Assembly (NCBI GenBank): GCA_017471465.1
Contig: JAFUTI010000004.1
Coordinates: forward strand, 1-64,000
Source of the DNA: Prevotella sp.
Lineage (GTDB): Bacteria; Bacteroidota; Bacteroidia; Bacteroidales; Bacteroidaceae
DNA: 64,000 nucleotides
Direction: 5' to 3'
The notes under the pieces are model-generated. The model was not told where the DNA came from. It ran no database searches and worked only from the letters and a program-made list of their open reading frames with translations. The first letter of the stretch is position 1. Every line of letters starts with the position of its first letter. Position numbers and translations under genes: made by a program. This document shows, in pieces, positions 1 to 64,000 of the stretch.

Positions 1-118
1 GCTGCAGACCGTAGGCAGAGGGTACCGCGATGTGGAGAGATTCCGCATTGCAGTGCTTTTCTTCTATGGTGGATTGACCTTGCATAAAGACTACCTTGTG
101 TTAAATTCGTTAAGTTAA
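1..118 (+). mobile_element. C-terminal remnant of an insertion-sequence transposase (cut by window start)
   Basis: Reading from base 2, an open frame runs into TAA at 116-118. It encodes about 38 residues, including TVGRGYRDVERFRIAVLFFY. This looks like the last stretch of a DDE transposase of the ISL3 type, whose C-termini carry a similar G-[YF]-R-[DN]-[VF]-x-[RN]-[FY] motif. Only the tail is in the window, so whether the transposase is intact cannot be judged. A strong hairpin follows at 165-196. The family call rests on motif resemblance only. Confidence 0.5.
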
Positions 119-164
119 CTCACACTAAATCCTGTAGAACCAGTTTTTTAAAAGTTTGTAATTC

Positions 165-203
165 GTGGCGGCCCATCCGTGAGGACGAGCCGCCACCGCT
201 TTT
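165..203 (+). terminator. Hairpin after the transposase tail
   Basis: Perfect 8-bp stem GTGGCGGC (165-172) / GCCGCCAC (189-196) with a 16-nt loop, followed by CGCTTTT. The T-run is weak, so it could be either a terminator or the structured end of an insertion sequence. Confidence 0.45.
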
Positions 204-235
204 GATGAATTCACGACACTATTTTTTCAAAGAAT

Positions 236-509
236 TTTTTTAATTGTCGTTTTGTCGTCACTCCGCCATAACCAACAGTAAACCAAATAGTTATAAAGTG
301 ACGACAAACATAGGCGTGACGACACACAATAAATTTTTGCACAATCAGCGGGCGCGAGAGAAAAATTTCGCGGCGTGACAGAAAAAAATATAGGCGTGAG
401 AGAAAAATTTCGCGGCGTGAGAGGACGCCAGATTTGTCGTCACTCTGCATTTTGCCGTCACTCTGTAACATACTGATATTTAACTAGTTAACTTGACCGT
501 GACGACAAA
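236..509. repeat. Intergenic array: 21-nt tandem units and inverted 11-mers
   Basis: Four consecutive 21-nt units start at 351, 372, 393 and 414. Each begins GGCGTGA or GGCGCGA and most continue with an A/T-rich half. They are bracketed by copies of the 11-mer TTTGTCGTCAC (251-261, 433-443, near-copy 451-461) and its reverse complement GTGACGACAAA (298-308, 499-509, near-copy 316-326). I see no convincing gene between 119 and 778; the short ORFs here read through the repeats. The array at 21575-21652 shares the 14-mer AAAAAAATATAGGC and the 21-nt period. Confidence 0.7.
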
Positions 510-607
510 AAGGCAAAAAACATTTTTCCCCGTTCTTAGGATAAAAAAAGTTGATATAGTCAACGGCGTTGCTACGGGTTTACAACGATCCACAAGCAGC
601 AGTCCTT

Positions 608-641
608 TTTGCATATTTATAGCACCAAAAATGTATATTTG
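608..641 (+). promoter_or_regulatory. Candidate korA promoter
   Basis: TTTG at 608-611 and TATATTTG at 634-641, 22 nt apart, match the Bacteroidetes -33/-7 pattern. The -7 box forms the left arm of the inverted repeat at 632-665. Confidence 0.5.
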
Positions 642-665
642 CTGGTTTTTTGTTGCAAATATACA
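632..665. promoter_or_regulatory. Perfect 11-bp inverted repeat carrying a -7 box on each strand
   Basis: TGTATATTTGC (632-642) and GCAAATATACA (655-665) are exact reverse complements with a 12-nt spacer. Each arm contains TATATTTG in its own orientation, so the site could be a face-to-face promoter pair or an operator. No gene lies to the left that an upstream-directed promoter would serve. Confidence 0.5.
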
Positions 666-734
666 CTTTTTGTGCTTTTTCTTTGGCTATTCCGTCAAAA
701 ATGAATAATTTTGCGGCCGATTTTGAGAAAGTAT

Positions 735-780
735 AGTAACAGACCACATAAAAGTACAGTAACAAACCACATAAAAGTAT
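735..780 (+). repeat. 23-nt tandem duplication ending in the korA start codon
   Basis: Two copies (735-757 and 758-780) of AGTAACARACCACATAAAAG plus three bases differ at two positions: G/A at 742/765 and C/T at 757/780. The C-to-T difference turns AGTAC into AGTAT and so supplies the AT of the korA start codon. The mRNA leader next to the start codon is therefore duplicated. Confidence 0.75.
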
Positions 781-2701
781 GGCAGAACAATTAGAAGTGA
801 AGGAGCTCGACCAGGTGGTCGTCCGCTTCTCAGGTGACTCCGGCGACGGCATGCAGCTGGTCGGAAACATCTTTTCTACGGTCAGTGCCACCGTTGGTAA
901 CGGCATCTCCACATTCCCCGACTACCCTGCGGACATCCGCGCCCCGCAAGGTTCGCTGACGGGTGTCTCGGGTTTTCAGGTTCACATCGGTGCGGGCAAG
1001 GTCTATACCCCTGGCGACAAGTGCGACGTGCTGGTGGCTATGAACGCCGCAGCGCTGAAGACGCAGTACCGCTATGCCAAGCCGCAGGCAACGATCATCA
1101 TCGACACCGACTCCTTCGGTCCGAAGGACCTGGAGAAGGCGCAGTTCCAGACGGAGGACTATCTGTGCGAGATGGGCATCGACCCCGACCGCGTCATCCA
1201 GTGCCCGCTGACGACGATGGTGAAACAAGCGCTCATGCCGACCCCCCCTTCGGCCCCCGAGGGGGCCACAAAAGTTGGCAAGAGTAATGAAGCCCCCTCG
1301 GGGGCAGTAGGAGGGGTCAGCATGGATATGAAGTCAGTTTTGAAGTGCCGCAACATGTTCGCCCTGGGACTCGTCTGCTGGCTCTTCGACCGCGACCTGG
1401 AGCTGGTGAACAACTTCCTGCGTGAGAAATTTGCCAAGAAGCCTGCCATCGCCGAGGCCAATATCAAGGTCATCCAGGCCGGCTGGGACTACGGTCACAA
1501 CACCCACTCGTCGGCTGTCAACGTCTACCGTGTCGAGTCGAAAGAGAAGACACCGGGACGCTATATGGACATCACCGGCAACAAAGCGACGGCCTACGGC
1601 TTTATCGCTGCCGCCGAGAAAGCCGGTCTGAAGCTCTATCTCGGCTCCTACCCCATCACGCCGGCCACCGACGTGCTCCACGAACTGTCGAAGCACAAGT
1701 CGTGCGGTGTCATCACCGTGCAGTGCGAGGATGAGATCTCGGGCTGCGCCTCAGCCCTCGGCGCCTCGTTTGCCGGCGCACTGGGCGTGACGTCGACCTC
1801 CGGTCCCGGCATCTGCCTGAAGAGCGAGGCCATGAACCTCGCTGTCATCATGGAGCTGCCGCTCGTCGTCCTCGACGTCCAGCGCGGCGGTCCTGCCACG
1901 GGTCTGCCCACGAAGTCGGAACAGACAGACCTGCTGCAGGCCCTCTTCGGACGTAACGGCGAGAGTCCCATGCCGGTGATGGCTGCCACCAGTCCTACCG
2001 ACTGCTTCGACGCCGCCTACCAGGCCAGTAAGATTGCCCTGGAGCACATGACGCCCGTCGTGCTGCTCACCGACGCCTTCGTGGCCAACGGCTCCGGCGC
2101 CTTCCGCCTGCCCGAGATGGCCAAGCTCGACCCCATCAACCCGCCCTACGTGCCCGAGGAACTGAAGGGCAAGTGGACACCCTATATGCGTGCCGAGAAC
2201 GGCACCCGCTACTGGGCTGTCCCCGGCCGTGAGGGCTTTGCACATATCCTCGGCGGACTGGAGAAGGACTCCAATACCGGTGCCATCTCGACGAACCCCG
2301 AGAACCACGACCTGATGACGCGTCTGCGCCAGCAGAAGATAGCCAACATCCAGGTGCCCGACCTCGAGGTGGAGGGCGACGTCGAGGATGCCGACCTGCT
2401 CATCGTGGGCTTCGGTTCCACCTACGGTCATCTCCACTCGGCGATGGACGAACTGCGCGCAGCAGGTAAAAAAGTGGCTCAGGCCCACTTCAAGTACCTG
2501 AACCCGCTGCCTAAGAACACGGATGAAGTGCTCGCTAAATGTAAAAAGGTGGTAGTGGCCGAACAGAACATGGGTCAGCTCGCCGCCTACCTGCGCATGA
2601 AGGTCGACGGTTTCGTACCCTACCAGTTCAATCAGGTCAAGGGCCAGCCGTTCGTGGTAGAAGAGTTAGTCAACGCATTCGAAGAAATTCTAAAGAAGTA
2701 A
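779..2701 (+). CDS. korA: 2-oxoacid:ferredoxin oxidoreductase, alpha subunit (gamma-alpha fusion)
   Basis: With KorB, this cytosolic enzyme interconverts a 2-oxoacid (probably 2-oxoglutarate) plus CoA and oxidised ferredoxin with acyl-CoA, CO2 and reduced ferredoxin. Residues about 12-240 form the gamma domain, beginning with the GDSGDGMQ nucleotide/CoA-type motif. The alpha pyrimidine-binding domain follows (SYPITPATDVL, about 290) with the RGGPATGLPTKSEQTDL stretch near 370. The ATG at 779 lies directly before the gamma domain. Length (640 aa) is slightly above the usual 610-620 because of a 26-27-residue Pro/Gly/Ala-rich insert at about 154-180. That insert is encoded by a palindromic DNA element and lies between normal family sequence on both sides. 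korB follows after 6 nt. Substrate preference is inferred from gene pairing, not shown. Confidence 0.9.
   Translation: MAEQLEVKELDQVVVRFSGDSGDGMQLVGNIFSTVSATVGNGISTFPDYPADIRAPQGSLTGVSGFQVHIGAGKVYTPGDKCDVLVAMNAAALKTQYRYAKPQATIIIDTDSFGPKDLEKAQFQTEDYLCEMGIDPDRVIQCPLTTMVKQALMPTPPSAPEGATKVGKSNEAPSGAVGGVSMDMKSVLKCRNMFALGLVCWLFDRDLELVNNFLREKFAKKPAIAEANIKVIQAGWDYGHNTHSSAVNVYRVESKEKTPGRYMDITGNKATAYGFIAAAEKAGLKLYLGSYPITPATDVLHELSKHKSCGVITVQCEDEISGCASALGASFAGALGVTSTSGPGICLKSEAMNLAVIMELPLVVLDVQRGGPATGLPTKSEQTDLLQALFGRNGESPMPVMAATSPTDCFDAAYQASKIALEHMTPVVLLTDAFVANGSGAFRLPEMAKLDPINPPYVPEELKGKWTPYMRAENGTRYWAVPGREGFAHILGGLEKDSNTGAISTNPENHDLMTRLRQQKIANIQVPDLEVEGDVEDADLLIVGFGSTYGHLHSAMDELRAAGKKVAQAHFKYLNPLPKNTDEVLAKCKKVVVAEQNMGQLAAYLRMKVDGFVPYQFNQVKGQPFVVEELVNAFEEILKK
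1240..1318. repeat. GC-rich palindromic element inserted in frame in korA
   Basis: Two 27-nt arms (1240-1266 and 1292-1318) are reverse complements at 24 of 27 positions, with a 25-nt loop. The core is GGCCCCCGAGGGGG. The encoded residues are unlike any part of the oxidoreductase fold, and the frame is kept. A related GC palindrome sits in metG at 57171-57197. Confidence 0.8.
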
Positions 2702-2707
2702 ACAACT

Positions 2708-3712
2708 ATGGCATATACAGCACAAGATTTTAAGAAAGGCCAGCCTCGCTGGTGTCCGGGGTGCGGCGACCACTTCTTCCTGGCTTCACTCCATAAGGCT
2801 ATGGCCGAGATCGGCGTAGCCCCTGAGAACGTGGCAGTCATCTCGGGTATCGGCTGCTCCAGCCGTCTGCCCCACTATATGGCTACCTACGGCATGAACA
2901 CCATCCACGGACGTGCCGCCGCCATCGCCACCGGCGCGAAGGTGGCCAACCCCGCCCTCACCATCTGGCAGGTCTCTGGCGACGGCGACGGCCTGGCCAT
3001 CGGCGGCAACCATTTCATTCATGCCAACCGTCGTAACATCGACCTGAACATGATCCTGCTGAACAACCGCATCTACGGTCTGACGAAGGGTCAGTACTCG
3101 CCCACCTCACCCCGTGGCTTCGTGTCGAAGTCCTCACCCTACGGCACCGTCGAGGATCCGTTCCGTCCCGCCGAACTCTGCTTCGGTGCCCGCGGCCACT
3201 TCTTCGCCCGTTGTGTGGCTACCGATGCCAAGGGAACAGTAGAAGTGCTGAAGGCGGCCTACGAGCACAAGGGCGCCAGCGTCACCGAGGTGCTGCAGAA
3301 CTGCGTCATCTTCAACGACCACTGCCACGACATCGTCTACAACAACGAGGGCCGACGGAAGAACGCCATCTACGTGCGCCACGGCGAGAAGCTCGTCTTC
3401 GGCGAGAACAACGAGTACGGACTGGTGCAGCAGGGCTTCGGCCTGAAGGTGGTGGAGATCGGCAAGGACGGCTACACGCTGGACGACGTCCTCACCCACG
3501 ATGCCCACTGCGAGGACAACACCCTGCAGCTGAAGCTCGCCCTGATGTCGCCGGAGAATGGCTTCCCCATCGCCCTTGGTGTCATCCGCGACGTCGACGC
3601 TCCCACCTACAACGACGCTGTCTACGCACAGCTCGAGGAGGTCTCGGCCCAGAAGAAATACCACAACTTCACGGAGTTGCTTGAAACTAACGACATCTGG
3701 GAGGTAAAATAG
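2708..3712 (+). CDS. korB: 2-oxoacid:ferredoxin oxidoreductase, beta (TPP) subunit
   Basis: This is the thiamine-diphosphate and iron-sulfur-binding partner of KorA. The N-terminus has the CPGCGDHF motif (about 19) and the GIGCSSR cysteine. The TPP/Mg2+ motif GDGDGLAIGGNHF lies at about 98-110, followed by NNRIYGLTKGQYSPTS. At 334 aa it is full length for the family. It starts 6 nt after korA and ends 1 nt before the transporter gene, so the three genes are co-transcribed. No separate ferredoxin-like delta subunit is present, consistent with the two-subunit type. Confidence 0.92.
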   Translation: MAYTAQDFKKGQPRWCPGCGDHFFLASLHKAMAEIGVAPENVAVISGIGCSSRLPHYMATYGMNTIHGRAAAIATGAKVANPALTIWQVSGDGDGLAIGGNHFIHANRRNIDLNMILLNNRIYGLTKGQYSPTSPRGFVSKSSPYGTVEDPFRPAELCFGARGHFFARCVATDAKGTVEVLKAAYEHKGASVTEVLQNCVIFNDHCHDIVYNNEGRRKNAIYVRHGEKLVFGENNEYGLVQQGFGLKVVEIGKDGYTLDDVLTHDAHCEDNTLQLKLALMSPENGFPIALGVIRDVDAPTYNDAVYAQLEEVSAQKKYHNFTELLETNDIWEVK

Positions 3713-3713
3713 C

Positions 3714-5219
3714 ATGTTTCATATTTACGAAGGATTCCACTTGGTTGACGCATACCACAAGATGCGTCACCAGCGTAAGTATCACCCTGCCGACGGCACG
3801 AAACGTGCCTTGAAGATACTGCTTGTTGCGCTTGTCACACTTCTGCTCTGGAACATGCCGGCAGAATGGTTCGGCATCAAGGATCTGACGGTCATCCAGC
3901 AGCGCATCATCGCCATCTTCGCCTTTGCCACCCTGATGTGGGTGCTCGAGGTGGTGTCGTCGTGGGCCACATCGGTGGCCATCATCGTGCTGATGCTCCT
4001 CTTCACAACCGACAGCGGCATCCTGCCGATGGTCAACGAGGAGGAGGTAGGCAAGTTGCTCAGCTACAAAGGGGTGATGGCGACGTTTGCCGACCCCGTC
4101 ATTATGCTGTTCATAGGCGGTTTCGTATTAGCCATCGCCGCCACGAAGACCGGTCTCGACGCCCAGCTGGCAAAAGTACTGCTGAAGCCGTTCGGCACGA
4201 AGAGTGAGATGGTGCTGCTGGGCTTCCTGCTCATCACGGGCCTCTTCTCGATGTTCGTCAGCAACACGGCTACGGCAGCTATGATGCTGACATTCCTGAC
4301 GCCCGTGTTCCGCCAGCTGCCCCCTGAGGGCAAGGGCCGCATCGCCCTGGCCATGAGCATCCCCGTAGCCGCCAACCTCGGCGGTATGGGTACGCCCATC
4401 GGCACACCGCCGAACACCATTGCCCTGAAATACCTGAACGACCCTGAGGGCCTGAACCTCGGCCTGGGCTTCGGTCAGTGGATGATGTTCATGTTCCCGC
4501 TGGTGCTGGTGCTGCTGTTCATCAGCTGGCGCATCCTGCTCAGGATGTTCCCCTTCACGCAGAAGACCATTGAGCTGAACATCGAGGGCGGCATGAAGAA
4601 GGGCTTCCACGCCAATGTGGTCATCGTCACCTTCTTCCTCACGGTAGTCCTCTGGCTGCTCGACCGCGTAACGGGCATCAACTCCTACACCGTCGCCATG
4701 ATACCCTTCATGGTGTTCGCCCTGACAGGTGTCATCAACAAGCGCGACCTGGAGCAGATTAACTGGTCAGTCATCTGGATGGTGGCCGGCGGCTTTGCAC
4801 TGGGCTACGGCCTCAACGCCTCCGGACTGGCAGCCAACGCCGTGGAGAGCATACCCTTCGGCGAGTTCTCGCCCCTGCTCATCCTACTGCTTGGCGGTGC
4901 CATCTGCTACACACTGTCGAACTTCATCTCAAACTCGGCGACGGCAGCGCTGCTCATGCCTATCCTCGCCATCGTCTGCGGCGCTATGGGCGACAAGCTG
5001 GCACCTATCGGCGGCACGCCCACCGTACTCATCGGCGTCGCCATTGCTGCCTCGTCGGCTATGATCCTGCCTATCTCCACGCCGCCGAACGCCCTGGCCT
5101 TCGCCACCGGCTTCGTCAAGCAGAACGACATGGCCAAGATGGGCATCATCATGGGTGTCATCTCGATGGTGCTGGGCTTCGGCCTGGTCTACCTCATGGG
5201 TACGCTCCACTTCATCTAA
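3714..5219 (+). CDS. DASS/SLC13-family sodium:dicarboxylate transporter
   Basis: This polytopic inner-membrane protein (501 aa) belongs to the divalent anion:Na+ symporter family, whose members move succinate, fumarate, malate or sulfate. The two inverted-repeat signature loops are visible: SNTATAAMM near residue 181 with GTPIGTPPNT, and SNSATAALL near 405 with PISTPPNALAF. These form the paired Na+/carboxylate sites in characterised members such as VcINDY. The ATG lies 1 nt past the korB stop, which supports translational coupling. Linkage to KorAB suggests C4-dicarboxylate or 2-oxoglutarate traffic in the reductive branch of the TCA cycle. Import versus export cannot be told from sequence. 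Confidence 0.85.
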   Translation: MFHIYEGFHLVDAYHKMRHQRKYHPADGTKRALKILLVALVTLLLWNMPAEWFGIKDLTVIQQRIIAIFAFATLMWVLEVVSSWATSVAIIVLMLLFTTDSGILPMVNEEEVGKLLSYKGVMATFADPVIMLFIGGFVLAIAATKTGLDAQLAKVLLKPFGTKSEMVLLGFLLITGLFSMFVSNTATAAMMLTFLTPVFRQLPPEGKGRIALAMSIPVAANLGGMGTPIGTPPNTIALKYLNDPEGLNLGLGFGQWMMFMFPLVLVLLFISWRILLRMFPFTQKTIELNIEGGMKKGFHANVVIVTFFLTVVLWLLDRVTGINSYTVAMIPFMVFALTGVINKRDLEQINWSVIWMVAGGFALGYGLNASGLAANAVESIPFGEFSPLLILLLGGAICYTLSNFISNSATAALLMPILAIVCGAMGDKLAPIGGTPTVLIGVAIAASSAMILPISTPPNALAFATGFVKQNDMAKMGIIMGVISMVLGFGLVYLMGTLHFI

Positions 5220-5245
5220 GACACAGTCCAGAACAGAAATAGCGT

Positions 5246-6307
5246 ATGAGATACGGTATCATTACGGCCATTGGCTGTTGCCTCTTGGCTGTCAGTTGCA
5301 GTAAGAAACAGAAAGACGTAGAGAAAGCCCCGACACGGGTGAAGACTGAAGTAGCAAGCACCACTGCTGACAACGAGGGGCAGACTTATGTGGGCATCGT
5401 GGAGGAACGTGAGGCTACGGCTGTCAGCTTCACTGGCATGGGCGTTGTGAAGCGTGTGCTGGTCGGCGAGGGACAAGCCGTCGGCCGTGGACAGCTGTTG
5501 GCAGAGATGGACGACACACAGGCCCGCAACCTGCTGAGCGGTGCCGAGGCACAGATGGCTCAGGCCAACGATGCCCTGGAGCGTTACCAGATGCTGCACG
5601 ACAACGGTTCACTGCCCGAGGTGCAATGGGTGGAGATACAGAGCAAGGTGGCACAGGCCCGATCGCAGCTGGAGGTAGCCCGGAAGAATCTGGCCGACTG
5701 CCGGCTGGTGGCACCCGTCAGCGGCATCGTCGGGCACAAAATGGTTGGGGCGGGCGAGACGGCCCTGCCCTCACAGGCCGTTGTGAACATCCTTGACATC
5801 AGTACGGTGAAAGTCAAGGTGGCAGTGCCTGAGGCAGAGATTGGCAGCATCACGGCTCACACGCCATCGGAGATTTTGGTGGAGGCTATCAACAGCCGTT
5901 GCGGAGGGGGACATATAGAAAAAGGTGTAACGGCCGATGCGCTGACACATACCTACGATGTACGGATTAACGTGCAGAACACGGAGCGCAAGTTGCTGCC
6001 GGGCATGGTGGCGAGCGTTCAGTTCAAGACCGCCCCAAGCCCCTCCCAAGGAACGGATGTCCAGATACCAGTAACAGCGGTGCAGAAGAATGTAGACGGC
6101 ACGCTCTTTGTCTGGACTGTCGAGAAAGACAGCACCGTCCACAGGAAATCCGTTCAGATAGGCACGACCCAGGGCCGCTCGGCGACGAACGAGACGGTGG
6201 GCTTGTCCAAGAACCGCATCGCCATCACCAGCGGCATTGAGAACGGTCAGCGCATCGTGACCGAGGGATATCAGAAACTGAGTGAAGGAACAAAAGTGAT
6301 ATTTTAG
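5246..6307 (+). CDS. RND efflux periplasmic adaptor (HlyD/MFP family) lipoprotein
   Basis: This periplasmic adaptor joins the RND pump (6331-9447) to the TolC-like channel (9451-10812). The N-terminus is a lipoprotein signal with lipobox LAVSC (Cys about 18). Next come a half-lipoyl domain, an alpha-hairpin with heptad-like alanine/glutamine-rich helices (about 80-150), the second half-lipoyl segment (LVAPVSGIVGHKMV) and a beta-barrel/MP domain. At 353 aa the length is normal. FKTAPSPSQGTDV near 255-267 is encoded by GCCCCAAGCCCCTCCCAAGG. That resembles half of the CCCCTC palindromic element, but a full palindrome is not present. The 23-nt gap to the pump gene is a degenerate GAGTT/GGGTT repeat. 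Confidence 0.88.
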   Translation: MRYGIITAIGCCLLAVSCSKKQKDVEKAPTRVKTEVASTTADNEGQTYVGIVEEREATAVSFTGMGVVKRVLVGEGQAVGRGQLLAEMDDTQARNLLSGAEAQMAQANDALERYQMLHDNGSLPEVQWVEIQSKVAQARSQLEVARKNLADCRLVAPVSGIVGHKMVGAGETALPSQAVVNILDISTVKVKVAVPEAEIGSITAHTPSEILVEAINSRCGGGHIEKGVTADALTHTYDVRINVQNTERKLLPGMVASVQFKTAPSPSQGTDVQIPVTAVQKNVDGTLFVWTVEKDSTVHRKSVQIGTTQGRSATNETVGLSKNRIAITSGIENGQRIVTEGYQKLSEGTKVIF

Positions 6308-6330
6308 TTGAGGGTTAAGAGTTGGGAGTT

Positions 6331-9300
6331 ATGAAACAGATGACCTGGCTCCGCTGGCCACTGGAGCACTATTCCATATCGCTGCTCATCATACTGATAC
6401 TGTTTGTGATGGGCATCTACGGCATGTACGTGATGCCGAAAGACGAATTTCCGCACGCCACCATCCGCCAGGGTGTGGTGGTTGCCGTCTATCCCGGCGC
6501 TACCAGCGAAGAGGTGGAACAGCAAGTGGCCCGCCCGCTGGAACGCTACCTCTTTACTTACGGCGAGGTGAACCGCACGAAGACCACCACCACCTCGCAA
6601 AACGGTCTGTGCATCGTGATGGTCAGACTGAACGACGACGTAAACAACAAGGACGAGGTGTGGAGCAAAATCAAGCATGGGCTGAACACCTTCAAGTCGG
6701 CACTGCCCGCCGGTGTGCTGGCGGTGGTCGTCAACGATGACTTTGGCAACACCTCTGCCCTGCTCATCGCCGTGGAGAGCGGACAGCGCAGCTATCGCGA
6801 ACTGAAAGACTACTCTGACCGCCTCAGCGACCGTCTGCGTCGCATCCCCTCTGTTGCCAATGTGAAGATGTTCGGCGAACAGAAGGAACAGATAACGCTC
6901 TATGTGGACCGTCAGCGCCTGCAGGCCTACGGCATTGGCCAGCAGATGCTCTTCAGCCGTTTGCAGGCCCAGGGCATCACCACCATGAGCGGCAGCATCA
7001 GCGACGATGACCAGCAGGTGCCTATCCATATAGCACCGACGGAGAACAGCGTCGAGGAGATAGCCAACCAGATTATCTTCTCCGACCCCGTCAGCGGAAA
7101 GGTGGCGCGGGTCCGCGACGTGGCCCGTGTGGTGCGTGAGTACGACACCCAGAGCAGCCGTATCGAACAGGAGGGGCATCCCTGTGTGCTGCTGTCGATG
7201 GAGATGACGCCCGGCAACAACGTGGTGCAATATGGCGAGGAGGTGGAGCGTGTGCTCAGCAGTTTCGCTGCCGAGGAGCTGCCCGACGACGTCACCATCA
7301 CCCGCATCGCCGACAAGCCGAAGGTGGTGGCGCTGAGCGTCAGCAATTTCTTGCGCGACCTCATCATCTCGATGGTCATCATCATCCTCGTGATGATGGT
7401 GCTCTTCCCGCTGCGCTCAGCCATCGTGGCCTCGATCACCATCCCGCTGAGCACGTTTGTCTCGGTAGCCATGATGTATATGATGGGCATCGAACTGAAC
7501 ATCGTGACGCTGGCGGCACTCATCGTGGTGCTGGGTATGATTGTCGATAACGCCATCGTCGTCATCGACGGCTATCTGGAATACCTCGGCAAGGGCTACG
7601 ACCCCAAGGATGCTGCCGTCGAGTCGTCACGCCAGTACTTCATGCCGATGATGCTGGCCACGCTCTGCATCTGTGCCATCTTCTACCCCTTCCTCATCAC
7701 GATGAAAGGCGTGTTCCACGACTGTCTGGAGGACTTCCCCATTACCATCACCATCAACCTGATGGTGTCACTGCTGCTGGCCGTAACAGTGATTCCGTTC
7801 TTGGAAGTAAAAATCATCAAGCCGGGCAAGGTGAGTACGAATGGGAATGTCATCACCCACTGGGTACAGCGCACCTACAACCACGTGCTCGACTGGACGT
7901 TCGGTCATCCCTGGCTAACCATCGGCGGCGGCATCGGCGTCATCCTGCTGTCGTGCCTCATCCTGCCGACACTGAAGATCCGTCTGTTCCCCTACGCCGA
8001 CCGCGACCAGTTTGCCGTAGAGATATTCCTGCCTGAGGGTAAGGGCATGGCCGAAACCACTGTGGTGGCGGATTCTGTCCGCCACATCCTGGAGAACGAC
8101 GAGCGCATCACGGGCATCACCAGCTTCATTGGCTGCTCGTCGCCCCGCTTCATGGATGCCTACGCCCCACAGATGGCCGGCAAGAACTATGCACAGTTCA
8201 TCGTCAACACGAAGTCGGACAAGGCGACGCTCGACCTCTTGGCCGACTATCAGCCCCGACTGAGCGAGGCTTTCCCCAATGCCTACGTCAAGTTCAAGCG
8301 GCTGGACTATCTGGAGGTCAATGAACTGGAGTATCGCTTCTATGGCGACGACCTCGACTCGCTGCACACCGTGGCCGAACGGCTGATGGTGCGTATGCGG
8401 GAGATGCCGGAACTGGAGTGGGTACACACCGACTACCTGCAGCCTTATCCTATCATTAATGTGGAACTCGACCCCGTCGCGTCAGCCCAACTGGGTGTCA
8501 CACGCGCCACGGCCGCACTGGCACTGAGCGCCACGTCGAGCGACCTGCGAGTGGGACAGATCTGGGAGGGCGACTATGAGTTGCCCATCGTGGTTCGTGA
8601 CAACAGCGACATGACCTACTCCGACATCGAGAACTTAGGTATCGCCACGCCTGTCAGTATGGTGTCGGCAGGGCTTACCAGTTCGAATAAGACCGTGCCG
8701 CTGCGTCAGATTGCCAAAGTCGGTCCGCAGTGGAGCGAGAGCCGCATCCTGCATCGGGGCGGTGAACGCTGTATCACGGTGACAGCCCAGTTTGCGCAGG
8801 GTGTCTACACCTCGCCCGTCGAGCAGCGCATCGCCAAGATCATGCAGGAGGAAATCGATATTCCTCAGGGCGTACGGTGCGAAGTGGGCGGTGAGATAGA
8901 ATATGGTGATGAGGCACTCCCACAGATTTTCTGGGGTATCGTCATTGCCATGATTATCGTGTTCTTCTTCCTGCTGTTCAACTTCAAGAAGTACGGCATC
9001 ACACTGGTCTGCATGGCTGCCCTCGGCCTGATGATTCCCGGAGCGCTGATCGGCCTGGGACTGATGAACCGTGCCCTCGGCCTGACCTCCATCTTCGGAC
9101 TCATCACCCTGATGGGAATGATCATGCGTAATGAGATTCTGATTTTCGAACATGCCATCAATCTTCTTAGAGGTAAGAGGTTAGAGGTGAGAGGTGAGAA
9201 CTCTCCACTCACCACTAAAGATTACAACGAAGCCGTGCGCCAGGCGGCCTACGATGCCGGCAAGCGCCGTATGGTGCCTATCTTCCTCACCACCGCCACG

Positions 9301-9447
9301 ACAGCTGTCGGTGTGGTGCCGATGATCATTGCCCAGAGTTCGTTCTGGATGCCCGTCGGCGTCACCATCTTTGCCGGCGGCATCGGCTCGCTCATCATGG
9401 TCGTCACCATGCTTCCCGTCGTCTACTGGAAGGTAAATTTGAAGTAA
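6331..9447 (+). CDS. RND-family efflux transporter, inner-membrane pump subunit
   Basis: This proton-driven trimeric pump of the AcrB/HAE superfamily has 1038 aa, about 12 predicted TM helices and two large periplasmic loops. ATG 6331 is chosen over an in-frame TTG at 6322. The TM4 segment reads LGMIVDNAIVV, so the second Asp of the AcrB Asp-Asp relay is Asn. The TM10 Lys position reads MGMIMRNEILIFE, where Arg replaces Lys. Such substitutions are common outside AcrB proper but make AcrB-like coupling uncertain. A cytoplasmic loop near 946-962 (LRGKRLEVRGENSPLTTKD) is encoded by a degenerate AGAGGT repeat followed by its inverse (9167-9216). Drug specificity is unknown. Confidence 0.9.
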   Translation: MKQMTWLRWPLEHYSISLLIILILFVMGIYGMYVMPKDEFPHATIRQGVVVAVYPGATSEEVEQQVARPLERYLFTYGEVNRTKTTTTSQNGLCIVMVRLNDDVNNKDEVWSKIKHGLNTFKSALPAGVLAVVVNDDFGNTSALLIAVESGQRSYRELKDYSDRLSDRLRRIPSVANVKMFGEQKEQITLYVDRQRLQAYGIGQQMLFSRLQAQGITTMSGSISDDDQQVPIHIAPTENSVEEIANQIIFSDPVSGKVARVRDVARVVREYDTQSSRIEQEGHPCVLLSMEMTPGNNVVQYGEEVERVLSSFAAEELPDDVTITRIADKPKVVALSVSNFLRDLIISMVIIILVMMVLFPLRSAIVASITIPLSTFVSVAMMYMMGIELNIVTLAALIVVLGMIVDNAIVVIDGYLEYLGKGYDPKDAAVESSRQYFMPMMLATLCICAIFYPFLITMKGVFHDCLEDFPITITINLMVSLLLAVTVIPFLEVKIIKPGKVSTNGNVITHWVQRTYNHVLDWTFGHPWLTIGGGIGVILLSCLILPTLKIRLFPYADRDQFAVEIFLPEGKGMAETTVVADSVRHILENDERITGITSFIGCSSPRFMDAYAPQMAGKNYAQFIVNTKSDKATLDLLADYQPRLSEAFPNAYVKFKRLDYLEVNELEYRFYGDDLDSLHTVAERLMVRMREMPELEWVHTDYLQPYPIINVELDPVASAQLGVTRATAALALSATSSDLRVGQIWEGDYELPIVVRDNSDMTYSDIENLGIATPVSMVSAGLTSSNKTVPLRQIAKVGPQWSESRILHRGGERCITVTAQFAQGVYTSPVEQRIAKIMQEEIDIPQGVRCEVGGEIEYGDEALPQIFWGIVIAMIIVFFFLLFNFKKYGITLVCMAALGLMIPGALIGLGLMNRALGLTSIFGLITLMGMIMRNEILIFEHAINLLRGKRLEVRGENSPLTTKDYNEAVRQAAYDAGKRRMVPIFLTTATTAVGVVPMIIAQSSFWMPVGVTIFAGGIGSLIMVVTMLPVVYWKVNLK
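9167..9216 (+). repeat. In-frame degenerate AGAGGT repeat with inverted CTCACC end
   Basis: TTAGAGGTAAGAGG, TTAGAGGTGAGAGGTGAG, then CTCCACTCACCAC. A 6-8-nt word is repeated about five times and then answered by its reverse complement. It lies inside the RND pump gene and keeps frame, adding a charged loop between helices where relatives are shorter. Confidence 0.6.
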
Positions 9448-9450
9448 CGT

Positions 9451-10812
9451 ATGAAAAAGATAATAACCATCATCCTTTGTTGTGTGTATGGCAGTTTTGC
9501 CGCAACAGCCCAGCCCGTCTACACCCTCCAGCAGCTGAAGGACTCCGCCCTGCACAACAACATCGCCATCCGTACGGCCCGCCACGGCATTGACGCCGCC
9601 CGGCAGCAGCGGCGCGAGGCTCTGACGAAATACTTCCCCAACGTCAGCGGCACCGGCCTCTGGTTCAACGCCAATCGGGGCATGGCCCAGATGGATGTCA
9701 ACCCCTCCGAGATGATTGCTCCTGAACTGGGTGCCACCCTTGCCCAGAGTTTCCCTGCCGAGGCCCTCGCCGCACTGGCAAACCCCATCAGCATCTCGAT
9801 GATGAAGAACGGCACCATCGGCAGTCTGACGGCTGTTCAACCCATCTTTGCCGGTGGACAGATTGTCAACGGCAACAAACTCGCCAAGGTGGGCGAGGAC
9901 GTCAGCCGGCTGCAGTTGAAACTTTCAGAGAATGAAGTGGAAAAGCAGACCGAGCAGTACTACTGGCAATTGGCGGCCTTACAAGAAAAGAAGCACACCA
10001 TTGACGCTGTGGACTCCCTGCTGCGCTCCATCGCCAAAGATGCTGACGTAGCGGTACGTGCCGGCATCGCCGTTCGCAACGACCTGCTACAGGTGCAACT
10101 CCGACAGAACGACGTAGAAAGCCAACGTCTGAAACTGGAGAATGGCATCAGCATCGTCCGACTGCTCCTTGCTCAGTTCTGCGGACTGCATAGTCCACTG
10201 TTCACAGTGTATCGTTCACAGCTATTGCCTGCGGACTCCTCTTTAGCACAGCCCAACGATGCACCATGCACTATGCACTATGAACTAAGCCCCCTCCCCG
10301 AGTACCAGCTCCTGCAAAAGCAGGTGGAGGCCACAACCCTGCAAAAGAGGCTGGAGGTGGGCAAGCAGCTGCCCAGCGTGGCTGTCGGCGCAGGCTACAA
10401 CTATCACAACCTGCTGGAGAACGACCACACCTTTGGCATGGTCTTCGCCACCGTCAGCGTGCCCATCAGCGACTGGTGGGGCGGTTCACACGCCATCAGG
10501 CGCCGCAAGATAGAACAGCAGAAAGCTGAGGAGCAGCTTCAGGACAATGCCCAGCTGCTACAAATACGGATGCAAAAGGCGTGGAACGACGTCGTTGAAG
10601 CCCAGCAGCAGCTGACGCTTGCCCAGCGCAGCATCGAGCAGGCTGAAGAGAACCTGCGTCTGAACCGCAACTACTATCAGGCCGGCACGTCGACCATGAG
10701 TAACCTGCTTGAAGCCCAGCTGCTCTATCAGCAGGCTCGCGACAAGCACACCGACGCATACGCCACCCTGCAGAACAAGCTGTTAGAGTATCGCCAGTCT
10801 ACCGGCCAATGA
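9451..10812 (+). CDS. TolC-family outer-membrane efflux channel
   Basis: This is the outer-membrane exit duct for the preceding adaptor/pump pair. It has 453 aa, a signal peptide (MKKIITIILCCVYGSFAATA) and two OEP repeats rich in coiled-coil helices, the second at about 345-450. It begins 3 nt after the pump stop, so all three genes form one operon. Residues about 266-284 (around PNDAPCTMHYELSPLPEYQ) look like an insertion. They are encoded by a GCACTATGCACTATGAAC tract joined to AAGCCCCCTCCCCGAG. The stop abuts the convergent upp stop (10812/10813) with no terminator between. Confidence 0.88.
   Translation: MKKIITIILCCVYGSFAATAQPVYTLQQLKDSALHNNIAIRTARHGIDAARQQRREALTKYFPNVSGTGLWFNANRGMAQMDVNPSEMIAPELGATLAQSFPAEALAALANPISISMMKNGTIGSLTAVQPIFAGGQIVNGNKLAKVGEDVSRLQLKLSENEVEKQTEQYYWQLAALQEKKHTIDAVDSLLRSIAKDADVAVRAGIAVRNDLLQVQLRQNDVESQRLKLENGISIVRLLLAQFCGLHSPLFTVYRSQLLPADSSLAQPNDAPCTMHYELSPLPEYQLLQKQVEATTLQKRLEVGKQLPSVAVGAGYNYHNLLENDHTFGMVFATVSVPISDWWGGSHAIRRRKIEQQKAEEQLQDNAQLLQIRMQKAWNDVVEAQQQLTLAQRSIEQAEENLRLNRNYYQAGTSTMSNLLEAQLLYQQARDKHTDAYATLQNKLLEYRQSTGQ
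10259..10302 (+). repeat. Short-word repeat plus CCCCCTCCCC piece inside tolC
   Basis: A degenerate ATGCACT word occurs about three times and is immediately followed by AAGCCCCCTCCCCGAG. The CCCCCTC half resembles the right arm of the korA element (1291-1306). The reading frame is preserved. Confidence 0.5.
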
Positions 10813-11469
10813 CTACAGCTTCTCACCGTAGCACAGGTCGCCGCAGTCGCCAAAGCCGGGGACGATGTACTTGTGCTCGTTCATCCCGGGATCGATGGCA
10901 GCGCACCAGATGGTAGAGTCCTCCGGCAGTGCCTTCTTGACGACGTCCAGTCCCTCGGGGGTTGCTATGACGCAGCAGATATGGATATGGTGCGGCTTCC
11001 CTGTTGCCACCAGTGCTTCAATGCTGGCAGCCATCGAACCGCCTGTTGCCAGCATGGGGTCGACGATGAGCAGCGTCTTATTCCTGACACTCGGCGATGC
11101 CATATACTCCGTATGCACGCCGACCTCCGTATGCTCGCGGTTGGTATACATACGATAGGCCGAGACAAAGGCGTTCTCGGCATGATCGAACACCTGCAGG
11201 AATCCCTCGTGGAAAGGCAGACCGGCACGCAGCACGGTGGCAATGACGATGTCATCCTTTGCTAAGGGTATGTCGATGGTGCCGAGCGGCGTCGTGACCG
11301 TCTTAGGCTTATACTCCAAGGTCTTCGACAGCTCGAAAGCCATCATCTGGCCTATACGTTGGATATTGTTACGAAACAGCAGGCGATTCTGCTGATATTT
11401 CTTGTCGCGTATTTCTGCCAAATACTGGTTGACGACCGACTGGCTGTCAGAGAGATTGATGACTTGCAT
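10813..11469 (-). CDS. upp: Uracil phosphoribosyltransferase
   Basis: This cytosolic pyrimidine-salvage enzyme converts uracil plus PRPP to UMP plus PPi. At 218 aa it is the usual length. The PRPP-binding loop LIVDPMLATGGSMAAS lies near 132-147 and the uracil-binding tail DAGL-equivalent reads IDPGMNEHKYIVPGFGDCGD near the C-terminus. The start MQVINLSD sits about 30 nt downstream of a minus-strand -7 box. It is a single-gene unit, convergent with the efflux operon. Confidence 0.92.
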   Translation of the reverse strand: MQVINLSDSQSVVNQYLAEIRDKKYQQNRLLFRNNIQRIGQMMAFELSKTLEYKPKTVTTPLGTIDIPLAKDDIVIATVLRAGLPFHEGFLQVFDHAENAFVSAYRMYTNREHTEVGVHTEYMASPSVRNKTLLIVDPMLATGGSMAASIEALVATGKPHHIHICCVIATPEGLDVVKKALPEDSTIWCAAIDPGMNEHKYIVPGFGDCGDLCYGEKL

Positions 11470-11497
11470 AGCTATTGGTAACTTTTGTTGTCGGCTA

Positions 11498-11505
11498 CAA
11501 AAGTA
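11498..11505 (-). promoter_or_regulatory. upp promoter -7 box
   Basis: Minus-strand TACTTTTG fits TAnnTTTG and lies about 30 nt upstream of the upp start codon. Confidence 0.5.
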
Positions 11506-11665
11506 CGTATAAAAAACGAAACGGCCAATTTTTTGAAATTCTTTTTGTTATGTAGATGTTGCAAAAGTGTTGCCCATACATTCATTTATAATTGATTTAC
11601 GCTAAAAAACGGAAATTAAAGGCTAATAAATCATAATTCATCATGGGAAATCAACAAAAACTTTG

Positions 11666-11673
11666 TATCTTTG
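11666..11673 (+). promoter_or_regulatory. pckA promoter -7 box
   Basis: TATCTTTG followed by CAGCC, 52 nt upstream of the pckA ATG. This is the commonest form of the Bacteroidetes -7 element in the window. Confidence 0.6.
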
Positions 11674-11725
11674 CAGCCAGATTTAAGGTAATAGGATAAA
11701 TAACAACTAAAATATCATTTAAGTT

Positions 11726-13339
11726 ATGGCAAAGTTAGATTTGACACAGTATGGCATCACCGGTTCGAAGGTGATTGCCCACAATCCGTCGTATGAGTTC
11801 CTCTTTGAGGAAGAGACAAAGGCTGGTCTGACCGGTTTCGACAAGGGTCAGAACACAGAGCTGAACGCTGTGAACGTGATGACAGGTATCTACACCGGCC
11901 GTTCGCCTAAGGACAAGTACATCGTTGACGACGCCCAGAGCCACGACAAGGTGTGGTGGACCACTGAGGAGTACAAAAACGACAACCACCCCATGTCTGA
12001 GCAGGTATGGGCTACCGTGAAGGACATCGCCATCAAGGAGCTCTGTAACAAGGAGCTGTATGTGGTCGACGCTTTCTGCGGTGCTAACGAGGCTACCCGT
12101 CTGGCCGTCCGCTTCATCGTGGAGGTGGCCTGGCAGGCTCACTTCGTGAAGAACATGTTCATCCAGCCCACCGCTGAGGAGCTTGAGAAGTTCGAGCCGA
12201 ACTTCGTCATCTACAACGCCTCGAAGGCCAAGGTTGAGAACTACAAGGAGCTGGGTCTGAACTCAGAGACCTGCGTAGCCTTCAACACCACCAGCCGTGA
12301 GCAGGTGATCATCAACACCTGGTACGGTGGTGAGATGAAGAAGGGTATGTTCTCGATGCAGAACTACTACCTGCCCCTGCAGGGTATCGCTTCTATGCAC
12401 TGCTCGGCCAACACCGACATGGAGGGTAAGAACACCGCTATCTTCTTCGGTCTGTCAGGTACGGGTAAGACCACGCTGTCTACCGACCCGAAGCGCCTGC
12501 TCATCGGCGACGACGAGCACGGATGGGACGACGAGGGCGTCTTTAATCTTGAGGGCGGCTGCTACGCCAAGGTCATCAACCTCGACAAGGAGAGCGAGCC
12601 CGACATCTACAACGCTATCCGCCGCGACGCCCTGCTCGAAAACGTCACCGTAGCCGCCGATGGCAAGATTGACTTCGCCGACAAGAGCGTAACAGAGAAT
12701 ACCCGCGTCAGCTACCCCATCAACCACATCGAGAAGATTGCCCAGAAGGTGAACGGCAAGAGCGCCGGTCCCGACGCACAGAACGTCATCTTCCTCTCGG
12801 CCGATGCCTTCGGCGTGCTGCCTCCCGTCAGCATTCTGACTCCGGAGCAGACGAAGTACTACTTCCTCAGCGGTTTCACCGCCAAGCTGGCAGGTACAGA
12901 GCGCGGCATCACCGAGCCCACACCTACCTTCTCGGCTTGCTTCGGCCAGGCCTTCCTTGAGCTGCATCCCACGAAGTATGCAGAGGAGCTGGTGAAGAAG
13001 ATGGAGAAGAGCGGCGCCAAGGCATACCTGGTGAACACCGGTTGGAACGGCACTGGCAAGCGTATCTCTATCCGCGACACCCGCGGCATCATCGACGCCA
13101 TCCTGGGCGGTGCCATCTTGAAGGCTCCCACGAAGAAGATTCCTTACTTCGACTTCGAGGTGCCCACAGAGCTGGAGGGCGTTGACACCAACATCCTCGA
13201 TCCTCGCGACACCTACGCTGACGCTGCTCAGTGGGAGGAGAAAGCCAAGGATCTGGCTGCCCGCTTCATCAAGAACTTCAAGAAGTACGAGGGTAATGAG
13301 GCCGGTAAGGCACTGGTTGCTGCTGGTCCGAAACTCTAA
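11726..13339 (+). CDS. pckA: Phosphoenolpyruvate carboxykinase (ATP)
   Basis: This enzyme interconverts oxaloacetate + ATP and PEP + CO2 + ADP. In succinate-producing Bacteroidales it usually runs toward oxaloacetate, fixing CO2 and making ATP. At 537 aa it is full length. The P-loop [11 protein letters not shown] lies near 242-252, kinase-2 residues are in [11 protein letters not shown], and the oxaloacetate-binding RSPKDKY lies near 60. Gene-proximal promoter at 11666-11673 and a hairpin terminator at 13367-13398 make it monocistronic. Codon use looks strongly biased, suggesting high expression. Confidence 0.96.
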
Positions 13340-13366
13340 GCAGTTTTTGACTTATATCAAAAATAA

Positions 13367-13398
13367 GGGGCGATTTCATTGGGAATCGTCCTTTTTTT
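13367..13398 (+). terminator. pckA terminator
   Basis: GGGGCGATT / AATCGTCC stem with one G-U-type pair and an 8-9-nt loop, followed by TTTTTTT. The T-run overlaps the -33 TTTG of the next promoter (13396-13399). Confidence 0.75.
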
Positions 13399-13451
13399 GA
13401 TAAATATCCGGAAAAACTACGTATCTTTGCATCAGCAATCGTGACGATTGC
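13396..13451 (+). promoter_or_regulatory. Promoter and 5' hairpin of a small-protein unit
   Basis: TTTG at 13396-13399, 22-nt spacer, TATCTTTG at 13422-13429. Right at the expected transcription start lies a perfect hairpin GCAATCG-TGA-CGATTGC (13435-13451), which would cap the 5' end of the mRNA. Confidence 0.65.
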
Positions 13452-13500
13452 GTCGTTATTCATTAGGTTAGTAGTTTTATTAGAATTTAAGGTAAAGATT

Positions 13501-13596
13501 ATGTTATTAGATTTTCAAACAACGGTAATGTTGGCTTCGGTGGCAGTGGCCACGGTGCTGAGTATTTTTACTCTGACACAGACAAACGTCAAATAG
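13501..13596 (+). CDS. 31-residue single-span membrane peptide with its own promoter and terminator
   Basis: ATG 13501 to TAG 13594-13596. The product starts MLLDFQTTVMLASVAVATVL and ends with a short polar tail (TQTNVK). One hydrophobic helix fills about residues 8-25, so it probably inserts in the inner membrane. It is flanked by a consensus promoter (13396-13429) and a hairpin with eight Ts (13613-13652), so this is a dedicated transcript of about 220 nt. The leader shares the 12-mer TTAGGTTAGTAG with the minus-strand unit at 24415-24669. I do not recognise the family. Function unknown; a small regulator of a membrane complex is one possibility. Confidence 0.6.
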   Translation: MLLDFQTTVMLASVAVATVLSIFTLTQTNVK

Positions 13597-13612
13597 CCAA
13601 CAACACGTTAGA

Positions 13613-13652
13613 AGAGTGCGGAGTGAGTGATTCATACCGCTCTCTTTTTTTT
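13613..13652 (+). terminator. Terminator of the 31-codon gene
   Basis: AGAGTGCGG (13613-13621) pairs with CCGCTCTCT (13637-13645) with one mismatch, followed by an eight-T run. Confidence 0.75.
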
Positions 13653-13747
13653 ATAAAAGAAAACTAAAACTAACTTAAAAACACGTATTTTATGGTTATT
13701 TTAAAGAATAATAAGGTGAAAATGGCCGTTATTTGCAGAAATGTGCG

Positions 13748-13755
13748 TAAATTTG
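13748..13755 (+). promoter_or_regulatory. -7 box upstream of the DUF6242-like lipoprotein
   Basis: TAAATTTG followed by CACC, 27 nt before ATG 13782. This placement argues against the longer in-frame start at 13692, which would lie upstream of the promoter. Confidence 0.45.
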
Positions 13756-13781
13756 CACCCAAATTCGAAATAACATATCCG

Positions 13782-14897
13782 ATGAAAAGAATTCTTCAGA
13801 CTTTCTGCGGGATGTTCGTGCTGTCGTTAGCGCTCTGCTCATGTCTTGGGGGTGATGACGATACGACAACCTATGATGATATGGTTATCAAGACCTTCAC
13901 CTTGGGAACGCTGAACCGATACCTGCACACCACGACGAGTGCCGGCAACGACTCAGTCTATAAGACGACCTTTTCGGCCAGCTCCTACAAGATGAATATC
14001 GACCAGGTCAGAGACATCATCCATAATGCCGACTCACTGCCGCTGGGTACCGACATCGCCCACGTCATCTGCAACGTGACGACCAAGAACGGCGGCACCG
14101 TCTTTCTGAAGTCGACAACCAGCGACTCACTGACGTATTTCAGCTCAGGCTCCGACTCCGTCGACTTCTCGCAGCCACGGGTGTTCCGCGTCTTCTCTAC
14201 CGACGGGTCGGGACATCGCGACTATCAGGTCAGCCTGGCAGCACGCCAGCAGAAGGCCGGCATCTTCCAGTGGACGGAGGCCGACAGCAGCAGCTTCCCC
14301 GCTGACCTGACGCATGAGCAGGAGCGCAAGGCTGCTGAAGAGGCGGGACTGACCTATATAGGGAGTACCGGCGTGGAAGTCTATGCCCTGTCGGCCGACG
14401 GCTATATCATGGAATCGGAGGACGGCGGCGAGAACTGGAAGCGCGATGAGCTCGACAGCGACCACACACTGCTGCCGACGACAAGTCTGGCTTTCATATC
14501 ATGGCAGCTGGACGCCCTGACAGACTACGCCCTGCTGGTGGGCCAGAGCGCCGCTTCCGACACGGCGATGACGCTATGGCGGAAACTGGCCGACTACGAC
14601 CTGGAGGGCAGATGGGTCTTCATGCCACTGGCAGATGACAACCCCTACTACCTGCCACTCATGGACTACGTGGCGCTGGCCTGCTTCAAAGGGCAGGTGC
14701 TGGCCTTCGGCAGCAATCAGGAAATCTACGTGAGCCGCGACCAGGGCATCACCTGGAAGACCAGCTCCAACTATAGCTATCCCACTGACTTCACCGCCAC
14801 CGCCGGCTATCAGGTTGCCGTCAGTGCCGACGGAGACACCCTGTGGCTGAAAGACCCTGCCACCGGCAAGGCCTGGCAAGGGAAACTGACGAATTGA
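13782..14897 (+). CDS. Predicted surface/periplasmic lipoprotein, DUF6242-like
   Basis: This is a 371-residue lipoprotein of unknown function. The start MKRILQTFCGM is chosen because it gives a proper signal peptide with lipobox LALCSC (Cys about 23), followed by an acidic GGDDD stretch. The longer frame from 13692 would put the promoter inside the gene. The conserved FTLGTLNRYLHTT and SADGYIMESEDGGENWKRDE segments resemble the Bacteroidales DUF6242 family, whose second half has sialidase/BNR-like Asp-box repeats (S-x-D-x-G-x-T/N-W). A second Asp box is SRDQGITWK near 318-326. It is followed after 5 nt by the outer-membrane protein gene and may be its partner. The family name is from memory of motifs. 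Confidence 0.75.
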   Translation: MKRILQTFCGMFVLSLALCSCLGGDDDTTTYDDMVIKTFTLGTLNRYLHTTTSAGNDSVYKTTFSASSYKMNIDQVRDIIHNADSLPLGTDIAHVICNVTTKNGGTVFLKSTTSDSLTYFSSGSDSVDFSQPRVFRVFSTDGSGHRDYQVSLAARQQKAGIFQWTEADSSSFPADLTHEQERKAAEEAGLTYIGSTGVEVYALSADGYIMESEDGGENWKRDELDSDHTLLPTTSLAFISWQLDALTDYALLVGQSAASDTAMTLWRKLADYDLEGRWVFMPLADDNPYYLPLMDYVALACFKGQVLAFGSNQEIYVSRDQGITWKTSSNYSYPTDFTATAGYQVAVSADGDTLWLKDPATGKAWQGKLTN

Positions 14898-14902
14898 GGC
14901 CT

Positions 14903-15583
14903 ATGAGAAGCATGCTGTTGGCCCTACTCCTGATGGCTACTGCTACCGCAGCGAAAGCCCAGGACGATCCGGAATACCGGATGGAGATAGGCGCGGGAGC
15001 CGGGGTGGTCAACTACCTTGGCGACTACAACAGCAGTCTGCTGGGAAGCACACAGCCAATGGGTACGCTGACGGCCAAATACCGCAAGAACCCACGAATG
15101 GCATGGACACTGGCCATCGGCTATGGTCAGCTGAAAGGCGACATAAAAGACGGACAGACGTGGTACCCCGACCAGGAGACGCTGCCGGCCACCTTCAGTC
15201 ACCCGCTGATAGACGCCGGCCTGCGCTTTGAGTATAACTTCTGGGCCTACGGCACCGGTCGCGAATACCGCGGCGCACGTCCCTGGGCACCCTACATCAC
15301 CTTCGGACTGGGCGTCACTCATGTCAGCGCCTCGCCGAGTGTGTTCACGATGAACCTGCCGCTGGGCTTAGGTTTGAAATACAAGATGGCAGAGCGGCTG
15401 AACCTGGGCATCGCCTGGATGATGCACCTGACAGGCGGCGACAAGCTTGACGGCGTCGCCGACCCATACGCCATCAAGAGCAGCGGCCTCTTCAAGAATA
15501 CCGACTGCTACAGCACGCTGCTGCTAACGCTGACATACGATATATGGGCAAAATGTAAAACTTGCAATAATGACAGAGACTGA
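14903..15583 (+). CDS. Outer-membrane beta-barrel protein, DUF6089-like
   Basis: This is a 226-residue predicted outer-membrane protein. ATG 14903 gives a signal peptide ending AAKAQ, followed by alternating beta strands ([37 protein letters not shown]). The pattern matches the Bacteroidetes DUF6089 family, commonly found just upstream of uppS and bamA. The barrel ends [12 protein letters not shown], with a short CNNDRD tail instead of a C-terminal aromatic. The stop overlaps the uppS start by 14 nt, so translation is coupled. The ligand is unknown. Confidence 0.8.
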
Positions 15584-16319
15584 ATTCACATTGGATATGA
15601 AACGTATTCCCCAGCACATTGCCATCATCATGGACGGCAACGGACGCTGGGCTATGGAACGCGGCAAGGACCGTAGTTTTGGACATCAGGCCGGCGTTGA
15701 CGCCGTGCGGTGCATCACCTCAGAATGTACCCGTCTGGGCGTGAAATATCTGACGCTATATACCTTCTCGACAGAGAACTGGAACCGGCCTGCCGACGAG
15801 GTGGCAGCCCTCATGGGACTGGTGCTCACCTCGCTGGAAGACGAGATCTTTATGAAGAACAACGTGCGCTTCCGCGTCGTCGGCGACCGCTCACGCATCC
15901 CCGCCGACGTCAACAGGAAACTGGCGGAGACGGAAGAGCATACTGCCAACAACGACGCCATGACGATGGTCGTTGCGCTGAGCTACTCGTCGAAACTCGA
16001 ACTGACACGTGCCACACAGCTGATAGCACAGGAAGTCAAGGACGGACGGCTCAACGTCGAGGACATCGACGAGAAGACCATCGACAGTCATCTGTGGACC
16101 AGTTTCATGCCCGACCCTGAGCTGCTCATCCGCACGGGCGGCGAGCTGCGTATCTCCAACTACCTGCTCTGGCAGATAGCCTACTCGGAGCTGTATTTCT
16201 GCGACACCTACTGGCCCGACTTCGACGAGGCAGCCTTACACAAGGCCATTGCCAGCTACCAGCAGCGCCAGCGCCGTTTCGGAAAGACGGAAGCACAGGT
16301 TGAAAATGAAAATTCATAA
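15570..16319 (+). CDS. uppS: Isoprenyl transferase (undecaprenyl diphosphate synthase)
   Basis: This cytosolic cis-prenyltransferase makes the C55 lipid carrier for peptidoglycan and surface glycans from FPP and IPP. At 249 aa it has [10 protein letters not shown] with the catalytic Asp, [12 protein letters not shown] for diphosphate binding, FSTENWNRP, and the C-terminal [20 protein letters not shown]. It overlaps the preceding gene by 14 nt and runs into bamA through a palindromic ATGCAT tract. Its stop TAA itself lies in the CATAATGCATCATGCATAATG palindrome. Confidence 0.95.
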
Positions 16320-16337
16320 TGCATCATGCATAATGAA
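16310..16337. repeat. ATGCAT palindrome across the uppS stop / bamA start
   Basis: TTCATAATGCATCATGCATAATGAA is nearly its own reverse complement. It contains the uppS stop and the bamA ATG at 16333. Related ATGCATT words recur inside the bamA signal-peptide codons (16403-16433). Confidence 0.6.
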
Positions 16338-19050
16338 ACGGACAATGAGAATAAATAATTATAATAGGACCAAAAGATTAATAGCATTTTCTGCGCTATT
16401 TATGATGCATTATGCATTATGCATTATGCATTGCCAGGCGCAGGATGTCATCATCAATCCCGACATCTCGTATGCCGGCACGCCACGCACCTGCGAGATT
16501 GGCGGACTGGCCGTCGAGGGTGTGGAAGGCTATGAGGACTATGTGCTGACAGGACTGTCGGGACTGTCGGTGGGACAGCAGATTGACGTGCCTGGTCAGG
16601 AGATTACCGAGGCCGTGAAACGCTACTGGAAACACGGTCTGTTCTCGAAGGTGCAGATTACGGCCGACTCACTGGTGGGCTCGAAGATTTACCTGTGTAT
16701 CCACCTGGCCCTGCGGCCACGTGTGAGCACCATCAACTACTATGGTCTGAAGAAGTCGGAGCGCGAGGATATGGAGGCGAAACTCGGCATCATGAAAGGC
16801 AGTCAGATAACGCCCAACATGATCGACCGCGCCAAGATCCTGGCTGCCAAGTACTTCGACCAGAAAGGCTATAAGAACGCCGAGGTCGAGATTATGCAGC
16901 GCGACGACGTGACGAGCGGCAAGAACCAGGTTATCCTGGACGTCACCGTCGACAAGAAGTCGAAGATCAAGGTGCGTCACATCATCTTCGACGGCAACGA
17001 AAAGCTTAAGGAGAAGAAAATCAAGGGTACGCTCTTCGACAAGGGTGCCTTTGGCAAGGTTCACGAGGCCGGCAAGCTGGCCAACATGTTCAAGTCGAAG
17101 AAGTTCACCGACGAGCGTTACAAAGAAGCCAAGGAGGCTCTCATCGACAAATACAACGAGCTGGGCTACCGCGACATGACCATCCTGGAAGACTCCGTGT
17201 GGAACCATGACGAGAAGCACGTCAACATCTATGTCAAGATTGAGGAGGGACAGAAATACTACCTCCGCAACATCACCTGGGTGGGCAACACCGTGGCCTC
17301 GACAGACTACCTGAACCGCGTCCTGGGCATGAAGAAGGGCGACGTCTACAACCAGCGCCATCTGCAGAAGCGTCTGTCGGACGACGAGGATGCCGTGGGC
17401 AACTACTACTGGAACAACGGCTACCTCTTCTACAACCTGCAACCAACGGAGGTGAACATCGACGGCGACTCTATCGACCTGGAGATGCGTATCTTCGAAG
17501 GACAGCAGGCACACCTGAGCCACGTCCGCATCTACGGCAACGACCGTCTCTACGAGGAGGTGGTACGCCGCGAACTGCGCACGAAACCCGGCGACCTGTT
17601 CTCGAAAGAGGCCCTGCAGCGCTCGGCCCGCGACATCGCCTCGATGGGACACTTCGACCCGGAGTCGGTGAACCCCGACGTGAAGCCCAACTACGAGGAC
17701 GGCACCGTCGACATCAACTGGCAGCTGGCCCAGAAGTCGAACGACCAGATAGAGTTCTCACTCGGCTGGGGACAGACGGGCGTCATCGGCCGCATCGGTC
17801 TGAAGCTCAACAACTTCTCCATGCGCAACCTCTTCGGGAAGAACAAGATGCACCGTGGCGTGATGCCTATCGGCGACGGTGAGCAGCTGGGCATCAACTT
17901 CCAGACCAACGGCTCCTACTACAGCCAGATCTCTACGAGCTACTCCACGGGATGGTTTGGCAACAAACGCCCGAACTCGCTGAGTGTCAGCCTCTTCTAC
18001 TCCAAGCAGTCGGACATCTCCAGCTACTACCGCAACAACAGCCTCTACAACAGCCTCTACAGCTACGGCTACGGCTATGGCTACGGCACATACAACAACT
18101 ACGCCTACAACTACGAGTCGATGCTCGACGACGACAAGAACATCCGCATGTTCGGCGCCTCCGTAGGCTGGGGTAAGCGTCTGCGCTGGCCCGACGACTA
18201 CTTCCAGTTCATGGCAACACTGGGCTACACCCGCTATATGCTGCGCGACTGGAGCTACTTCTATATCTCCAACGGCAACTGCAACAACCTGAACCTCGGC
18301 CTAACACTCTCACGTACGTCGACCGACAACCAGCTGTTTCCACGACGAGGGTCGGAGTTCATGCTCTCGCTGAACATCACCCCGCCCTGGTCGCTCTTCG
18401 ACGGAAAGGACTATGCCAATCTGGCCCTCAACTCAACATCGGCCAACTACGACAAGGAGCTGCAGGACATGTACCGCTGGATAGAATACCACAAGTGGAA
18501 GTTCAAGAGCCGCACATACACCGCTCTCACCGGCGGACAGAAGTGCTTCGTCCTGATGACACGCGTGGAGATGGGTATCCTCGGCTCCTTCAACAGCGAC
18601 AAGAAGTCGCCCTTCGAGACCTTCTATGTCGGCGGCGACGGTATGAGTGGCTACAGCTACAGCTACGCTGAGGAGACCGTCGGTCTGCGTGGCTACGACA
18701 ACGGCTCGATATCCACGTCGTCGGCCTATACAGAATCCTCCGGCCGCCGCACGTCGAACAACGCCTACGCCTACGACCGCTTCACGCTGGAGCTGCGCTA
18801 CCCGCTCATGCTGGGCAACACCACCATCTACGGACTGGGCTTCCTCGAAGGCGGTAATGCCTGGGCCGACGTCAAGAAGATCAATCCCTTCAACCTGAAG
18901 AAGTCGGCCGGCGTCGGTGTACGCATCTTCCTGCCGATGGTCGGTCTGATGGGTATCGACTGGGCCTACGGCTTCGACAAGGTCTACACCAGCGGCGGAT
19001 GGAGCAAGGGCGGCAGTCAGTTCCACTTCGTGCTCGGACAGGAGTTCTAA
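16333..19050 (+). CDS. bamA: Outer-membrane protein assembly factor BamA
   Basis: This is the central component of the BAM complex, which folds barrel proteins into the outer membrane. The start MKRTMRINN (16333) is chosen because an upstream in-frame ATG lies inside uppS. The product has 905 aa: signal peptide, a run of POTRA domains (about 40-430) and a 16-stranded barrel with the VGLRGYDNGS equivalent of the L6 VRGF/Y loop. It ends in ...QFHFVLGQEF with a terminal Phe. A Tyr/Ser/Gly-rich loop near residues 575-595 is unusual. The hydrophobic core of the signal peptide (FMMHYALCIMHCQAQ) is encoded by a near-perfect ATGCATT tandem repeat. Downstream are three periplasmic chaperone genes. Confidence 0.93.
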   Translation: MKRTMRINNYNRTKRLIAFSALFMMHYALCIMHCQAQDVIINPDISYAGTPRTCEIGGLAVEGVEGYEDYVLTGLSGLSVGQQIDVPGQEITEAVKRYWKHGLFSKVQITADSLVGSKIYLCIHLALRPRVSTINYYGLKKSEREDMEAKLGIMKGSQITPNMIDRAKILAAKYFDQKGYKNAEVEIMQRDDVTSGKNQVILDVTVDKKSKIKVRHIIFDGNEKLKEKKIKGTLFDKGAFGKVHEAGKLANMFKSKKFTDERYKEAKEALIDKYNELGYRDMTILEDSVWNHDEKHVNIYVKIEEGQKYYLRNITWVGNTVASTDYLNRVLGMKKGDVYNQRHLQKRLSDDEDAVGNYYWNNGYLFYNLQPTEVNIDGDSIDLEMRIFEGQQAHLSHVRIYGNDRLYEEVVRRELRTKPGDLFSKEALQRSARDIASMGHFDPESVNPDVKPNYEDGTVDINWQLAQKSNDQIEFSLGWGQTGVIGRIGLKLNNFSMRNLFGKNKMHRGVMPIGDGEQLGINFQTNGSYYSQISTSYSTGWFGNKRPNSLSVSLFYSKQSDISSYYRNNSLYNSLYSYGYGYGYGTYNNYAYNYESMLDDDKNIRMFGASVGWGKRLRWPDDYFQFMATLGYTRYMLRDWSYFYISNGNCNNLNLGLTLSRTSTDNQLFPRRGSEFMLSLNITPPWSLFDGKDYANLALNSTSANYDKELQDMYRWIEYHKWKFKSRTYTALTGGQKCFVLMTRVEMGILGSFNSDKKSPFETFYVGGDGMSGYSYSYAEETVGLRGYDNGSISTSSAYTESSGRRTSNNAYAYDRFTLELRYPLMLGNTTIYGLGFLEGGNAWADVKKINPFNLKKSAGVGVRIFLPMVGLMGIDWAYGFDKVYTSGGWSKGGSQFHFVLGQEF
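16403..16433 (+). repeat. ATGCATT tandem repeat encoding the BamA signal-peptide core
   Basis: ATGATGCATTATGCATTATG continues as further ATGCATT copies, four in all with a 7-8-nt period, ending just before GCCAGGCGCAG. This is where the signal-peptidase site is expected. Confidence 0.7.
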
Positions 19051-19139
19051 GAGGAGATATGAGATATAAGATATGAGTTAGGAGTTAGGAGTTATGAGAT
19101 ATTGCGCTCTGCGCAAGTAAGAATTAAGCATATAGAATT
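19051..19139 (+). repeat. Degenerate GAGATATAA/GTTAGGA repeat between bamA and the first skp
   Basis: About 90 nt made of GAGATAT(A)A words, then AGTTAGGAGTTAGGAGTTAT, then ordinary spacer. No promoter box or terminator is evident, so bamA and the skp genes are probably co-transcribed through it. Confidence 0.6.
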
Positions 19140-19652
19140 ATGAAGAAAATCATCACATTTATCGTTCTCCTTGCATCAACGCTGTCGATGCAAGCGCAGA
19201 AGTTTGCCTTAGTCGACATGGACTATATCCTGAAGAACGTGCCGGCCTACGAGCGTGCCAACGAACAGCTGGCACAGGTGTCGAAGAAATGGCAGGCCGA
19301 GGTCGACGCGCTGACCACCGAGGCGCAGACACTGTACAAGAACTACCAGAACGAGGTGGTGTTCCTCTCGGCCGAGCAGAAGAAGGCCAAGCAGGACGCC
19401 ATCATGGAGAAGGAGAAACAGGCCGCCGAGCTGAAACGCAAGTACTTTGGCCCCGAGGGTGAGCTCTACAAGAAACGGACGTCGCTGATGTCGCCCATCC
19501 AGGACGAGATCTACAACGCCATCAAGGACATTGCCGACCTCCGCGGCTACCAGCTGGTGCTCGACCGCGCCAGCGACGCCGCCATCATCTTCGGTTCGCC
19601 GAAGATCGACATCAGCAACGAGGTACTCTCCAAGCTCGGCTACTCCCACTAA
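19140..19652 (+). CDS. OmpH/Skp-family periplasmic chaperone, copy 1
   Basis: This is a 170-residue secreted protein. The signal peptide MKKIITFIVLLASTLSMQAQ precedes the family opening FALVDMDYILKNVPAY. A long alanine/lysine/glutamate-rich coiled coil follows (about 45-115), then the compact C-terminal segment (GYQLVLDRASDAAIIFGSPKID). Skp trimers hold unfolded outer-membrane proteins on the way to BAM, and the position after bamA fits that role. It is the first of three tandem paralogues. The spacer to the next copy is a degenerate ATAACGAAATAACG repeat. Confidence 0.88.
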   Translation: MKKIITFIVLLASTLSMQAQKFALVDMDYILKNVPAYERANEQLAQVSKKWQAEVDALTTEAQTLYKNYQNEVVFLSAEQKKAKQDAIMEKEKQAAELKRKYFGPEGELYKKRTSLMSPIQDEIYNAIKDIADLRGYQLVLDRASDAAIIFGSPKIDISNEVLSKLGYSH

Positions 19653-19696
19653 GTCGTCATAACGAAATAACGTAATAACGAAATAAAAGAAAGAAA

Positions 19697-20203
19697 ATGA
19701 AAAAAATTATTCTTTGCGCTATCTGCGCTGTCTGCGGTTTCACCACCGCTAACGCACAGGCCAAGTTCGGCCATGTGAACACTCAGGAGATTATCCAGGC
19801 TATGCCCGAATACGCCAAGGCAAAGACCGAGATCGAGACCTTGACACAGCAGTATGAGGCCGACCTGAAGTCGATGCAGGACGAGCTGCAGAAGAAGGGC
19901 GAGGCCTTCGAGAAGGAGCAGGCCACACTGCCCGACAACATCAAGCAGCGCCGTCAGCAGGAGCTGCAGGACATGTACCAGAAGATACAGCAGTCGTATC
20001 AGGACAACCAGCAGGCACTGTCGAAGGCCCAGCAGGAGAAGATGCAGGCCATCACCACCAAGGTGCTCGACGCCATCAAGGCTGTCGGTCAGGCCGGCGG
20101 CTATGTCTACATCATGGAGATGGGTGCCGGCATCCCCTACATCTCGACAACGCTCTCTACCGACGTCACCGCACAGGTGAAACAGAAGCTCGGCCTGAAG
20201 TAA
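19697..20203 (+). CDS. OmpH/Skp-family periplasmic chaperone, copy 2
   Basis: This 168-residue protein has a signal peptide ending TTANAQA, then KFGHVNTQEIIQAMPEYAKA, a glutamine-rich coiled coil (about 40-120) and the terminal YVYIMEMGAGIPYISTT segment. It differs clearly from copy 1 in the core and tail, so it is an old duplicate rather than a recent one. It ends 1 nt before copy 3. Role as for copy 1; the division of labour among the three is unknown. Confidence 0.88.
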   Translation: MKKIILCAICAVCGFTTANAQAKFGHVNTQEIIQAMPEYAKAKTEIETLTQQYEADLKSMQDELQKKGEAFEKEQATLPDNIKQRRQQELQDMYQKIQQSYQDNQQALSKAQQEKMQAITTKVLDAIKAVGQAGGYVYIMEMGAGIPYISTTLSTDVTAQVKQKLGLK

Positions 20204-20204
20204 T

Positions 20205-20750
20205 ATGAGACGGATACTGACTTTCATCCTGTCACTGTGTGCTGTCCTGACGCTCTCGGCTCAGGACAGCATACCCGTCCTTAAGTTCGGCTACATCAGC
20301 TACGAACGGACGCTGCAGTCGATGCCCGACTACGCCGTGGTACAGCAGCAGCTCACCGACCTCAGGGCACAATACGATGCCGAGCAGCAGCGGGTGGAGC
20401 AAGACTTCAACCTGAAGTACGAGGAGTTCCTCGAGGGACAGCGCGACTTCCCGCAGACCATCCTCCGCAAGCGGCAGACGGAGCTGAAGGAACTGCTGGA
20501 GCGTAACATCGCCTTCAAGAACGAGAGCCGCCGGCAGCTGGCAGCAGCCGAGGCCGAGGCGCTGGCGCCCTTGAAACAGCGACTGGCCGACATCCTGGCA
20601 CAGATAGCCCTGGAGCGCGGCTACGCCTTTATCCTGAATACCGACCGCGATGCCGCTCCCTTTATCAACCCCGCCATGGGCGAGGATGTTAACGAGCTGG
20701 TCATCGCCACACTGCAGTCAACAGAAACTCCCAAGGGTGCTCTCCACTAA
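20205..20750 (+). CDS. OmpH/Skp-family periplasmic chaperone, copy 3
   Basis: This 181-residue protein has a signal peptide MRRILTFILSLCAVLTLSAQ and the family opening LKFGYISYERTLQSMPDYAV. Its coiled coil is arginine/glutamate-rich, and it closes with GYAFILNTDRDAAPFINPAMG. It starts 1 nt after copy 2, and its last codons overlap the murI GTG start by 14 nt. This couples outer-membrane chaperone and cell-wall synthesis genes in one transcript. Confidence 0.86.
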   Translation: MRRILTFILSLCAVLTLSAQDSIPVLKFGYISYERTLQSMPDYAVVQQQLTDLRAQYDAEQQRVEQDFNLKYEEFLEGQRDFPQTILRKRQTELKELLERNIAFKNESRRQLAAAEAEALAPLKQRLADILAQIALERGYAFILNTDRDAAPFINPAMGEDVNELVIATLQSTETPKGALH

Positions 20751-21570
20751 GCCCGGACCTATCGGCGTCTTCGACAGCGGCTACGGCGGACTGACCATCC
20801 TGCACGGCATCCGCCAGCTGTTACCCGAGTACGACTACCTGTACCTCGGCGATAATGCCCGTACACCCTACGGACCACGTTCCTTCGACGTCGTCTACGA
20901 GTTCACGCGACAGGCCGTCGAACGACTCTTCGAGATGGGCTGCCATCTCGTCATCCTCGGCTGCAACACCGCCTCGGCAAAGGCCCTGCGCAGTATCCAG
21001 CAGAACGACCTGCCACTGTGGGACCCTGAGCGGCGTGTCCTGGGCGTCATACGCCCTACCGCCGAGGTCATCGGCTCGCTGACACAGACCCGCCACGTAG
21101 GCATCCTCGCCACCGAAGGCACCATCAAGAGCGAGAGCTACAACCTGGAAATCCAGAAACTCTTCCCCGACATCACCGTCAGCGGCGTCGCCTGCCCCTT
21201 CTGGGTGCCGCTGGTAGAGTATAACGAGGCCGACTCCCCCGGCGCCGACTACTTCGTCAAGAAGCGCATCGACCAGATCATGCACCTCGACCCGCAGATC
21301 GATGCGCTCATCCTGGGCTGCACCCACTACCCGCTGCTCATGCCGAAAATCCTGAAGTACCTGCCCGCCGGCGTGCGCGTCGTCCCTCAGGGCGAATATG
21401 TGGCGGAGAGTTTGAAGAGTTACTTCAAGCGCAACACGGCCATCGAGCAGAAATGTTCCAAGAACCACTCAGTCCGCTACCTGACAACCGAGAATCCCGA
21501 CAAGTTCAAGGAGCAGGCCCAGATTTTCCTCCATGAACCCGTTGAGGTAGAGAACATCACGTTAGGCTGA
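20737..21570 (+). CDS. murI: Glutamate racemase
   Basis: This cytosolic enzyme converts L-glutamate to D-glutamate for peptidoglycan stem peptides. GTG 20737 (product VLSTKPGPIGVFDSGYGG) is chosen because it lies directly before the conserved IGVFDSGYGGLT motif and gives 277 aa, normal for MurI. Longer in-frame starts lie deep inside the skp copy-3 gene. Both catalytic cysteines are present: LGCNTASA (about 82) and LGCTHYPLL (about 193). A 21-nt periodic repeat begins 4 nt after the stop. Confidence 0.93.
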   Translation: MLSTKPGPIGVFDSGYGGLTILHGIRQLLPEYDYLYLGDNARTPYGPRSFDVVYEFTRQAVERLFEMGCHLVILGCNTASAKALRSIQQNDLPLWDPERRVLGVIRPTAEVIGSLTQTRHVGILATEGTIKSESYNLEIQKLFPDITVSGVACPFWVPLVEYNEADSPGADYFVKKRIDQIMHLDPQIDALILGCTHYPLLMPKILKYLPAGVRVVPQGEYVAESLKSYFKRNTAIEQKCSKNHSVRYLTTENPDKFKEQAQIFLHEPVEVENITLG

Positions 21571-21574
21571 AATC

Positions 21575-21652
21575 TCACGGCCTCTTGTGAAAACGTCACG
21601 GCCTCTCAGAAATCTCTCACGGCCTCTCGTAAAAAAATATAGGCCTGTGGTG
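21575..21652. repeat. 21-nt tandem array after murI
   Basis: The exact 11-mer TCACGGCCTCT occurs at 21575, 21596 and 21617, precisely 21 nt apart. A fourth, diverged unit contains AAAAAAATATAGGC (also at 379-392 in the first array). Spacer bases between the copies differ, so the conserved halves stand out. It is not a CRISPR, because spacers would be only 10 nt. Confidence 0.75.
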
Positions 21653-21742
21653 AAAGAATCCAACTTTGACCGACCACTTTTCAATTTGTCTCATCCTTCT
21701 CCTCGCGCGCGTATTATAGTAGCGAAACAGAAAAACAACCCA

Positions 21743-21793
21743 CACCTCCCACACTTCCCGCACCTGCTGTAGGTGTGAGAGGTGCGGGAGGTG
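21743..21793. repeat. Inverted repeat built of CACCTCCCRCA-type words
   Basis: Arms 21743-21765 and 21771-21793 are reverse complements at 19 of 23 positions (all differences are transitions), with a 5-nt loop GCTGT. Each arm is itself a degenerate tandem of a 9-10-nt word. It lies between the convergent ends of murI and the permease gene and may act as a transcription barrier, though no T-run follows. Confidence 0.65.
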
Positions 21794-21831
21794 AGGGTTC
21801 ATTTTCGCTTGTAATAACTATTATAGCTACC

Positions 21832-23094
21832 TCAACACGCCCGATTGTCAAGCAGGCGGCGTGAGAAGTAGCGTACGGGATACCAGACGGCGAGGAAGCC
21901 GACGACGAAGACGGTGAGGAAGATGATGACGATATCGTCGGGATGGACGCTGACGGGATAGGCGTTGACGACGAAGGAGCCACTGGAGGAGCCGAGCTTG
22001 ACGATGCCGAAGGTCTGTTGGAGCCAGCAGAGCAGCAGGCCGACGGCAATGCCGATGACGGCACCGATGGCCGAGATGAGACGTCCCTCGAAGAGGAAGA
22101 TGCGCGTTATCTGGTGGTCGGTGGCACCGAGATTGCGGAGGGTGACCACGTCGTCCTTCTTGTCGATGATGAGCATCGAGAGCGAGCTGATGATGTTGAA
22201 GCAGGCCACGATGAGGATGAAGGTGAGGAAGATGTAGGCGATGAACTTCTCGATCTTCATAATCTTAAACGTCTCGTCCTGCTGTTCGAAGCGGTCCTTG
22301 ACGTAGAAGTCGTTGCCGGCCAGGCGCTGCATCTCGCGCTTCACGGCTTCGAAGTCGCTGCCAGCCTTCAGACGCAGTTCCAGCGACGACACCATGCCCT
22401 GCTGTTCGAAGATGCGGCGGGCAAAGCCGAGGGAGGTGATGATGTAGTTCTTGTCGTACTTCGCCTGGCGGACGTTGAACAGCACGCCTGGCGAGTAGAG
22501 CTCGTCCTCGACGAAGCCGTCCTCGGGATTGGTCATGTCGAACTGTCCTTCACGTCGCGGGGCGTAGATCTTCAGCGGACGCTCGTATGTAAAACCCGTG
22601 CCCAGGGCCTCTGCCAGCCTGACGCCGAGGATGCCGTAGTGCATGTCGGCAGCATGCAGCGCGAATTCGCCGTCGCCCATCAGTATCTCGCCGATGTGTG
22701 TCAGCTCGTCGAAATTGTCGTCGACACCCTTCACGACGACCATCGACTGATGGTCGTTGTAGATGGCCAGCGCCTGGTCTTCCAGACACTCGGTAGCCAC
22801 ATCCACCTGTGGCAGCTGCCTTATGGCCGTCAGCTTCGGGTCGTCGGCAGCCACCGTCTTGCCGCGGACGGGCGTCACCTTCAGCTGCGGGTCGAACGAC
22901 GTGAGGAACGATGCCACCAGGTCGTGGAAACCGTTGAAGACGCTCAGCGTCACCACGAGTGCCATCGTGGCGACGGCGACGCCTACGACGGAGATGCCGC
23001 TGATGACGTTGATGGCGTTGGTAGACTTCTTCGAGAAGAGGTAGCGGCGGGCGATGTAGAAGGGGAAGTTGACAGCGTCGACCATGCGCCTCAT
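21832..23094 (-). CDS. FtsX-type ABC transporter permease, LolC/LolE-like
   Basis: This is a 420-residue inner-membrane permease with one N-terminal TM helix (NVISGISVVGVAVATMALVV), a large periplasmic MacB/LolE-like domain (about 45-265) and three C-terminal TM helices. Family members extract lipoproteins from the inner membrane for LolA. It opens with FYIARRYLFSKKSTNAIN, typical of Bacteroidetes LolE-like permeases. Its ATG overlaps the rbfA stop as ATGA. No ATPase gene is adjacent, so the LolD partner must be elsewhere. Confidence 0.82.
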   Translation of the reverse strand: MRRMVDAVNFPFYIARRYLFSKKSTNAINVISGISVVGVAVATMALVVTLSVFNGFHDLVASFLTSFDPQLKVTPVRGKTVAADDPKLTAIRQLPQVDVATECLEDQALAIYNDHQSMVVVKGVDDNFDELTHIGEILMGDGEFALHAADMHYGILGVRLAEALGTGFTYERPLKIYAPRREGQFDMTNPEDGFVEDELYSPGVLFNVRQAKYDKNYIITSLGFARRIFEQQGMVSSLELRLKAGSDFEAVKREMQRLAGNDFYVKDRFEQQDETFKIMKIEKFIAYIFLTFILIVACFNIISSLSMLIIDKKDDVVTLRNLGATDHQITRIFLFEGRLISAIGAVIGIAVGLLLCWLQQTFGIVKLGSSSGSFVVNAYPVSVHPDDIVIIFLTVFVVGFLAVWYPVRYFSRRLLDNRAC

Positions 23095-23426
23095 TTCTTA
23101 AGGAGTTCGTCGATGCGGTCGATATAGTCCAGCGAGTCGTCGATGAAGAAGCGCAGTTCGGGGATGATGCGCAGCTGGTTGCGTACGCGCTGGCCCAGGG
23201 CGTAGCGCACCGCCTTCTGGTTGCTCTCGATATTCTGCAGCAGTTCCTGGGCACGCTCCGAGGGGAAGATGCTCAGATAGGCCGTGCAGATGCTCAGGTC
23301 GGGCGACACCTTTACTCGGGTGACGCTGACCATCGTACCGTGCATGGCGCGTGTCTGCTCCTGGAAGATGATGCTCAGCTCCTTCTGCAGCAGGCGTGCT
23401 ATCTTGTTCTGTCTTGTCTCTTGCAT
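23091..23426 (-). CDS. rbfA: Ribosome-binding factor A
   Basis: RbfA helps mature the 16S rRNA 5' end in the 30S subunit. The start MQETRQNKIARL (23426) gives 111 aa, the normal size; the frame extends upstream across the promoter only by chance. The KH-like fold is visible: ...GTMVSVTRVKVSPDLSICTA, LRIIPELRFFIDDSLDYIDR. It is first in a two-gene operon with the permease. Its promoter shares a palindrome with that of the divergent outer-membrane protein. Confidence 0.9.
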   Translation of the reverse strand: MQETRQNKIARLLQKELSIIFQEQTRAMHGTMVSVTRVKVSPDLSICTAYLSIFPSERAQELLQNIESNQKAVRYALGQRVRNQLRIIPELRFFIDDSLDYIDRIDELLKK

Positions 23427-23450
23427 AAACGTTAAATATTGATTAGACGC

Positions 23451-23483
23451 TGCAAAGATACAAAATATTTTTGTATCTTTGCA
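23451..23483. promoter_or_regulatory. Perfect 15-bp palindrome with two face-to-face -7 boxes
   Basis: TGCAAAGATACAAAA (23451-23465) and TTTTGTATCTTTGCA (23469-23483) are exact reverse complements around TAT. Each arm contains TATCTTTG, one reading toward rbfA (minus) and one toward the outer-membrane protein gene (plus). The two promoters must overlap. Confidence 0.7.
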
Positions 23484-23511
23484 GCCGCAAACCATAAAAA
23501 GTATTTTCAGA

Positions 23512-24288
23512 ATGAAACTATCAGGAAAACTGGCCCTGGCGGCCATGATGGCAACCCTCCCGATGCTGGGAGCCTTTGCTCAGGATGACAACGACGAGGT
23601 GGAAGCCTACCTGGATGCCGACATCGTCAGCCAATATATGTGGCGCGGAATAGAAAAAGGCGGCATCTCCATACAGCCCGAGGCCTACGTCAGCTGGCGC
23701 GGACTGACCCTGCGCGCCGAAGGCAATGCGGGCTTCAACAGCGCCGACAAGAAAGAGATAGACCTGACCCTGGGCTACGAGCGCTGGGGCTTTAATATCG
23801 GCGTCATCGACTACTGGACGTCGGGCGTCGACAAGAACGACCGCTACTTCTACTACGACACGAAAGGGCCGCACCAGATAGAGGTGAACTTCGGCTACTC
23901 CTGGAAGTACGGCTCGCTGCAGGCCTATACCATCGTCTATGGCAACGACTACAGGATCTCCGGCGAGAAGGCCTACTCCACCTATGTCGAACTGAGCGTG
24001 CCCTTCAAGCTGGCCGGCCTGGACTGGAGGGCAGCCGTCGGCGGCACACCCTTCGAGAGTGCCGGCTACGACGAGGTGCTCACCAACCAAGGGTTCTTCG
24101 GCGACGAGACCCACTATATCCACCACTACGAATATGCCGAGGGGCCGGCCTGCGTCATGGCCTCGCTGCGTGCTACGAAGACGCTCGACCTGGGTATTGC
24201 CCATCTGCCCGTCTTCGCCGAACTGCATACCAACCCTTACCTGCAGACGGCCAACTTCCTGGTGGGCGTCACCATTGCACCGTTCTAG
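23512..24288 (+). CDS. Predicted outer-membrane beta-barrel protein
   Basis: This 258-residue exported protein has a signal peptide ending MLGAFAQ. An acidic DDNDEVEAYLDADIVS stretch leads to QYMWRGIEKGGISIQPEAYV, which resembles the Gcw_chp/TorF-type barrel family (D-x-V-S-x-Y-x-W-R-G). The remainder alternates amphipathic strands and ends with aromatic Phe, as barrels do. ATG 23512 is used; a longer frame begins inside the promoter palindrome. It is monocistronic and followed by an inverted repeat and then a terminator for an opposing transcript. Ligand unknown. Confidence 0.75.
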   Translation: MKLSGKLALAAMMATLPMLGAFAQDDNDEVEAYLDADIVSQYMWRGIEKGGISIQPEAYVSWRGLTLRAEGNAGFNSADKKEIDLTLGYERWGFNIGVIDYWTSGVDKNDRYFYYDTKGPHQIEVNFGYSWKYGSLQAYTIVYGNDYRISGEKAYSTYVELSVPFKLAGLDWRAAVGGTPFESAGYDEVLTNQGFFGDETHYIHHYEYAEGPACVMASLRATKTLDLGIAHLPVFAELHTNPYLQTANFLVGVTIAPF

Positions 24289-24322
24289 TATTCGATAACA
24301 ACAACTTAGTTTATTTATTAGA

Positions 24323-24406
24323 CGACAACAAGGACAACAAAGGACAACTTAACCATTCGGATGGTACATAGTGTAAAAAAGTTGTTAAAGTTGTCATAGT
24401 TGTCGT
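24323..24406. repeat. Inverted repeat of GACAACAA-type words
   Basis: Left arm 24323-24351 (ACGACAACAAGGACAACAAA then GGACAACTT) and right arm 24379-24406 (AAGTTGTTAAAGTTGTCATA then GTTGTCGT) are imperfect reverse complements. Each is made of a 9-10-nt word. Inside is a small ACCAT-TCGG-ATGGT hairpin. Together with 24415-24669 this accounts for most of the 24289-24839 spacer. Confidence 0.6.
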
Positions 24407-24414
24407 TAAAATAC

Positions 24415-24452
24415 AAAAAAAGTCCGCTGCAACTCTCGCGAGCTACAGCGGA
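24415..24452 (-). terminator. Minus-strand terminator
   Basis: On the minus strand, TCCGCTG (24452-24446) and CAGCGGA (24429-24423) enclose a CTCGCGAG core, followed by seven Ts (24421-24415). Confidence 0.75.
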
Positions 24453-24657
24453 ACAAGCCTATGTTTAACTAAAAATCCTTTTCTCTAAAAGAAATTTTCA
24501 GCCCACAAGGGCTAAAAATTTGAAAGTTTAAAGGGAGCTTCACAGCGACCTCCTGTTATCCTACAGTTGAAAACTTTCTTTTACCAATAACTAAAAACCT
24601 AAAACTATAAATATTACTACTAACCTAAAACAATCTATTAACCTTTTGTCTTTTGAC
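24423..24657 (-). ncRNA. Candidate small transcript (sRNA or tiny-peptide mRNA)
   Basis: A minus-strand promoter (24662-24669) and a strong terminator (24415-24452) delimit a transcript of about 235 nt with no ordinary gene. It contains an AGCCC-TTGT-GGGCT hairpin. It also contains a 24-codon frame, GTG 24543 to TAG 24469 (MKLPLNFQIFSPCG...), preceded by AGGAGG at 5-nt spacing, a strong Shine-Dalgarno site unusual for Bacteroidetes. It shares TTAGGTTAGTAG with the leader of the 31-codon gene at 13501. It could be a regulatory RNA, a leader peptide or both. Confidence 0.5.
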
Positions 24658-24661
24658 GATG

Positions 24662-24669
24662 CAAAGGTA
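24662..24669 (-). promoter_or_regulatory. -7 box of the minus-strand small transcript
   Basis: TACCTTTG on the minus strand, followed by C, with TTG about 20 nt upstream (24692-24690). Confidence 0.6.
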
Positions 24670-24807
24670 CGACGATTTTCCGGATTGCGCAAGACTTTTT
24701 ATGTGGAAAAGCGGAAAAACGGCGTTGTTCTTGACGTAAATCAACACTTTGTGTGCGCAAACAGCAATTTTTTCACGTTTCTCCTTCACCCTTTCGCGGC
24801 ATTTTTG

Positions 24808-24815
24808 TACCTTTG
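24808..24815 (+). promoter_or_regulatory. -7 box of the glycosyltransferase pair
   Basis: TACCTTTG, 24 nt upstream of ATG 24840. An in-frame upstream start at 24753 would precede this box and is rejected. Confidence 0.55.
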
Positions 24816-24839
24816 TCGCAAAATCAGCAATTATCATCT

Positions 24840-26114
24840 ATGAAGGTCCTCATTGTCAACACGAGCGAGAAGACCGGCGGTGCCGCCGTGGCTGCCCACC
24901 GGCTGATGGACGCGCTGAACAACCACGGGGTGAAAGCCCGCATGCTGGTCCGTGATAAGGAGACCGACGCGCTGACCGTCGTCGGTCTGCGGGGCAAGTG
25001 GCGCCAGCAGTGGCACTTCCTCTGGGAACGGCTGGTCATCTTCCTGCACCTGCACTGCAACCGTCAGCGGCTGTTCGAGATCGACATCGCCAATGCCGGC
25101 ACCGACATCACGGGTCTGCGCGAGTTCCGCGAGGCCGACGTCATCCACCTGCACTGGGTGAACCAGGGCATGCTGTCGCTAGGCGTCATCGGCAAGATCC
25201 TGCGTTCGGGGAAGCCGGTGGTATGGACGATGCACGACCTGTGGCCAGCGACAGCCATCTGCCACTATGCCCGCGGCTGCAAGAACTACCGTACAGGCTG
25301 CGCCCACTGCAGGCTGCTGCCCGGCAATGGCAGTGCCAACGACCTGGCCAGCCGCGTCTGGCGGCGTAAGCAGCGCATGCTTGACGGTCAGGACATCAGC
25401 TTCGTGACATGCAGCCAATGGCTGCGCGGCGAGGCCCGGGCCAGCGCCCTGCTCCAAGGCCATCGTGTGACGAGCATCCCCAATGCCATCGACACACGCG
25501 TCTACTGCCCTCGCGACAAGCAGGAAGCCCGCCGGACGGCAGGTCTGCCTGCCGACCGCAAGGTCATACTCTTCGTGTCGCAGCGCGTGACCGACGAGCG
25601 CAAGGGCATGAACTACCTGACGGAAGCCGTCAGACTGATGGTCAGCGACCACCCCGACATGGGCCAGCAGGCGGTCATCGCCATCCTGGGCGGCCACTCC
25701 GAGGGACTTGCCGACCAGCTGTCGCTGCCCGTCCATCCGCTGGGCTATGTCAGCGACGAACGGCAGATTGTCAACATCTACCGCGCTGCCGACGTCTTCG
25801 TCACACCGTCGCTGGAGGACAACCTGCCCAACACCATCATGGAGGCGATGGCCTGCGGCGTGCCCTGCGTGGGCTTCAAGGTGGGAGGCATCCCCGAAGA
25901 GATCGACCACCAGAAGAACGGCTACGTGGCCCGCTATCGCGACGCTGCCGACCTGGCCCGCGGCATCCGCTGGGTGCTCTATGACTCTGCCTACGCCACG
26001 CTGAGCCAACAGGCCGTCACCAAGGTAGCCCATAGCTACTCGCAGCAGAGCGTCGCCCTGCGCTACACCGAACTCTACAACGAGACCATTGCCCAGAAAC
26101 ACTACAAGCTATGA
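24840..26114 (+). CDS. Glycosyltransferase family 4
   Basis: This is a 424-residue GT-B enzyme, probably cytosolic or membrane-associated, that adds a sugar from a nucleotide donor to a surface glycan. MKVLIVNTSEKTGGAAVAAHRL is the N-terminal Rossmann opening. The donor-site motif SLEDNLPNTIMEAMACGVP with the EX7E glutamates lies near 327-335. A four-cysteine motif C-x6-C-x6-C-x2-C (HYARGC...RTGCAHC, about 140-160) follows MHDLWPATAIC. It is recurrent in Bacteroidetes GT4 enzymes and may bind a metal. The stop overlaps the next start (ATGA). Donor and acceptor are unknown. Confidence 0.87.
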   Translation: MKVLIVNTSEKTGGAAVAAHRLMDALNNHGVKARMLVRDKETDALTVVGLRGKWRQQWHFLWERLVIFLHLHCNRQRLFEIDIANAGTDITGLREFREADVIHLHWVNQGMLSLGVIGKILRSGKPVVWTMHDLWPATAICHYARGCKNYRTGCAHCRLLPGNGSANDLASRVWRRKQRMLDGQDISFVTCSQWLRGEARASALLQGHRVTSIPNAIDTRVYCPRDKQEARRTAGLPADRKVILFVSQRVTDERKGMNYLTEAVRLMVSDHPDMGQQAVIAILGGHSEGLADQLSLPVHPLGYVSDERQIVNIYRAADVFVTPSLEDNLPNTIMEAMACGVPCVGFKVGGIPEEIDHQKNGYVARYRDAADLARGIRWVLYDSAYATLSQQAVTKVAHSYSQQSVALRYTELYNETIAQKHYKL

Positions 26115-26899
26115 TACGATTCACGGTTGTCACCATCACCTATAACGCGGAGACGGTGCTGCAACGGACACTCGACAGCGTGCTACACCAGACCTACGAG
26201 GGCGTGGAGCACCTGATTATCGACGGAGCCTCCACCGACGGCACACTACCGATGGCCGAGGCCTACAAACGGCTGTCGGACAGTTCGGACAGCGACCACA
26301 AGGTCATCGTCAAGTCGGAGCCCGACAACGGCATCTACGACGCTATGAACAAGGGACTGACACAGGCCTCGGGCGACTACATCGTCTTCCTGAACGCCGG
26401 CGACAGCTTTCCTCAGGCAGACACGCTCCAGCAGATTGTCCACCGCTGCGGACTGGAGGTGCTGCCCACCGACGACCTGCCCGGCGTGCTCTATGGATAT
26501 ACCGACATCGTCGATGGCGAAGGACGTTTCCTGCGTCACCGCCGGCTACAGCCACCGGCCCGGCTGTCGTGGCGCTCGTTCCGCCAGGGTATGCTCGTCT
26601 GCCACCAGGCCTTCTATGCCCGCACCGACATTGCCAAGAACGTGCAGTACGACACGCGCTACCGCTTCTCGGCCGACGTCGACTGGTGTATTCGCGTGAT
26701 GCACGAGACCGAGCGGCTGGGACTGCCACTATATAATATAGGTATGGTGGTGGCCAACTACCTGGAAGAGGGACAGACCACAAAAAACCACAAGGCATCG
26801 CTCGGCGAGCGATACCTTGTGATGCAGCGCCACTACGGCGTGGTGCAGACCTTCCTGCTACACTGCTGGTTTGCCGTCAGAGCCGTCATTCGCCACTGA
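26111..26899 (+). CDS. Glycosyltransferase family 2 (WcaA-like)
   Basis: This 262-residue GT-A enzyme has FTVVTITYNAETVLQRTLDSV at the N-terminus, LIIDGASTDGT for nucleotide binding, the EPDNGIYDAMNKG segment, and Asp/aromatic residues of the acceptor region (FSADVDWCIRVMHE). It is translationally coupled to the GT4 gene by ATGA, and the two probably act on the same glycan. Its last 14 nt overlap the end of the convergent amylase gene, leaving no room for a terminator. Confidence 0.87.
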   Translation: MIRFTVVTITYNAETVLQRTLDSVLHQTYEGVEHLIIDGASTDGTLPMAEAYKRLSDSSDSDHKVIVKSEPDNGIYDAMNKGLTQASGDYIVFLNAGDSFPQADTLQQIVHRCGLEVLPTDDLPGVLYGYTDIVDGEGRFLRHRRLQPPARLSWRSFRQGMLVCHQAFYARTDIAKNVQYDTRYRFSADVDWCIRVMHETERLGLPLYNIGMVVANYLEEGQTTKNHKASLGERYLVMQRHYGVVQTFLLHCWFAVRAVIRH

Positions 26900-28676
26900 C
26901 GATGCCCTGCAGACCGGCCTTGGTATAGTAGCCGCCGTTCTGGAATGTCAGGTCGTCCGTCTGCGGCGAACCGTTGTTGCTGAAGATAATCTTTGCCGGA
27001 CGGCTGGTCAGCGTGCCCGTATACGTCCACTTCCACACCTTGTTGCCGTTGGCGGCCTGTCCCAGCAGCGTGCAGTCGGCACCGGGCCAGCTGCCGCCGG
27101 TGAAGTTAGCGCCATCGTCTATCCAAGCCCAGCACTTGACGGTAGCCGTCCACGTGGCCGGTGCCTCAAAGAAGGCACAGGTCTCGCCGCTACCGACGGT
27201 GCAGAACGATGGTATCTCCACTGCCGGCTGCTCTTCCTGCGGCAGCTGGGGCAGCGTGATGGCACTGGGCTCGATGCCCTGTACGTAGTAGACGTAATGG
27301 TAGCCGCTGATAGCCTTCTTCCAGGTGCCCTCGGCAGGCGTATAGTCGGCAGCCTTGGTGCCGACGATGCAGAGCAGCTGTTTGTCGCCGCTGCCGGCCA
27401 CCTGCACGGCATAGTAGTCCATGTTGGCAGCCACCTGGGTGGGCACACTCTCGTTGTTGATGCCTACAGCCTTGCGGACGGCCACCATGTTGGCTATCTC
27501 CTGCTTGTAGGCCATCCAGTGCTTCATAAACACGCAAGGGGTGCCGGGCATGGCCATCATATAGGCGTTGGCAGCCAGAGTGTCTTTCAGCAGGGGGTCC
27601 TGGGCAGCGTTCGAGCGGCGCTCCGTGTCGTGGTTCTCGACGAACGTGACGGCATAGCGACGATACTTGCCACCATCCACATTGCTGCTCACCAGCGGCC
27701 AGCTGCCGTCGTTCTGCTGCGACAGACGGGAGTAGTTGCCATTGTTCATGGCGTTGCGCACCACATAGCGGAACTGGAAGTCGAAGGCGGCACTCTGTAT
27801 CTGGCCCGACACCTTCGTACCCTCAATCCAGTTCTTGATCTTGGCCGTGCCGTCCCAATACTCACCCACGGAGAACTCTGGCAGCGAAGCGGCGTTGTAG
27901 ACACCCGTGAACGAGGGGCTGTAGCCCTTCACCATGTCGTAGCGGAAGCCGGCATAGCCCAGGTCGTTCTTCAGCTTGTCGAGATAGGCCTTGACAATGG
28001 CCTGCACATTCTCGCTCTTATGGTCCAGGTCGCGCATGCCGTCCCAGCCCTCGCCGGTGTCGTTGTTCGAGCTCAGCGTATAGCCGTTCTGCGTAGCCCA
28101 GGTCTTGGTGGCGCCGTTGTCGTCGTTGGCACAGATGTCTGTCGACGTCATCTCGTAGGTCACACCCTTATACGTCTCCTTGGGGAAGTCCACCCAGTTG
28201 CTGACGTTCTTACGGTGGTTGACGACCACGTCGGCAAGGGTCTTCATGCCCTTCTGCCTGAGCGTGCTGATGAGCGACCGCAACTGTTGCTCATTGCCGA
28301 ACGAGCTGTTGTAGTTGCTGAACCAGTACAGGTCGTCATAGCCCATCGACTGTCCGCCGCAATTGGCACTCTGCGGCAGCCACACTAGATCGAAAGTGCC
28401 ACTGAGCTGGTCGGCCTGTGCCTCCAGCACCGTCCATTGCGAGTCGTCGTAAGAGTCCCAGTAGAAGGCCTGGAGCATGACACCGCCATACGCTGCCGGC
28501 CATCCCTCACACACGGTGGGCGTCGCAGGCTCGCTGGGCGTTTCCGGATTTGTCGGTGTCGTCGGCGTCGTCGGTGTCGTGGCCGGTTCATCATCGTCGC
28601 CGCCACAGGCCGTCAGGCTTACTGTCGCCGTTACTGTCAGCACCATCATCATCAGTTTCAGGATTGTCTGTTTCAT
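26886..28676 (-). CDS. GH13 alpha-amylase lipoprotein with C-terminal starch-binding module
   Basis: This extracellular or surface-anchored enzyme hydrolyses alpha-1,4-glucan. The start MKQTILKLMMM (28676) gives 596 aa and lipobox LTAC (Cys24). An acidic patch GGDDDE, typical of surface export in Bacteroidetes, and a Thr-Pro-rich linker (about 31-54) follow. The catalytic triad is visible: nucleophile Asp247 in GFRYDMVKGY, acid Glu272 in FSVGEYWDG and Asp350 in VENHDTE. The tail near 540-596 (GSWPGADCTLLGQ, VWKWTYTGTL) resembles a starch-binding CBM of the kind appended to bacterial amylases. No susCD genes adjoin it, so it is a stand-alone amylase. Confidence 0.9.
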   Translation of the reverse strand: MKQTILKLMMMVLTVTATVSLTACGGDDDEPATTPTTPTTPTNPETPSEPATPTVCEGWPAAYGGVMLQAFYWDSYDDSQWTVLEAQADQLSGTFDLVWLPQSANCGGQSMGYDDLYWFSNYNSSFGNEQQLRSLISTLRQKGMKTLADVVVNHRKNVSNWVDFPKETYKGVTYEMTSTDICANDDNGATKTWATQNGYTLSSNNDTGEGWDGMRDLDHKSENVQAIVKAYLDKLKNDLGYAGFRYDMVKGYSPSFTGVYNAASLPEFSVGEYWDGTAKIKNWIEGTKVSGQIQSAAFDFQFRYVVRNAMNNGNYSRLSQQNDGSWPLVSSNVDGGKYRRYAVTFVENHDTERRSNAAQDPLLKDTLAANAYMMAMPGTPCVFMKHWMAYKQEIANMVAVRKAVGINNESVPTQVAANMDYYAVQVAGSGDKQLLCIVGTKAADYTPAEGTWKKAISGYHYVYYVQGIEPSAITLPQLPQEEQPAVEIPSFCTVGSGETCAFFEAPATWTATVKCWAWIDDGANFTGGSWPGADCTLLGQAANGNKVWKWTYTGTLTSRPAKIIFSNNGSPQTDDLTFQNGGYYTKAGLQGIVSGE

Positions 28677-28711
28677 CGTTCTTTCTGTGTTATTGGTTTT
28701 TCTCTGCGGCA

Positions 28712-28719
28712 AAGTTACG
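28712..28719 (-). promoter_or_regulatory. -7 box of the amylase gene
   Basis: Minus-strand TAACTTTG followed by CCGC, 35 nt upstream of the chosen start at 28676. Confidence 0.55.
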
Positions 28720-28845
28720 AAAAAGGTACACGTTATGGCAACATATACCTTAATTATTATGCCTCCGCATTGTGCAATCGTTTGCAAAAGGAGCATGCGG
28801 GCTGACATTCTGCACCAAACTTGCCGCCGTTTAAAAAAAAATGCG

Positions 28846-28853
28846 TAACTTTG
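28846..28853 (+). promoter_or_regulatory. -7 box of trpS
   Basis: TAACTTTG followed by CAGCC, 28 nt upstream of ATG 28882. Confidence 0.55.
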
Positions 28854-28881
28854 CAGCCAGAATTGAAAAAACGAGAAAAAA

Positions 28882-29949
28882 ATGGGAAAAGTAATACTGA
28901 CAGGCGACCGTCCTACGGGTAAGCTCCATCTGGGCCACTACGTGGGTTCGCTGCGCCGCCGCGTAGAGCTGCAGAACGCAGGCGACTACGACCGCATGTT
29001 TGTTTTCATGGCTGACGTTCAGGCACTGACCGACAATGCCGACAACCCCGAGAAACTGCGCCAGAGCATCATCCAAGTGGCACTCGACTACCTCTCGGCA
29101 GGCCTCGACCCTGCCAAGTGCACCATCTTCATACAGAGCCACATCCCCGAGCTGGCCGAGCTGACGACCTACCTGATGAACCTCATCTCGGTGAGCCGCG
29201 TACAGCGCAACCCGACGGTGAAGACCGAGATCAAGATGCGTGGCTTCGAGGGCGAGAGCATCCCCTTAGGCTTCTTCTGCTACCCCGTCTCGCAGGCTGC
29301 CGACATCACGCTGTTCAAGGCAACGACAGTGCCCGCCGGCGAAGACCAGGAACCCATGCTTGAGGTGACGCGCGAGCTGGTGAACCGCTTCAACAACATC
29401 TACGCGCCCGTCCTCGTAGAGCCCAACATCCTGCTGCCCGAGAACCTGACGGCGCGCCGACTCCCCGGCACCGACGGCAAGGAGAAGATGTCGAAGTCGC
29501 TGGGCAACTGCATCTACCTCAGCGACTCCAAGGACGAGGTGTGGCAGAAGGTGCGCTCCATGTACACCGACCCGACGCACCTGAACGTCAGCGACCCGGG
29601 CCATGTCGAGGGCAATGCCGTGTTTACCTATCTCGACGCCTTCTCTACCGATCAGGACTTTGCCGACTTCTGGCCCGAGTACCAGAACCTTGACGAGCTG
29701 AAGGAGCACTATCAGCGCGGCGGTCTGGGCGACATGAAGTGCAAGAAGTTCTTGAACGAGGTGCTCAACAAGTTCCTCGACCCCATGCGCCAGCGCCGTG
29801 CCGAGCTGGAGACCGACATTGCCGAAATCCAGAACATCCTCAAGCGTGGTACGGATCAGGCCCGCGAGGTGGGTGCACAGACGATGGACGAGGTCAGAAA
29901 GGCCATGCGCATCGACTACTTCAACGACACCACCATGTGGAAGCTATGA
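28882..29949 (+). CDS. trpS: Tryptophan--tRNA ligase
   Basis: This class I aminoacyl-tRNA synthetase charges tRNA-Trp. At 355 aa, the HIGH-type motif is [12 protein letters not shown] (about 10-21) and the KMSKS loop is [10 protein letters not shown] (about 200). Its ATG lies 28 nt after the -7 box. The stop overlaps the Fur-family start (ATGA), so a metal- or stress-responsive regulator is translationally coupled to a housekeeping synthetase. Confidence 0.95.
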
Positions 29950-30368
29950 CAACGTCAGAGTGCGAGACGCTCCTGGCGTCTCATGATATCAAGCCGACGG
30001 CAAACCGCCTTGTCGTGGCTAAGACATTGGCCGCTGCAGAGCGGCCGATGTCGTTATCGGAACTGGAATACAAGATCCTGTCGATTGACAAGTCGGGAGT
30101 GTTCCGTGTACTGACGCTGTTCCGCGAACACCATCTGGTGCATGTCATCGAGGACGGCGGCGACGGCGTGCGCTACGAACTGTGCCACAGCCACGACGGC
30201 CACGCCGAAGACGACGACCAGCACGTCCACTTCTACTGCGAGCGCTGCCACCGCACTTTCTGTCTCACCGACACCCCCATCCCTGCCGTCACGCTTCCTG
30301 CCGGCTACCAACTGACCAGCATCAACTACATGGCCAAGGGCCTTTGCCCTGAATGTAGTCACGAGTAG
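29946..30368 (+). CDS. Fur-family metalloregulator (Zur/PerR-like)
   Basis: This 140-residue DNA-binding regulator has a winged-helix domain ([21 protein letters not shown]... [19 protein letters not shown], about 15-75). The dimerisation/metal domain has [15 protein letters not shown] and GLCPECSHE, two C-x2-C pairs forming the structural zinc site. The linker is His/Asp-rich ([16 protein letters not shown]). ATG 29946 is favoured because it gives the right N-terminus and an ATGA overlap with trpS. The absence of the classic Fur HHHDH motif and the extra histidines favour a zinc or peroxide sensor over an iron one, but this is inference. Confidence 0.85.
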
Positions 30369-30535
30369 CCGTAATAGGATTATGGATGCTATTTGATAAT
30401 GGTCTTGAAAAGGTGTCTGTTTCGGGAACCGACTCTGTTGCGTATTCCACAATATTTTTTCACTGATTATTACCACTTCCACCACTTTTTGGCTTATATC
30501 GCTGTAAATAAGGCGGTTAGACAGTGGTAGATATA

Positions 30536-30571
30536 GTGGTAGAAGTGGTAGATATCTACCACTTCTACCAC
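30536..30571. repeat. Perfect 36-bp palindrome in the left arm
   Basis: GTGGTAGAAGTGGTAGAT followed directly by its exact reverse complement, with no spacer. A spacer-less palindrome this long would extrude or block replication unless kept short-lived or protected. Confidence 0.8.
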
Positions 30572-30651
30572 TTCTACCACTATTTAACACTTTTTTGCTC
30601 GAAATAAACGCAAAAACGGCCACCAACGCCTTGTTTTTGAACTGAAGCGAC

Positions 30652-30692
30652 GTTCCAGCGGCCGTGGAACATCGTTCCAACGGCCGCGGAAC
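30652..30692. repeat. Two 19-bp palindromes, 3 nt apart
   Basis: GTTCCAGCGGCCGTGGAAC (30652-30670) and GTTCCAACGGCCGCGGAAC (30674-30692). The differing positions do not break the overall symmetry much. Tandem palindromes like these suggest protein binding, for example by a transposase or a regulator. Confidence 0.7.
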
Positions 30693-31103
30693 AAACTGTC
30701 GCGGCGCAACAGAAAACTGTGGAGCAGCCGGAAACGGAATCCCAGTAGCGAGAAATTATCCAAAATTTGATTCAAAACTAAACACATATATGGATTATCA
30801 GCAGCAAAAGCAGCAAAAAAACAGCCAAAAACAAACGTTTTTGGGTCAAAAGTTAGCAAACATTTGTTAAAAATCGGCAAAAGTGGTAGATATCCACCAC
30901 TTCTACCACTATATCTACCACTGCCTAACCGCCTTATTTACAGAAATATAACCCCAAAAGTGGTGGAAGTGGTGGAAGTGGTAACAAGTTTGAAAAATCA
31001 TGGAGATGTTTCTATAGTTAGGACAGATTTTGACTCTCTGCCTCCATTTTGTCCGAAGATTCTTGGTTTGTCGCAACAATTCTGGAAAGAAATGGGGCTT
31101 TTA

Positions 31104-31136
31104 TTTGGAATGAGGACAGAAAAGGACTTATCTTTG
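31104..31136 (+). promoter_or_regulatory. Promoter of an orphan short transcript
   Basis: TTTG 31104-31107, 21-nt spacer, TATCTTTG 31129-31136 followed by CATCAG. It matches the Bacteroidetes consensus, yet no gene follows. Confidence 0.65.
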
Positions 31137-31142
31137 CATCAG

Positions 31143-31246
31143 AAATCTTTTTTCATACAAAACATATATTAGTTGGTTGGTTTTTAGTTATTAGTTTTTT
31201 GGTTTTGGTTATGAAATAAGGCTCGCAGTGATTGCGAGCCTTTTTT
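31143..31246 (+). ncRNA. Orphan transcript of about 100 nt with only a two-codon ORF
   Basis: Between a consensus promoter and a perfect terminator lies a U/G-rich leader (TTAGTTGGTTGGTTTTTAGT-type repeats) ending in ATG AAA TAA at 31211-31219, immediately before the terminator stem. It could be a small RNA, or the scar of a gene lost between its start codon and its terminator. Confidence 0.5.
31220..31246. terminator. Bidirectional hairpin terminator
   Basis: GGCTCGCA (31220-31227) / TGCGAGCC (31233-31240), a perfect 8-bp stem with a 5-nt loop, followed by TTTTTT. On the minus strand it lies 24 nt past the CoA-transferase stop and is followed by TTATTTC, so it can serve both sides. Confidence 0.85.
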
Positions 31247-31269
31247 CGATGGCGTTTCCGCTCCTTTTC

Positions 31270-32775
31270 TTATTTCACGTATTCTGCGAAGTCAGTCAGC
31301 TTCATGTCGCCCTTGCGTGCCAGCGTGTCGTGCATGGCGAAGGCGGCAGGCAGGTTGTGACGCGTCTGTCCCATCTTCGAGATCTTCAGGTAGTCCCAGA
31401 GCAGCTGCTTGTAGTCGGGATGGGCGCAATTCTCGATGATGCACTCGGCACGCTGTGCAGGCGACTTGCCGCGCAGGTCGGCGATGCCCTGTTCCGTGAC
31501 GATGATGTTCACGTCGTGCTCCGAAGAGTCCTGGTGGCTGACGAAGGGCACGATGGACGAGATGACGCCGCCCTTGGCCACCGACGGGCACGTAAAGATA
31601 GAAAGGTACGCGTTGCGGATGAAGTCGCCGCTGCCGCCGATACCATTCATCATCTTCGTACCACTGATGTGGGTGGAGTTGACATTGCCGTAGAGGTCGG
31701 CCTCGATGGCGGTGTTGATGGCGATGACGCCTAAACGGCGGATAATCTCAGGCGAGTTCGAGATCTCGCTCTGGCGCAGCGTCAAGTGCTGCTTCATGTA
31801 GTCCATATTGTCGTAGACCTGCATCAGACACTCGTTGGAGACGGTGAGCGAACAGGCCGAAGCGTCCTTCACACGGCCGTTGAGCATCATGTCGATGACG
31901 GAGTTCTGAATCACCTCGGTATAGATGTTGAAGTCGGGCACGTGCTTGTCCTCGCCCAGGGCACCGAGGATGGCGTTGGCCGTAGAGCCGACACCGCTCT
32001 GCAGGGGCAGGAACTCACGGGGGATACGTCCCTTATGCATCTCCTCAACCAGGAACTCCGCTGTCAGGAAGCCAATCTTGTCGGTCACTGGGTCGCTGTC
32101 CTTGAAAGCACGGGCCTCGTCGGGTATGTTACACTCCACGACACCTACTACCTTCTCTTTGGGTATTGCGATGTAGGGCTTGCCGATACGGTCGCCGACA
32201 TGCTCAATGGGAATGGCCTTGCGGTAAGGAGGGTCCAGGGGCTCATACACGTCGTGGATGAACTTCGCATTGGGGTTATGGAATGAGTTCAGCTCCAGGA
32301 TGACATGCTTAGCCAGACGGGCAGCAGTCGGCGAAATACCACCGGCAGCTGTCAGGTAGACATGATAGTCGTTGCCGACCTCCTCGATGTCGCACACTTC
32401 GAGGATGGCCCAGTCCACATCGCCATAGAAGCCATAGCGCAGTTCCTGTGCCATGTGGCTCAGGTGCAGGTCGTTGTAGGGAATCTCGCCCAGGTTGACA
32501 TGCTTGCGGAAGTCGGGATTCGTCGTGTAGGGTGCACGGTAAAGGATGGCCTGGGCGTTAGCCAGGTCACCATCGGTAGACTGTCCCGTAGAGGCACCCG
32601 TAAAAATTGCCACCTTGAACTCGCGGCCAGCCTCATGCTCAGCCACAGCAATCTTTGCCAGCTCCTTGGTCGTAGCCTTAGCCACACCGGCAGGAGTAAA
32701 ACCACTCATGGCGATATGGTCGCCATTCTTGATAAGCGCTGCCGCCTCGGCAGCCGTCATACGTGTGTAAGCCAT
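31270..32775 (-). CDS. Acetyl-CoA hydrolase/transferase family protein (succinyl-CoA:acetate-type CoA-transferase)
   Basis: This 501-residue enzyme swaps CoA between carboxylic acids. The N-terminal half has MSGFTPAGVAKATTKELA and STGQSTDGDLA. The C-terminal half has PLQSGVGSTANAILGALGED, a conserved segment near the catalytic Glu region, and ISGTKMMNGIGGSGDF. Close relatives transfer CoA from succinyl- or propionyl-CoA to acetate or succinate, which fits the Prevotella succinate-propionate-acetate fermentation. Exact substrates are not decidable here. The start MAYTRMTAAEAA lies 28 nt from its -7 box. It is monocistronic and shares the terminator at 31220-31246. Confidence 0.88.
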   Translation of the reverse strand: MAYTRMTAAEAAALIKNGDHIAMSGFTPAGVAKATTKELAKIAVAEHEAGREFKVAIFTGASTGQSTDGDLANAQAILYRAPYTTNPDFRKHVNLGEIPYNDLHLSHMAQELRYGFYGDVDWAILEVCDIEEVGNDYHVYLTAAGGISPTAARLAKHVILELNSFHNPNAKFIHDVYEPLDPPYRKAIPIEHVGDRIGKPYIAIPKEKVVGVVECNIPDEARAFKDSDPVTDKIGFLTAEFLVEEMHKGRIPREFLPLQSGVGSTANAILGALGEDKHVPDFNIYTEVIQNSVIDMMLNGRVKDASACSLTVSNECLMQVYDNMDYMKQHLTLRQSEISNSPEIIRRLGVIAINTAIEADLYGNVNSTHISGTKMMNGIGGSGDFIRNAYLSIFTCPSVAKGGVISSIVPFVSHQDSSEHDVNIIVTEQGIADLRGKSPAQRAECIIENCAHPDYKQLLWDYLKISKMGQTRHNLPAAFAMHDTLARKGDMKLTDFAEYVK

Positions 32776-32803
32776 TTTTCAGTATAATTAAAAAATTTGG
32801 CTG

Positions 32804-32861
32804 CAAAGTTACGAAAAATTATCAATTTTCGTTGTCAATTTACATTTATTTTGTATCTTTG
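32804..32861. promoter_or_regulatory. Divergent -7 boxes for the CoA-transferase and membrane-protein genes
   Basis: Minus-strand TAACTTTG (32811-32804) serves the CoA-transferase. Plus-strand TATCTTTG (32854-32861) serves the gene at 32908. The two boxes lie 42 bp apart, so the -33 regions interdigitate. Confidence 0.6.
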
Positions 32862-32907
32862 TGGCAGAATTCCATTTTTTACACTAACCTTTAAAACCTA
32901 ATTTTTT

Positions 32908-33801
32908 ATGATGGACGAAGCATTAAAGAAAAACCAATTTGTGCAACTGCAGTTCTGCGCATTGCTCTTAGCTTGTTCTCTACTGCCCGATTTCGGATCG
33001 GTCATCAGCTCGGCGCTCGGCTTAGGCGGACTAAGCGTCGTTGTCATCATCGCACGCGTCGTGGGTCTCATCGGGGCTGGCCTGGCCTGTTATAAGCTCT
33101 ACGACGGCATGAACGGTCAGATACCCGTACCCTACCTCTGCGTGATGGGCGGTGCACTGGTGCTGACACTCATCACCCTGATTCCCGGCACACCCATCTG
33201 GCTCGACTACGTGGCCATGATCCTCATGTTCGCAGCACTCTACATGGGTAAGGACAGCCTGGGTATCGTCTGGAAACTGGAGAGCACACAGGGAGCCTAT
33301 CTCATCCTGCTGACAACGCTCGTACACTTCTACTACAACATCGATGCCAAGATCTCGACGGCCATCGCCGGCCTCGTGGCTCTGATTCTCTTTATCATCG
33401 CCCTCGGCAAGTTCGGCCATTCGCTCGACGCCAACGGAAAGAGCGGCGTGTCGAAACTGAAGATTGCCGCATGGATAGGCATCGTCGGCTTCGCCATCAA
33501 GGTGCTGCTGGGGTGGATTCCCCTTATCGGCTTCGTCCTGGGCATTATCATCGGCATTGCCAACATCGTGGCCTTCATCCTGGAGTTCATCGGCTATGGT
33601 AACATTGCACGTTCAGAGACCGTCGGACTGGAAGGGCAGGCTGGTGCCGGCAAACTGCGCACCAGCATGATCCTGGTCATCGTGGCCTTCATCATCAGCC
33701 TCATCCCGGTGATAGGCCTGGTGGGTGGTCTGCTGACCATCGTTGCCCTGTGGTTCGTCTTCAGCGGCTGGAGAATGATCCTGCGCGGACTGGAGAGCTA
33801 A
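32908..33801 (+). CDS. Polytopic membrane protein of unknown function
   Basis: This 297-residue protein has about eight to nine hydrophobic helices and short loops (LACSLLPDFGSVISSALG..., VPYLCVMGGALVLTLITLIPG, IGFVLGIIIGIANIVAFILE). No charged catalytic motif or transporter signature is visible. Two adjacent ATGs (32908, 32911) are possible starts. It has its own promoter and a strong terminator. The two halves look loosely alike (GLIGAGLACYKLYDG versus GLVGGLLTIVALWFV), perhaps an internal duplication. I do not recognise the family. Confidence 0.7.
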   Translation: MMDEALKKNQFVQLQFCALLLACSLLPDFGSVISSALGLGGLSVVVIIARVVGLIGAGLACYKLYDGMNGQIPVPYLCVMGGALVLTLITLIPGTPIWLDYVAMILMFAALYMGKDSLGIVWKLESTQGAYLILLTTLVHFYYNIDAKISTAIAGLVALILFIIALGKFGHSLDANGKSGVSKLKIAAWIGIVGFAIKVLLGWIPLIGFVLGIIIGIANIVAFILEFIGYGNIARSETVGLEGQAGAGKLRTSMILVIVAFIISLIPVIGLVGGLLTIVALWFVFSGWRMILRGLES

Positions 33802-33822
33802 GAAGCGACCCTGCACATAACG

Positions 33823-33865
33823 AATTGAGGCGGCTCCGTGGGAACCGCCTCAATTTTGATTTTTC
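33823..33865 (+). terminator. Terminator of the membrane-protein gene
   Basis: AATTGAGGCGG (33823-33833) pairs perfectly with CCGCCTCAATT (33845-33855), extended inward by CTCC/GGAA, then a T-rich tail TTGATTTTTC. Confidence 0.85.
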
Positions 33866-33875
33866 TTTACAAAAA

Positions 33876-34148
33876 TTAGTTCAGAGCGTCAGCCAGCTCA
33901 GCACCAGCCTTGAACTTGGCAACCTTCTTGGCAGCGATGGTAATCTTCTGCTTGGTAGCAGGGTTGATACCCTCACGAGCGGGGCGCTCGTTAACACTGA
34001 ATGTACCGAAACCAACGAGGGCAATCTTGTCGCCGGCTACGAGAGCGTCCTTGATAGCTGCTACAGTAGCGTCCAGAGCCTTCTTTGCGTCAACCTTTGA
34101 GAGACCAGCACCAGCTGCAATCTTCTCCACTAATTCTGTTTTGTTCAT
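33876..34148 (-). CDS. HU-family nucleoid DNA-binding protein
   Basis: This 90-residue architectural protein bends DNA as a dimer. MNKTELVEKIAAGAGLSKVDA starts the helical body. GFGTFSVNERPAREGINPAT is the beta-arm with the intercalating Pro motif, and KFKAGAELADALN ends the fold. Start and length match bacterial HU exactly. A -7 box lies about 64 nt upstream. It is a single-gene unit, divergent from the rhomboid gene. Confidence 0.95.
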   Translation of the reverse strand: MNKTELVEKIAAGAGLSKVDAKKALDATVAAIKDALVAGDKIALVGFGTFSVNERPAREGINPATKQKITIAAKKVAKFKAGAELADALN

Positions 34149-34211
34149 AATTTGTTGTTAATTTAAATGATTTATAAATGGTAAAATTGCTTTAAGTTCA
34201 GAAATTTTCCG

Positions 34212-34219
34212 CAAATATA
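34212..34219 (-). promoter_or_regulatory. -7 box of the HU gene
   Basis: Minus-strand TATATTTG followed by CGG, 64 nt upstream of the HU start. The 34149-34406 spacer otherwise is A/T-rich and holds the rhomboid promoter. Confidence 0.55.
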
Positions 34220-34324
34220 GGGTAAAGTATTCAGAAAAACAACAAAAAAACGGAAAAATTTGCTTTTTTAATGAAAAAAATTTGCTTCAGTGCTGTTTTT
34301 GGTCCAAAAACCGGATATTTTTCG

Positions 34325-34332
34325 TAATTTTG
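34325..34332 (+). promoter_or_regulatory. -7 box of the rhomboid gene
   Basis: TAATTTTG followed by CAGCCG, with TTTTTG about 23 nt upstream (ending 34301). Confidence 0.5.
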
Positions 34333-34406
34333 CAGCCGAAAACAGCAAGAAAGGCTGACGGCATAAAAAAACGAAAACAACAAACCAGTTAATAGTAAGT
34401 CAAAAC

Positions 34407-35339
34407 GTGTTTCGCAACATACCTACCATCACCAAGAACCTGCTCATTGTCAATTTCCTGACATTCGTAGCAACATGGATTCTGCAACAGCGCGGAATCA
34501 ATCTGGCTAATATCGGTGGCCTTCACTTTTTCATGGCCAGCGACTTCCATCTGTTCCAGTTTGTTACCTATATGTTCCTGCACGCCAACTTCACACACAT
34601 ATTCTTTAATATGTTCGCGCTGTGGATGTTTGGCTGTGTAGTAGAGAATGTATGGGGACCGAAGAAATTCCTTTTTTATTACATTTCCTGCGGCATAGGG
34701 GCCGGACTGATGCAGGAGCTGGTGCAGCTGTTCGACTTCTACTTCCGCATCACGGCTCAGGAGCCGAGTGTCAGCTTCTCGGAACTCTTTGTCATCGGGC
34801 AGCAACTCAGCCAACAGCTGAACGGCTGGACCACCATCGGCGCGTCAGGTGCCACTTACGCCGTCCTGTTGGCCTTCGGCATGATCTTCCCCAACGAGCG
34901 CATCTTCATCTTCCCACTACCCATACCCATCAAGGCCAAGTGGTTTGTCTGCGGCTATGCCGCCATCGAACTGTTCTCGGCCATCGGTTCGTCGGGCGAC
35001 GGCGTGGCGCATATGGCACACCTGGGCGGTATGCTCTTCGGCTTCCTGATGATACGCTACTGGAACAAGCATCCCGACTCAAGCTACAACCGCTCGGGCG
35101 GCCAGGAGTTCTTCGACCGGCTGAAAAACAACTTCGAGCGGCGGCGCGGTACAGGCAGCCACATGCATGCTGAGCAAGGAGGTGCCGACGACTTAAGGGA
35201 CGACATGAACTATAACGCCCGCAAGAAGCAGAACCAGGAAGAGATAGACGCCATTCTTGACAAGATACGCAAGAGCGGCTACGACAGTCTGACCAAAGAG
35301 GAGAAGCAGAAACTCTTCGAAGCCAGCCGCAACGCATGA
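34407..35339 (+). CDS. Rhomboid-family intramembrane serine protease
   Basis: This inner-membrane protease cleaves TM substrates. The start is GTG 34407, because no in-frame ATG precedes the conserved NIPTITKNLLIVNFLT opening. It has about six TM helices, the catalytic Ser in GASGATYAV (about 146) and the His in HMAHLGGMLFG (about 203). The Bacteroidetes-type soluble tail (about 235-310) ends with RKKQNQEEIDAILDKIRKSG... EEKQKLFEASR, a small helical domain recurrent in this clade. The stop overlaps the EEP gene start (ATGA), indicating coupled expression. Confidence 0.9.
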   Translation: MFRNIPTITKNLLIVNFLTFVATWILQQRGINLANIGGLHFFMASDFHLFQFVTYMFLHANFTHIFFNMFALWMFGCVVENVWGPKKFLFYYISCGIGAGLMQELVQLFDFYFRITAQEPSVSFSELFVIGQQLSQQLNGWTTIGASGATYAVLLAFGMIFPNERIFIFPLPIPIKAKWFVCGYAAIELFSAIGSSGDGVAHMAHLGGMLFGFLMIRYWNKHPDSSYNRSGGQEFFDRLKNNFERRRGTGSHMHAEQGGADDLRDDMNYNARKKQNQEEIDAILDKIRKSGYDSLTKEEKQKLFEASRNA

Positions 35340-36427
35340 TCAAGCAGTTAAAACATTTTACACTGAACCTGATAGCTGGCGCCAACGTGGCAACGGTACT
35401 GACCATGCTGGCCACCGGCTATGCCGACCGACTGTATCCGCCCGACCACCCACTGCTGTCGGTACTCGGCCTGACATTCCCTATCTTCCTGCTGCTGAAC
35501 CTGCTGTTCCTGCTCTTCTGGGTGGTCTTCAAATGGCGACGCCTGTGGATTCCCGTTGCCGGCTACCTGCTGGCATACGCCCCCATCGCCACCTACCTGC
35601 CACTTAATCCGCGCCAGGACATCCCTGACGGCTGCATCAAGGTGCTGACCTACAACGTCTGCTCATACGGAGGCAACTATAAGTACGAAGACGCCTTCGA
35701 GCGGATACTCGACTACCTGAAAGAGCAGGATGCCGACATCGTCTGTCTGCAGGAGGATGTCGACACGTGGCGACGCTATGCCTTCCTGCGCTATGAGAAA
35801 ATCTACCCCTATAACGACACCACAGTCATCTGCAACACGCCGGAATCACTCAATGCCGTCGGCATTCACAGCCGCTACCCCATCCTGCGCAAGGAACGTA
35901 TCGACTACCCCTCATCCGCCAACGGCTCCGTGGCCTACTACCTGCTATGCGGCAACGACACGCTGCTGGTCATCAACAACCACCTGGAGAGTACGCACCT
36001 GACAACCGAAGACCGCACCCGCTACAAAGACATGCTTCGCGGCGACATGGACAGCGACACGGCAAGGGCGGAGTCGATGCTCATCTTCGACAAACTGGGC
36101 CAGGCTACCGTCCTGCGCGCCAAGGCCGTCGACAACATCGTCGACTACATCAACCGCCACTGCCAATACCCCACCATCGTCTGCGGCGACTTCAACGACA
36201 CGCCTGTCTCATACACCCGACGGGCACTGGCACAGCATCTCACCGACTGCTTCAAACAGTCAGGACGGGGCATCGGTTTGTCATATAATCAGAAAGGATT
36301 TTGGGTGCGTATCGACCACATTTTGTGTTCTTCCCACCTGACACCATACAACTGCGAAGTAGACTCAAAAAACGACCTTAGCGACCATTATCCGATGGTT
36401 TGTTGGTTAAAAATGAAGGATAAATGA
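35336..36427 (+). CDS. Membrane-anchored endonuclease/exonuclease/phosphatase-fold enzyme
   Basis: This 363-residue protein has about three N-terminal TM helices (to about residue 90) followed by an EEP domain. Metal and catalytic motifs are in order: LTYNVCSYGG, CLQEDVDTW, VINNHLEST, CGDFNDTPVSYTRR, RIDHILCS, DLSDHYPMVC. EEP enzymes hydrolyse phosphodiesters in nucleic acids, lipids or nucleotides. The membrane anchor suggests a periplasmic-facing or membrane-lipid substrate. The ATGA overlap with the rhomboid gene is common in Bacteroidales. Confidence 0.85.
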   Translation: MIKQLKHFTLNLIAGANVATVLTMLATGYADRLYPPDHPLLSVLGLTFPIFLLLNLLFLLFWVVFKWRRLWIPVAGYLLAYAPIATYLPLNPRQDIPDGCIKVLTYNVCSYGGNYKYEDAFERILDYLKEQDADIVCLQEDVDTWRRYAFLRYEKIYPYNDTTVICNTPESLNAVGIHSRYPILRKERIDYPSSANGSVAYYLLCGNDTLLVINNHLESTHLTTEDRTRYKDMLRGDMDSDTARAESMLIFDKLGQATVLRAKAVDNIVDYINRHCQYPTIVCGDFNDTPVSYTRRALAQHLTDCFKQSGRGIGLSYNQKGFWVRIDHILCSSHLTPYNCEVDSKNDLSDHYPMVCWLKMKDK

Positions 36428-36479
36428 CGTTTTTTCGCTGAAAAACGCCAATAAATTTTCCCAACCGTAAAAAAATGTG

Positions 36480-36487
36480 TATATTTG
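36480..36487 (+). promoter_or_regulatory. -7 box of secDF
   Basis: TATATTTG followed by CAGGC, 48 nt upstream of ATG 36535. Confidence 0.55.
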
Positions 36488-36534
36488 CAGGCTCAATCGC
36501 GCATATAAATAAATAATTATTATAAATAACAAAA

Positions 36535-39500
36535 ATGCAAAACAAAGGAATTGTAAAGTTTATTGCAGTGCTTCTGGTGCTCGTATGCTGCTTCTACCTC
36601 TCCTTCTCGTTTGTGACCCGCCACTACGAATCGAAGGCGGCCGCCATGGGTGAGGAGGCTGGTCAGGAGTATCTTGACAGCATCATGAACGAGAAAGTCT
36701 ACATGGGCATTTACTCGCTGAAGCAGTGCCGCGAGATGGAGATTGGCCTGGGTCTTGACCTGAAAGGCGGTATGAACGTGATTCTTGAGGTGTCGGTACC
36801 CGATGTCGTCGACGTGCTGGCCGACCACAAGCAGGATGCTGCCTACAAGAAGTCGATGGAGCAGGCCAAGAAGGAGGAGGAGACCAGTCAGGACGACTTC
36901 CTCTCGCTGTTCATCAAGTATTGGAAACAGAATTCGAACGGACGTCCCCTGGCCGCCATCTTTGCTACACAGCAGATGAAGGGCAAGGTGAGCACACAGT
37001 CTACCGACTCTGAGGTGGAGAATGCCCTGCGCGCAGAGATCCAGTCGGCCGTCGACAACTCTTTCAACGTGGTCCGTAACCGTATCGACAAGTTCGGTGT
37101 CGTTCAGCCCAACATCCAGAAGCTGGAGGGACAGAGCGGCCGTATCATGGTCGAGATGCCTGGTATCAAAGAGCCTGAGCGTGTGCGTAAGCTCCTGCAG
37201 GGTTCGGCCAACCTGGAGTTCTGGGAGACCTACAACTCACAGGAGATTGTGCCGATGCTGGCTACACTGAACCAGAAGTATGCCGCCCTGGGTGGCGATG
37301 CAGCCAACGTGAGCACCGATTCTGTCGCTGCTGATACTGCCGCCGTTGCCGAGGCTGCTACGGTGGCTGACAGTTCGGCTGTCGGCACCGATCTGGCTGC
37401 CAAGCTGGCCAAGAAAGGAGCTACCGACAAAGCTGCTGATGCCAAGGCTAAGGAGCTGATGAAGAAGCAGAACCCGCTCTTCGCCATCTTCCAGCCCGTA
37501 CAGGGTCAGGGTCTGGCCATCGTCGGCTATGCCAATGCCCGCGATACTGCTGACGTCAACAAGGTTATCTACTCAGAGATTGCCGCTACGGTGCTGCCTG
37601 CTGAGTGCAAGCTGCGCTGGGGTGCCAAACCCGAGGACTTCGGCGGCGAGAACACCCGTGGCGACATCTTCGCGCTGTATGCCCTGAAGATTACCGAGCC
37701 CAACGGCCGTGCTCCGCTGGAGGGTGATGTTATCACCAACTCCAAGGACGACTTCGACCAGATGGGTCACCCCTCTGTATCGATGCAGATGAACTCCGAC
37801 GGCGCCCGTCGCTGGAGTCAGATTACGAAGCAGAACATCGGCCGCGGCGTAGCCATCGTCCTCGACGACGCTGTCTACTCCGCTCCCCGTATCCTCACAC
37901 AGATTGATGGCGGCAACTCGCAGATTACGGGTAACTTCACCATCGAGGACACCAAGGACCTGGCCAACACGCTGAATAGCGGAAAAATGCCGGCTCCTAC
38001 ACGTATCGTACAGGAAGAGGTCGTTGGCCCGTCACTCGGTGCTCAGTCTATCCAGCAGGGTATCATCTCGTTTGTCGTCGCTTTCGTACTGCTGATGATC
38101 TACATGATCATGCTGTACGGACCCATCCCTGGTCTGATGGCCGACTGCGCCCTGCTCTTCAACCTGTTCTTCACACTGGGTATCCTCACCTCGTTCCAGG
38201 CCGCACTGACCATGCCGGGTATCGCCGGTATCGTGCTGACACTGGGTACGGCCGTCGACGCCAACGTGCTGATTTACGAGCGTACCAAGGAGGAGCTGCG
38301 TAAGGGTCTGAAGGTGAAGGAGGCTCTGAACAAGGGTTACTCGAACGCCTTCTCGGCTATCTTCGACTCGAACGTCACGTCACTCATCACCGGTTTCATC
38401 CTGCTGTTCTTCGGTACTGGTCCTGTCAAGGGCTTCGCCACCACCTGGATTATCGGTATCTTCTGCTCGTTCTTCACCGCCGTGTTCCTGACACGTCTGG
38501 TCTATGAGAACCGTCTGAAGAAGGACAAGTGGACCAACCTGACCTTCGTCACCGCCTACTCAAAGAACATGATGCAGAACTCGCACATCAACTTCATGGG
38601 CGCCTATAAGAAGTCGTTCATCATCTGGGCTGCCGCTGCCGTCATCTTCTGTATCTCGTTCGCTGTCCGCGGCTTAAGCCAGAGTATCGACTTCACCGGT
38701 GGCCGTAACTACGTCGTCGTGCTCGACAAGGAGACACCCGTAGAGCAGGTGCGCCAGGCTCTCAGCGGCGCCTTCATCAACACCATCGGCGAGAAGGCCA
38801 ACCAGGAGGCTAACACCAGCGTCATCGCCCTGGGTACCGACGGCAAGACCGTCCGTATCTCTACCAACTGGGACATCGAGTCGAACAATCCCGAGGTGGA
38901 CGACAAGGCAGAGACCATCCTTTACAACGCATTGAAGAAGAGCGGTCTCATCAAACAGGCTGACGTCAACTCATTCAAGAACCCTGACATCCGCGAGGGT
39001 GGCTCTATCATCAGCTCGGCAAAGGTAGGCCCGTCGGTGGCTAAGGACATCACCTACGGTGCTATCATCTCGGTCATCATTGCCCTGATAGCCATCTTCC
39101 TCTATATCCTGCTGCGTTTCCGCAACGTCGCCTTCTCGGTAGGCTCTACCGTGGCCCTGTTCTTCGACGCCCTCGTTGTTATCGGCTTCTACAGCGTACT
39201 GTGGGGCTGGGTACCCATGTCACTTGAGATTGACCAGACATTCATCGGTGCTATCCTGACGGTGATCGGTTACTCCATCAACGATAAGGTGGTGGTCTTC
39301 GACCGCGTGCGTGAGAACATCCAGCTCTTCGGCAAGCGCGACCGCCAGACGCTGTTCAACGACTCGCTGAACCAGACGCTGGCACGTACCATCAACACCT
39401 CGGTGACAACGCTCATCGTGCTGCTCTGTATCTTCATCCTCGGTGGTGACTCGATCCGCAGCTTCTCGTTCGCCATGATCCTGGGTGTCATCTTCGGTAC

Positions 39501-39594
39501 GCTCTCCTCACTCTTCATCGCTGCTCCCGTGGCTTATCTCACCATGGGTCGCACCATCCGTGAAGACGAGGCTACTGCTGCTGAGGCTAAGTAA
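36535..39594 (+). CDS. secDF: Protein translocase subunit SecDF (fused)
   Basis: This inner-membrane Sec accessory protein uses the proton gradient to pull exported proteins into the periplasm. At 1019 aa it is the fused form typical of Bacteroidetes. SecD opens with one TM and GLDLKGGMNVILEVSVPDVV. The P1 domain carries an Ala/Asp-rich insert near 260-305. TM block one includes GTAVDANVLIYERTKEE. SecF begins near 715 (SIDFTGGRNYVVVL) and its TM block includes GYSINDKVVVFDRVREN. Motifs are intact. It is a single gene with its own promoter and a bidirectional terminator. Confidence 0.95.
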   Translation: MQNKGIVKFIAVLLVLVCCFYLSFSFVTRHYESKAAAMGEEAGQEYLDSIMNEKVYMGIYSLKQCREMEIGLGLDLKGGMNVILEVSVPDVVDVLADHKQDAAYKKSMEQAKKEEETSQDDFLSLFIKYWKQNSNGRPLAAIFATQQMKGKVSTQSTDSEVENALRAEIQSAVDNSFNVVRNRIDKFGVVQPNIQKLEGQSGRIMVEMPGIKEPERVRKLLQGSANLEFWETYNSQEIVPMLATLNQKYAALGGDAANVSTDSVAADTAAVAEAATVADSSAVGTDLAAKLAKKGATDKAADAKAKELMKKQNPLFAIFQPVQGQGLAIVGYANARDTADVNKVIYSEIAATVLPAECKLRWGAKPEDFGGENTRGDIFALYALKITEPNGRAPLEGDVITNSKDDFDQMGHPSVSMQMNSDGARRWSQITKQNIGRGVAIVLDDAVYSAPRILTQIDGGNSQITGNFTIEDTKDLANTLNSGKMPAPTRIVQEEVVGPSLGAQSIQQGIISFVVAFVLLMIYMIMLYGPIPGLMADCALLFNLFFTLGILTSFQAALTMPGIAGIVLTLGTAVDANVLIYERTKEELRKGLKVKEALNKGYSNAFSAIFDSNVTSLITGFILLFFGTGPVKGFATTWIIGIFCSFFTAVFLTRLVYENRLKKDKWTNLTFVTAYSKNMMQNSHINFMGAYKKSFIIWAAAAVIFCISFAVRGLSQSIDFTGGRNYVVVLDKETPVEQVRQALSGAFINTIGEKANQEANTSVIALGTDGKTVRISTNWDIESNNPEVDDKAETILYNALKKSGLIKQADVNSFKNPDIREGGSIISSAKVGPSVAKDITYGAIISVIIALIAIFLYILLRFRNVAFSVGSTVALFFDALVVIGFYSVLWGWVPMSLEIDQTFIGAILTVIGYSINDKVVVFDRVRENIQLFGKRDRQTLFNDSLNQTLARTINTSVTTLIVLLCIFILGGDSIRSFSFAMILGVIFGTLSSLFIAAPVAYLTMGRTIREDEATAAEAK

Positions 39595-39611
39595 CCCTTA
39601 ATGCAATAAAA

Positions 39612-39652
39612 AAAACGGCCAGGCTCTCCGGAGAGTCTGGCCGTCTTTTTTT
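39612..39652. terminator. Bidirectional terminator between secDF and the pseudouridine synthase
   Basis: ACGGCCAGGCTCTCC / GGAGAGTCTGGCCGT, a stem of about 15 bp with one mismatch and almost no loop, flanked by AAAAAAAA on the left and TTTTTTT on the right. Confidence 0.9.
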
Positions 39653-39658
39653 ATCTTT

Positions 39659-41005
39659 CTAAAAATCAGGGGGCTGTTCAAAGGTCATCCGTTCCTTGGT
39701 CTGGGGATGCGTAAATTCCAGACGATCGGCATGGAGATAGAGACGGTCGGCAGGACGACCATAGAGCTCGTCGCCAAGGATGGGACAGCCAAGACCATCG
39801 GGGTGAGCACAATGCATACGAAGCTGGTGGGTACGACCGGTGTGAGGAGAGAGGCGCACGCGGTCGGGGCCAATCATCTCGAAGTCGGTGACAGCCGCTT
39901 TGCCATGCTCATAGTCAACAACTTGGCGGGGCCGGTTCAGCGGGTCGCCGGACAGAGGCAGCGAGAGAGTGCCCTTGGTGGTGCGTGGTGCGCCTAACGT
40001 GACGTCCAACAGTGCCACGTAGGTCTTACGGATACTACGGTCGGCGAACTGTTGCTGCAAGTCGCGGTAGACGTCACGGGAGCGGCCGGCGACCATCAGT
40101 CCGCTGGTGCCCATGTCGAGCCGATGGGCCAACAAGGCGCCGGGGTAGCGCTGACTCAGGATGGTGGCTACCGAATAACTGCCGATACGCCCAGGGACGC
40201 TGAGCAGGCCCGACGGTTTGTTGACGACAATAACGGTCTCATCCTCATAGACTATCTCTATAGTCTGCCGTGGTGCTTCCGTCTGTTCCTCAGGGTTGGC
40301 GTCGACGGCCAGTCCTTGAAGCATCCACGTCAGTACGGGCTTGCACTTGCCACGACAGGCAGGATAGAACTGCCCGTGCTGACGGACTTCGGTCCTGGGT
40401 GACGGCCCCCACCAGAACTCAGCCATACACAGTGGTCTCATACGGTGCTCATAGGCATACTGAAGCAACTTGGGAGCACAGCAGTCGCCGGTGCCGCCCG
40501 GTGGAAACGGAAACCGGCGGCGTATCCGCTCCGAACTATGATAGTCCTGCCATACATCGACCAGCTGGCGGCGCTCGCCACGGGCATTGAGGAACCGGTA
40601 TTGGTCGAAGAGCCACAGCTGCAGCTGTTGTGACCGGCGGCGGCGCTCCTCTTTCTGACTGTCATCGCGCATGGCTGAGATCAGACGCTCCTCTTGCTTG
40701 AAATGTCCGTCGGGCTGCTGGGCATCGTAGACGGGCGGTACGAAATAAGGCCAGTCGTTGCGACCTTCCAGCAGTCCTGAATAGGCGGCAACGAAGCCCA
40801 ACCGGCCGTCGGCATCGGTAACAACCAGGACACCGAACATCTTTCCCTCTGTGAGCACCATGCGCCCTAATTCCTGCTGCACCTCCTTCGCTGCCAACAG
40901 GCAGAGGGGATGAGGCTCGTAGCAGAAGGGCCAGGTGAACCTGGCCGGCCGCTCCACATCAGTCTGCAAAGGGTGAAACACTGTTGACGTCATATCGTCT
41001 TCCAT
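39659..41005 (-). CDS. RluA-family RNA pseudouridine synthase with an N-terminal extension
   Basis: This 448-residue enzyme isomerises uridine in rRNA or tRNA. The catalytic domain occupies about 220-448, with YEDETVIVVNKPSGLLSVPG, the catalytic Asp in HRLDMGTSGLMVAGRS and the LSPHTGRTHQLRMHCAHPDG tail motif. The first 215 residues form an extension with FTWPFCYEPHPLCLLAAKEVQ and cysteine-containing segments (GDCCAPKLLQYAYEH, YPACRGKC). It is seen in Bacteroidetes RluA homologues and may be an RNA-binding module. The start is placed at 41005 because the upstream frame enters the tsf terminator. The RNA target is unknown. Confidence 0.85.
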   Translation of the reverse strand: MEDDMTSTVFHPLQTDVERPARFTWPFCYEPHPLCLLAAKEVQQELGRMVLTEGKMFGVLVVTDADGRLGFVAAYSGLLEGRNDWPYFVPPVYDAQQPDGHFKQEERLISAMRDDSQKEERRRRSQQLQLWLFDQYRFLNARGERRQLVDVWQDYHSSERIRRRFPFPPGGTGDCCAPKLLQYAYEHRMRPLCMAEFWWGPSPRTEVRQHGQFYPACRGKCKPVLTWMLQGLAVDANPEEQTEAPRQTIEIVYEDETVIVVNKPSGLLSVPGRIGSYSVATILSQRYPGALLAHRLDMGTSGLMVAGRSRDVYRDLQQQFADRSIRKTYVALLDVTLGAPRTTKGTLSLPLSGDPLNRPRQVVDYEHGKAAVTDFEMIGPDRVRLSPHTGRTHQLRMHCAHPDGLGCPILGDELYGRPADRLYLHADRLEFTHPQTKERMTFEQPPDF

Positions 41006-41008
41006 CAT

Positions 41009-41048
41009 AAAAAAATATGAGGGACGTGCCGACAGGCGCATCCCTCAT
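41009..41048 (-). terminator. Terminator of the rplM-rpsI-rpsB-tsf operon
   Basis: Minus-strand ATGAGGGA (41048-41041) and TCCCTCAT (41024-41017) with a GC-rich loop, followed by ATTTTTTT. It ends within a few bases of the pseudouridine-synthase ATG, so that gene needs read-through or its own start signal inside the terminator. Confidence 0.8.
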
Positions 41049-41073
41049 GAATAGTGTATTGAGAAAATTCAAA

Positions 41074-42069
41074 TTAGTCGGCAACGAGCGTGAAGCGCTT
41101 GAAAGCGACAATCTTCAGCTCCTTGTCCTGCTTGGCCAGCCACTGCTCGACAGTAGCCTTGTCACCGTCGCCGAACTGGAACTCCTGGTCGACGAGGCAG
41201 TTCTCCTTGAGGAACTTCTGCACACGACCCTTGGCGATGTTCTCAATCATAGGCATCTTCAGCTGAGCCTCACCCTCGACCTTTGCCTCGGCAATGATCT
41301 TGCGAGCCTCGTCGGCCTGAGCCTGTGTCAGCCAGCCCTTAGCCATGTTCGACTCGATGTGGTCTTCGCTATCAACGAGGTTGGGGTTGATACCTGCCTT
41401 CTTAATCTTCATCTCCACGAACTTCTCCACCTGCTCGAGCTTCGTCTTCTCAACAGCAGTCTTGTACTCCTCGTCGAGAATCTTCTGCTCAACACTCTCC
41501 TTGTCGAGAGCTACAGGCTTCATGGCTGCAACCTGCATAGCCACGAGGTGACCCTGCTCGGCAGCGGGCTTGTTAGTCTGTACCATGGTGCACAGGGTGT
41601 GCTTGCCCATGTGGTCGTAAACCTCAACATTCTCACCCTCAAGCGTCAGGTAGCCGTCAAGCTCCATCTTCTCACCGGTGATACCACTGCGCTGAGTGAC
41701 AGCCTCCTGAGCGGTCTGACCACCCAGGTCGAGAGCCTTCACAGCCTCGATGTCCTGAGCCTTGGCAGCGATGGCAGCGTCGAGAATGCTCTGAGTCAGA
41801 GCGATGAAGTCGGCACCGTTAGCCACGAAGTCGGTCTCGCACTTCAGAGCTATCATAGCAGCAAAGCCATCCACCTTCTTCACGAGTACACAACCATTAG
41901 ATGTCTCACGGTCGCTACGCTTGGCAGCGATAGCCAGGCCACGCTCGCGGAGCAGCTCCTTAGCCTTGTCGAAGTCGCCCTCAGCCTCAGTCAGAGCCTT
42001 CTTAACGTCAGCCAGACCAGCGCCGGTCATAGCGCGAAGCTTCTTGATATCGTCAATTGAAATTGCCAT
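41074..42069 (-). CDS. tsf: Translation elongation factor Ts
   Basis: EF-Ts is the guanine-nucleotide exchange factor for EF-Tu. The start MAISIDDIKKLRAMTGAGLADV is the canonical N-terminus; the frame upstream is spacer. At 331 aa, the Bacteroidetes length, it has TDFVANGADFIALTQ near 80 (EF-Tu contact). It lies 38 nt after rpsB across a TATAAAC-type short-word repeat and is last in the ribosomal operon. Confidence 0.95.
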   Translation of the reverse strand: MAISIDDIKKLRAMTGAGLADVKKALTEAEGDFDKAKELLRERGLAIAAKRSDRETSNGCVLVKKVDGFAAMIALKCETDFVANGADFIALTQSILDAAIAAKAQDIEAVKALDLGGQTAQEAVTQRSGITGEKMELDGYLTLEGENVEVYDHMGKHTLCTMVQTNKPAAEQGHLVAMQVAAMKPVALDKESVEQKILDEEYKTAVEKTKLEQVEKFVEMKIKKAGINPNLVDSEDHIESNMAKGWLTQAQADEARKIIAEAKVEGEAQLKMPMIENIAKGRVQKFLKENCLVDQEFQFGDGDKATVEQWLAKQDKELKIVAFKRFTLVAD

Positions 42070-42070
42070 A

Positions 42071-42107
42071 ATTCTATAAACTATAAACTTTAAACTATAA
42101 ACTAAAA
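42071..42107 (-). repeat. TATAAACT short-word repeat between rpsB and tsf
   Basis: CTATAAACTATAAACTTTAA continues as ACTATAAACT on the plus strand: four copies of a 7-8-nt word fill the entire rpsB-tsf spacer. Confidence 0.7.
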
Positions 42108-42980
42108 TCACTCAGCGGCGGGAGCCTCTTCCTCAGCGGGGGCAGCAGCCTCCTCAGCAGCAGGGGCCTCCTCAGCAGCAGGAGCCTCGGCGGGAGCCTC
42201 TTCCTTGCGAGCCTTACGAGCGCGCTTGGGCTTTGCCTCTTCAGCCTCAGCCTCTTCCTGAGCGTCGGCAGCCTTCTCGTCGGCCTTCTCCACCTTGCGC
42301 TCCTCGATGCCCTCGGCGATAGCGGTGCAGCAGGCGTTGAGTATCATCTCAACACTGTCCTTAGCGTCGTCGTTAGCAGGAATAACGAAGTCGATATTCT
42401 TAGGGTCGCTGTTGGTGTCGACGATGGCAAACACGGGGATACCCAGGCGGTTAGCCTCCTTGACGGCAATCTGCTCCTTCAGCACGTCGATGACGAACAG
42501 TGCGCTGGGCAGACGGGTCAGGTCGGCGATAGAACCGAGGTTCTTCTCGAGCTTGGCACGCTGACGGGTCACCTGAAGCAACTCACGCTTCGACAGGTTA
42601 CCGTACGTACCGTCATTCATCAGCTTGTCGATATTGGCCATTTTCTTCACAGCCTTACGGATGGTGGGGAAGTTGGTGAGCATACCGCCCGGCCAACGCT
42701 CGATGACGTAAGGCATATTGACGCTGGCTGCCTTCTCGGCAATCACGTCCTTAGTCTGTTTCTTAGTACCTACGAAGAGGATTTTCTTGCCGCTCTTGGC
42801 AATCTGCTTCAGAGCCTCGGCAGCCTCGTCAATCTTGGCTACCGTCTTATGCAGGTCGATGATATGGATGCCGTTACGCTCGGTGTAGATGTAAGGAGCC
42901 ATAGCGGGGTTCCACTTACGCTTCAGGTGGCCGAAGTGGCAGCCAGCCTGCAGCAACTGATCAAAATTTGTTCTTGACAT
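42108..42980 (-). CDS. rpsB: 30S ribosomal protein S2
   Basis: S2 (290 aa) begins MSRTNFDQLLQAGCHFGHLKRK and keeps the family core, including RWPGGMLTNFPTIRKAVKKM and the DTNSDPKNIDFVIPANDDA motif. Past residue about 230 it carries a low-complexity acidic/alanine tail (KADEKAADAQEEAEAEEA, then AEEAPAAE-type repeats). Such tails occur in some Bacteroidetes S2 proteins. It follows rpsI after a 150-nt spacer that folds into a possible leader. Confidence 0.95.
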   Translation of the reverse strand: MSRTNFDQLLQAGCHFGHLKRKWNPAMAPYIYTERNGIHIIDLHKTVAKIDEAAEALKQIAKSGKKILFVGTKKQTKDVIAEKAASVNMPYVIERWPGGMLTNFPTIRKAVKKMANIDKLMNDGTYGNLSKRELLQVTRQRAKLEKNLGSIADLTRLPSALFVIDVLKEQIAVKEANRLGIPVFAIVDTNSDPKNIDFVIPANDDAKDSVEMILNACCTAIAEGIEERKVEKADEKAADAQEEAEAEEAKPKRARKARKEEAPAEAPAAEEAPAAEEAAAPAEEEAPAAE

Positions 42981-43029
42981 TGTCTTTTCTGTTTTAATTG
43001 TTTACTTTCTTTTTTAATTCTTCTTAGAA

Positions 43030-43095
43030 TCAGCCCGATGGTAATCCGTAGGAGTCCAACGGGTTTAGATGCTAAACCGTTCAGTATCGGTTGTG
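43030..43095 (-). promoter_or_regulatory. Candidate structured S2 leader
   Basis: On the minus strand, CCGAT (43090-43086) closes with ATCGG (43039-43035). Inside is a stable hairpin, AACGGTTTAG-CAT-CTAAACCCGTT with one bulged base (43081-43058). The 150-nt rpsI-rpsB spacer would otherwise be unusually long for this operon. S2 represses its own operon in other bacteria, so autoregulation is plausible but untested. A GCCAACAGC short-word repeat lies next to it (43096-43130). Confidence 0.4.
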
Positions 43096-43130
43096 GCCAA
43101 TAGCCAACAGCTAAAAGCCAACAGCCAATA
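43096..43130 (-). repeat. GCCAACAGC short-word repeat after rpsI
   Basis: GGCCAATAGCCAACAGCTAA continues as AAGCCAACAGCCAATA: four degenerate copies of a 9-nt word immediately after the rpsI stop. Confidence 0.65.
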
Positions 43131-43517
43131 TTAACGCTTACTGAACTGGAAGCGACGACGAGCCTTCGGCTGACCCGGCTTCTTACGCTCAACCTCACGG
43201 CTGTCACGTGTCAGGAAACCAGCGTCCTTCAGCTTCTTCTTATCCTCTTCGTTCACCTTGACGAGGGCACGGGCGATAGCCATGCGGAGAGCCTGGCTCT
43301 GGCCAGTGAAACCACCACCATCGAGGTTCACCTTGATGTCATACTTCTCAGCCACCTCGAGCAGGTTCAGCGGCTGCTTAACCACGTACTGCAGGATGGC
43401 AGAGGGGAAATAAACTTCGAGATCCTTCTTGTTGATCGTAATCTTACCAGAACCTTCCTGGAGATACACACGAGCTACAGAGCTCTTGCGACGACCGATT
43501 GCATTTATTACTTCCAT
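43131..43517 (-). CDS. rpsI: 30S ribosomal protein S9
   Basis: S9 (128 aa) has INAIGRRKSSVARVYLQEGSG at the N-terminus, GGGFTGQSQALRMAIARALV in the centre and the conserved DSREVERKKPGQPKARRRFQ then FSKR end, whose terminal Lys/Arg reach the P-site tRNA. It is 15 nt downstream of rplM, the universal rplM-rpsI pair. Confidence 0.96.
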   Translation of the reverse strand: MEVINAIGRRKSSVARVYLQEGSGKITINKKDLEVYFPSAILQYVVKQPLNLLEVAEKYDIKVNLDGGGFTGQSQALRMAIARALVKVNEEDKKKLKDAGFLTRDSREVERKKPGQPKARRRFQFSKR

Positions 43518-43532
43518 TGCTTTCCTTATCTA

Positions 43533-43994
43533 TTATTTATACTGGTTAATATCAATTGCCTTGGGCTTCTGAGCCTCATGGGGATGCTCGGTACCCTCAT
43601 AGATGTAGAGGTTGTTCATCAGCGAACGGCCGAGGGGACCCTTCGGCAGCATACCCTTCACAGCGTGACGCAGGATCTTGTCAATACCGTCCTTGCGCTG
43701 ACGCAGCTGGGCAGGCGTGTTGAAACGCTGGCCACCGGGATAGCCTGTGTAACGGGTGTAGACCTTGTCGGTCTCCTTCTTACCAGTGAATACCACCTTA
43801 TCGGCGTTGATAAGGATAACATTGTCACCGCAGTCAACGTGCGGCGTAAAAGTTGGCTTGTACTTTCCGCGAATCAGCTTGGCAACCTTTGAGCAGAGAC
43901 GGCCCACCACCTGATCGGTAGCGTCGATGACCACCCACTCTTTCTTAGCGGTCTCCTTGTTGACGGAAAGCGTCTTGTAACTTAAAGTGTTCAT
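43533..43994 (-). CDS. rplM: 50S ribosomal protein L13
   Basis: L13 (153 aa) has KEWVVIDATDQVVGRLCSKV, the KADKVVFTGKK-type strand and HAVKGMLPKGPLGRSLMNNL. It is the first gene of the rplM-rpsI-rpsB-tsf operon. The 190-nt upstream leader is rich in hairpins. Confidence 0.96.
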   Translation of the reverse strand: MNTLSYKTLSVNKETAKKEWVVIDATDQVVGRLCSKVAKLIRGKYKPTFTPHVDCGDNVILINADKVVFTGKKETDKVYTRYTGYPGGQRFNTPAQLRQRKDGIDKILRHAVKGMLPKGPLGRSLMNNLYIYEGTEHPHEAQKPKAIDINQYK

Positions 43995-44185
43995 TTCTCT
44001 TTTTGGTTTACTAAAAAACAGTTATACATTATTAATTACGCACACATAGTCCCACATCCGAGGTTAGTCACTCGGCTGCAAGTCTAACTCGTGCTGAAAC
44101 ACTGATTCCCGAACCGCTTCGTCCGGCCAAAGACGCCGCTATTCACACAGCATTTCCGGGGATTCTAAGTCTCTCCCCAATAATC
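43995..44185 (-). promoter_or_regulatory. Probable L13 ribosomal-protein leader RNA
   Basis: The minus-strand transcript from the -7 box at 44199-44192 has about 190 nt before rplM. It contains GGGGA...TCCCC (44177-44157), CCGAG-TGACTAAC-CTCGG (44076-44059) and smaller stems. An L13 leader (L13-Bacteroidia) is a known class in this order, and the position and size fit. I could not check the covariance model. Confidence 0.5.
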
Positions 44186-44191
44186 GGACTG

Positions 44192-44199
44192 CAAAGGTA
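44192..44199 (-). promoter_or_regulatory. -7 box of the rplM operon
   Basis: Minus-strand TACCTTTG followed by CAGTCCG. Confidence 0.6.
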
Positions 44200-44305
44200 C
44201 TGCTTTTTCTTCTTTTAGACGACATACTTAGAGCCAACAGTCCCATATTTACGATTATTTAACATTTTAACACGTCGCTTTCTTGGCCATTTCAATTTTT
44301 CTTCC

Positions 44306-44313
44306 TATCTTTG
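44306..44313 (+). promoter_or_regulatory. -7 box of the Rpn-like gene
   Basis: TATCTTTG followed by CCC, 23 nt before ATG 44337. The longer frame from 44283 would start upstream of it. Confidence 0.55.
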
Positions 44314-44336
44314 CCCAAAAGAAAAAACGTTTTTAT

Positions 44337-44816
44337 ATGGTTAATATAGCGAACCCGATTTACGACATCGTATTCAAGTATCTCATGGAGGACGATGCCG
44401 ATATGAAACACATCGTCCACCGCCTGTTAATGGCTTCTACTGATGCCGACGTACGTCAGGATATGAATGTCGAAGACGAATATTTCGCAGCCATTGAGAA
44501 ACGTGACACGGAAATTATGCTTCGTGACCGCAAACTCGCTGAACAGCAGGTCCAGCTGAGTGAACAGCAGGTCCAGCTGAATGAACAGCAGGTCCAGCTG
44601 AGTGAACAGCAGGTCCAGCTGAGTGAACAGCAGGTCCAGCTGAGTGAACAGCAAGTCCAATTGAGTGAACAGCAGGTCCAGCTGAGTGAACAGCAAAAAC
44701 TATTAGGCTATTCTATTCAGATAATGCAGGATAATGGATTGTCGTTAGAGGCCATTTCAGCAAAATTGGGGAAAAGCGTTGAAGAATTGAAGGAACTCTT
44801 ACAACATCTTTCGTGA
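44337..44816 (+). CDS. Internally deleted PD-(D/E)XK nuclease/transposase (Rpn-type) gene
   Basis: This 159-residue product opens with VNIANPIYDIVFKYLMEDD, the N-terminus of Bacteroidales Rpn/PDDEXK_2 recombination-promoting nucleases. By about residue 40 it jumps to DVRQDMNVEDEYFAAIEKRD, which belongs near the C-terminal part of the roughly 300-residue full proteins. The PD...(D/E)xK catalytic core is missing. The rest is seven exact or near-exact 7-residue repeats (S/A/N-EQQVQL) and the terminal LGYSIQIMQDNGLSLEAISA helix, a predicted coiled coil. A promoter is kept and the frame is open, so a truncated protein may still be made. It is either a decaying gene or a small coiled-coil derivative. 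Confidence 0.75.
   Translation: MVNIANPIYDIVFKYLMEDDADMKHIVHRLLMASTDADVRQDMNVEDEYFAAIEKRDTEIMLRDRKLAEQQVQLSEQQVQLNEQQVQLSEQQVQLSEQQVQLSEQQVQLSEQQVQLSEQQKLLGYSIQIMQDNGLSLEAISAKLGKSVEELKELLQHLS
44538..44684 (+). repeat. Seven 21-nt tandem units encoding EQQVQL heptads
   Basis: Units start at 44538 and every 21 nt thereafter; an eighth is partial. Unit 6 has three synonymous changes, and the others are nearly identical, so copy number probably changes by slippage in whole heptads without breaking frame. Confidence 0.9.
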
Positions 44817-44855
44817 GGAAGCACACACCGTCCTGAGATTTCCCATCAACAAAAC

Positions 44856-45878
44856 TTATCCAAACTTCTCCGCGCCCCTCCATTTTCGGACACGCCGCTT
44901 GACAGAATTCATGATGAACGACCAGTTGCCGTAGCGGATATTCAGAACCAGTTCTTCGAAGGAGCGTCCGACCTTCGTCAGTGGATAGCCCCAGCCCTGA
45001 GCCTTATAGAAGCGCTTCCAATAGCCCACTTCCTCAATCACGTACCTGGGATGACGCAGAGGAAAATCGATGTCATAGCGTTTCATAGTAAACAGCTGTT
45101 TTAGGCGACGGGGTAAGGTGCGGAAGGCCGAATAGTGTGTAGAGTCCTCCGAGGCACCAACATTATTAATCATATTCTTACAGGGCACAATGGCCATGGC
45201 CGAGTTGAAAAGCATAGTCGCCCAGAAGACGCTCTCGAATTGAGGGTGCCCCGTCTCGCGATGGTCGCGACACATTTTGACAAAGCTCTTCCTATAGCCG
45301 CGCTGCTTGATGAGCGCCTCAAGCTGTCGCATACTGAACGCATCGTCAAGGAATGCGTATTCCTTATCCCATTGGTTAACGACCCTGCGCCACGACGCCC
45401 AGCCCCAGATGCTGAAGGCAGAAGTGAAGAAGTAGTCGTAGGGAATGTCGGGCGTCACCTCGTCGACGTTGAAGCCCGCCACCATCGAGATGCGCTCGTC
45501 GTGCTCGTAGCGGTCGAGCATCTCCTTACAGAACGGGAAGAACGACTGCGACGGTACCACGTCGTCCTCAAGCACCATACACTTGTCGGCCAGCGAGAAA
45601 GCCCACTGATGGGACGTATATCCAGCTATCATACAGCCTAAGTTACGCTCCTGATAGTTTCGGTGTACCTCACACTCCCAGTCGATGTTCTCGTCGCTGG
45701 CAATCTGTCGGCAGGCTTCTATACCCGCCATATCGCGCTCGCCACGGGGACCGTCCTGAAAGAGGAACAACCGCGAGGGACGCGCCTTCCTTACTTCGTC
45801 GAATACCTGCTGAAACGTATCAGAACGGGTGAAGAACAACATCAATACTGCGATATCAACTTGAGCTGCTTTTTTCAT
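44856..45878 (-). CDS. Glycosyltransferase (GT-A, hemolysin/GNT-I-like)
   Basis: This 340-residue enzyme has VDIAVLMLFFTRSDTFQQVF at the N-terminus, FLFQDGPRGERD and a metal-binding-type acidic motif CMVLEDDVVPSQSFF (about 103-117). FSIWGWASWRRVVNQWDKEY follows, a segment seen in Bacteroides capsule-locus glycosyltransferases. It is the last gene of the minus-strand glycan operon, 13 nt after the preceding glycosyltransferase. Donor and acceptor are not predictable. Confidence 0.8.
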   Translation of the reverse strand: MKKAAQVDIAVLMLFFTRSDTFQQVFDEVRKARPSRLFLFQDGPRGERDMAGIEACRQIASDENIDWECEVHRNYQERNLGCMIAGYTSHQWAFSLADKCMVLEDDVVPSQSFFPFCKEMLDRYEHDERISMVAGFNVDEVTPDIPYDYFFTSAFSIWGWASWRRVVNQWDKEYAFLDDAFSMRQLEALIKQRGYRKSFVKMCRDHRETGHPQFESVFWATMLFNSAMAIVPCKNMINNVGASEDSTHYSAFRTLPRRLKQLFTMKRYDIDFPLRHPRYVIEEVGYWKRFYKAQGWGYPLTKVGRSFEELVLNIRYGNWSFIMNSVKRRVRKWRGAEKFG

Positions 45879-45891
45879 GTTTTCTTTTTTA

Positions 45892-46728
45892 TTAGTTTTG
45901 CTTTGGTGCTATAGAGGGAAAGAATGTGTATAGGTAGGAACTGATCCAATAGCGTAAAGCGCTGTTCCAACCTTTGTAAGTCCGCAGATAGCGGAAACCA
46001 TAGCGGGGCGAGTTCTTTGGGCTATGCAAGTTCTTCCACCGCTTCTTAAAACTCGCAATACCAGAGTAAGGTGTTTCGGTATGATTGTCAACCACGCCCA
46101 CGTAGCGAGGCGTCAACAGCACACTGAAGCCCTGCTTCTGGACTCTGTAACCGTAATCATGGTCACCGAATGCATGACGATACCCTCGGTCAATCATTCC
46201 TACGGCCTTGTAGACCTGATAGGGGATAAGCACCAAGTTGCCGTTCATCGTCACCACCTTCTGATAACTGCCATCCGGGACTAACCCCTTGTTGTTTTCA
46301 TCCCCGCCGCCGTATGAACAGCAACCCTGATGGTCACAGAAGGCGCCCGTCACGACGCAGCGTTCGCCATTGTCATCCATCGACTTGAATAGCGTCTGTA
46401 AGGCATCGGGGTACAACTCGGAATCATCATTATACCAGAGGAAATAGTCGTAGCCGACACCCGACTCAACAGCCTTCTCCCACGCCATCAGCATACCATG
46501 TCCCCAATAGAGACCGCCATCACCCTTGAACAGTCTGACAGCCGGGAACTCACTACCCACGCTTTCAGACGTCCCGTCCGTAGAACCGTCGTCTACCAGA
46601 TAGACATCAAACGCATAGCCCGGACCTAACCTGTCGATGGCTGCATACAATGTGCGCAGGCTGACAAGCGTCATCTCTCTCCTGTTGAACACCGTCAGTA
46701 AGACGGCTGTCTTCGTCACTTCCGCCAT
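45892..46728 (-). CDS. Glycosyltransferase family 2
   Basis: This 278-residue GT-A enzyme has TAVLLTVFNRREMTLVSLRTL, VYLVDDGSTDGTSE for nucleotide binding, LYWGHGMLMAWEKAV and FLWYNDDSELYPDAL (the metal motif). This is the layout of rhamnosyltransferase-like GT2 proteins. The start overlaps the end of licD by 13 nt, so expression is coupled to the phosphonate/LicD genes. Confidence 0.85.
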   Translation of the reverse strand: MAEVTKTAVLLTVFNRREMTLVSLRTLYAAIDRLGPGYAFDVYLVDDGSTDGTSESVGSEFPAVRLFKGDGGLYWGHGMLMAWEKAVESGVGYDYFLWYNDDSELYPDALQTLFKSMDDNGERCVVTGAFCDHQGCCSYGGGDENNKGLVPDGSYQKVVTMNGNLVLIPYQVYKAVGMIDRGYRHAFGDHDYGYRVQKQGFSVLLTPRYVGVVDNHTETPYSGIASFKKRWKNLHSPKNSPRYGFRYLRTYKGWNSALRYWISSYLYTFFPSIAPKQN

Positions 46729-47654
46729 GAATCCTTTTTCTGTTTGAAATAATCGGTATAAGCCATATCGGGGTCGAAGTAAATGTCATTGGAATGCCAT
46801 TTGCCCCGCTCCTCAACAGGCGGGAAGGCCATATAGTCGCCATATATGTTTCTGAGCACCTTGTCGTAGTTTGCCGGAACAGGAACCGTCATGTTCTCGA
46901 AAGGCAGATAGACCGTCTCGTCCAAATCAGCAGCCTCACACCAGTAGCGTGTGATGAAATACATAGGATGTGTCAGAATCGTCAGCCGCTTAGCGGTAGC
47001 ACTATACTTCCTGAGGTTCTTGTCATACCAGCCTACCACGGTCTCGTAGGGTACCAGTTTGCAGAACGTATGGGCCATCACGCTACGATACAGGCGCCGC
47101 AACAGATTGTTCTGCTGTTTAGGGCGGTATAGTGACACCAGACTGACGAGGGTTTCCTTAACCAGCATCTGGCGCTTGAACGCTGCGCCATCCACATAGC
47201 CGTCCATCACAAAGACGTCAATATAAATGCCGTGATTGTAGTCTGGCGACTCGTGAGCCAGGATGTGCCCCGTTGTCAACGAGTTTCGCAAGCGGGCATA
47301 GCCCTGGCAGAAGTAGCGTCTGTCAGACAAATCCGTCTGTAGGAAATACGGATGGCGGAACTCTGTGGCGGCTATGGCACGAAGCTTCTCAAACTCCGGC
47401 CGCGTCATACACACGTCAATGTCGTCATCCCAGGGAATAAAGCCACGGTGCCTGACGGCTCCCAATAATGTACCAGCAAAGGCAAAGACCTTGATGTCGT
47501 GCTTCTTGCATACCGCCAGCAACTGGTAAAGCAGATCCATCTCAATGGCCCATATCCGTTTCTGCCTTGACGACACTGTATACTCGCACCTGACCTCTTC
47601 CTGAAGGAAGCTATCGTCAAGCGGCATGGTTATCTTCTCTTTAATACTGTTCAT
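46716..47654 (-). CDS. licD: LicD-family phosphotransferase
   Basis: LicD proteins transfer a phospho-alcohol from its CDP-activated form (phosphocholine in the classic case) to a sugar. At 312 aa it shows the family core AFAGTLLGAVRHRGFIPWDD then DIDVCMTRPEFEKL, near 57-90, with the metal-binding Asp cluster. It is coupled by an ATGA overlap to the phosphonoacetaldehyde reductase gene. In this context the likely donor is a CMP-linked phosphonate rather than CDP-choline; no choline kinase or uptake gene is present. That substrate is inference. Confidence 0.87.
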   Translation of the reverse strand: MNSIKEKITMPLDDSFLQEEVRCEYTVSSRQKRIWAIEMDLLYQLLAVCKKHDIKVFAFAGTLLGAVRHRGFIPWDDDIDVCMTRPEFEKLRAIAATEFRHPYFLQTDLSDRRYFCQGYARLRNSLTTGHILAHESPDYNHGIYIDVFVMDGYVDGAAFKRQMLVKETLVSLVSLYRPKQQNNLLRRLYRSVMAHTFCKLVPYETVVGWYDKNLRKYSATAKRLTILTHPMYFITRYWCEAADLDETVYLPFENMTVPVPANYDKVLRNIYGDYMAFPPVEERGKWHSNDIYFDPDMAYTDYFKQKKDSWRK

Positions 47655-48757
47655 AGCGGTTTGTCAATGATGGTATGGTACAATCCCATGATGGCCTCTG
47701 CGTCGAGTTCTACGGGGTTGTTACGCAGACGGATAGGGTTGACGGAAGTGCTCAGCGTGTGTAATTCTTCATCCCGCTTTTCCGACGATACAGGATTCTG
47801 CAGGCCCAGCACTTTCATCATTTCGCGGAAACAGCCGATGGCCGACGGAACGTCGGCTACCTGCATAGCCTGTGCTATTTCTTTGAAAGTAGCCTGTAGA
47901 TAGCCGGTTCCCCGACGGTCGATACAACGGTCGGGATGACTCTGCATATACTGCCAGATTTCTGGTAAACAGACTGCTACGGCATGGCCGTGTGGCAATT
48001 TGTAGAGCGACGTAATCTTATAGCTGAAAGCGTGGGGCGCCGTCGTCTGCGTGATACAGATGGCACGGCCGGCCAGGTTGGCTGCGGCCATCACTTGCCA
48101 GGCTGCCTCATCGGAATTATCGAAGATGTAGTCGCGCCACCAGTGCATAATGGTTGTCACGGCTTTTTCCGAAAGACATCTGCTTTCGTCCGTACTGTTC
48201 ACCGACCACCACGACTCTATGCCCTGACATAAGGCATCCATCATCGTACACTTTTTCTGATAGACCGGCAGCGTCTTCAGCACCTGTGGTTCCAAGATGG
48301 CCACGTTGGGTATGATGCTCTCATGCGTCACACTTTGTTTCTTTCCACCATAATATATTACGGCGAAGCGGGTCGACTCACTGCCCGTGCCGGCTGTGGT
48401 AGGAATAGCAATGAGCTGCACGCCCGTGTCGTGGTATTCTTGTTCCAGGAAAAGCTTGTCTGCCGGCATCCGGCAATACAGCTTGATACACTTTGCCACG
48501 TCGATAGTACTTCCGCCTCCAACGGCGAGAATGGTGTCACACTGCTCTTGATTGAACAGTTCAACACCCTTACAGACGTCCTCGTACAGCGGATTGGGAG
48601 TAAACTGGTCGAACTTGACAAAAGGCACGCCTATGCTCTCGACGGTCGTCTTAATACTTAGGAACGGGAATGAGCCGTCGCAAACCAGCATAACCTTCCT
48701 GCTGTCTGCCACTACGCCGTTCAGGTGCTCTATACCGTTCAAAATCTGTTGTGCCAT
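47651..48757 (-). CDS. Iron-type alcohol dehydrogenase, probable phosphonoacetaldehyde reductase
   Basis: This 368-residue group III alcohol dehydrogenase has the nucleotide motif AVGGGSTIDVAKC (about 79-91), PTTAGTGSESTRFAV, and metal-binding residues in MDALCQGIESWW and KLPHGHAVAVCLP. It lies between phosphonopyruvate decarboxylase and LicD, starting 1 nt after the decarboxylase stop. It therefore most likely reduces phosphonoacetaldehyde to 2-hydroxyethylphosphonate, as in known hydroxyethylphosphonate pathways. An AEP transaminase gene is absent, which supports an alcohol rather than an amine product. Confidence 0.82.
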   Translation of the reverse strand: MAQQILNGIEHLNGVVADSRKVMLVCDGSFPFLSIKTTVESIGVPFVKFDQFTPNPLYEDVCKGVELFNQEQCDTILAVGGGSTIDVAKCIKLYCRMPADKLFLEQEYHDTGVQLIAIPTTAGTGSESTRFAVIYYGGKKQSVTHESIIPNVAILEPQVLKTLPVYQKKCTMMDALCQGIESWWSVNSTDESRCLSEKAVTTIMHWWRDYIFDNSDEAAWQVMAAANLAGRAICITQTTAPHAFSYKITSLYKLPHGHAVAVCLPEIWQYMQSHPDRCIDRRGTGYLQATFKEIAQAMQVADVPSAIGCFREMMKVLGLQNPVSSEKRDEELHTLSTSVNPIRLRNNPVELDAEAIMGLYHTIIDKPL

Positions 48758-48758
48758 A

Positions 48759-49886
48759 TCAGTCCTCCAAAAAATCCATCAGGGCTTCCTTGTTCTGTAC
48801 AGGCGTGGTCGTGGGACGGCCCAAATCCTTGCGGTTGCCCTTCTTCACACACACCTGTAGCAGCATCGGCCCTGCCTGTTGCTTTACGTCGTCCAACCGT
48901 GCCGTCAGTTCCTCCAGTGTACTGACGCTATAGGCATGGGCATAGCCCACGGCCTTGGCTATGGCGGGCAAGTCGATGTCGAGACCTACCGTCGGCTGGC
49001 CGCCAACAGAGTCGTGAGCACCATTATTAAAGACGACGTGAACATAATTCCGAGGGCGCTTGCTGGCCACGATAGCCAAACCGCCCATGTGCATAATGGC
49101 TGCACCGTCGCCGTCGAAGCACCAGACGCGGCGCTCTGGCTTCTCCATAGCGATACCCAATGCTATCTGACTGGCGTGACCCATGGAGCCAACCGTCAGG
49201 AAGTCGCGCTCGTGACCTTCGCCTTTCGCCGTACGGTATTCGAAGAGTTCGCGGCTGATCATGCCCGTTGTTGACACTATCACGTCCCGTGGGGCTAATG
49301 CCGCCGCCACGGTCTGAATGGCGTCTTCACGTGTCATCGTCAAGTCGTTAAGCACGACATTCTGTAGCGCATAGCTATCGAACGTGTCCTTTTCAACGAC
49401 TAGCGCAAAAACCTCACCTGTCTCGTGCATATAGTCGACGGCCGCCTTGACCTGCGCTGCCGCCTGAACCTCGTCCTTGCTAAGCACCTCATACCTGACG
49501 CCCATCGTCTCCAGCAGTGTCAGCGTCACCTTCCCCTGTTTCACGTGCTGCGGCTCGTCGTGTACGCCGGGACGTCCGCGCCAGCCTATCAGCAGCAGGA
49601 CGGGAATGTTGTACACATCCTTGTCGGTCAGCGAAGCCAGCGGGTTAATGATGTTTCCCTCGCCTGAGTTCTGCATATAGACGACGGGAATCTGGCGCGT
49701 GGCCAGATAGTGCCCTGCGGCCACACCCAGTGCACCGCCCTCGTTGGCAGCGATAATGTTATGCGTGGCATCGGCATGGTCTGTGATGTAGGCACAGAGT
49801 TGCTTCAACAGGGAGTCGGGCACGCCGGCATAGAAGTTTATGCCGTTGGATGCCAGGGTATCGTAGAAGAATGAAGGACGTATCAT
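48759..49886 (-). CDS. aepY: Phosphonopyruvate decarboxylase
   Basis: This TPP-dependent enzyme converts phosphonopyruvate to phosphonoacetaldehyde plus CO2, pulling the unfavourable mutase step. The start [19 protein letters not shown] (49886) gives 375 aa; the upstream extension is out of family. The N-domain has [14 protein letters not shown] and [16 protein letters not shown] (catalytic Glu). The C-domain TPP motif runs from [14 protein letters not shown] to [16 protein letters not shown]. The ATGA overlap with the mutase stop shows tight coupling. Confidence 0.93.
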
Positions 49887-51190
49887 TTCGTGCCGGGAAT
49901 AAGTTCTAAGATTTCCTTGATGGGCATACATAGACTGTTGGCTTCGTATGAGCGGCCGTTGGCCAGGATAGACTCGGCACACTGTACCATTGCCGGGTAG
50001 GCAGCGCGCAGCAAGTGGTTGGCATAGATGACGACGTTGACGCCCCAAGATGCCAGTTCGTCCTCGGTAATCTGGTTGTAAGTCGTAGGCACTACCACAA
50101 TGGGCACAGAGGCGTTCTTAGCTCGCAATCGCTGGCAGAACTCCTTGATGTCCTCGCCCGTCTGTTCTTTGCTGTGAATCATGATGCCGTCGGCCCCTGC
50201 CTCGATATAGGCCAAGGCGCGCTCCATAGCATCGTCAATGCCCTTGCCGGCAATGAGGCTCTCAATACGGGCTATCAGCATGAAGTCGCTGGTTATCTGT
50301 GCCCGTTTGCCTGAACGTATTTTCTCGCAGAAACCCTCTATGGTGTCTTGTTCCTGTTTCACCTCCGTGCCGAAGAGAGAGTTCTTCTTCAGTCCTACTT
50401 TGTCCTCGATGATAATCGCCGAGATGCCCAGTCGTTCCAGCGTGCGCACGGTAAAGGCCAGATGTTCTGGCTTGCCCCCCGTATCGCCGTCGAAGATGAC
50501 GGGCTTGGTGGTCACCTCCAAAGCATCGTTCAGGTCGTGCAGTCGTGTTGTCAGGTCAACGGCCTCGATGTCGGGCTTGCCTTTTGACGTCGAGTCGGTT
50601 AGCGAACTGGCCCACATACCGTCGAACTCGTGTTTCATATTGTTAATCATTACCGATGTATTCTCGATAATCAGACCTGTCAGTCCGCTGTGCGACTCGC
50701 AGAATCGCACAATCTTCTTGGCACCGATGAGCCGGCGGAGACGCTTCAGACGGACGTCGGGCGTCGTGCCGATTTCCTTCAGACGCTCATTCAGCATCGT
50801 CGAGGATATACCTTTGGTGTAGGGCACGTCTATGACCTTGCCGCCCCATTCCGCCAGCTTCTCGATAATCTGCTGACGGGTCTTTGCCTGTACACCCTGT
50901 TTCCAGTCGTCGCCGTGAACCACGTAGTCTGGTTTGATTTTCTCCAGATTCGGGCGGTAGTCAAGCGTCGTCTGGGGTATCACCTCTGAAACGCCTTTCA
51001 GGTCACTGACTATCAGTGAGCGCTGTTCGTAGTTCAAGTAGGGCAGCCGCTTGTAGCTGGCAATGGCCGCGTCGGTCAGTACGCCCACGATGACGCGTCC
51101 GTATTTCTGGGCTTCATGCAGGATGTTGAGATGTCCCGGGTGTATGATGTCGGCACTCATGCCGACGTAAACTATCTTTTCTTTTTCCAT
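49883..51190 (-). CDS. aepX: Cytidylyltransferase-PEP mutase fusion
   Basis: This is a 435-residue two-domain protein. Residues 1-140 are a nucleotidyltransferase of the glycerol-3-phosphate cytidylyltransferase type ([20 protein letters not shown] with the HPGH signature, and ISSTMLNER). Residues about 150-435 are PEP mutase, which rearranges PEP to phosphonopyruvate, with the diagnostic [13 protein letters not shown] loop (EDKx5NS). The product is the committed step of almost all phosphonates. The fused transferase domain should activate the finished phosphonate with CTP for LicD. B. fragilis uses AepX/AepY with a transaminase in a capsule locus; here a reductase replaces it. Confidence 0.95.
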
Positions 51191-51209
51191 TTATATTCTG
51201 TTCTTACTG

Positions 51210-52376
51210 TTATTTGTTCTTCTTCAAGCTTTTTAACCAGCGCTTCTTCTCCTTCAGAAAGTTGTAGACGTCGCAGCCTTTCAGATAGAGGAGGTCCCCA
51301 AGTTTATCCCATAGGCTGTAGCGTCGTGGTTTCATCTGCTGCTTGATGTTGAGACAGTTGCGCAGCGACTCAACGGGCGTCTCGAAGAACAGGTGGTGGA
51401 GCGCCTGCCTCTGCTTCTCCAACAGACGCTCGTAAAGGGCGTCGTCGGCATCGAGGCGGCGCATCAGCTGAAGCACTTCCTCTGACGTACCGACATTACA
51501 CTCGTCGATAATCAGTTCGCCGTGGGTCACCTCGTCGCGGTTCATAATGGCCAATGTACCTAACGACACGGCCTCTGCCACGGAGTTGCCACGGATGGGG
51601 CGTCCGCCAATCTTTACGAAGTATTTTGAGTCGTAGATGGCCATCAGGTTGTCACTGATTTTCGGCTTGTGCAGGTGGATGGCGTAGCCTGCTTCCTGAA
51701 TAGGTAGGAACTGAGGCGGCACCTTGTCACGGTCCTTGGCCACGGAGTTGATTTCCACAAACACGCCATCGCGCTTCGAAGCGCGTCTTACCTTGGAATG
51801 AATGATGCGCTCCAGGGTGTCACGCCCCACGAAGGTATAGGGGAAGTCCACCTCACCTAAGCCGTTGGCCACTATACCGCGTGCCATTTGGTTCAGCGTG
51901 ATGTCGTAGCCGAAGCGTGCCTTGCCCATAGCCATATTTGCCTCACCAATCATATAGGCAAAGAGGGTCTTAGGGTACTGCTTCACCACCTCCGTAGGCA
52001 GACAGACATTGACGGAAATGACGACATCATACTGCCCCCAGTCTACGTCATGGCAGTCGACGGAGAAGTCGCCATTGGCATGGTCGGTCTCCAACTGCCA
52101 TTTTTCATAGCCCGGCACCTGGTTCAGCGGCTTCGTCTTCAGCAGCGGCAGCATCCAGACGATATGAGGGATTACCTTTTTGTAAATCTGCGTTTCGGGG
52201 GCTGGCTCTTCCTTGACAATATAGAAGTCGGCTCCCAGCTCGCTCACCAGACCAATAGGTCCCACCCGCATCATTGAGCTGAACAGTACGTTGGCTGCCG
52301 ATTTCTCGGTGACAGGACAAACGTACAAATCCTGATAGACATCCTGCTTCAGAAGCGCTATTCTCAAATCCTCCAT
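51210..52376 (-). CDS. Probable glycosyltransferase (GT-B-like), first gene of the phosphonate operon
   Basis: This is a 388-residue protein from MEDLRIALLKQDVYQDLYVC (52376); the upstream frame crosses the promoter. The C-terminal half has GRPIRGNSVAEAVSLGTLAI and NVGTSEEVLQLMRRLDADDA, the donor-site arrangement of GT1/GT4-like enzymes (Glu in an S-x-x-E-A-x-x-x-G pattern). The N-terminal half (SMMRVGPIGLVSELGADFYI, PHIVWMLPLLKTKPLNQVPG) is not recognised. It lies 19 nt upstream of the mutase gene in the same direction and has its own -7 box. Role: probably building the glycan that receives the phosphonate. Confidence 0.65.
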   Translation of the reverse strand: MEDLRIALLKQDVYQDLYVCPVTEKSAANVLFSSMMRVGPIGLVSELGADFYIVKEEPAPETQIYKKVIPHIVWMLPLLKTKPLNQVPGYEKWQLETDHANGDFSVDCHDVDWGQYDVVISVNVCLPTEVVKQYPKTLFAYMIGEANMAMGKARFGYDITLNQMARGIVANGLGEVDFPYTFVGRDTLERIIHSKVRRASKRDGVFVEINSVAKDRDKVPPQFLPIQEAGYAIHLHKPKISDNLMAIYDSKYFVKIGGRPIRGNSVAEAVSLGTLAIMNRDEVTHGELIIDECNVGTSEEVLQLMRRLDADDALYERLLEKQRQALHHLFFETPVESLRNCLNIKQQMKPRRYSLWDKLGDLLYLKGCDVYNFLKEKKRWLKSLKKNK

Positions 52377-52398
52377 GAGCTTTTTCGCATTTTTGCTG

Positions 52399-52437
52399 CA
52401 AAGGTATAAATTTATTATGAAATATTTTGTATCTTTG
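52399..52437. promoter_or_regulatory. Divergent -7 boxes: phosphonate operon and acyltransferase
   Basis: Minus-strand TACCTTTG (52406-52399) points to the glycosyltransferase-aepX-aepY operon. Plus-strand TATCTTTG (52430-52437) points to the acyltransferase. The boxes are only 23 bp apart. Confidence 0.6.
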
Positions 52438-52470
52438 CACCAAAAATACTTAAAAACAGAATACATACGT

Positions 52471-53565
52471 ATGGAAACAGTAGCAAAGAAGCCCCGGTTG
52501 GAATGGTTGGACGCTCTCAGAGGGTTCACGATGATTCTTGTTGTAGCCTATCACGTAGCACTTATCGGATTCTCCGAGCAGCACAATTTGTCGTCTTCAA
52601 TGCGCTTCCTCGTCCTTTTCCGTATGCCGCTGTTCTTCTTCGTCAGTGGTTTCCTGGCTTACAAGGCAGGGCTGGTGTGGAATATGGGCACGCTCAAAAG
52701 TCTGCTGCTGAAGAAAATCAGGGTGCAGACCATACCAACCGTCGTCTTCTTCTTCTTTGGCGTAGCTATCCTGGGCGGCTATTTTCTGCCCACGACACTG
52801 AAATGGTTAGCACTGCCGACGAAGGGCGGCTACTGGTTCACCATTGTGCTGCTTTATATGTTCATCGTCTACTACCTGTTCTGCTACGTTGAGGAGTTAC
52901 TGAAGAAGCATTTCCCGAAGATGCCTTCGTGGCTGCCCATAGCCGTGCTCTTCGTCATCTCGCTGGTCTGCTACGACACCTGCTACCAGCCTCATTACTT
53001 CAGTTGGGCCCAGGGGAGAAAGGGGCCTGGCAATGAGTTCATGAACTACAGCAGCTTCGGGCAGCTCTTCATGTACTTCCCTTATTTCGTCTATGGCAAC
53101 GCCGTGCGCCGCTACTGGGACCAGGCCCAGCGCCTCATGGACTCCAAATGGTTTTATCCTGCACTTGTCATGCTGGCCATGTATGCTTGGCTCGACTCAC
53201 AGAAATGGCATTGGCTACACGCTGCCTGGGCCGTCATACCACTGACGTTGGCACGCATCTCGCTGTTGACGATAGTCTTTATGTACTTCCGCCACTACCA
53301 CCAGTACTTTACGCAGCGGACGGTCATCGGCGCCAGCTTGCAGTATATCGGCCGACGTACGCTCGACATCTACCTTATCCACTTCCTTTTCATGCCCAAC
53401 CTGCCTACCATCGGCACCTACTTCAACCAGTATCGCCACAATTTCGCCATTGACACCACGCTCTCCCTGCTGATAGCCCTCATCGTCATTGGCTTCAGCA
53501 TCATAGCGTCGAACATCCTTCGCGTCAGTCCGTTCTTCAAGAAGTGGCTCTTCGGAAGGGGATAA
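52471..53565 (+). CDS. Membrane acyltransferase (acyltransferase 3 / fucose 4-O-acetylase-like)
   Basis: This 364-residue integral membrane protein has about ten TM helices and opens RLEWLDALRGFTMILVVAYH with the catalytic-type His after R-G. FRMPLFFFVSGFLAYKAG follows, the second family motif. Such enzymes O-acetylate surface sugars using acetyl-CoA. Start METVAKKPRLEW lies 33 nt after its -7 box. It is the only plus-strand gene inside the glycan locus, sharing the divergent promoter region with the phosphonate operon. Confidence 0.87.
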   Translation: METVAKKPRLEWLDALRGFTMILVVAYHVALIGFSEQHNLSSSMRFLVLFRMPLFFFVSGFLAYKAGLVWNMGTLKSLLLKKIRVQTIPTVVFFFFGVAILGGYFLPTTLKWLALPTKGGYWFTIVLLYMFIVYYLFCYVEELLKKHFPKMPSWLPIAVLFVISLVCYDTCYQPHYFSWAQGRKGPGNEFMNYSSFGQLFMYFPYFVYGNAVRRYWDQAQRLMDSKWFYPALVMLAMYAWLDSQKWHWLHAAWAVIPLTLARISLLTIVFMYFRHYHQYFTQRTVIGASLQYIGRRTLDIYLIHFLFMPNLPTIGTYFNQYRHNFAIDTTLSLLIALIVIGFSIIASNILRVSPFFKKWLFGRG

Positions 53566-53572
53566 GCAGCCC

Positions 53573-54563
53573 TCACCAATAGCAGTTCCCCTCCACCTTG
53601 TCGGAGTCCTTGGGTTTGGTGGTGGCGTCAGGTCTTATCCAATGCTCGTTCATCAGGTTGACGTAGAAGCCCTTGGGCAGTCCCCATCGCTCTACACCGT
53701 GCATCGGATTAAGCCAGCGATGGCCTGTGATGCCAAACAGCAACTGGCTGACGCCACCAAGATGGATGGCCTGCTTACCTTGGCGCTTGGCATAGGCTGC
53801 TAACGGAAAACCATAGGCTCCGCATCCTAATATGCAGACGTCGTACTCGATCTTGTCCATTTCTTGCTCCATCCAATGTAAGGCAGAAAACCAGTCGTCA
53901 TATCCACATGATTCACTATTATTCCCATAGCTTTGTACGGCTTTGATGACATGGAGCTCTTTAAAAGTAGGAAGCACATTGTCGGAGAACAACAACCGCC
54001 GCTTTTCATATTGCCGGCGTATCAGTTCATCAAAAGGATGAACGACAAGCACCTTCCTGCCTTCCAAAGCCCTGCTCCAAGGCTTTTTGGCAAGCCAGGG
54101 TTCTAAACAGGGGAGGGCTACCTTGTAGGCATTCTTTAATAGATGGCTGACGGCAATCTCTTCATTCAGCCAGCTTCCCAGGATGTCTACCTGCTGCGAG
54201 TCTTCAAGCATCATCTCGCTGAAGCGGTATAGATGTTCATTGTCTATGGGGAAGAAACCTGCTGCATGCTTCATCTGCATCAATATGTGCTTGTTCCACC
54301 ACCAGGGACCATTCTTTCGCGTCATATACCCATGCATCTCCCCGATGTTCCGTAATGCCCAAATAGTTGAACACGGTCGTCAGTTCGTTGGCACCGTATC
54401 TGGCTATCATGCAAGGTTTGCCACTTGCCAGCAGTTCGTAGATTCTGTCTCCAGCCCTGTCAGGGTCTGACTCAAAGGTGAGCAACGATGTCTTCGGGTA
54501 CCAGTATTTAGTATAAATACGACGTCCTGCCGTTAGGGCCTTATGGTAGAAATTCAAACTCAT
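53573..54563 (-). pseudogene. Frameshifted glycan-locus gene (GT-D-like?)
   Basis: Two overlapping minus-strand frames read as one protein. The first (54563-54237) runs MSLNFYHKALTAGRRIYTKY to CMIARYGANELTTVFNYLGI, then turns to nonsense after EHRG. The second (to 53573) begins MHGYMTRKNGPWWWNKHILM and continues to CILGCGAYGFPLAAYAKRQG and the end. The switch lies at or just before 54338-54350, where the minus strand has a GGGGAGATG run (54343-54335), so a one-base gain in the G-run or loss of a GA fits. The R-Y-G-x-x-E motif resembles GT-D-fold transferases. The start overlaps the flippase stop (ATGA). Could be a sequencing error. Confidence 0.75.
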
Positions 54564-56020
54564 TGTGCGTGCTTTTTAAAAGGGAATTTTACTTTGCTTT
54601 CGAAGAAATCGAGACTCTCACGGAATATGGCCGAACCTAAGAGCCACAGTACCAGAACGTAGAGCGATGCCACAAACAGCACCTTGGCAGCAAACCTGAT
54701 GTAGATGTTCGCTATGGGCTCCGTAATGACCTGCGCCGAAAGCACCAATGCTACAGTAATGAAAAAATAGGGCGAAATGTCCTTCACGACTTCATATAGC
54801 GTAAGACCTATCCAGCTTCGCGACAGCCGATACCACACCCAAAACCAGCCGACAGCTATTCCTACATACACCTTAATCATCATCCCCATCCCGTAGGGCG
54901 CTGAGACGAAGACCGCCGCCAACTGAACCGCTCCTAAAACGGTGTGACACCACATGAAGCGTGAAGACTGGCCATGGCTGACCATGTAATAGGAAAACAG
55001 GTTGGATAGCGGGTAGAAAGCCCCCATCACGCACAGCCACTGCAGGATGATGGCACTGTCAAGCCACTTCTCGCCAAGCAGGATGACAATAAACTCGTGT
55101 GACACCAGTGCCAGGCCAAGCATAGCGGGGAAACTGACAAAGGCGGTGAAGCGCAGCAGTTTCCTGAAGATACGTTTCTGGCGTTCGGGTTCGTCGTCGG
55201 TTTTAGCCAGTACTGGCTGAGCTATGCCGCTGAGCATGTTGTTGATGAGCGACCACCCCATATTGTTCCACTTGCTGGCTTGTGTGTAATTGCCAACCAC
55301 ACTAGCCGGGAATTTACGTCCCAGAATGACGGAAAACATATTCGTGTTGAATATCACCACCAGACTGGTGACCATCAGCTTGCTGCTGAAGCCTATCATC
55401 TCGCGTACCGGAGAGAAATCCACAGGCAGCGTGGGATGCCAGCGGGCATACCAGAAGTTAAGACCCGTCGTGACGCCTACATATACAAGAGACTGGGTCG
55501 CTATGCCCCAGTAGGCAAAGTCCGCTGCGGCCATACACACCCCCACGATTCCCGACAGTAGAAGACCGACGAAGTTCACGATGGCCGTCTCGCGAACCTT
55601 CATGTTCCGGAAGAGGATGGCCCGTGGCGCAATGCCAAGACTTGAGATGAAAAAGCCAAGAAAGATAAAGCGCGCCAAGGGCACAAGCCGTGGCTCGTGA
55701 TAGAAGCGCGCTATAAGTGGGGTACAGAGAGCGAAAATGACATAAAGGAGAAGGCTCGTCAGCGTGCAAGTCCAGAACACGGCGTTATAATCCTTGTGAC
55801 TCGCCTCCTTGCGCCTGTTCAGAGCTGAGATGAACCCGCCCTCCTGCAGTGAGTTTGCCACAAGGGAGAAGATGGTGAGCATACCCACCAGACCATAATC
55901 CTCGGTGCTCAGCAACCGTGCCAGAAAGATGCCAAATACAAGGTTCAGCATCTGCTGCAACACGTTGCTTAGTCCACCCCAGAACAGACCTTTAGCGGTC
56001 TTCTCCTTCAATGTGTCCAT
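54560..56020 (-). CDS. Oligosaccharide flippase (Wzx/MOP family)
   Basis: This 486-residue inner-membrane flippase has 12-14 TM helices and opens KTAKGLFWGGLSNVLQQML then NLVFGIFLARLLSTEDYGLV, the polysaccharide-synthase signature. It moves undecaprenyl-linked repeat units to the periplasm. It lies 40 nt downstream of metG on the same strand, followed by the frameshifted gene with ATGA coupling. No Wzy polymerase or chain-length regulator is visible in the window. Confidence 0.9.
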   Translation of the reverse strand: MDTLKEKTAKGLFWGGLSNVLQQMLNLVFGIFLARLLSTEDYGLVGMLTIFSLVANSLQEGGFISALNRRKEASHKDYNAVFWTCTLTSLLLYVIFALCTPLIARFYHEPRLVPLARFIFLGFFISSLGIAPRAILFRNMKVRETAIVNFVGLLLSGIVGVCMAAADFAYWGIATQSLVYVGVTTGLNFWYARWHPTLPVDFSPVREMIGFSSKLMVTSLVVIFNTNMFSVILGRKFPASVVGNYTQASKWNNMGWSLINNMLSGIAQPVLAKTDDEPERQKRIFRKLLRFTAFVSFPAMLGLALVSHEFIVILLGEKWLDSAIILQWLCVMGAFYPLSNLFSYYMVSHGQSSRFMWCHTVLGAVQLAAVFVSAPYGMGMMIKVYVGIAVGWFWVWYRLSRSWIGLTLYEVVKDISPYFFITVALVLSAQVITEPIANIYIRFAAKVLFVASLYVLVLWLLGSAIFRESLDFFESKVKFPFKKHAQ

Positions 56021-56060
56021 CCGTTTCTGACTTTTCAGAGCGCTTGTCCGTCAGAACGGA

Positions 56061-58166
56061 TCATCCCACCTGACAGCCGGGCTTGACGTCCTTCGTCGTG
56101 GTGACTACGCTCAGGCTCTCGTCGGCATCGACGGCCGAGAGAATCATGCCCTGGCTCTCGATGCCCATCATCGTGCGCGGCGCGAAGTTGGCCACGAAGA
56201 GGATGCGCTTGCCCACGAGCGCCGACGGGTCGTCGTAGAACTGGGCGATGCCCGAGCAGATGGTGCGGTCGGTGCCTGAACCGTCATCGATGGTGAACTG
56301 CAGGAGCTTCTTCGACTTCTTCACCTTTTGGCAGTCCTTCACCAAGCCCACACGGATGTCGAGCTTCTCAAAGTCCTCGAAGCTAACCGTTTCCTTGATG
56401 TCAGCAGGCTTGAAGGCGGCAGCCTCATTGGCTTTCTTGGTGGCTTCCAGCTTGTCGAGCTGCTTCTGTATGACGTCGTCCTCAATCTTCTCGAACAGCA
56501 GCTGCGGCTCGCCTAACTGGTGGCCAGCCTGCAACAGGTCGGTGCTGCCCAGCTGCTCCCACTCAAAGCTGTCGATGTTAAGCATCTCGCGGAGTTTTTT
56601 ACTCGAGAACGGCAGGAACGGCTCGAAGGCAATAGCGAGGTTGGCCGTCAGCTGCAGACAGATGTTCAGGATGGTTTCGCAGCGCTTCGGGTCGGTCTTC
56701 CACACTTTCCACGGCTCGCAGTCGGTGATGTACTTGTTGCCGATGCGGGCCAGGTTCATGGCCTCAAACTGTGCGTCGCGGAACTTGAACTGCTCCAGCA
56801 GGTTTTCCACCTTGGCCTTCACGTCCTTGAACTCCTCCAGGGCTTGACGGTCAACGTCGGTCAGTTCGCCGCAGGCGGGAACGACGCCGTTCCAGTATTT
56901 CTTCGTCAGCTGCAGGGCACGGTTGACAAAATTGCCATAGACGGCCACCAGCTCGTTGTTGTTGCGGTCCTGGAAGTCCTTCCACGTGAAGTTGTTGTCC
57001 TTGGTCTCAGGGGCATTGGCGGTCAGCACGTAGCGCAGCACATCCTGCTTGCCGGGCATGTCCTCCAGGTATTCGTGCAGCCAGACGGCCCAGTTCCTTG
57101 AGGTCGAAATCTTGTCGTTCTCCAGGTTCAGGAACTCGTTGGCGGGCACGTTGTCGGGCATGATGAAGCCTCTCCCGGCCCCTCCGAGGGAGGGGAGCTT
57201 GTTTGCGTCGTTCCAGGCCTTCATCATCGTGGGGAAGATGATGCAGTGGAACACGATGTTGTCCTTGCCGATGAAGTGTACCAGACGGGTGTCCTCGTCC
57301 TGCCACCACTTGCGCCAGTCACCCCATTTCTCTGGCTCCTTCTCACACAGTTCTACCGTGTTCGACACATAGCCGATGGGGGCGTCGAACCATACGTAGA
57401 GCACCTTGCCGTCGGCTCCTTCCACGGGCACGGGGATACCCCAGTCCAGGTCGCGAGTCATGGCGCGGGGCTGCAGGTCCATGTCGAGCCACGACTTGCA
57501 CTGGCCGTAGACGTTAGGACGCCACTCTTTGTGCTCCTCCAAGATCCACTTCTTCAACCAGTCCTGATACTCGTTCAGAGGCAGATACCAGTTCTTGGTC
57601 TTCTTCAGTACTGGAGTAGAACCGCTGATAGTAGACTTCGGGTTGATGAGCTCTGTAGGACTCAAGTCACGTCCGCACTTCTCACACTGGTCGCCATAGG
57701 CTCCCTCATTGTGGCAGTAAGGACACTCACCTACGACATAACGGTCGGCCAAAAACTGTTTGGCTTCCTCGTCGTAGAGCTGCTCGGTGGTCTCCTCAGT
57801 CAGTTTGCCCTCGTCGTAGAGTTTCTTAAACCACTCTGCAGCAAACTTATGGTGAGTCTCGGAGGTGGTGCGGCTATAGATATCAAAAGATATTCCAAAC
57901 TCCTCGAAAGAGTCCTTGATCATCTTGTGATAACGGTCAACTACATCCTGCGGAGTGATACCCTCCTTACGGGCACGAACCGTAATGGGCACACCGTGCT
58001 CGTCGGAACCGCCAATGAACATGACGTCGCGCTTCTTCAGACGCAGATATCTCACGTAAATGTCTGCCGGTACGTAGACGCCGGCCAGATGTCCGATGTG
58101 CACACCACCGTTGGCGTATGGTAGAGCCGACGTAACGGTTATTCTCTTGTATTTTTTCTCTTCCAT
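56061..58166 (-). CDS. metG: Methionine--tRNA ligase
   Basis: This class I synthetase charges tRNA-Met. The start [20 protein letters not shown] (58166) gives 701 aa. The HIGH motif is [10 protein letters not shown], the CP-domain zinc knuckles are [18 protein letters not shown], and the KMSKS loop reads [11 protein letters not shown]-terminal Trbp111 OB-fold tRNA-binding domain occupies about 595-701. Near residues 319-334 the protein has an extra [15 protein letters not shown] between MMKA and [11 protein letters not shown], where relatives have only a few residues. The insert is encoded by a GC palindrome (57171-57197). Confidence 0.95.
57171..57197. repeat. GC-rich palindromic piece inserted in frame in metG
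   Basis: CCCCTCC-GAG-GGAGGGG (57179-57195) is a perfect 7-bp stem, with CTCCCGG and AG on the outside. The GGCCCC...CGAGGG core matches the korA element. It encodes LPSLGGAGR in a loop before the KMSKS region, preserving frame. Confidence 0.75.
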
Positions 58167-58190
58167 GATATATTTATGTGAATTGGGGTG

Positions 58191-58198
58191 CAAAGTTA
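58191..58198 (-). promoter_or_regulatory. -7 box of metG
   Basis: Minus-strand TAACTTTG followed by CACCCC, 25 nt upstream of the metG start; it lies in the 43-nt gap after the HAD gene. Confidence 0.55.
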
Positions 58199-58209
58199 CA
58201 ACTTTTTCT

Positions 58210-58884
58210 CTAAATAAACTTGAGAATATCACTGAATTTCTCAATTTTTATCAGTCGCTCGTGGTCAAAATCGTCGAAATGCTCCAGCTGCCACGTCACA
58301 TGGAACGGTATGTGTATGGCCCAGGCACCGATGGCCAAGGCGGGAGCGATATCACTTTTCAGAGAGTTGCCCACCATCAGCAGCTCAGAGGGATGTATGT
58401 GCTGGTGGTCGCAGAGGGCCTCAAACTCCTTCTGGCTCTTGTCGCTGGTAATCTCTACATCGTCGAAGTAGCGGAGCAGCCCTGAGCGGCGCAACTTGTT
58501 CTCCTGGTCCTGCAGCTCGCCCTTGGTGAAGCACACCTTACGGTAGCCGTCAATGGCGGCCAGCGTCTGTTCCACCTCCGGCAATGGTGTGGCCGGCAAC
58601 TGCAACAGCCTCTTACACTGACGGAGCAATTCCGACAACGTCTCGCTGTCGAGATGGGCACCGCCTACCCTTAGAGCTGTCTCTATGACAGATATGGTGA
58701 AAGCCTTACAGCCATAGCCCAGGTCGGCCATATTGCCACTCTCTGTCTTGAACAGCTCGCGTGCAGGATCATCGCAATAGGGGGCGATGAGTTCGTAGAG
58801 ACGGTTCTCCACCGTCTCGAAAAACGACTGACAGTCCCACAGCGTGTCGTCAGCGTCGAACGCAATAACCTCCCACTTCTTCAC
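58210..58884 (-). CDS. HAD-superfamily hydrolase (YjjG/phosphoglycolate-phosphatase-like)
   Basis: This 224-residue cytosolic phosphatase has motif [13 protein letters not shown] (nucleophile Asp), motif II in [14 protein letters not shown] (a T/S position), the Lys in [11 protein letters not shown], and motif [21 protein letters not shown]. The substrate is unknown. The ATG overlaps the upstream phosphatase stop (ATGA), so both phosphate-releasing enzymes are coupled. Confidence 0.87.
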
Positions 58885-60392
58885 CTCTTCACCTCTTCTA
58901 TAGCCTCACCGATACAGGCATTGGGCTGCTGGATATGCAACATCTGACAAACGGTGGGTGCTATGTCGGTAATATGGACCTCACGCGAGGTGGCGCCATG
59001 ACTCACTTTCCAGCCATAGAACAGCAGGGGGATATGGGCGTCGTAGGGATTCCACTCACCATGAGTAGTACCTACTGACGACGACCACGGACCATAGGTA
59101 TAATAACCGGGATCTGTCACCACCAAGATATCGCCCGACCGACGATAATGATAGCCCATGAGGGCACGGTCGCGGATGATGGGCGGCAGAGTCTGCTGAG
59201 CAGCGCGCTCATAGTCGACGACGAAGCAGACATGAGGCTGCTGCCGAAGGTGATTGATGGCGACGGTCTTCACCTGTTCAAAGTCCAGTCCCTGCTCATC
59301 GATAGCCTGACGATTGAGGAAATAGCGGTAGTCGATCTCAGCAGCCACTACCGCCTTTTGGTTACCGAAACGCTTGGCGATGGCCTCTTCCACACCCTTG
59401 CGCATGGCGGGGTCCTGCCACTTGCCGGCGGGCAGTCGGTGGTCTTGCATAAACTGGAAGTTGTGGGCGCCACCATGGTCGGCCGTCAGGAACAACAGAT
59501 AATTACCAGCCCCCACCTGCTCGTCAAGTGCCTTCAACAATCGGGCTAAGTCGCGGTCCAGCTGCAAATAGGCAGCGTCGGTATGCTCACCTCGGGTGGC
59601 CCACTTGTGGCCGATGACGTCGGTCTGAGAATAGCTGACACATAGCATATCGGTCGCCTTGCCCTTGCCGAGACTCTCGCCTTTGAGGGCGGCAATGGCC
59701 ATGTCGGTAGTGATGGTGCCACACTCAGGATAGAGCCCAATATCCTTACCCACCCGCTTGAAGAGGTCGTTCTTCTCTACCTGTCTGTTCTGCTCAACGA
59801 CCCATGACGGTAACTCTTTCATATAATAGGTAGAGGTGATGAAGCGGCGATTCTTCAAGTCGAGCCAGTAGGCTGCTGTGGCCGAGTGGCCGGCAGGCAG
59901 GATGGCAGCACGGTCCTTGTAGCTGACGCCAACGACCTTTGACACGAAGTCAGTGTGCAGGCGCAACTGGTCACCTATCGTAGTAGCCAGCATATTGCGA
60001 GGCGACATGCAGCCTTTCTCACGGTTGTCGGATCCAACGACGTCGACGGTTGTGTCGGTCGTACAATAGGTCTTACGCCCGTCAATATAGAAGTTGTTGC
60101 CACAGATGCCGTGAAAGGCGGGCGTTGTCCCCGTATACACCGACGTATGGCCGATAGCCGTCACCGTCGGCACGTAATTAATCAAGCAGTTGTCACACGA
60201 AAAGCCCTGGTCTATCAGTCGGCGGAAGCCGTCGGCCGTAAACTTTTCATAATAACGCGACAGGTAGTCCCAGCGCATCTGGTCTACCACGATTCCTACT
60301 ACTAACTTTGGCCGTTCGCCAAACTGCGGCTGAGCAAAGACAGACGTCAGACAGGTCAGCACCAGTGCGAAAAGCATCTGTTTTCTTTTCAT
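58881..60392 (-). CDS. PafA-type periplasmic alkaline phosphatase
   Basis: This exported phosphate-monoesterase of the alkaline-phosphatase superfamily has 503 aa from MKRKQMLFALVLTC and a signal peptide ending TSVFAQ. The nucleophile Thr lies in YVPTVTAIGHTSVYTGT (about 76-78), where classic enzymes have Ser. N at about 100 (ICGNNFY) and the K-x-R pair in VSYKDRAAIL (K159, R161) match the hallmark active-site residues of PafA. Zinc ligands are in VVDQMRWD, SQTDVIGHKW, TADHGGAHN and GTTHGEWN. PafA-type enzymes scavenge phosphate and work even when phosphate is abundant. Confidence 0.88.
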   Translation of the reverse strand: MKRKQMLFALVLTCLTSVFAQPQFGERPKLVVGIVVDQMRWDYLSRYYEKFTADGFRRLIDQGFSCDNCLINYVPTVTAIGHTSVYTGTTPAFHGICGNNFYIDGRKTYCTTDTTVDVVGSDNREKGCMSPRNMLATTIGDQLRLHTDFVSKVVGVSYKDRAAILPAGHSATAAYWLDLKNRRFITSTYYMKELPSWVVEQNRQVEKNDLFKRVGKDIGLYPECGTITTDMAIAALKGESLGKGKATDMLCVSYSQTDVIGHKWATRGEHTDAAYLQLDRDLARLLKALDEQVGAGNYLLFLTADHGGAHNFQFMQDHRLPAGKWQDPAMRKGVEEAIAKRFGNQKAVVAAEIDYRYFLNRQAIDEQGLDFEQVKTVAINHLRQQPHVCFVVDYERAAQQTLPPIIRDRALMGYHYRRSGDILVVTDPGYYTYGPWSSSVGTTHGEWNPYDAHIPLLFYGWKVSHGATSREVHITDIAPTVCQMLHIQQPNACIGEAIEEVKR

Positions 60393-60422
60393 TCTTCTGC
60401 TTATTTTTGATGGTTGCGGTTG

Positions 60423-60430
60423 CAAATATA
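60423..60430 (-). promoter_or_regulatory. -7 box of the phosphatase-HAD operon
   Basis: Minus-strand TATATTTG followed by CAACCG, 30 nt upstream of the phosphatase start at 60392. Confidence 0.55.
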
Positions 60431-60519
60431 GCTTTTTTTCCTGACATCTGCAACTTTTTTCCCGTCATTCGGCCCAACGCATGGATATTTTATTCACAAA
60501 ACGTAAAACAATGTTAAGA

Positions 60520-60553
60520 TTTGTCGCTTTCAAGCAAGTTTTTCATACTTTTG
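60520..60553 (+). promoter_or_regulatory. Promoter of the TonB-receptor operon, almost leaderless
   Basis: TTTG 60520-60523, 22-nt spacer, TACTTTTG 60546-60553. Transcription would start near 60558-60560, only a few bases before the candidate ATGs at 60562 and 60568. Confidence 0.5.
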
Positions 60554-60567
60554 TAATTTATATGGTT

Positions 60568-63498
60568 ATGAGAAGGAAATTGGCAGTTTTCTGTATGATG
60601 GCAGTCGTACAGTTTGTTGGAGCCCAGAAGCATCTTTCCGATGCTTCTGATTTTGCCCGTCTCTATGTTGGGGCTCTTGAACCTCAGTACCCGACTTGGC
60701 AATGGCACGACATTCCTTATTATAAAGGCAGCACTGACATGTATAAAGGCCGCATCTGCTATTATGGCGTGGTCTATGATGAAGTCCTGTTGCGTTTTGA
60801 CCAGCTGAAGCAGCGGGTAGTGGTCCTTTCTCCTGTAGGGCAACGATATTGCCTGCCCATACAGCAGCACATTGACTGGTTTGAGATGGATGGCCACAGA
60901 TATGTGCACGACCCGGAGGACAGCTTGCGTTATGCTTCCCTACTTGCCGACGGCAGTACAAACGGCATCCGCCTTTATCATAGTGTATGGAAGACGGCTA
61001 GCGGAGAAAACACTTTCGGAGGAAAGACGTACCAGAAGGTTCTGGCTACCAAAGAGCAGTATACGGTGGCAACACCCGACGGAGAGATGCAGCACGTCAA
61101 GCGAGCATCGGATGTAGCCAAACTCTTCCCTGAACAGAAAAAGCTGATTAGTCAGTTTGTTCGAGAGAATCATCTCTCCTTTTCGAAGAGAGAGCGTGAG
61201 CAAAGCCTTGTGAAAGTGGTGGAGGCTTTGAAAGGGGAAGTTAAAGAAGTTAAAGAAGTTAGAGTAGATAGGGAAGTCAGTACTCAAAAACTTCAAACAT
61301 CAAACGCCAAACTTCAAACGACAGATCTTATCACCGGCATTCCCGTCCTCGACAGCGACACCGTTTCGACCACTCCGTCCAGGACAAAAGTCTATGTGGT
61401 ACCTGGCGTAAAGGAAGCAAAGGCAAGTATTGCCGACGACCAGAATCTTGCTGAGATTGTCGTTGTCGGCGGACGACAGTCGGCAGTGGACAACATCATG
61501 ATAGGGTCAGAGAAGTTCAAGCCGCAGATCCTGAAGAACATCCCGTCGGCCTTTGGCGAGTCCGACATTATGAAGATTGTGCTCACACTGCCTGGTGTCA
61601 CTACCGTCGGCGAGGCTTCCAGCGGATACAATGTGCGAGGTGGTGCCACTGACCAGAACCTCATTCTCTTCAACGGCGGCACCGTGTACAATCCGTCACA
61701 CTTGTTCGGGCTGTTCACCTCGTTCAATTCCGATGCCGTAGAGGATGTGGAGCTCTACAAGTCGAGTATCCCCGTAGAATACGGCGGCAGAATCAGCAGT
61801 GTGCTAAGGGTGACATCGAAGGAGGCCAACATGCAGAAGCTGACGGGACAGGCAAGCATCGGTGTGCTCACCAGCAAGGCGAACATCGAGCTGCCGATTG
61901 TCAAGAATCATCTGTCGCTGCTATTGAACGGTCGAACGACCTATAGCGACTGGCTTTTAAAGCAGTTGCCAGAGAAGAGCGGCTACAAGAACGGCACTGC
62001 TAACTTCTACGACTTCGGGGGAGCACTGACCTGGAAGCTCAACAGCATGCACCGTCTCAGGATATACGGCTATTGGAGCAACGACAAGTTCTCGTTCAGT
62101 TCAAAGGACAATTACGGCTACCGAAACCGTAATGTCTCTGCCGAGTGGCGCTCCATCCTGAATGACAGGGTGACGGCAACGCTGTCTGCCGGACAAGACC
62201 ACTACGACTATTTCAACGAAGACAGGAACACACCGTCGATGGCGGCACGTCTGAGTTTCGGTATCGACCAGCTGTGGGGAAAACTACATCTTCGCCATCG
62301 GCTGTCGGAGAGGCACTCCCTCACATACGGACTCTCCATGCAGCATTATCATGTGCAGCCAGGCAGGTATGAACCTGTGGGTGAACTGTCGTGTGTCAAG
62401 GAAGACGAGTTACAGGAAGAAAAGGCCCTGGAGAGTGCTGCATACATTGACTACGAACGCCAACTGACGGAGAAGCTGTCGGTTTCCGCCGGTTTGCGCT
62501 ATTCGCTGTTCAATGCACTGGGTCCTCGCAACGTGAACCACTATGACGACAGAGACCTTCCGTCAGAGGGGACATTGCTGGAGACGGGTCATGAGACCGG
62601 TATCATCAAGACCTATCATGCGCCGGAGCTGCGTCTGTCGGCTCGCTACGCCCTCCGGGAAAGCATGTCGCTGAAGGTCGGCTTCAACACCATGCACCAA
62701 TATATCCATAAAGTGTCGAACACATTGATTATGTCGCCTACCGACATCTGGAAACTGTCTGACTCGAACATCAAGCCACAGAGTGGCTGGCAGTTGGCGG
62801 GTGGCATCTATCACGAGACCGCCGGAAAGAGATATGAGTTCTCAGCAGAGGTGTACTACAAACACATCAGCGACTACCTCAATTATCGTAGTTCGGCAGT
62901 CCTGCTGATGAACCCCCACCTTGAGACCGACGTCATACCGACCAAGGGAAAAGCCTACGGCATAGAACTGCAGGCGAAGAAACCGACAGGACGATTGAAC
63001 GGATGGGTGAGCTACACCTTCTCACGCTCCCTGCTCCGTCAGGATGACCAGCGTGTGGCAATGCCCCTGAACGACGGCGACTGGTATCCGGCTGAGTACG
63101 ACAGGCCGCATGAGGTGAAAGCTGTGTTCAACTGCAAGTTTACTGAGCGGTATAGCCTTTCCAGCAACTTCAACTATGCCACAGGCCGACCGGCGACCAT
63201 TCCCGCCGGCCGGTATTACGACTCGCGGAATCAGAAATACATGCCGTACTATACCGGCCGCAACACATACCGTATCCCTGACTATATGCGACTGGACGTT
63301 GCGTTTAACATAGAGCCGACCCACAAGCTGACAAATTTTCTGCACGGGTCGTTCTCCATCGGTGTCTATAATGCCCTGGCACGGCGAAATGCCTATACCG
63401 TCTACTATGTGACTGAAGGAGAGAATGTCAAGGGGTATAAGCTGTCGGTATTTGGCACTGCCATTCCTTACGTCTCACTCAATTTACGATTCAACTAA
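60568..63498 (+). CDS. TonB-dependent receptor with an unrecognised N-terminal domain
   Basis: This is an outer-membrane active-transport receptor. ATG 60568 (MRRKLAVFCMM, signal peptide ending FVGAQ; ATG 60562 is also possible) gives 976 aa. Residues about 20-220 form a domain I do not recognise (SDASDFARLYVGALEPQYPT, QQHIDWFEMDGHRYVHDPED), not the usual CarboxypepD_reg domain. A low-complexity linker (about 225-265) is encoded by GAAGTTAAA and TCAAACG-type repeats. The plug starts near 290 (LAEIVVVGGRQSAVDNIMIG ... GYNVRGGATDQNLILFNGGT), then a 22-strand-type barrel ends with Phe-Asn. It is followed 6 nt later by a DUF4249-like lipoprotein, the usual partner. Ligand unknown. Confidence 0.87.
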   Translation: MRRKLAVFCMMAVVQFVGAQKHLSDASDFARLYVGALEPQYPTWQWHDIPYYKGSTDMYKGRICYYGVVYDEVLLRFDQLKQRVVVLSPVGQRYCLPIQQHIDWFEMDGHRYVHDPEDSLRYASLLADGSTNGIRLYHSVWKTASGENTFGGKTYQKVLATKEQYTVATPDGEMQHVKRASDVAKLFPEQKKLISQFVRENHLSFSKREREQSLVKVVEALKGEVKEVKEVRVDREVSTQKLQTSNAKLQTTDLITGIPVLDSDTVSTTPSRTKVYVVPGVKEAKASIADDQNLAEIVVVGGRQSAVDNIMIGSEKFKPQILKNIPSAFGESDIMKIVLTLPGVTTVGEASSGYNVRGGATDQNLILFNGGTVYNPSHLFGLFTSFNSDAVEDVELYKSSIPVEYGGRISSVLRVTSKEANMQKLTGQASIGVLTSKANIELPIVKNHLSLLLNGRTTYSDWLLKQLPEKSGYKNGTANFYDFGGALTWKLNSMHRLRIYGYWSNDKFSFSSKDNYGYRNRNVSAEWRSILNDRVTATLSAGQDHYDYFNEDRNTPSMAARLSFGIDQLWGKLHLRHRLSERHSLTYGLSMQHYHVQPGRYEPVGELSCVKEDELQEEKALESAAYIDYERQLTEKLSVSAGLRYSLFNALGPRNVNHYDDRDLPSEGTLLETGHETGIIKTYHAPELRLSARYALRESMSLKVGFNTMHQYIHKVSNTLIMSPTDIWKLSDSNIKPQSGWQLAGGIYHETAGKRYEFSAEVYYKHISDYLNYRSSAVLLMNPHLETDVIPTKGKAYGIELQAKKPTGRLNGWVSYTFSRSLLRQDDQRVAMPLNDGDWYPAEYDRPHEVKAVFNCKFTERYSLSSNFNYATGRPATIPAGRYYDSRNQKYMPYYTGRNTYRIPDYMRLDVAFNIEPTHKLTNFLHGSFSIGVYNALARRNAYTVYYVTEGENVKGYKLSVFGTAIPYVSLNLRFN
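61237..61323 (+). repeat. Short-word repeats encoding the receptor linker
   Basis: GAAGTTAAAGAAGTTAAAGA with AGTTAGAG (61238-61266), then ACTTCAAACATCAAACGCCA with AACTTCAAACG (61290-61320). These 9-nt and 7-8-nt words are in frame and give EVKEVKEV and LQTSNAKLQTT, with no resemblance to the flanking domains. Confidence 0.65.
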
Positions 63499-63504
63499 GA
63501 GATC

Positions 63505-64000
63505 ATGAAACTGACAAAAACGCTCTATCTCATGTTATGCCTCTGGGTTGGCGTCAGCACACTGGCGGGCTGTATCGAGGAATACGAGGCTGACATTCCT
63601 GAAGACGACTCCAACCTGCTCGTCGTCGAAGGCGCGATATGCTCTGGAAAGACAAATAAGTTCATCCTGTCGCGCACACAGCCTCTTAACTCTACGTTCA
63701 GCCCCGGCAGTACACCACGGATGGTAACAGGAGCTACGGTCTCTGTGCGCGGCAGCGACGGCTCTGAATACAGGATGCAGGAAGCCGGTGGGTGTTACAC
63801 CTGCCTGATAGTCGACCTCGCTCCTGACGTTGACTATTATCTGCATATCGAGACCGGTGGTGATGTCTACGAATCAGTCCCACAGAAGCCCATACGTACT
63901 GAGGCGATAGAAGAGGTTGTTGCCGTTCAGGACACGCCGGAGAGCAACATCGACATACTCGTTACTCCTGCTGAACCTTCAGAGCCTACTCAGCCTTATT
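63505..64000 (+). CDS. DUF4249-like lipoprotein, 5' part (cut by window end)
   Basis: ATG 63505, 6 nt after the receptor stop. The first 165 residues have a signal peptide with lipobox LAGC (Cys about 24), followed by IEEYEADIPEDDSNLLVVEG then AICSGKT. The GLITN-like position and VSVRGSDGSEY, VDYYLHIETGGDVYES segments match the DUF4249 pattern of Bacteroidetes lipoproteins that pair with TonB receptors and probably help capture the ligand at the surface. The C-terminus lies outside the window. Confidence 0.8.
   Translation, partial: MKLTKTLYLMLCLWVGVSTLAGCIEEYEADIPEDDSNLLVVEGAICSGKTNKFILSRTQPLNSTFSPGSTPRMVTGATVSVRGSDGSEYRMQEAGGCYTCLIVDLAPDVDYYLHIETGGDVYESVPQKPIRTEAIEEVVAVQDTPESNIDILVTPAEPSEPTQPY

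Follow-up and report, generated by a model that had tools for sequence, protein, structure and literature searches.

Which phosphonate does the phosphonate operon of this Prevotella contig produce, and which glycan would receive it? The window, meaning the whole 64,000-nucleotide stretch that was analysed, carries a closely packed phosphonate gene block downstream of metG and wzx. Genes, gene order, catalytic motifs and comparative correlations were read directly from the sequence. Our favored reading, which we regard as somewhat better than an even bet, is a metG-wzx protein O-glycosylation locus of rumen Prevotellaceae with a built-in hydroxyethylphosphonate (HEP) donor cassette that would decorate the O-glycan.

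The operon consists of seven closely spaced genes on the minus strand, five of which have clear family matches. In transcription order, as taken from coordinates and sequence, a predicted glycosyltransferase gene (51210..52376) is followed after 19 nt by a cytidylyltransferase (CyTase)-PEP mutase fusion of 435 aa (49883..51190). The fusion overlaps the gene for the phosphonopyruvate decarboxylase Ppd (48759..49886, ATG at 49886) by 4 nt (ATGA). A single nucleotide separates Ppd from an iron-type alcohol dehydrogenase (ADH; 47651..48757), a predicted phosphonoacetaldehyde reductase, which in turn overlaps a LicD-type phosphotransferase gene (46716..47654) by 4 nt, again ATGA. LicD overlaps a GT2 glycosyltransferase gene (45892..46728) by 13 nt, and another 13 nt lead to the last gene, a predicted GT-A glycosyltransferase (44856..45878). 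Ppd scored 515.5 bits against TIGR03297 (cut-off 312.5), the ADH 123.5 against PF00465 (cut-off 31.3), LicD 132.6 against PF04991 (cut-off 22.6), and the GT2 enzyme 45.9 against PF00535 (cut-off 23.3). The first and last genes are predicted to be glycosyltransferases from gene context and GT-fold-like residues; a profile of the first gene found no relative among solved structures (best E 0.65).

Much of an earlier note on this DNA agrees with these data. The order and strand it gave for the seven genes are borne out by the coordinates, as are its gaps of under 20 nt with several overlaps (the largest gap is 19 nt, and there are three overlaps). The HPGH motif and the ten-residue mutase loop motif that it listed were both found in the fusion sequence, as was an ISST motif. 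Its family calls stand for the CyTase-PEP mutase, Ppd, iron-type ADH, LicD and GT2 proteins, which exceed Pfam or NCBIfam cut-offs, and not for the first and last genes, which match no model in either collection. The range it drew was too narrow: starting at 45892, it omits the second downstream glycosyltransferase, and its upstream limit was set too early, as the same locus appears to extend through a GT-D-like gene and wzx to metG. Divergent from the operon, a plus-strand membrane acyltransferase gene (52375..53565; PF01757, 80.1 bits, cut-off 31) has a real start that is probably more internal.

The PEP mutase part of the fusion contains the EDKX5NS motif and scored 191.5 bits against PF13714 (cut-off 31.5) and 410.4 against TIGR02320 (cut-off 319.55). 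The CyTase domain scored 55.5 bits against PF01467 (cut-off 21) and retains intact HPGH (HxGH) and ISST motifs of the Fom1 type. It aligned to Fom1 with 198 bits, versus 69 for ethanolamine-phosphate cytidylyltransferase and 44 for glycerol-3-phosphate cytidylyltransferase. Its identity to the Fom1 CyTase (PDB 5x3d) is 61.8%. The corresponding values are 59.6-72.1% in 50 two-domain HxGH rows, 46.3-58.8% in 66 HPGL rows, 40.4-52.2% in 19 three-domain rows, and 41.2% in two rows of the L064 kind, placing the window domain nearer to Fom1 than the AEP-cluster (aminoethylphosphonate) versions found among the HPGL rows. As in the fosfomycin enzyme, an N-terminal CyTase with both motifs intact, about 62% identical, is fused to a PEP mutase; unlike there, where the product is a diffusible antibiotic, LicD and glycosyltransferases lie downstream. 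By sequence, the fusion probably forms phosphonopyruvate, and its Fom1-like N-terminal domain probably makes CMP-HEP. We rejected the simpler rule that a fused CyTase alone indicates HEP, because AEP clusters carry the same fusion; the motif state is needed as well.

The motif state was compared with the neighboring genes in 138 distinct relatives of the fusion. This sample is biased in favor of the window's kin, with 77 of its rows drawn from a set selected for similarity to the window. Fifty fusions have an ADH nearby without the NTP-transferase partner NTP3, and all of these are HxGH and SS[ST]. An AEP transaminase lies near 44 others, all HPGL, and 39 of these 44 also have an NTP3 gene. 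The two enzymes never occur together near a fusion (0/138), and 26 fusions have neither. The window fusion is HPGH, with no NTP3 gene within 5 kb. Because neighbors elsewhere were identified from BLAST matches to selected NTP3, transaminase and ADH reference sequences, divergent genes can escape detection; Pfam backs the NTP3 label in three proteins, the Segatella copri fusion (34.4 bits) and those of L194 (50.9) and L126 (44.6), with a cut-off of 27. On a tree of the PEP mutase domain, the HxGH/HPGL label and the ADH/transaminase label each require three changes, and the correlation between motif and neighbor reflects kin sequences and few independent events. As ADH and transaminase were never found together beside the fusion, and the ADH is accompanied by a Fom1-like CyTase with intact motifs, the HEP product proposed earlier passes this comparison. 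The sequence data thus support a predicted route from PEP through phosphonopyruvate, phosphonoacetaldehyde and HEP to CMP-HEP.

The window ADH is 58% identical to an S. copri protein that NCBI names phosphonoacetaldehyde reductase. That name is absent from the 16 NCBIfam matches of the ADH, whose best curated equivalog, TIGR03405 (PsrA), scored 141.4 bits against a cut-off of 423.7; the ADH lies below every equivalog cut-off. Its relatives (E≤1e-60) comprise 20 matches in 19 of 399 family genomes, and the fusion is also present in 18 of these 19 genomes (19 of the 20 matches), own genome included in both counts, the exception being G300. Of the 77 distinct fusions taken from named loci, a set chosen for closeness to the window, 48 share its two-domain, ADH-associated layout. 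The phosphonate-ADH pathway is not unique to the window, as relatives occur in other family genomes. The genome search bears out the earlier remark that no transaminase is seen here: the best match to an AEP transaminase scored 41.6 bits (cut-off 360.8), and two strong class-V aminotransferases lie above the SufS cut-off. This absence proves little, because the genome is 63% complete. Seven PF12804 matches elsewhere in it (26.7-47.4 bits) may include a PntC.

These observations bear on three other accounts of the donor. The final group might be AEP, if the unassembled portion of the genome encodes a transaminase and the ADH has another role; the incompleteness of the assembly and the 44 transaminase-associated fusions leave room for this, but the exclusive occurrence of ADH and transaminase, the HPGL motif of all AEP-type fusions and the frequent NTP3 beside them set the window apart and make it very improbable. 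There is a similarly slim chance that the CyTase and ADH act on another substrate, such as an alditol or glycerol phosphate, while the phosphonate genes serve something else. The low equivalog scores of the ADH would fit, as would donor genes resembling IspD or ribitol-5-phosphate cytidylyltransferase in related O-glycosylation loci; against it stand the higher score of the CyTase against Fom1 than against ethanolamine-phosphate and glycerol-3-phosphate cytidylyltransferases and the co-occurrence of ADH relatives with the fusion. We give still less credence to HEP as an intermediate of a diffusible phosphonate (an antibiotic or methylphosphonate) with LicD and glycosyltransferase genes as bystanders. 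Fom1, the nearest characterised CyTase, does belong to fosfomycin synthesis, but no dioxygenase, methyltransferase or epoxidase match was found among ten scanned proteins (two operon genes match nothing), and LicD and the glycosyltransferases are tightly coupled to the phosphonate genes.

With CMP-HEP as the favored donor, LicD is predicted to move HEP from it onto a sugar. Besides its family match, LicD carries the Asp motif, within a block (GTL-GA-RH-GFIPWDDD-D) common to all seven aligned rows; no solved relative was found by sequence at E≤0.01. The last gene has relatives in 98 of 399 genomes. Of the 37 genomes with both positions listed, 24 have such a relative no more than 12 kb from wzx and 13 do not have it near wzx (own genome included in the 98 and the 24). 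In a further 20 loci (L215-L234), picked mostly for a nearby wzx, LicD directly precedes the last-gene relative 13 times. In several of these LicD/last-gene loci, other donor genes replace the HEP genes.

As to the acceptor, in Bacteroides metG is the first gene of the O-glycosylation locus, according to PMC12871550. In the window, metG (56061..58163; NF001100, 858.7 bits, cut-off 587) and wzx (54560..56020) are adjacent, in this order, and both on the minus strand. The best match of wzx is the O-glycosylation flippase model NF058658 (Oglyco_Wzx; 663.6 bits, E 2e-199), below its curated cut-off of 720; four other wzx scored 650.7, 651.3, 652.9 and 834.1 bits. Relatives of wzx (E≤1e-100) occur in 283 of 399 family genomes, own included. 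Of the 19 wzx loci fetched initially, 12 have metG as a neighbor of wzx, with one ORF in between in two cases. Both the first and last operon genes have relatives in O-glycosylation loci elsewhere. Counting its own, 16 of 301 genomes hold a relative of the first gene, which lies 3.6-4.7 kb from wzx in all seven other genomes with a listed wzx position.

Between wzx and the operon lie the opposite-strand acyltransferase gene and a GT-D-like gene (53573..54563, minus strand; PF22882, 23.2 bits, cut-off 27) that is split into two overlapping frames in this assembly. A GT4 (453 aa) and GT2 (262 aa) pair on the plus strand (24753..26899; PF13692, 99.3 bits, and PF00535, 86.7 bits) is related to the two conserved glycosyltransferases with which O-glycosylation loci end, with identities of 52% and 50% to those of the L126 locus; its genes adjoin each other, some 18 kb distant from the operon, and do not close the locus. 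The low wzx score, the split GT-D-like gene, the intervening opposite-strand gene and the distance of this pair count against the O-glycosylation reading. The earlier assignment of an unspecified surface glycan, likened to the B. fragilis capsule, is less supported, since the surroundings resemble a metG-wzx O-glycosylation locus. The block follows metG and a wzx of probable O-glycosylation type, and at its ends stand predicted glycosyltransferases with relatives that often adjoin this wzx in other genomes; the acceptor is therefore likely the general protein O-glycan of Bacteroidota and not a capsule.

Phosphonate cassettes are also found at such sites elsewhere. When a fusion is counted as adjacent if an O-glycosylation-type wzx (40% identity or more) lies on the same strand no farther than 5 kb away, five of 138 qualify: the window, its near copy L171, and L138, L165 and L194. 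The HEP cassettes of L138 and L165 and the AEP cassette of L194 adjoin wzx genes that, at 650.7-652.9 bits, are likewise under the 720 cut-off. L165 and L194 are syntenic, with GalE 96% and a downstream 487-aa gene 87% identical, and differ in their cassettes; HEP and AEP cassettes thus alternate at a syntenic site. That only five fusions adjoin such a wzx implies that most of these cassettes serve other glycans.

The same count lends weight to a different destination, in which CMP-HEP is made but the LicD target is a capsule, exopolysaccharide or LPS and the proximity to metG and wzx is loose. B. fragilis is known to carry AEP on its capsule (PMC6697681), the window wzx falls short of its curated cut-off, and among 11 fusion-bearing family genomes with a listed wzx position (own included; from 44 of 61 genomes entered, the remaining 17 having no listed position) the window alone has fusion and wzx on one contig. 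We nevertheless consider this destination unlikely: relatives of the first and last genes of the block occur next to wzx of this type, L138, L165 and L194 also place phosphonate cassettes beside such a wzx, and polymerase, chain-length and capsule-export families were unmatched in 12 scanned proteins of this part of the window. Decay of the locus, with no finished glycan in this strain, would account for the frameshifted GT-D gene, but the phosphonate genes are open and L171 encodes GT-D as a single intact 330-aa ORF in a near-identical MAG locus, which makes an assembly error an equally likely cause of the frameshift; we consider decay extremely unlikely.

Several known systems come close to the proposed one. 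The O-glycosylation locus (LFG) of B. fragilis shares metG followed by wzx, variable glycosyltransferases and relatives of the end genes of the block; it differs in that the window has a phosphonate donor pathway, terminal glycosyltransferases some 18 kb away and a wzx under the cut-off. HEP-bearing phosphonoglycans of Glycomyces and Stackebrandtia were reportedly described by Yu in 2014; they likewise place HEP on a bacterial glycan, but an actinobacterial exopolysaccharide and not a protein O-glycan. The Pnt/AEP tailoring clusters (B. fragilis capsule, Treponema denticola PntC; Rice 2019, PMC6697681) share PEP mutase, Ppd, cytidylyl activation and a proposed LicD-type transfer, whereas the window has a reductase instead of a transaminase and activation by a PF01467 domain instead of the PF12804 protein PntC. 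According to PMC10897501, the Prevotella intermedia O-glycan carries HexNAc(HPO3-C6H12O5), a phosphate-linked sugar alcohol on HexNAc. This side branch, a phosphate-linked alcohol though a sugar-alcohol phosphate ester and not a phosphonate, offers a precedent for an O-glycan destination. For Prochlorococcus and SAR11, Acker 2022 (PMC8931226) proposes phosphonylated O-glycoproteins, with phosphonate recovered in the protein fraction and with wzx and an O-glycosylation enzyme encoded close to the phosphonate genes; these are marine organisms with a PglL-type oligosaccharyltransferase, not the Bacteroidota system. Among the matches listed in a literature search on Prevotella/Bacteroidota phosphonates and O-glycosylation, none describes HEP on a Bacteroidota O-glycan.

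For this organism, all of the reactions are inferred, as are the substrate of the CyTase, the sugar that accepts HEP and the delivery to proteins. PEP mutase would convert PEP to phosphonopyruvate, Ppd would form phosphonoacetaldehyde from it, and the iron-type ADH would reduce this to HEP, which the fusion would activate to CMP-HEP through its intact Fom1-like domain. LicD would place HEP on a sugar in the outer, lipid-linked glycan, which Wzx would flip and which would end on proteins at D(S/T)X sites. Taken with the other loci, a broader reading is about evenly balanced between true and false: that the protein O-glycan of rumen Bacteroidota is phosphonate-decorated through a swappable donor cassette, with a CyTase role that differs between HEP and AEP. 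Loci of one kind would hold HEP, AEP, phospho-alditol or phospho-amino-alcohol donors in alternation around LicD and its glycosyltransferase partner. Where the group is HEP, the working cytidylyltransferase would be the Fom1-like domain; where it is AEP, this domain lacks the second histidine, and a separate PntC may have taken over.

If this is true, the predicted exact added mass would be +107.998 Da for HEP and +107.014 Da for AEP, both searchable in existing glycoproteomic data. A genome rule, HPGH with ADH versus HPGL with transaminase, would tell which phosphonate is made, and the role of the CyTase domain fused to PEP mutase would be explained for each case. Carbon-phosphorus chemistry would then be present on the glycoproteins of gut Bacteroidota.

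All seven genes of the phosphonate operon are present in the window in the order and on the minus strand described in the earlier note, tightly packed, and the diagnostic motifs claimed for them are real in the sequence. Pfam and NCBIfam models back five of the family labels, namely the fusion of a cytidylyltransferase (CyTase) to PEP mutase, the phosphonopyruvate decarboxylase (Ppd), the iron-type alcohol dehydrogenase (ADH), LicD and one GT2. The first (51210-52376, minus strand) and last (44856-45878, minus strand) genes matched no family model in either collection, and for these we therefore only infer the glycosyltransferase label. The last gene also falls outside the coordinate range originally given for the operon.

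The source genome comprises 2.40 Mb in 53 contigs, is 63% complete and carries the window on contig C27. Locus L171, from 'uncultured Prevotellaceae bacterium isolate RUG200', matches the window in gene order and carries an identical (100%) fusion; being near-identical to the window, it is not independent evidence. RUG genomes derive from the rumen. A GT-D-like gene occupies two frames in the window (53573-54563) and a single 330-aa ORF in L171. An ORF with QVQLSEQ repeats has 177 aa in the window (44283-44816) and 367 aa in L171 (16378-17478); its repeat number or reading start seems to vary.

Relatives of the fusion occur in 61 of 399 family genomes (E ≤ 1e-40). To these were added 80 named loci from the species collection (the best 80 of 579 relatives) and a single locus from a Segatella copri plasmid record; scripted detection across the combined set gave 145 fusion ORFs, of which 138 remained once identical copies had been dropped. 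Each was scored for its CyTase motifs and for the genes recognisable on its own strand up to 5 kb away. In this set, best 80 of 579 included, 50 of the 138 fusions, the window's among them, have an ADH without an NTP-transferase (NTP3) domain or gene, and all 50 carry HxGH and SS[ST] at the ISST end. In another 18 (17 HxGH, one NSAH), an ADH accompanies a fusion that has an additional NTP3 domain at its front; none of these retains the ISST motif. An aminoethylphosphonate (AEP) transaminase lies near 44, all HPGL, with an NTP3 gene in 39, while 26 have neither neighbor (22 HPGL, three HxGH and one fragment without the domain). In none of the 138 were both an ADH and an AEP transaminase recognised in this same-strand 5-kb neighborhood. 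The sample is uneven: the 61 rows from the family survey, plasmid record and window hold two of the 50 ADH fusions without NTP3 (the window and L068), 23 of the 44 transaminase fusions and all 19 three-domain fusions. The remaining 48 and 21 come from the 77 named rows, which were selected for similarity to the window (best 80 of 579).

A rough tree built from the PEP mutase domain alone requires three changes of the HxGH/HPGL label (five when the two odd rows are given a state of their own) and likewise three of the ADH/transaminase label. Motif and neighboring gene have thus switched together repeatedly, if on few occasions; domain exchange by recombination may have played a part.

The second histidine of the motif is needed for catalysis in the CyTase superfamily. 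In our reading, the CyTase domain retained in AEP clusters would be dead and its work done by a separate PntC, and the fused domain would be the cytidylyltransferase used by two-domain hydroxyethylphosphonate (HEP) clusters. By far the best solved relative of the window's CyTase is that of Fom1 (5x3d, 198 bits; next 69), for which CMP transfer to HEP is described in the available text of Rice et al. (PMC6697681). Identity to Fom1 is 59.6-72.1% for two-domain HxGH rows versus 46.3-58.8% for HPGL rows, a narrow separation in a survey that includes the best 80 of 579. The same text shows that cytidylylated phosphonates and fused CyTase-PEP mutase proteins were already known.

In S. copri DSM 18205 (L034, NZ_CP085933.1), a CDP-glycerol glycerophosphotransferase-family gene follows the three-domain HEP-type cluster in place of LicD, and its CyTase motif, NSAH, lacks the first histidine. 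Six loci from records titled Fibrobacter (L188, L193, L195, L196, L199 and L202) have HPGL fusions for which the same-strand 5 kb showed no recognisable ADH, transaminase or NTP3; LicD genes lie on the opposite strand in L195, L196, L199 and L202. In L064 (10553-12034), a radical SAM-SPASM protein is fused to a CyTase with intact HPGH and VSST, as a domain scan of this locus showed, and ORFs with the same motifs occur in L065 and L066 (genomes G217, G351 and G297 for the three loci). This gene stands between an ISST-lost fusion and Ppd, with no ADH or AEP transaminase recognised nearby; the gene after Ppd in L064 encodes a DegT/DnrJ-type aminotransferase. These loci perhaps represent a third fate of the phosphonate.

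The window's ADH, a predicted phosphonoacetaldehyde reductase, has 20 matches in 19 of 399 family genomes (E ≤ 1e-60), and 19 of the 20 matches lie in fusion-bearing genomes. On the ADH tree the exception, in genome G300 (46%, near a contig end), clusters with those of two HEP-type loci. That tree splits the ADHs of HEP loci into two large groups, so different iron-type ADHs probably serve; the window's genome encodes one other. NCBI names an S. copri relative phosphonoacetaldehyde reductase, which is annotation, not a test. In the 63% complete genome nothing reached the cut-off of the AEP transaminase model (360.8 bits; top score 41.6), and the two strong class-V aminotransferases exceed the SufS cut-off. 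The search was able to detect such an enzyme, since it recovered one above cut-off in 35 of 60 other fusion-bearing genomes. The HEP route proposed earlier remains a prediction, one that is well supported by comparison.

In the available text of a review (PMC12871550), a Bacteroides O-glycosylation locus consists of metG, wzx, variable genes and two conserved terminal glycosyltransferases; wzx and metG lie upstream of the operon. Relatives of wzx occur in 283 of 399 family genomes (E ≤ 1e-100), and metG adjoins wzx in 12 of the 19 first-fetched wzx loci (L115-L126; one intervening ORF in two) and not in seven. First-gene relatives occur in 15 other genomes of 301, within 5 kb of wzx in all seven with a wzx position among the matches listed. 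Last-gene relatives occur in 98 of 399 genomes, its own included, within 12 kb of wzx in 24 of the 37 with both positions among the matches listed and not in 13. L221 and L232, which are congeners, share the order metG, wzx, a 240-aa gene (IspD-like in L221, with 156.5 bits where 181.3 is the cut-off), a 350-aa gene resembling an SDR, LicD and the last glycosyltransferase. From this proximity and order, both end genes look like O-glycosylation-type genes. The window's wzx (54560-56020, minus strand) is 57% identical to that of L115, from another genus, versus 43 and 42% to L221 and L232, whose metG is 92% identical to the window's; this hints at locus exchange between genera.

A wzx of this kind lies within 5 kb of only five of the 138 fusions (best 80 of 579 included): the window, its near copy L171, L138, L165 and L194. 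The cassettes of L138 and L165 are of the ADH-HPGH type and that of L194 is of the NTP3-transaminase-HPGL type, in all three on the strand of wzx and galE. L165 and L194 have closely matching flanks (GalE 96%, a downstream 487-aa gene 87%, and a third gene, KdsC-like by our reading, 91%), while one has the ADH and the other NTP3 and transaminase. LicD directly precedes the last-gene relative in 13 of 20 further loci (L215-L234), chosen mostly for a nearby wzx. Donor genes are IspD-like, alone or fused to SDR, in L217, L220 and L221 (scanned), and an NTP3-aminotransferase fusion with an octopine-dehydrogenase-like gene in L126 (scanned), L216 and L219 (BLAST). The latter three are O-glycosylation-type loci with LicD and a CobD/HisC-like aminotransferase part, perhaps for a phospho-amino-alcohol donor. 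Mass spectrometry of Prevotella intermedia has shown an O-glycan whose HexNAc bears a C6H12O5 sugar alcohol joined through phosphate (PMC10897501, available text); the IspD/SDR/LicD loci may hold the genes for a branch of this kind.

The terminal glycosyltransferase pair also occurs in the window, at 24753-26899 (plus strand; identities of 52 and 50% to the L126 pair), some 18 kb away from the operon. Against an O-glycan, the window's wzx scores below its cut-off, a divergent acyltransferase gene interrupts the strand, and that pair does not close the locus. Our literature search, of partial coverage, found no published link of phosphonates to a Bacteroidota O-glycosylation locus. Marine Prochlorococcus and SAR11 have been suggested to make phosphonylated O-glycoproteins, and the protein fraction yielded phosphonate (PMC8931226, available text). 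As the destination of the phosphonate, the general surface glycan of the earlier note is best replaced by, most likely, the protein O-glycan.
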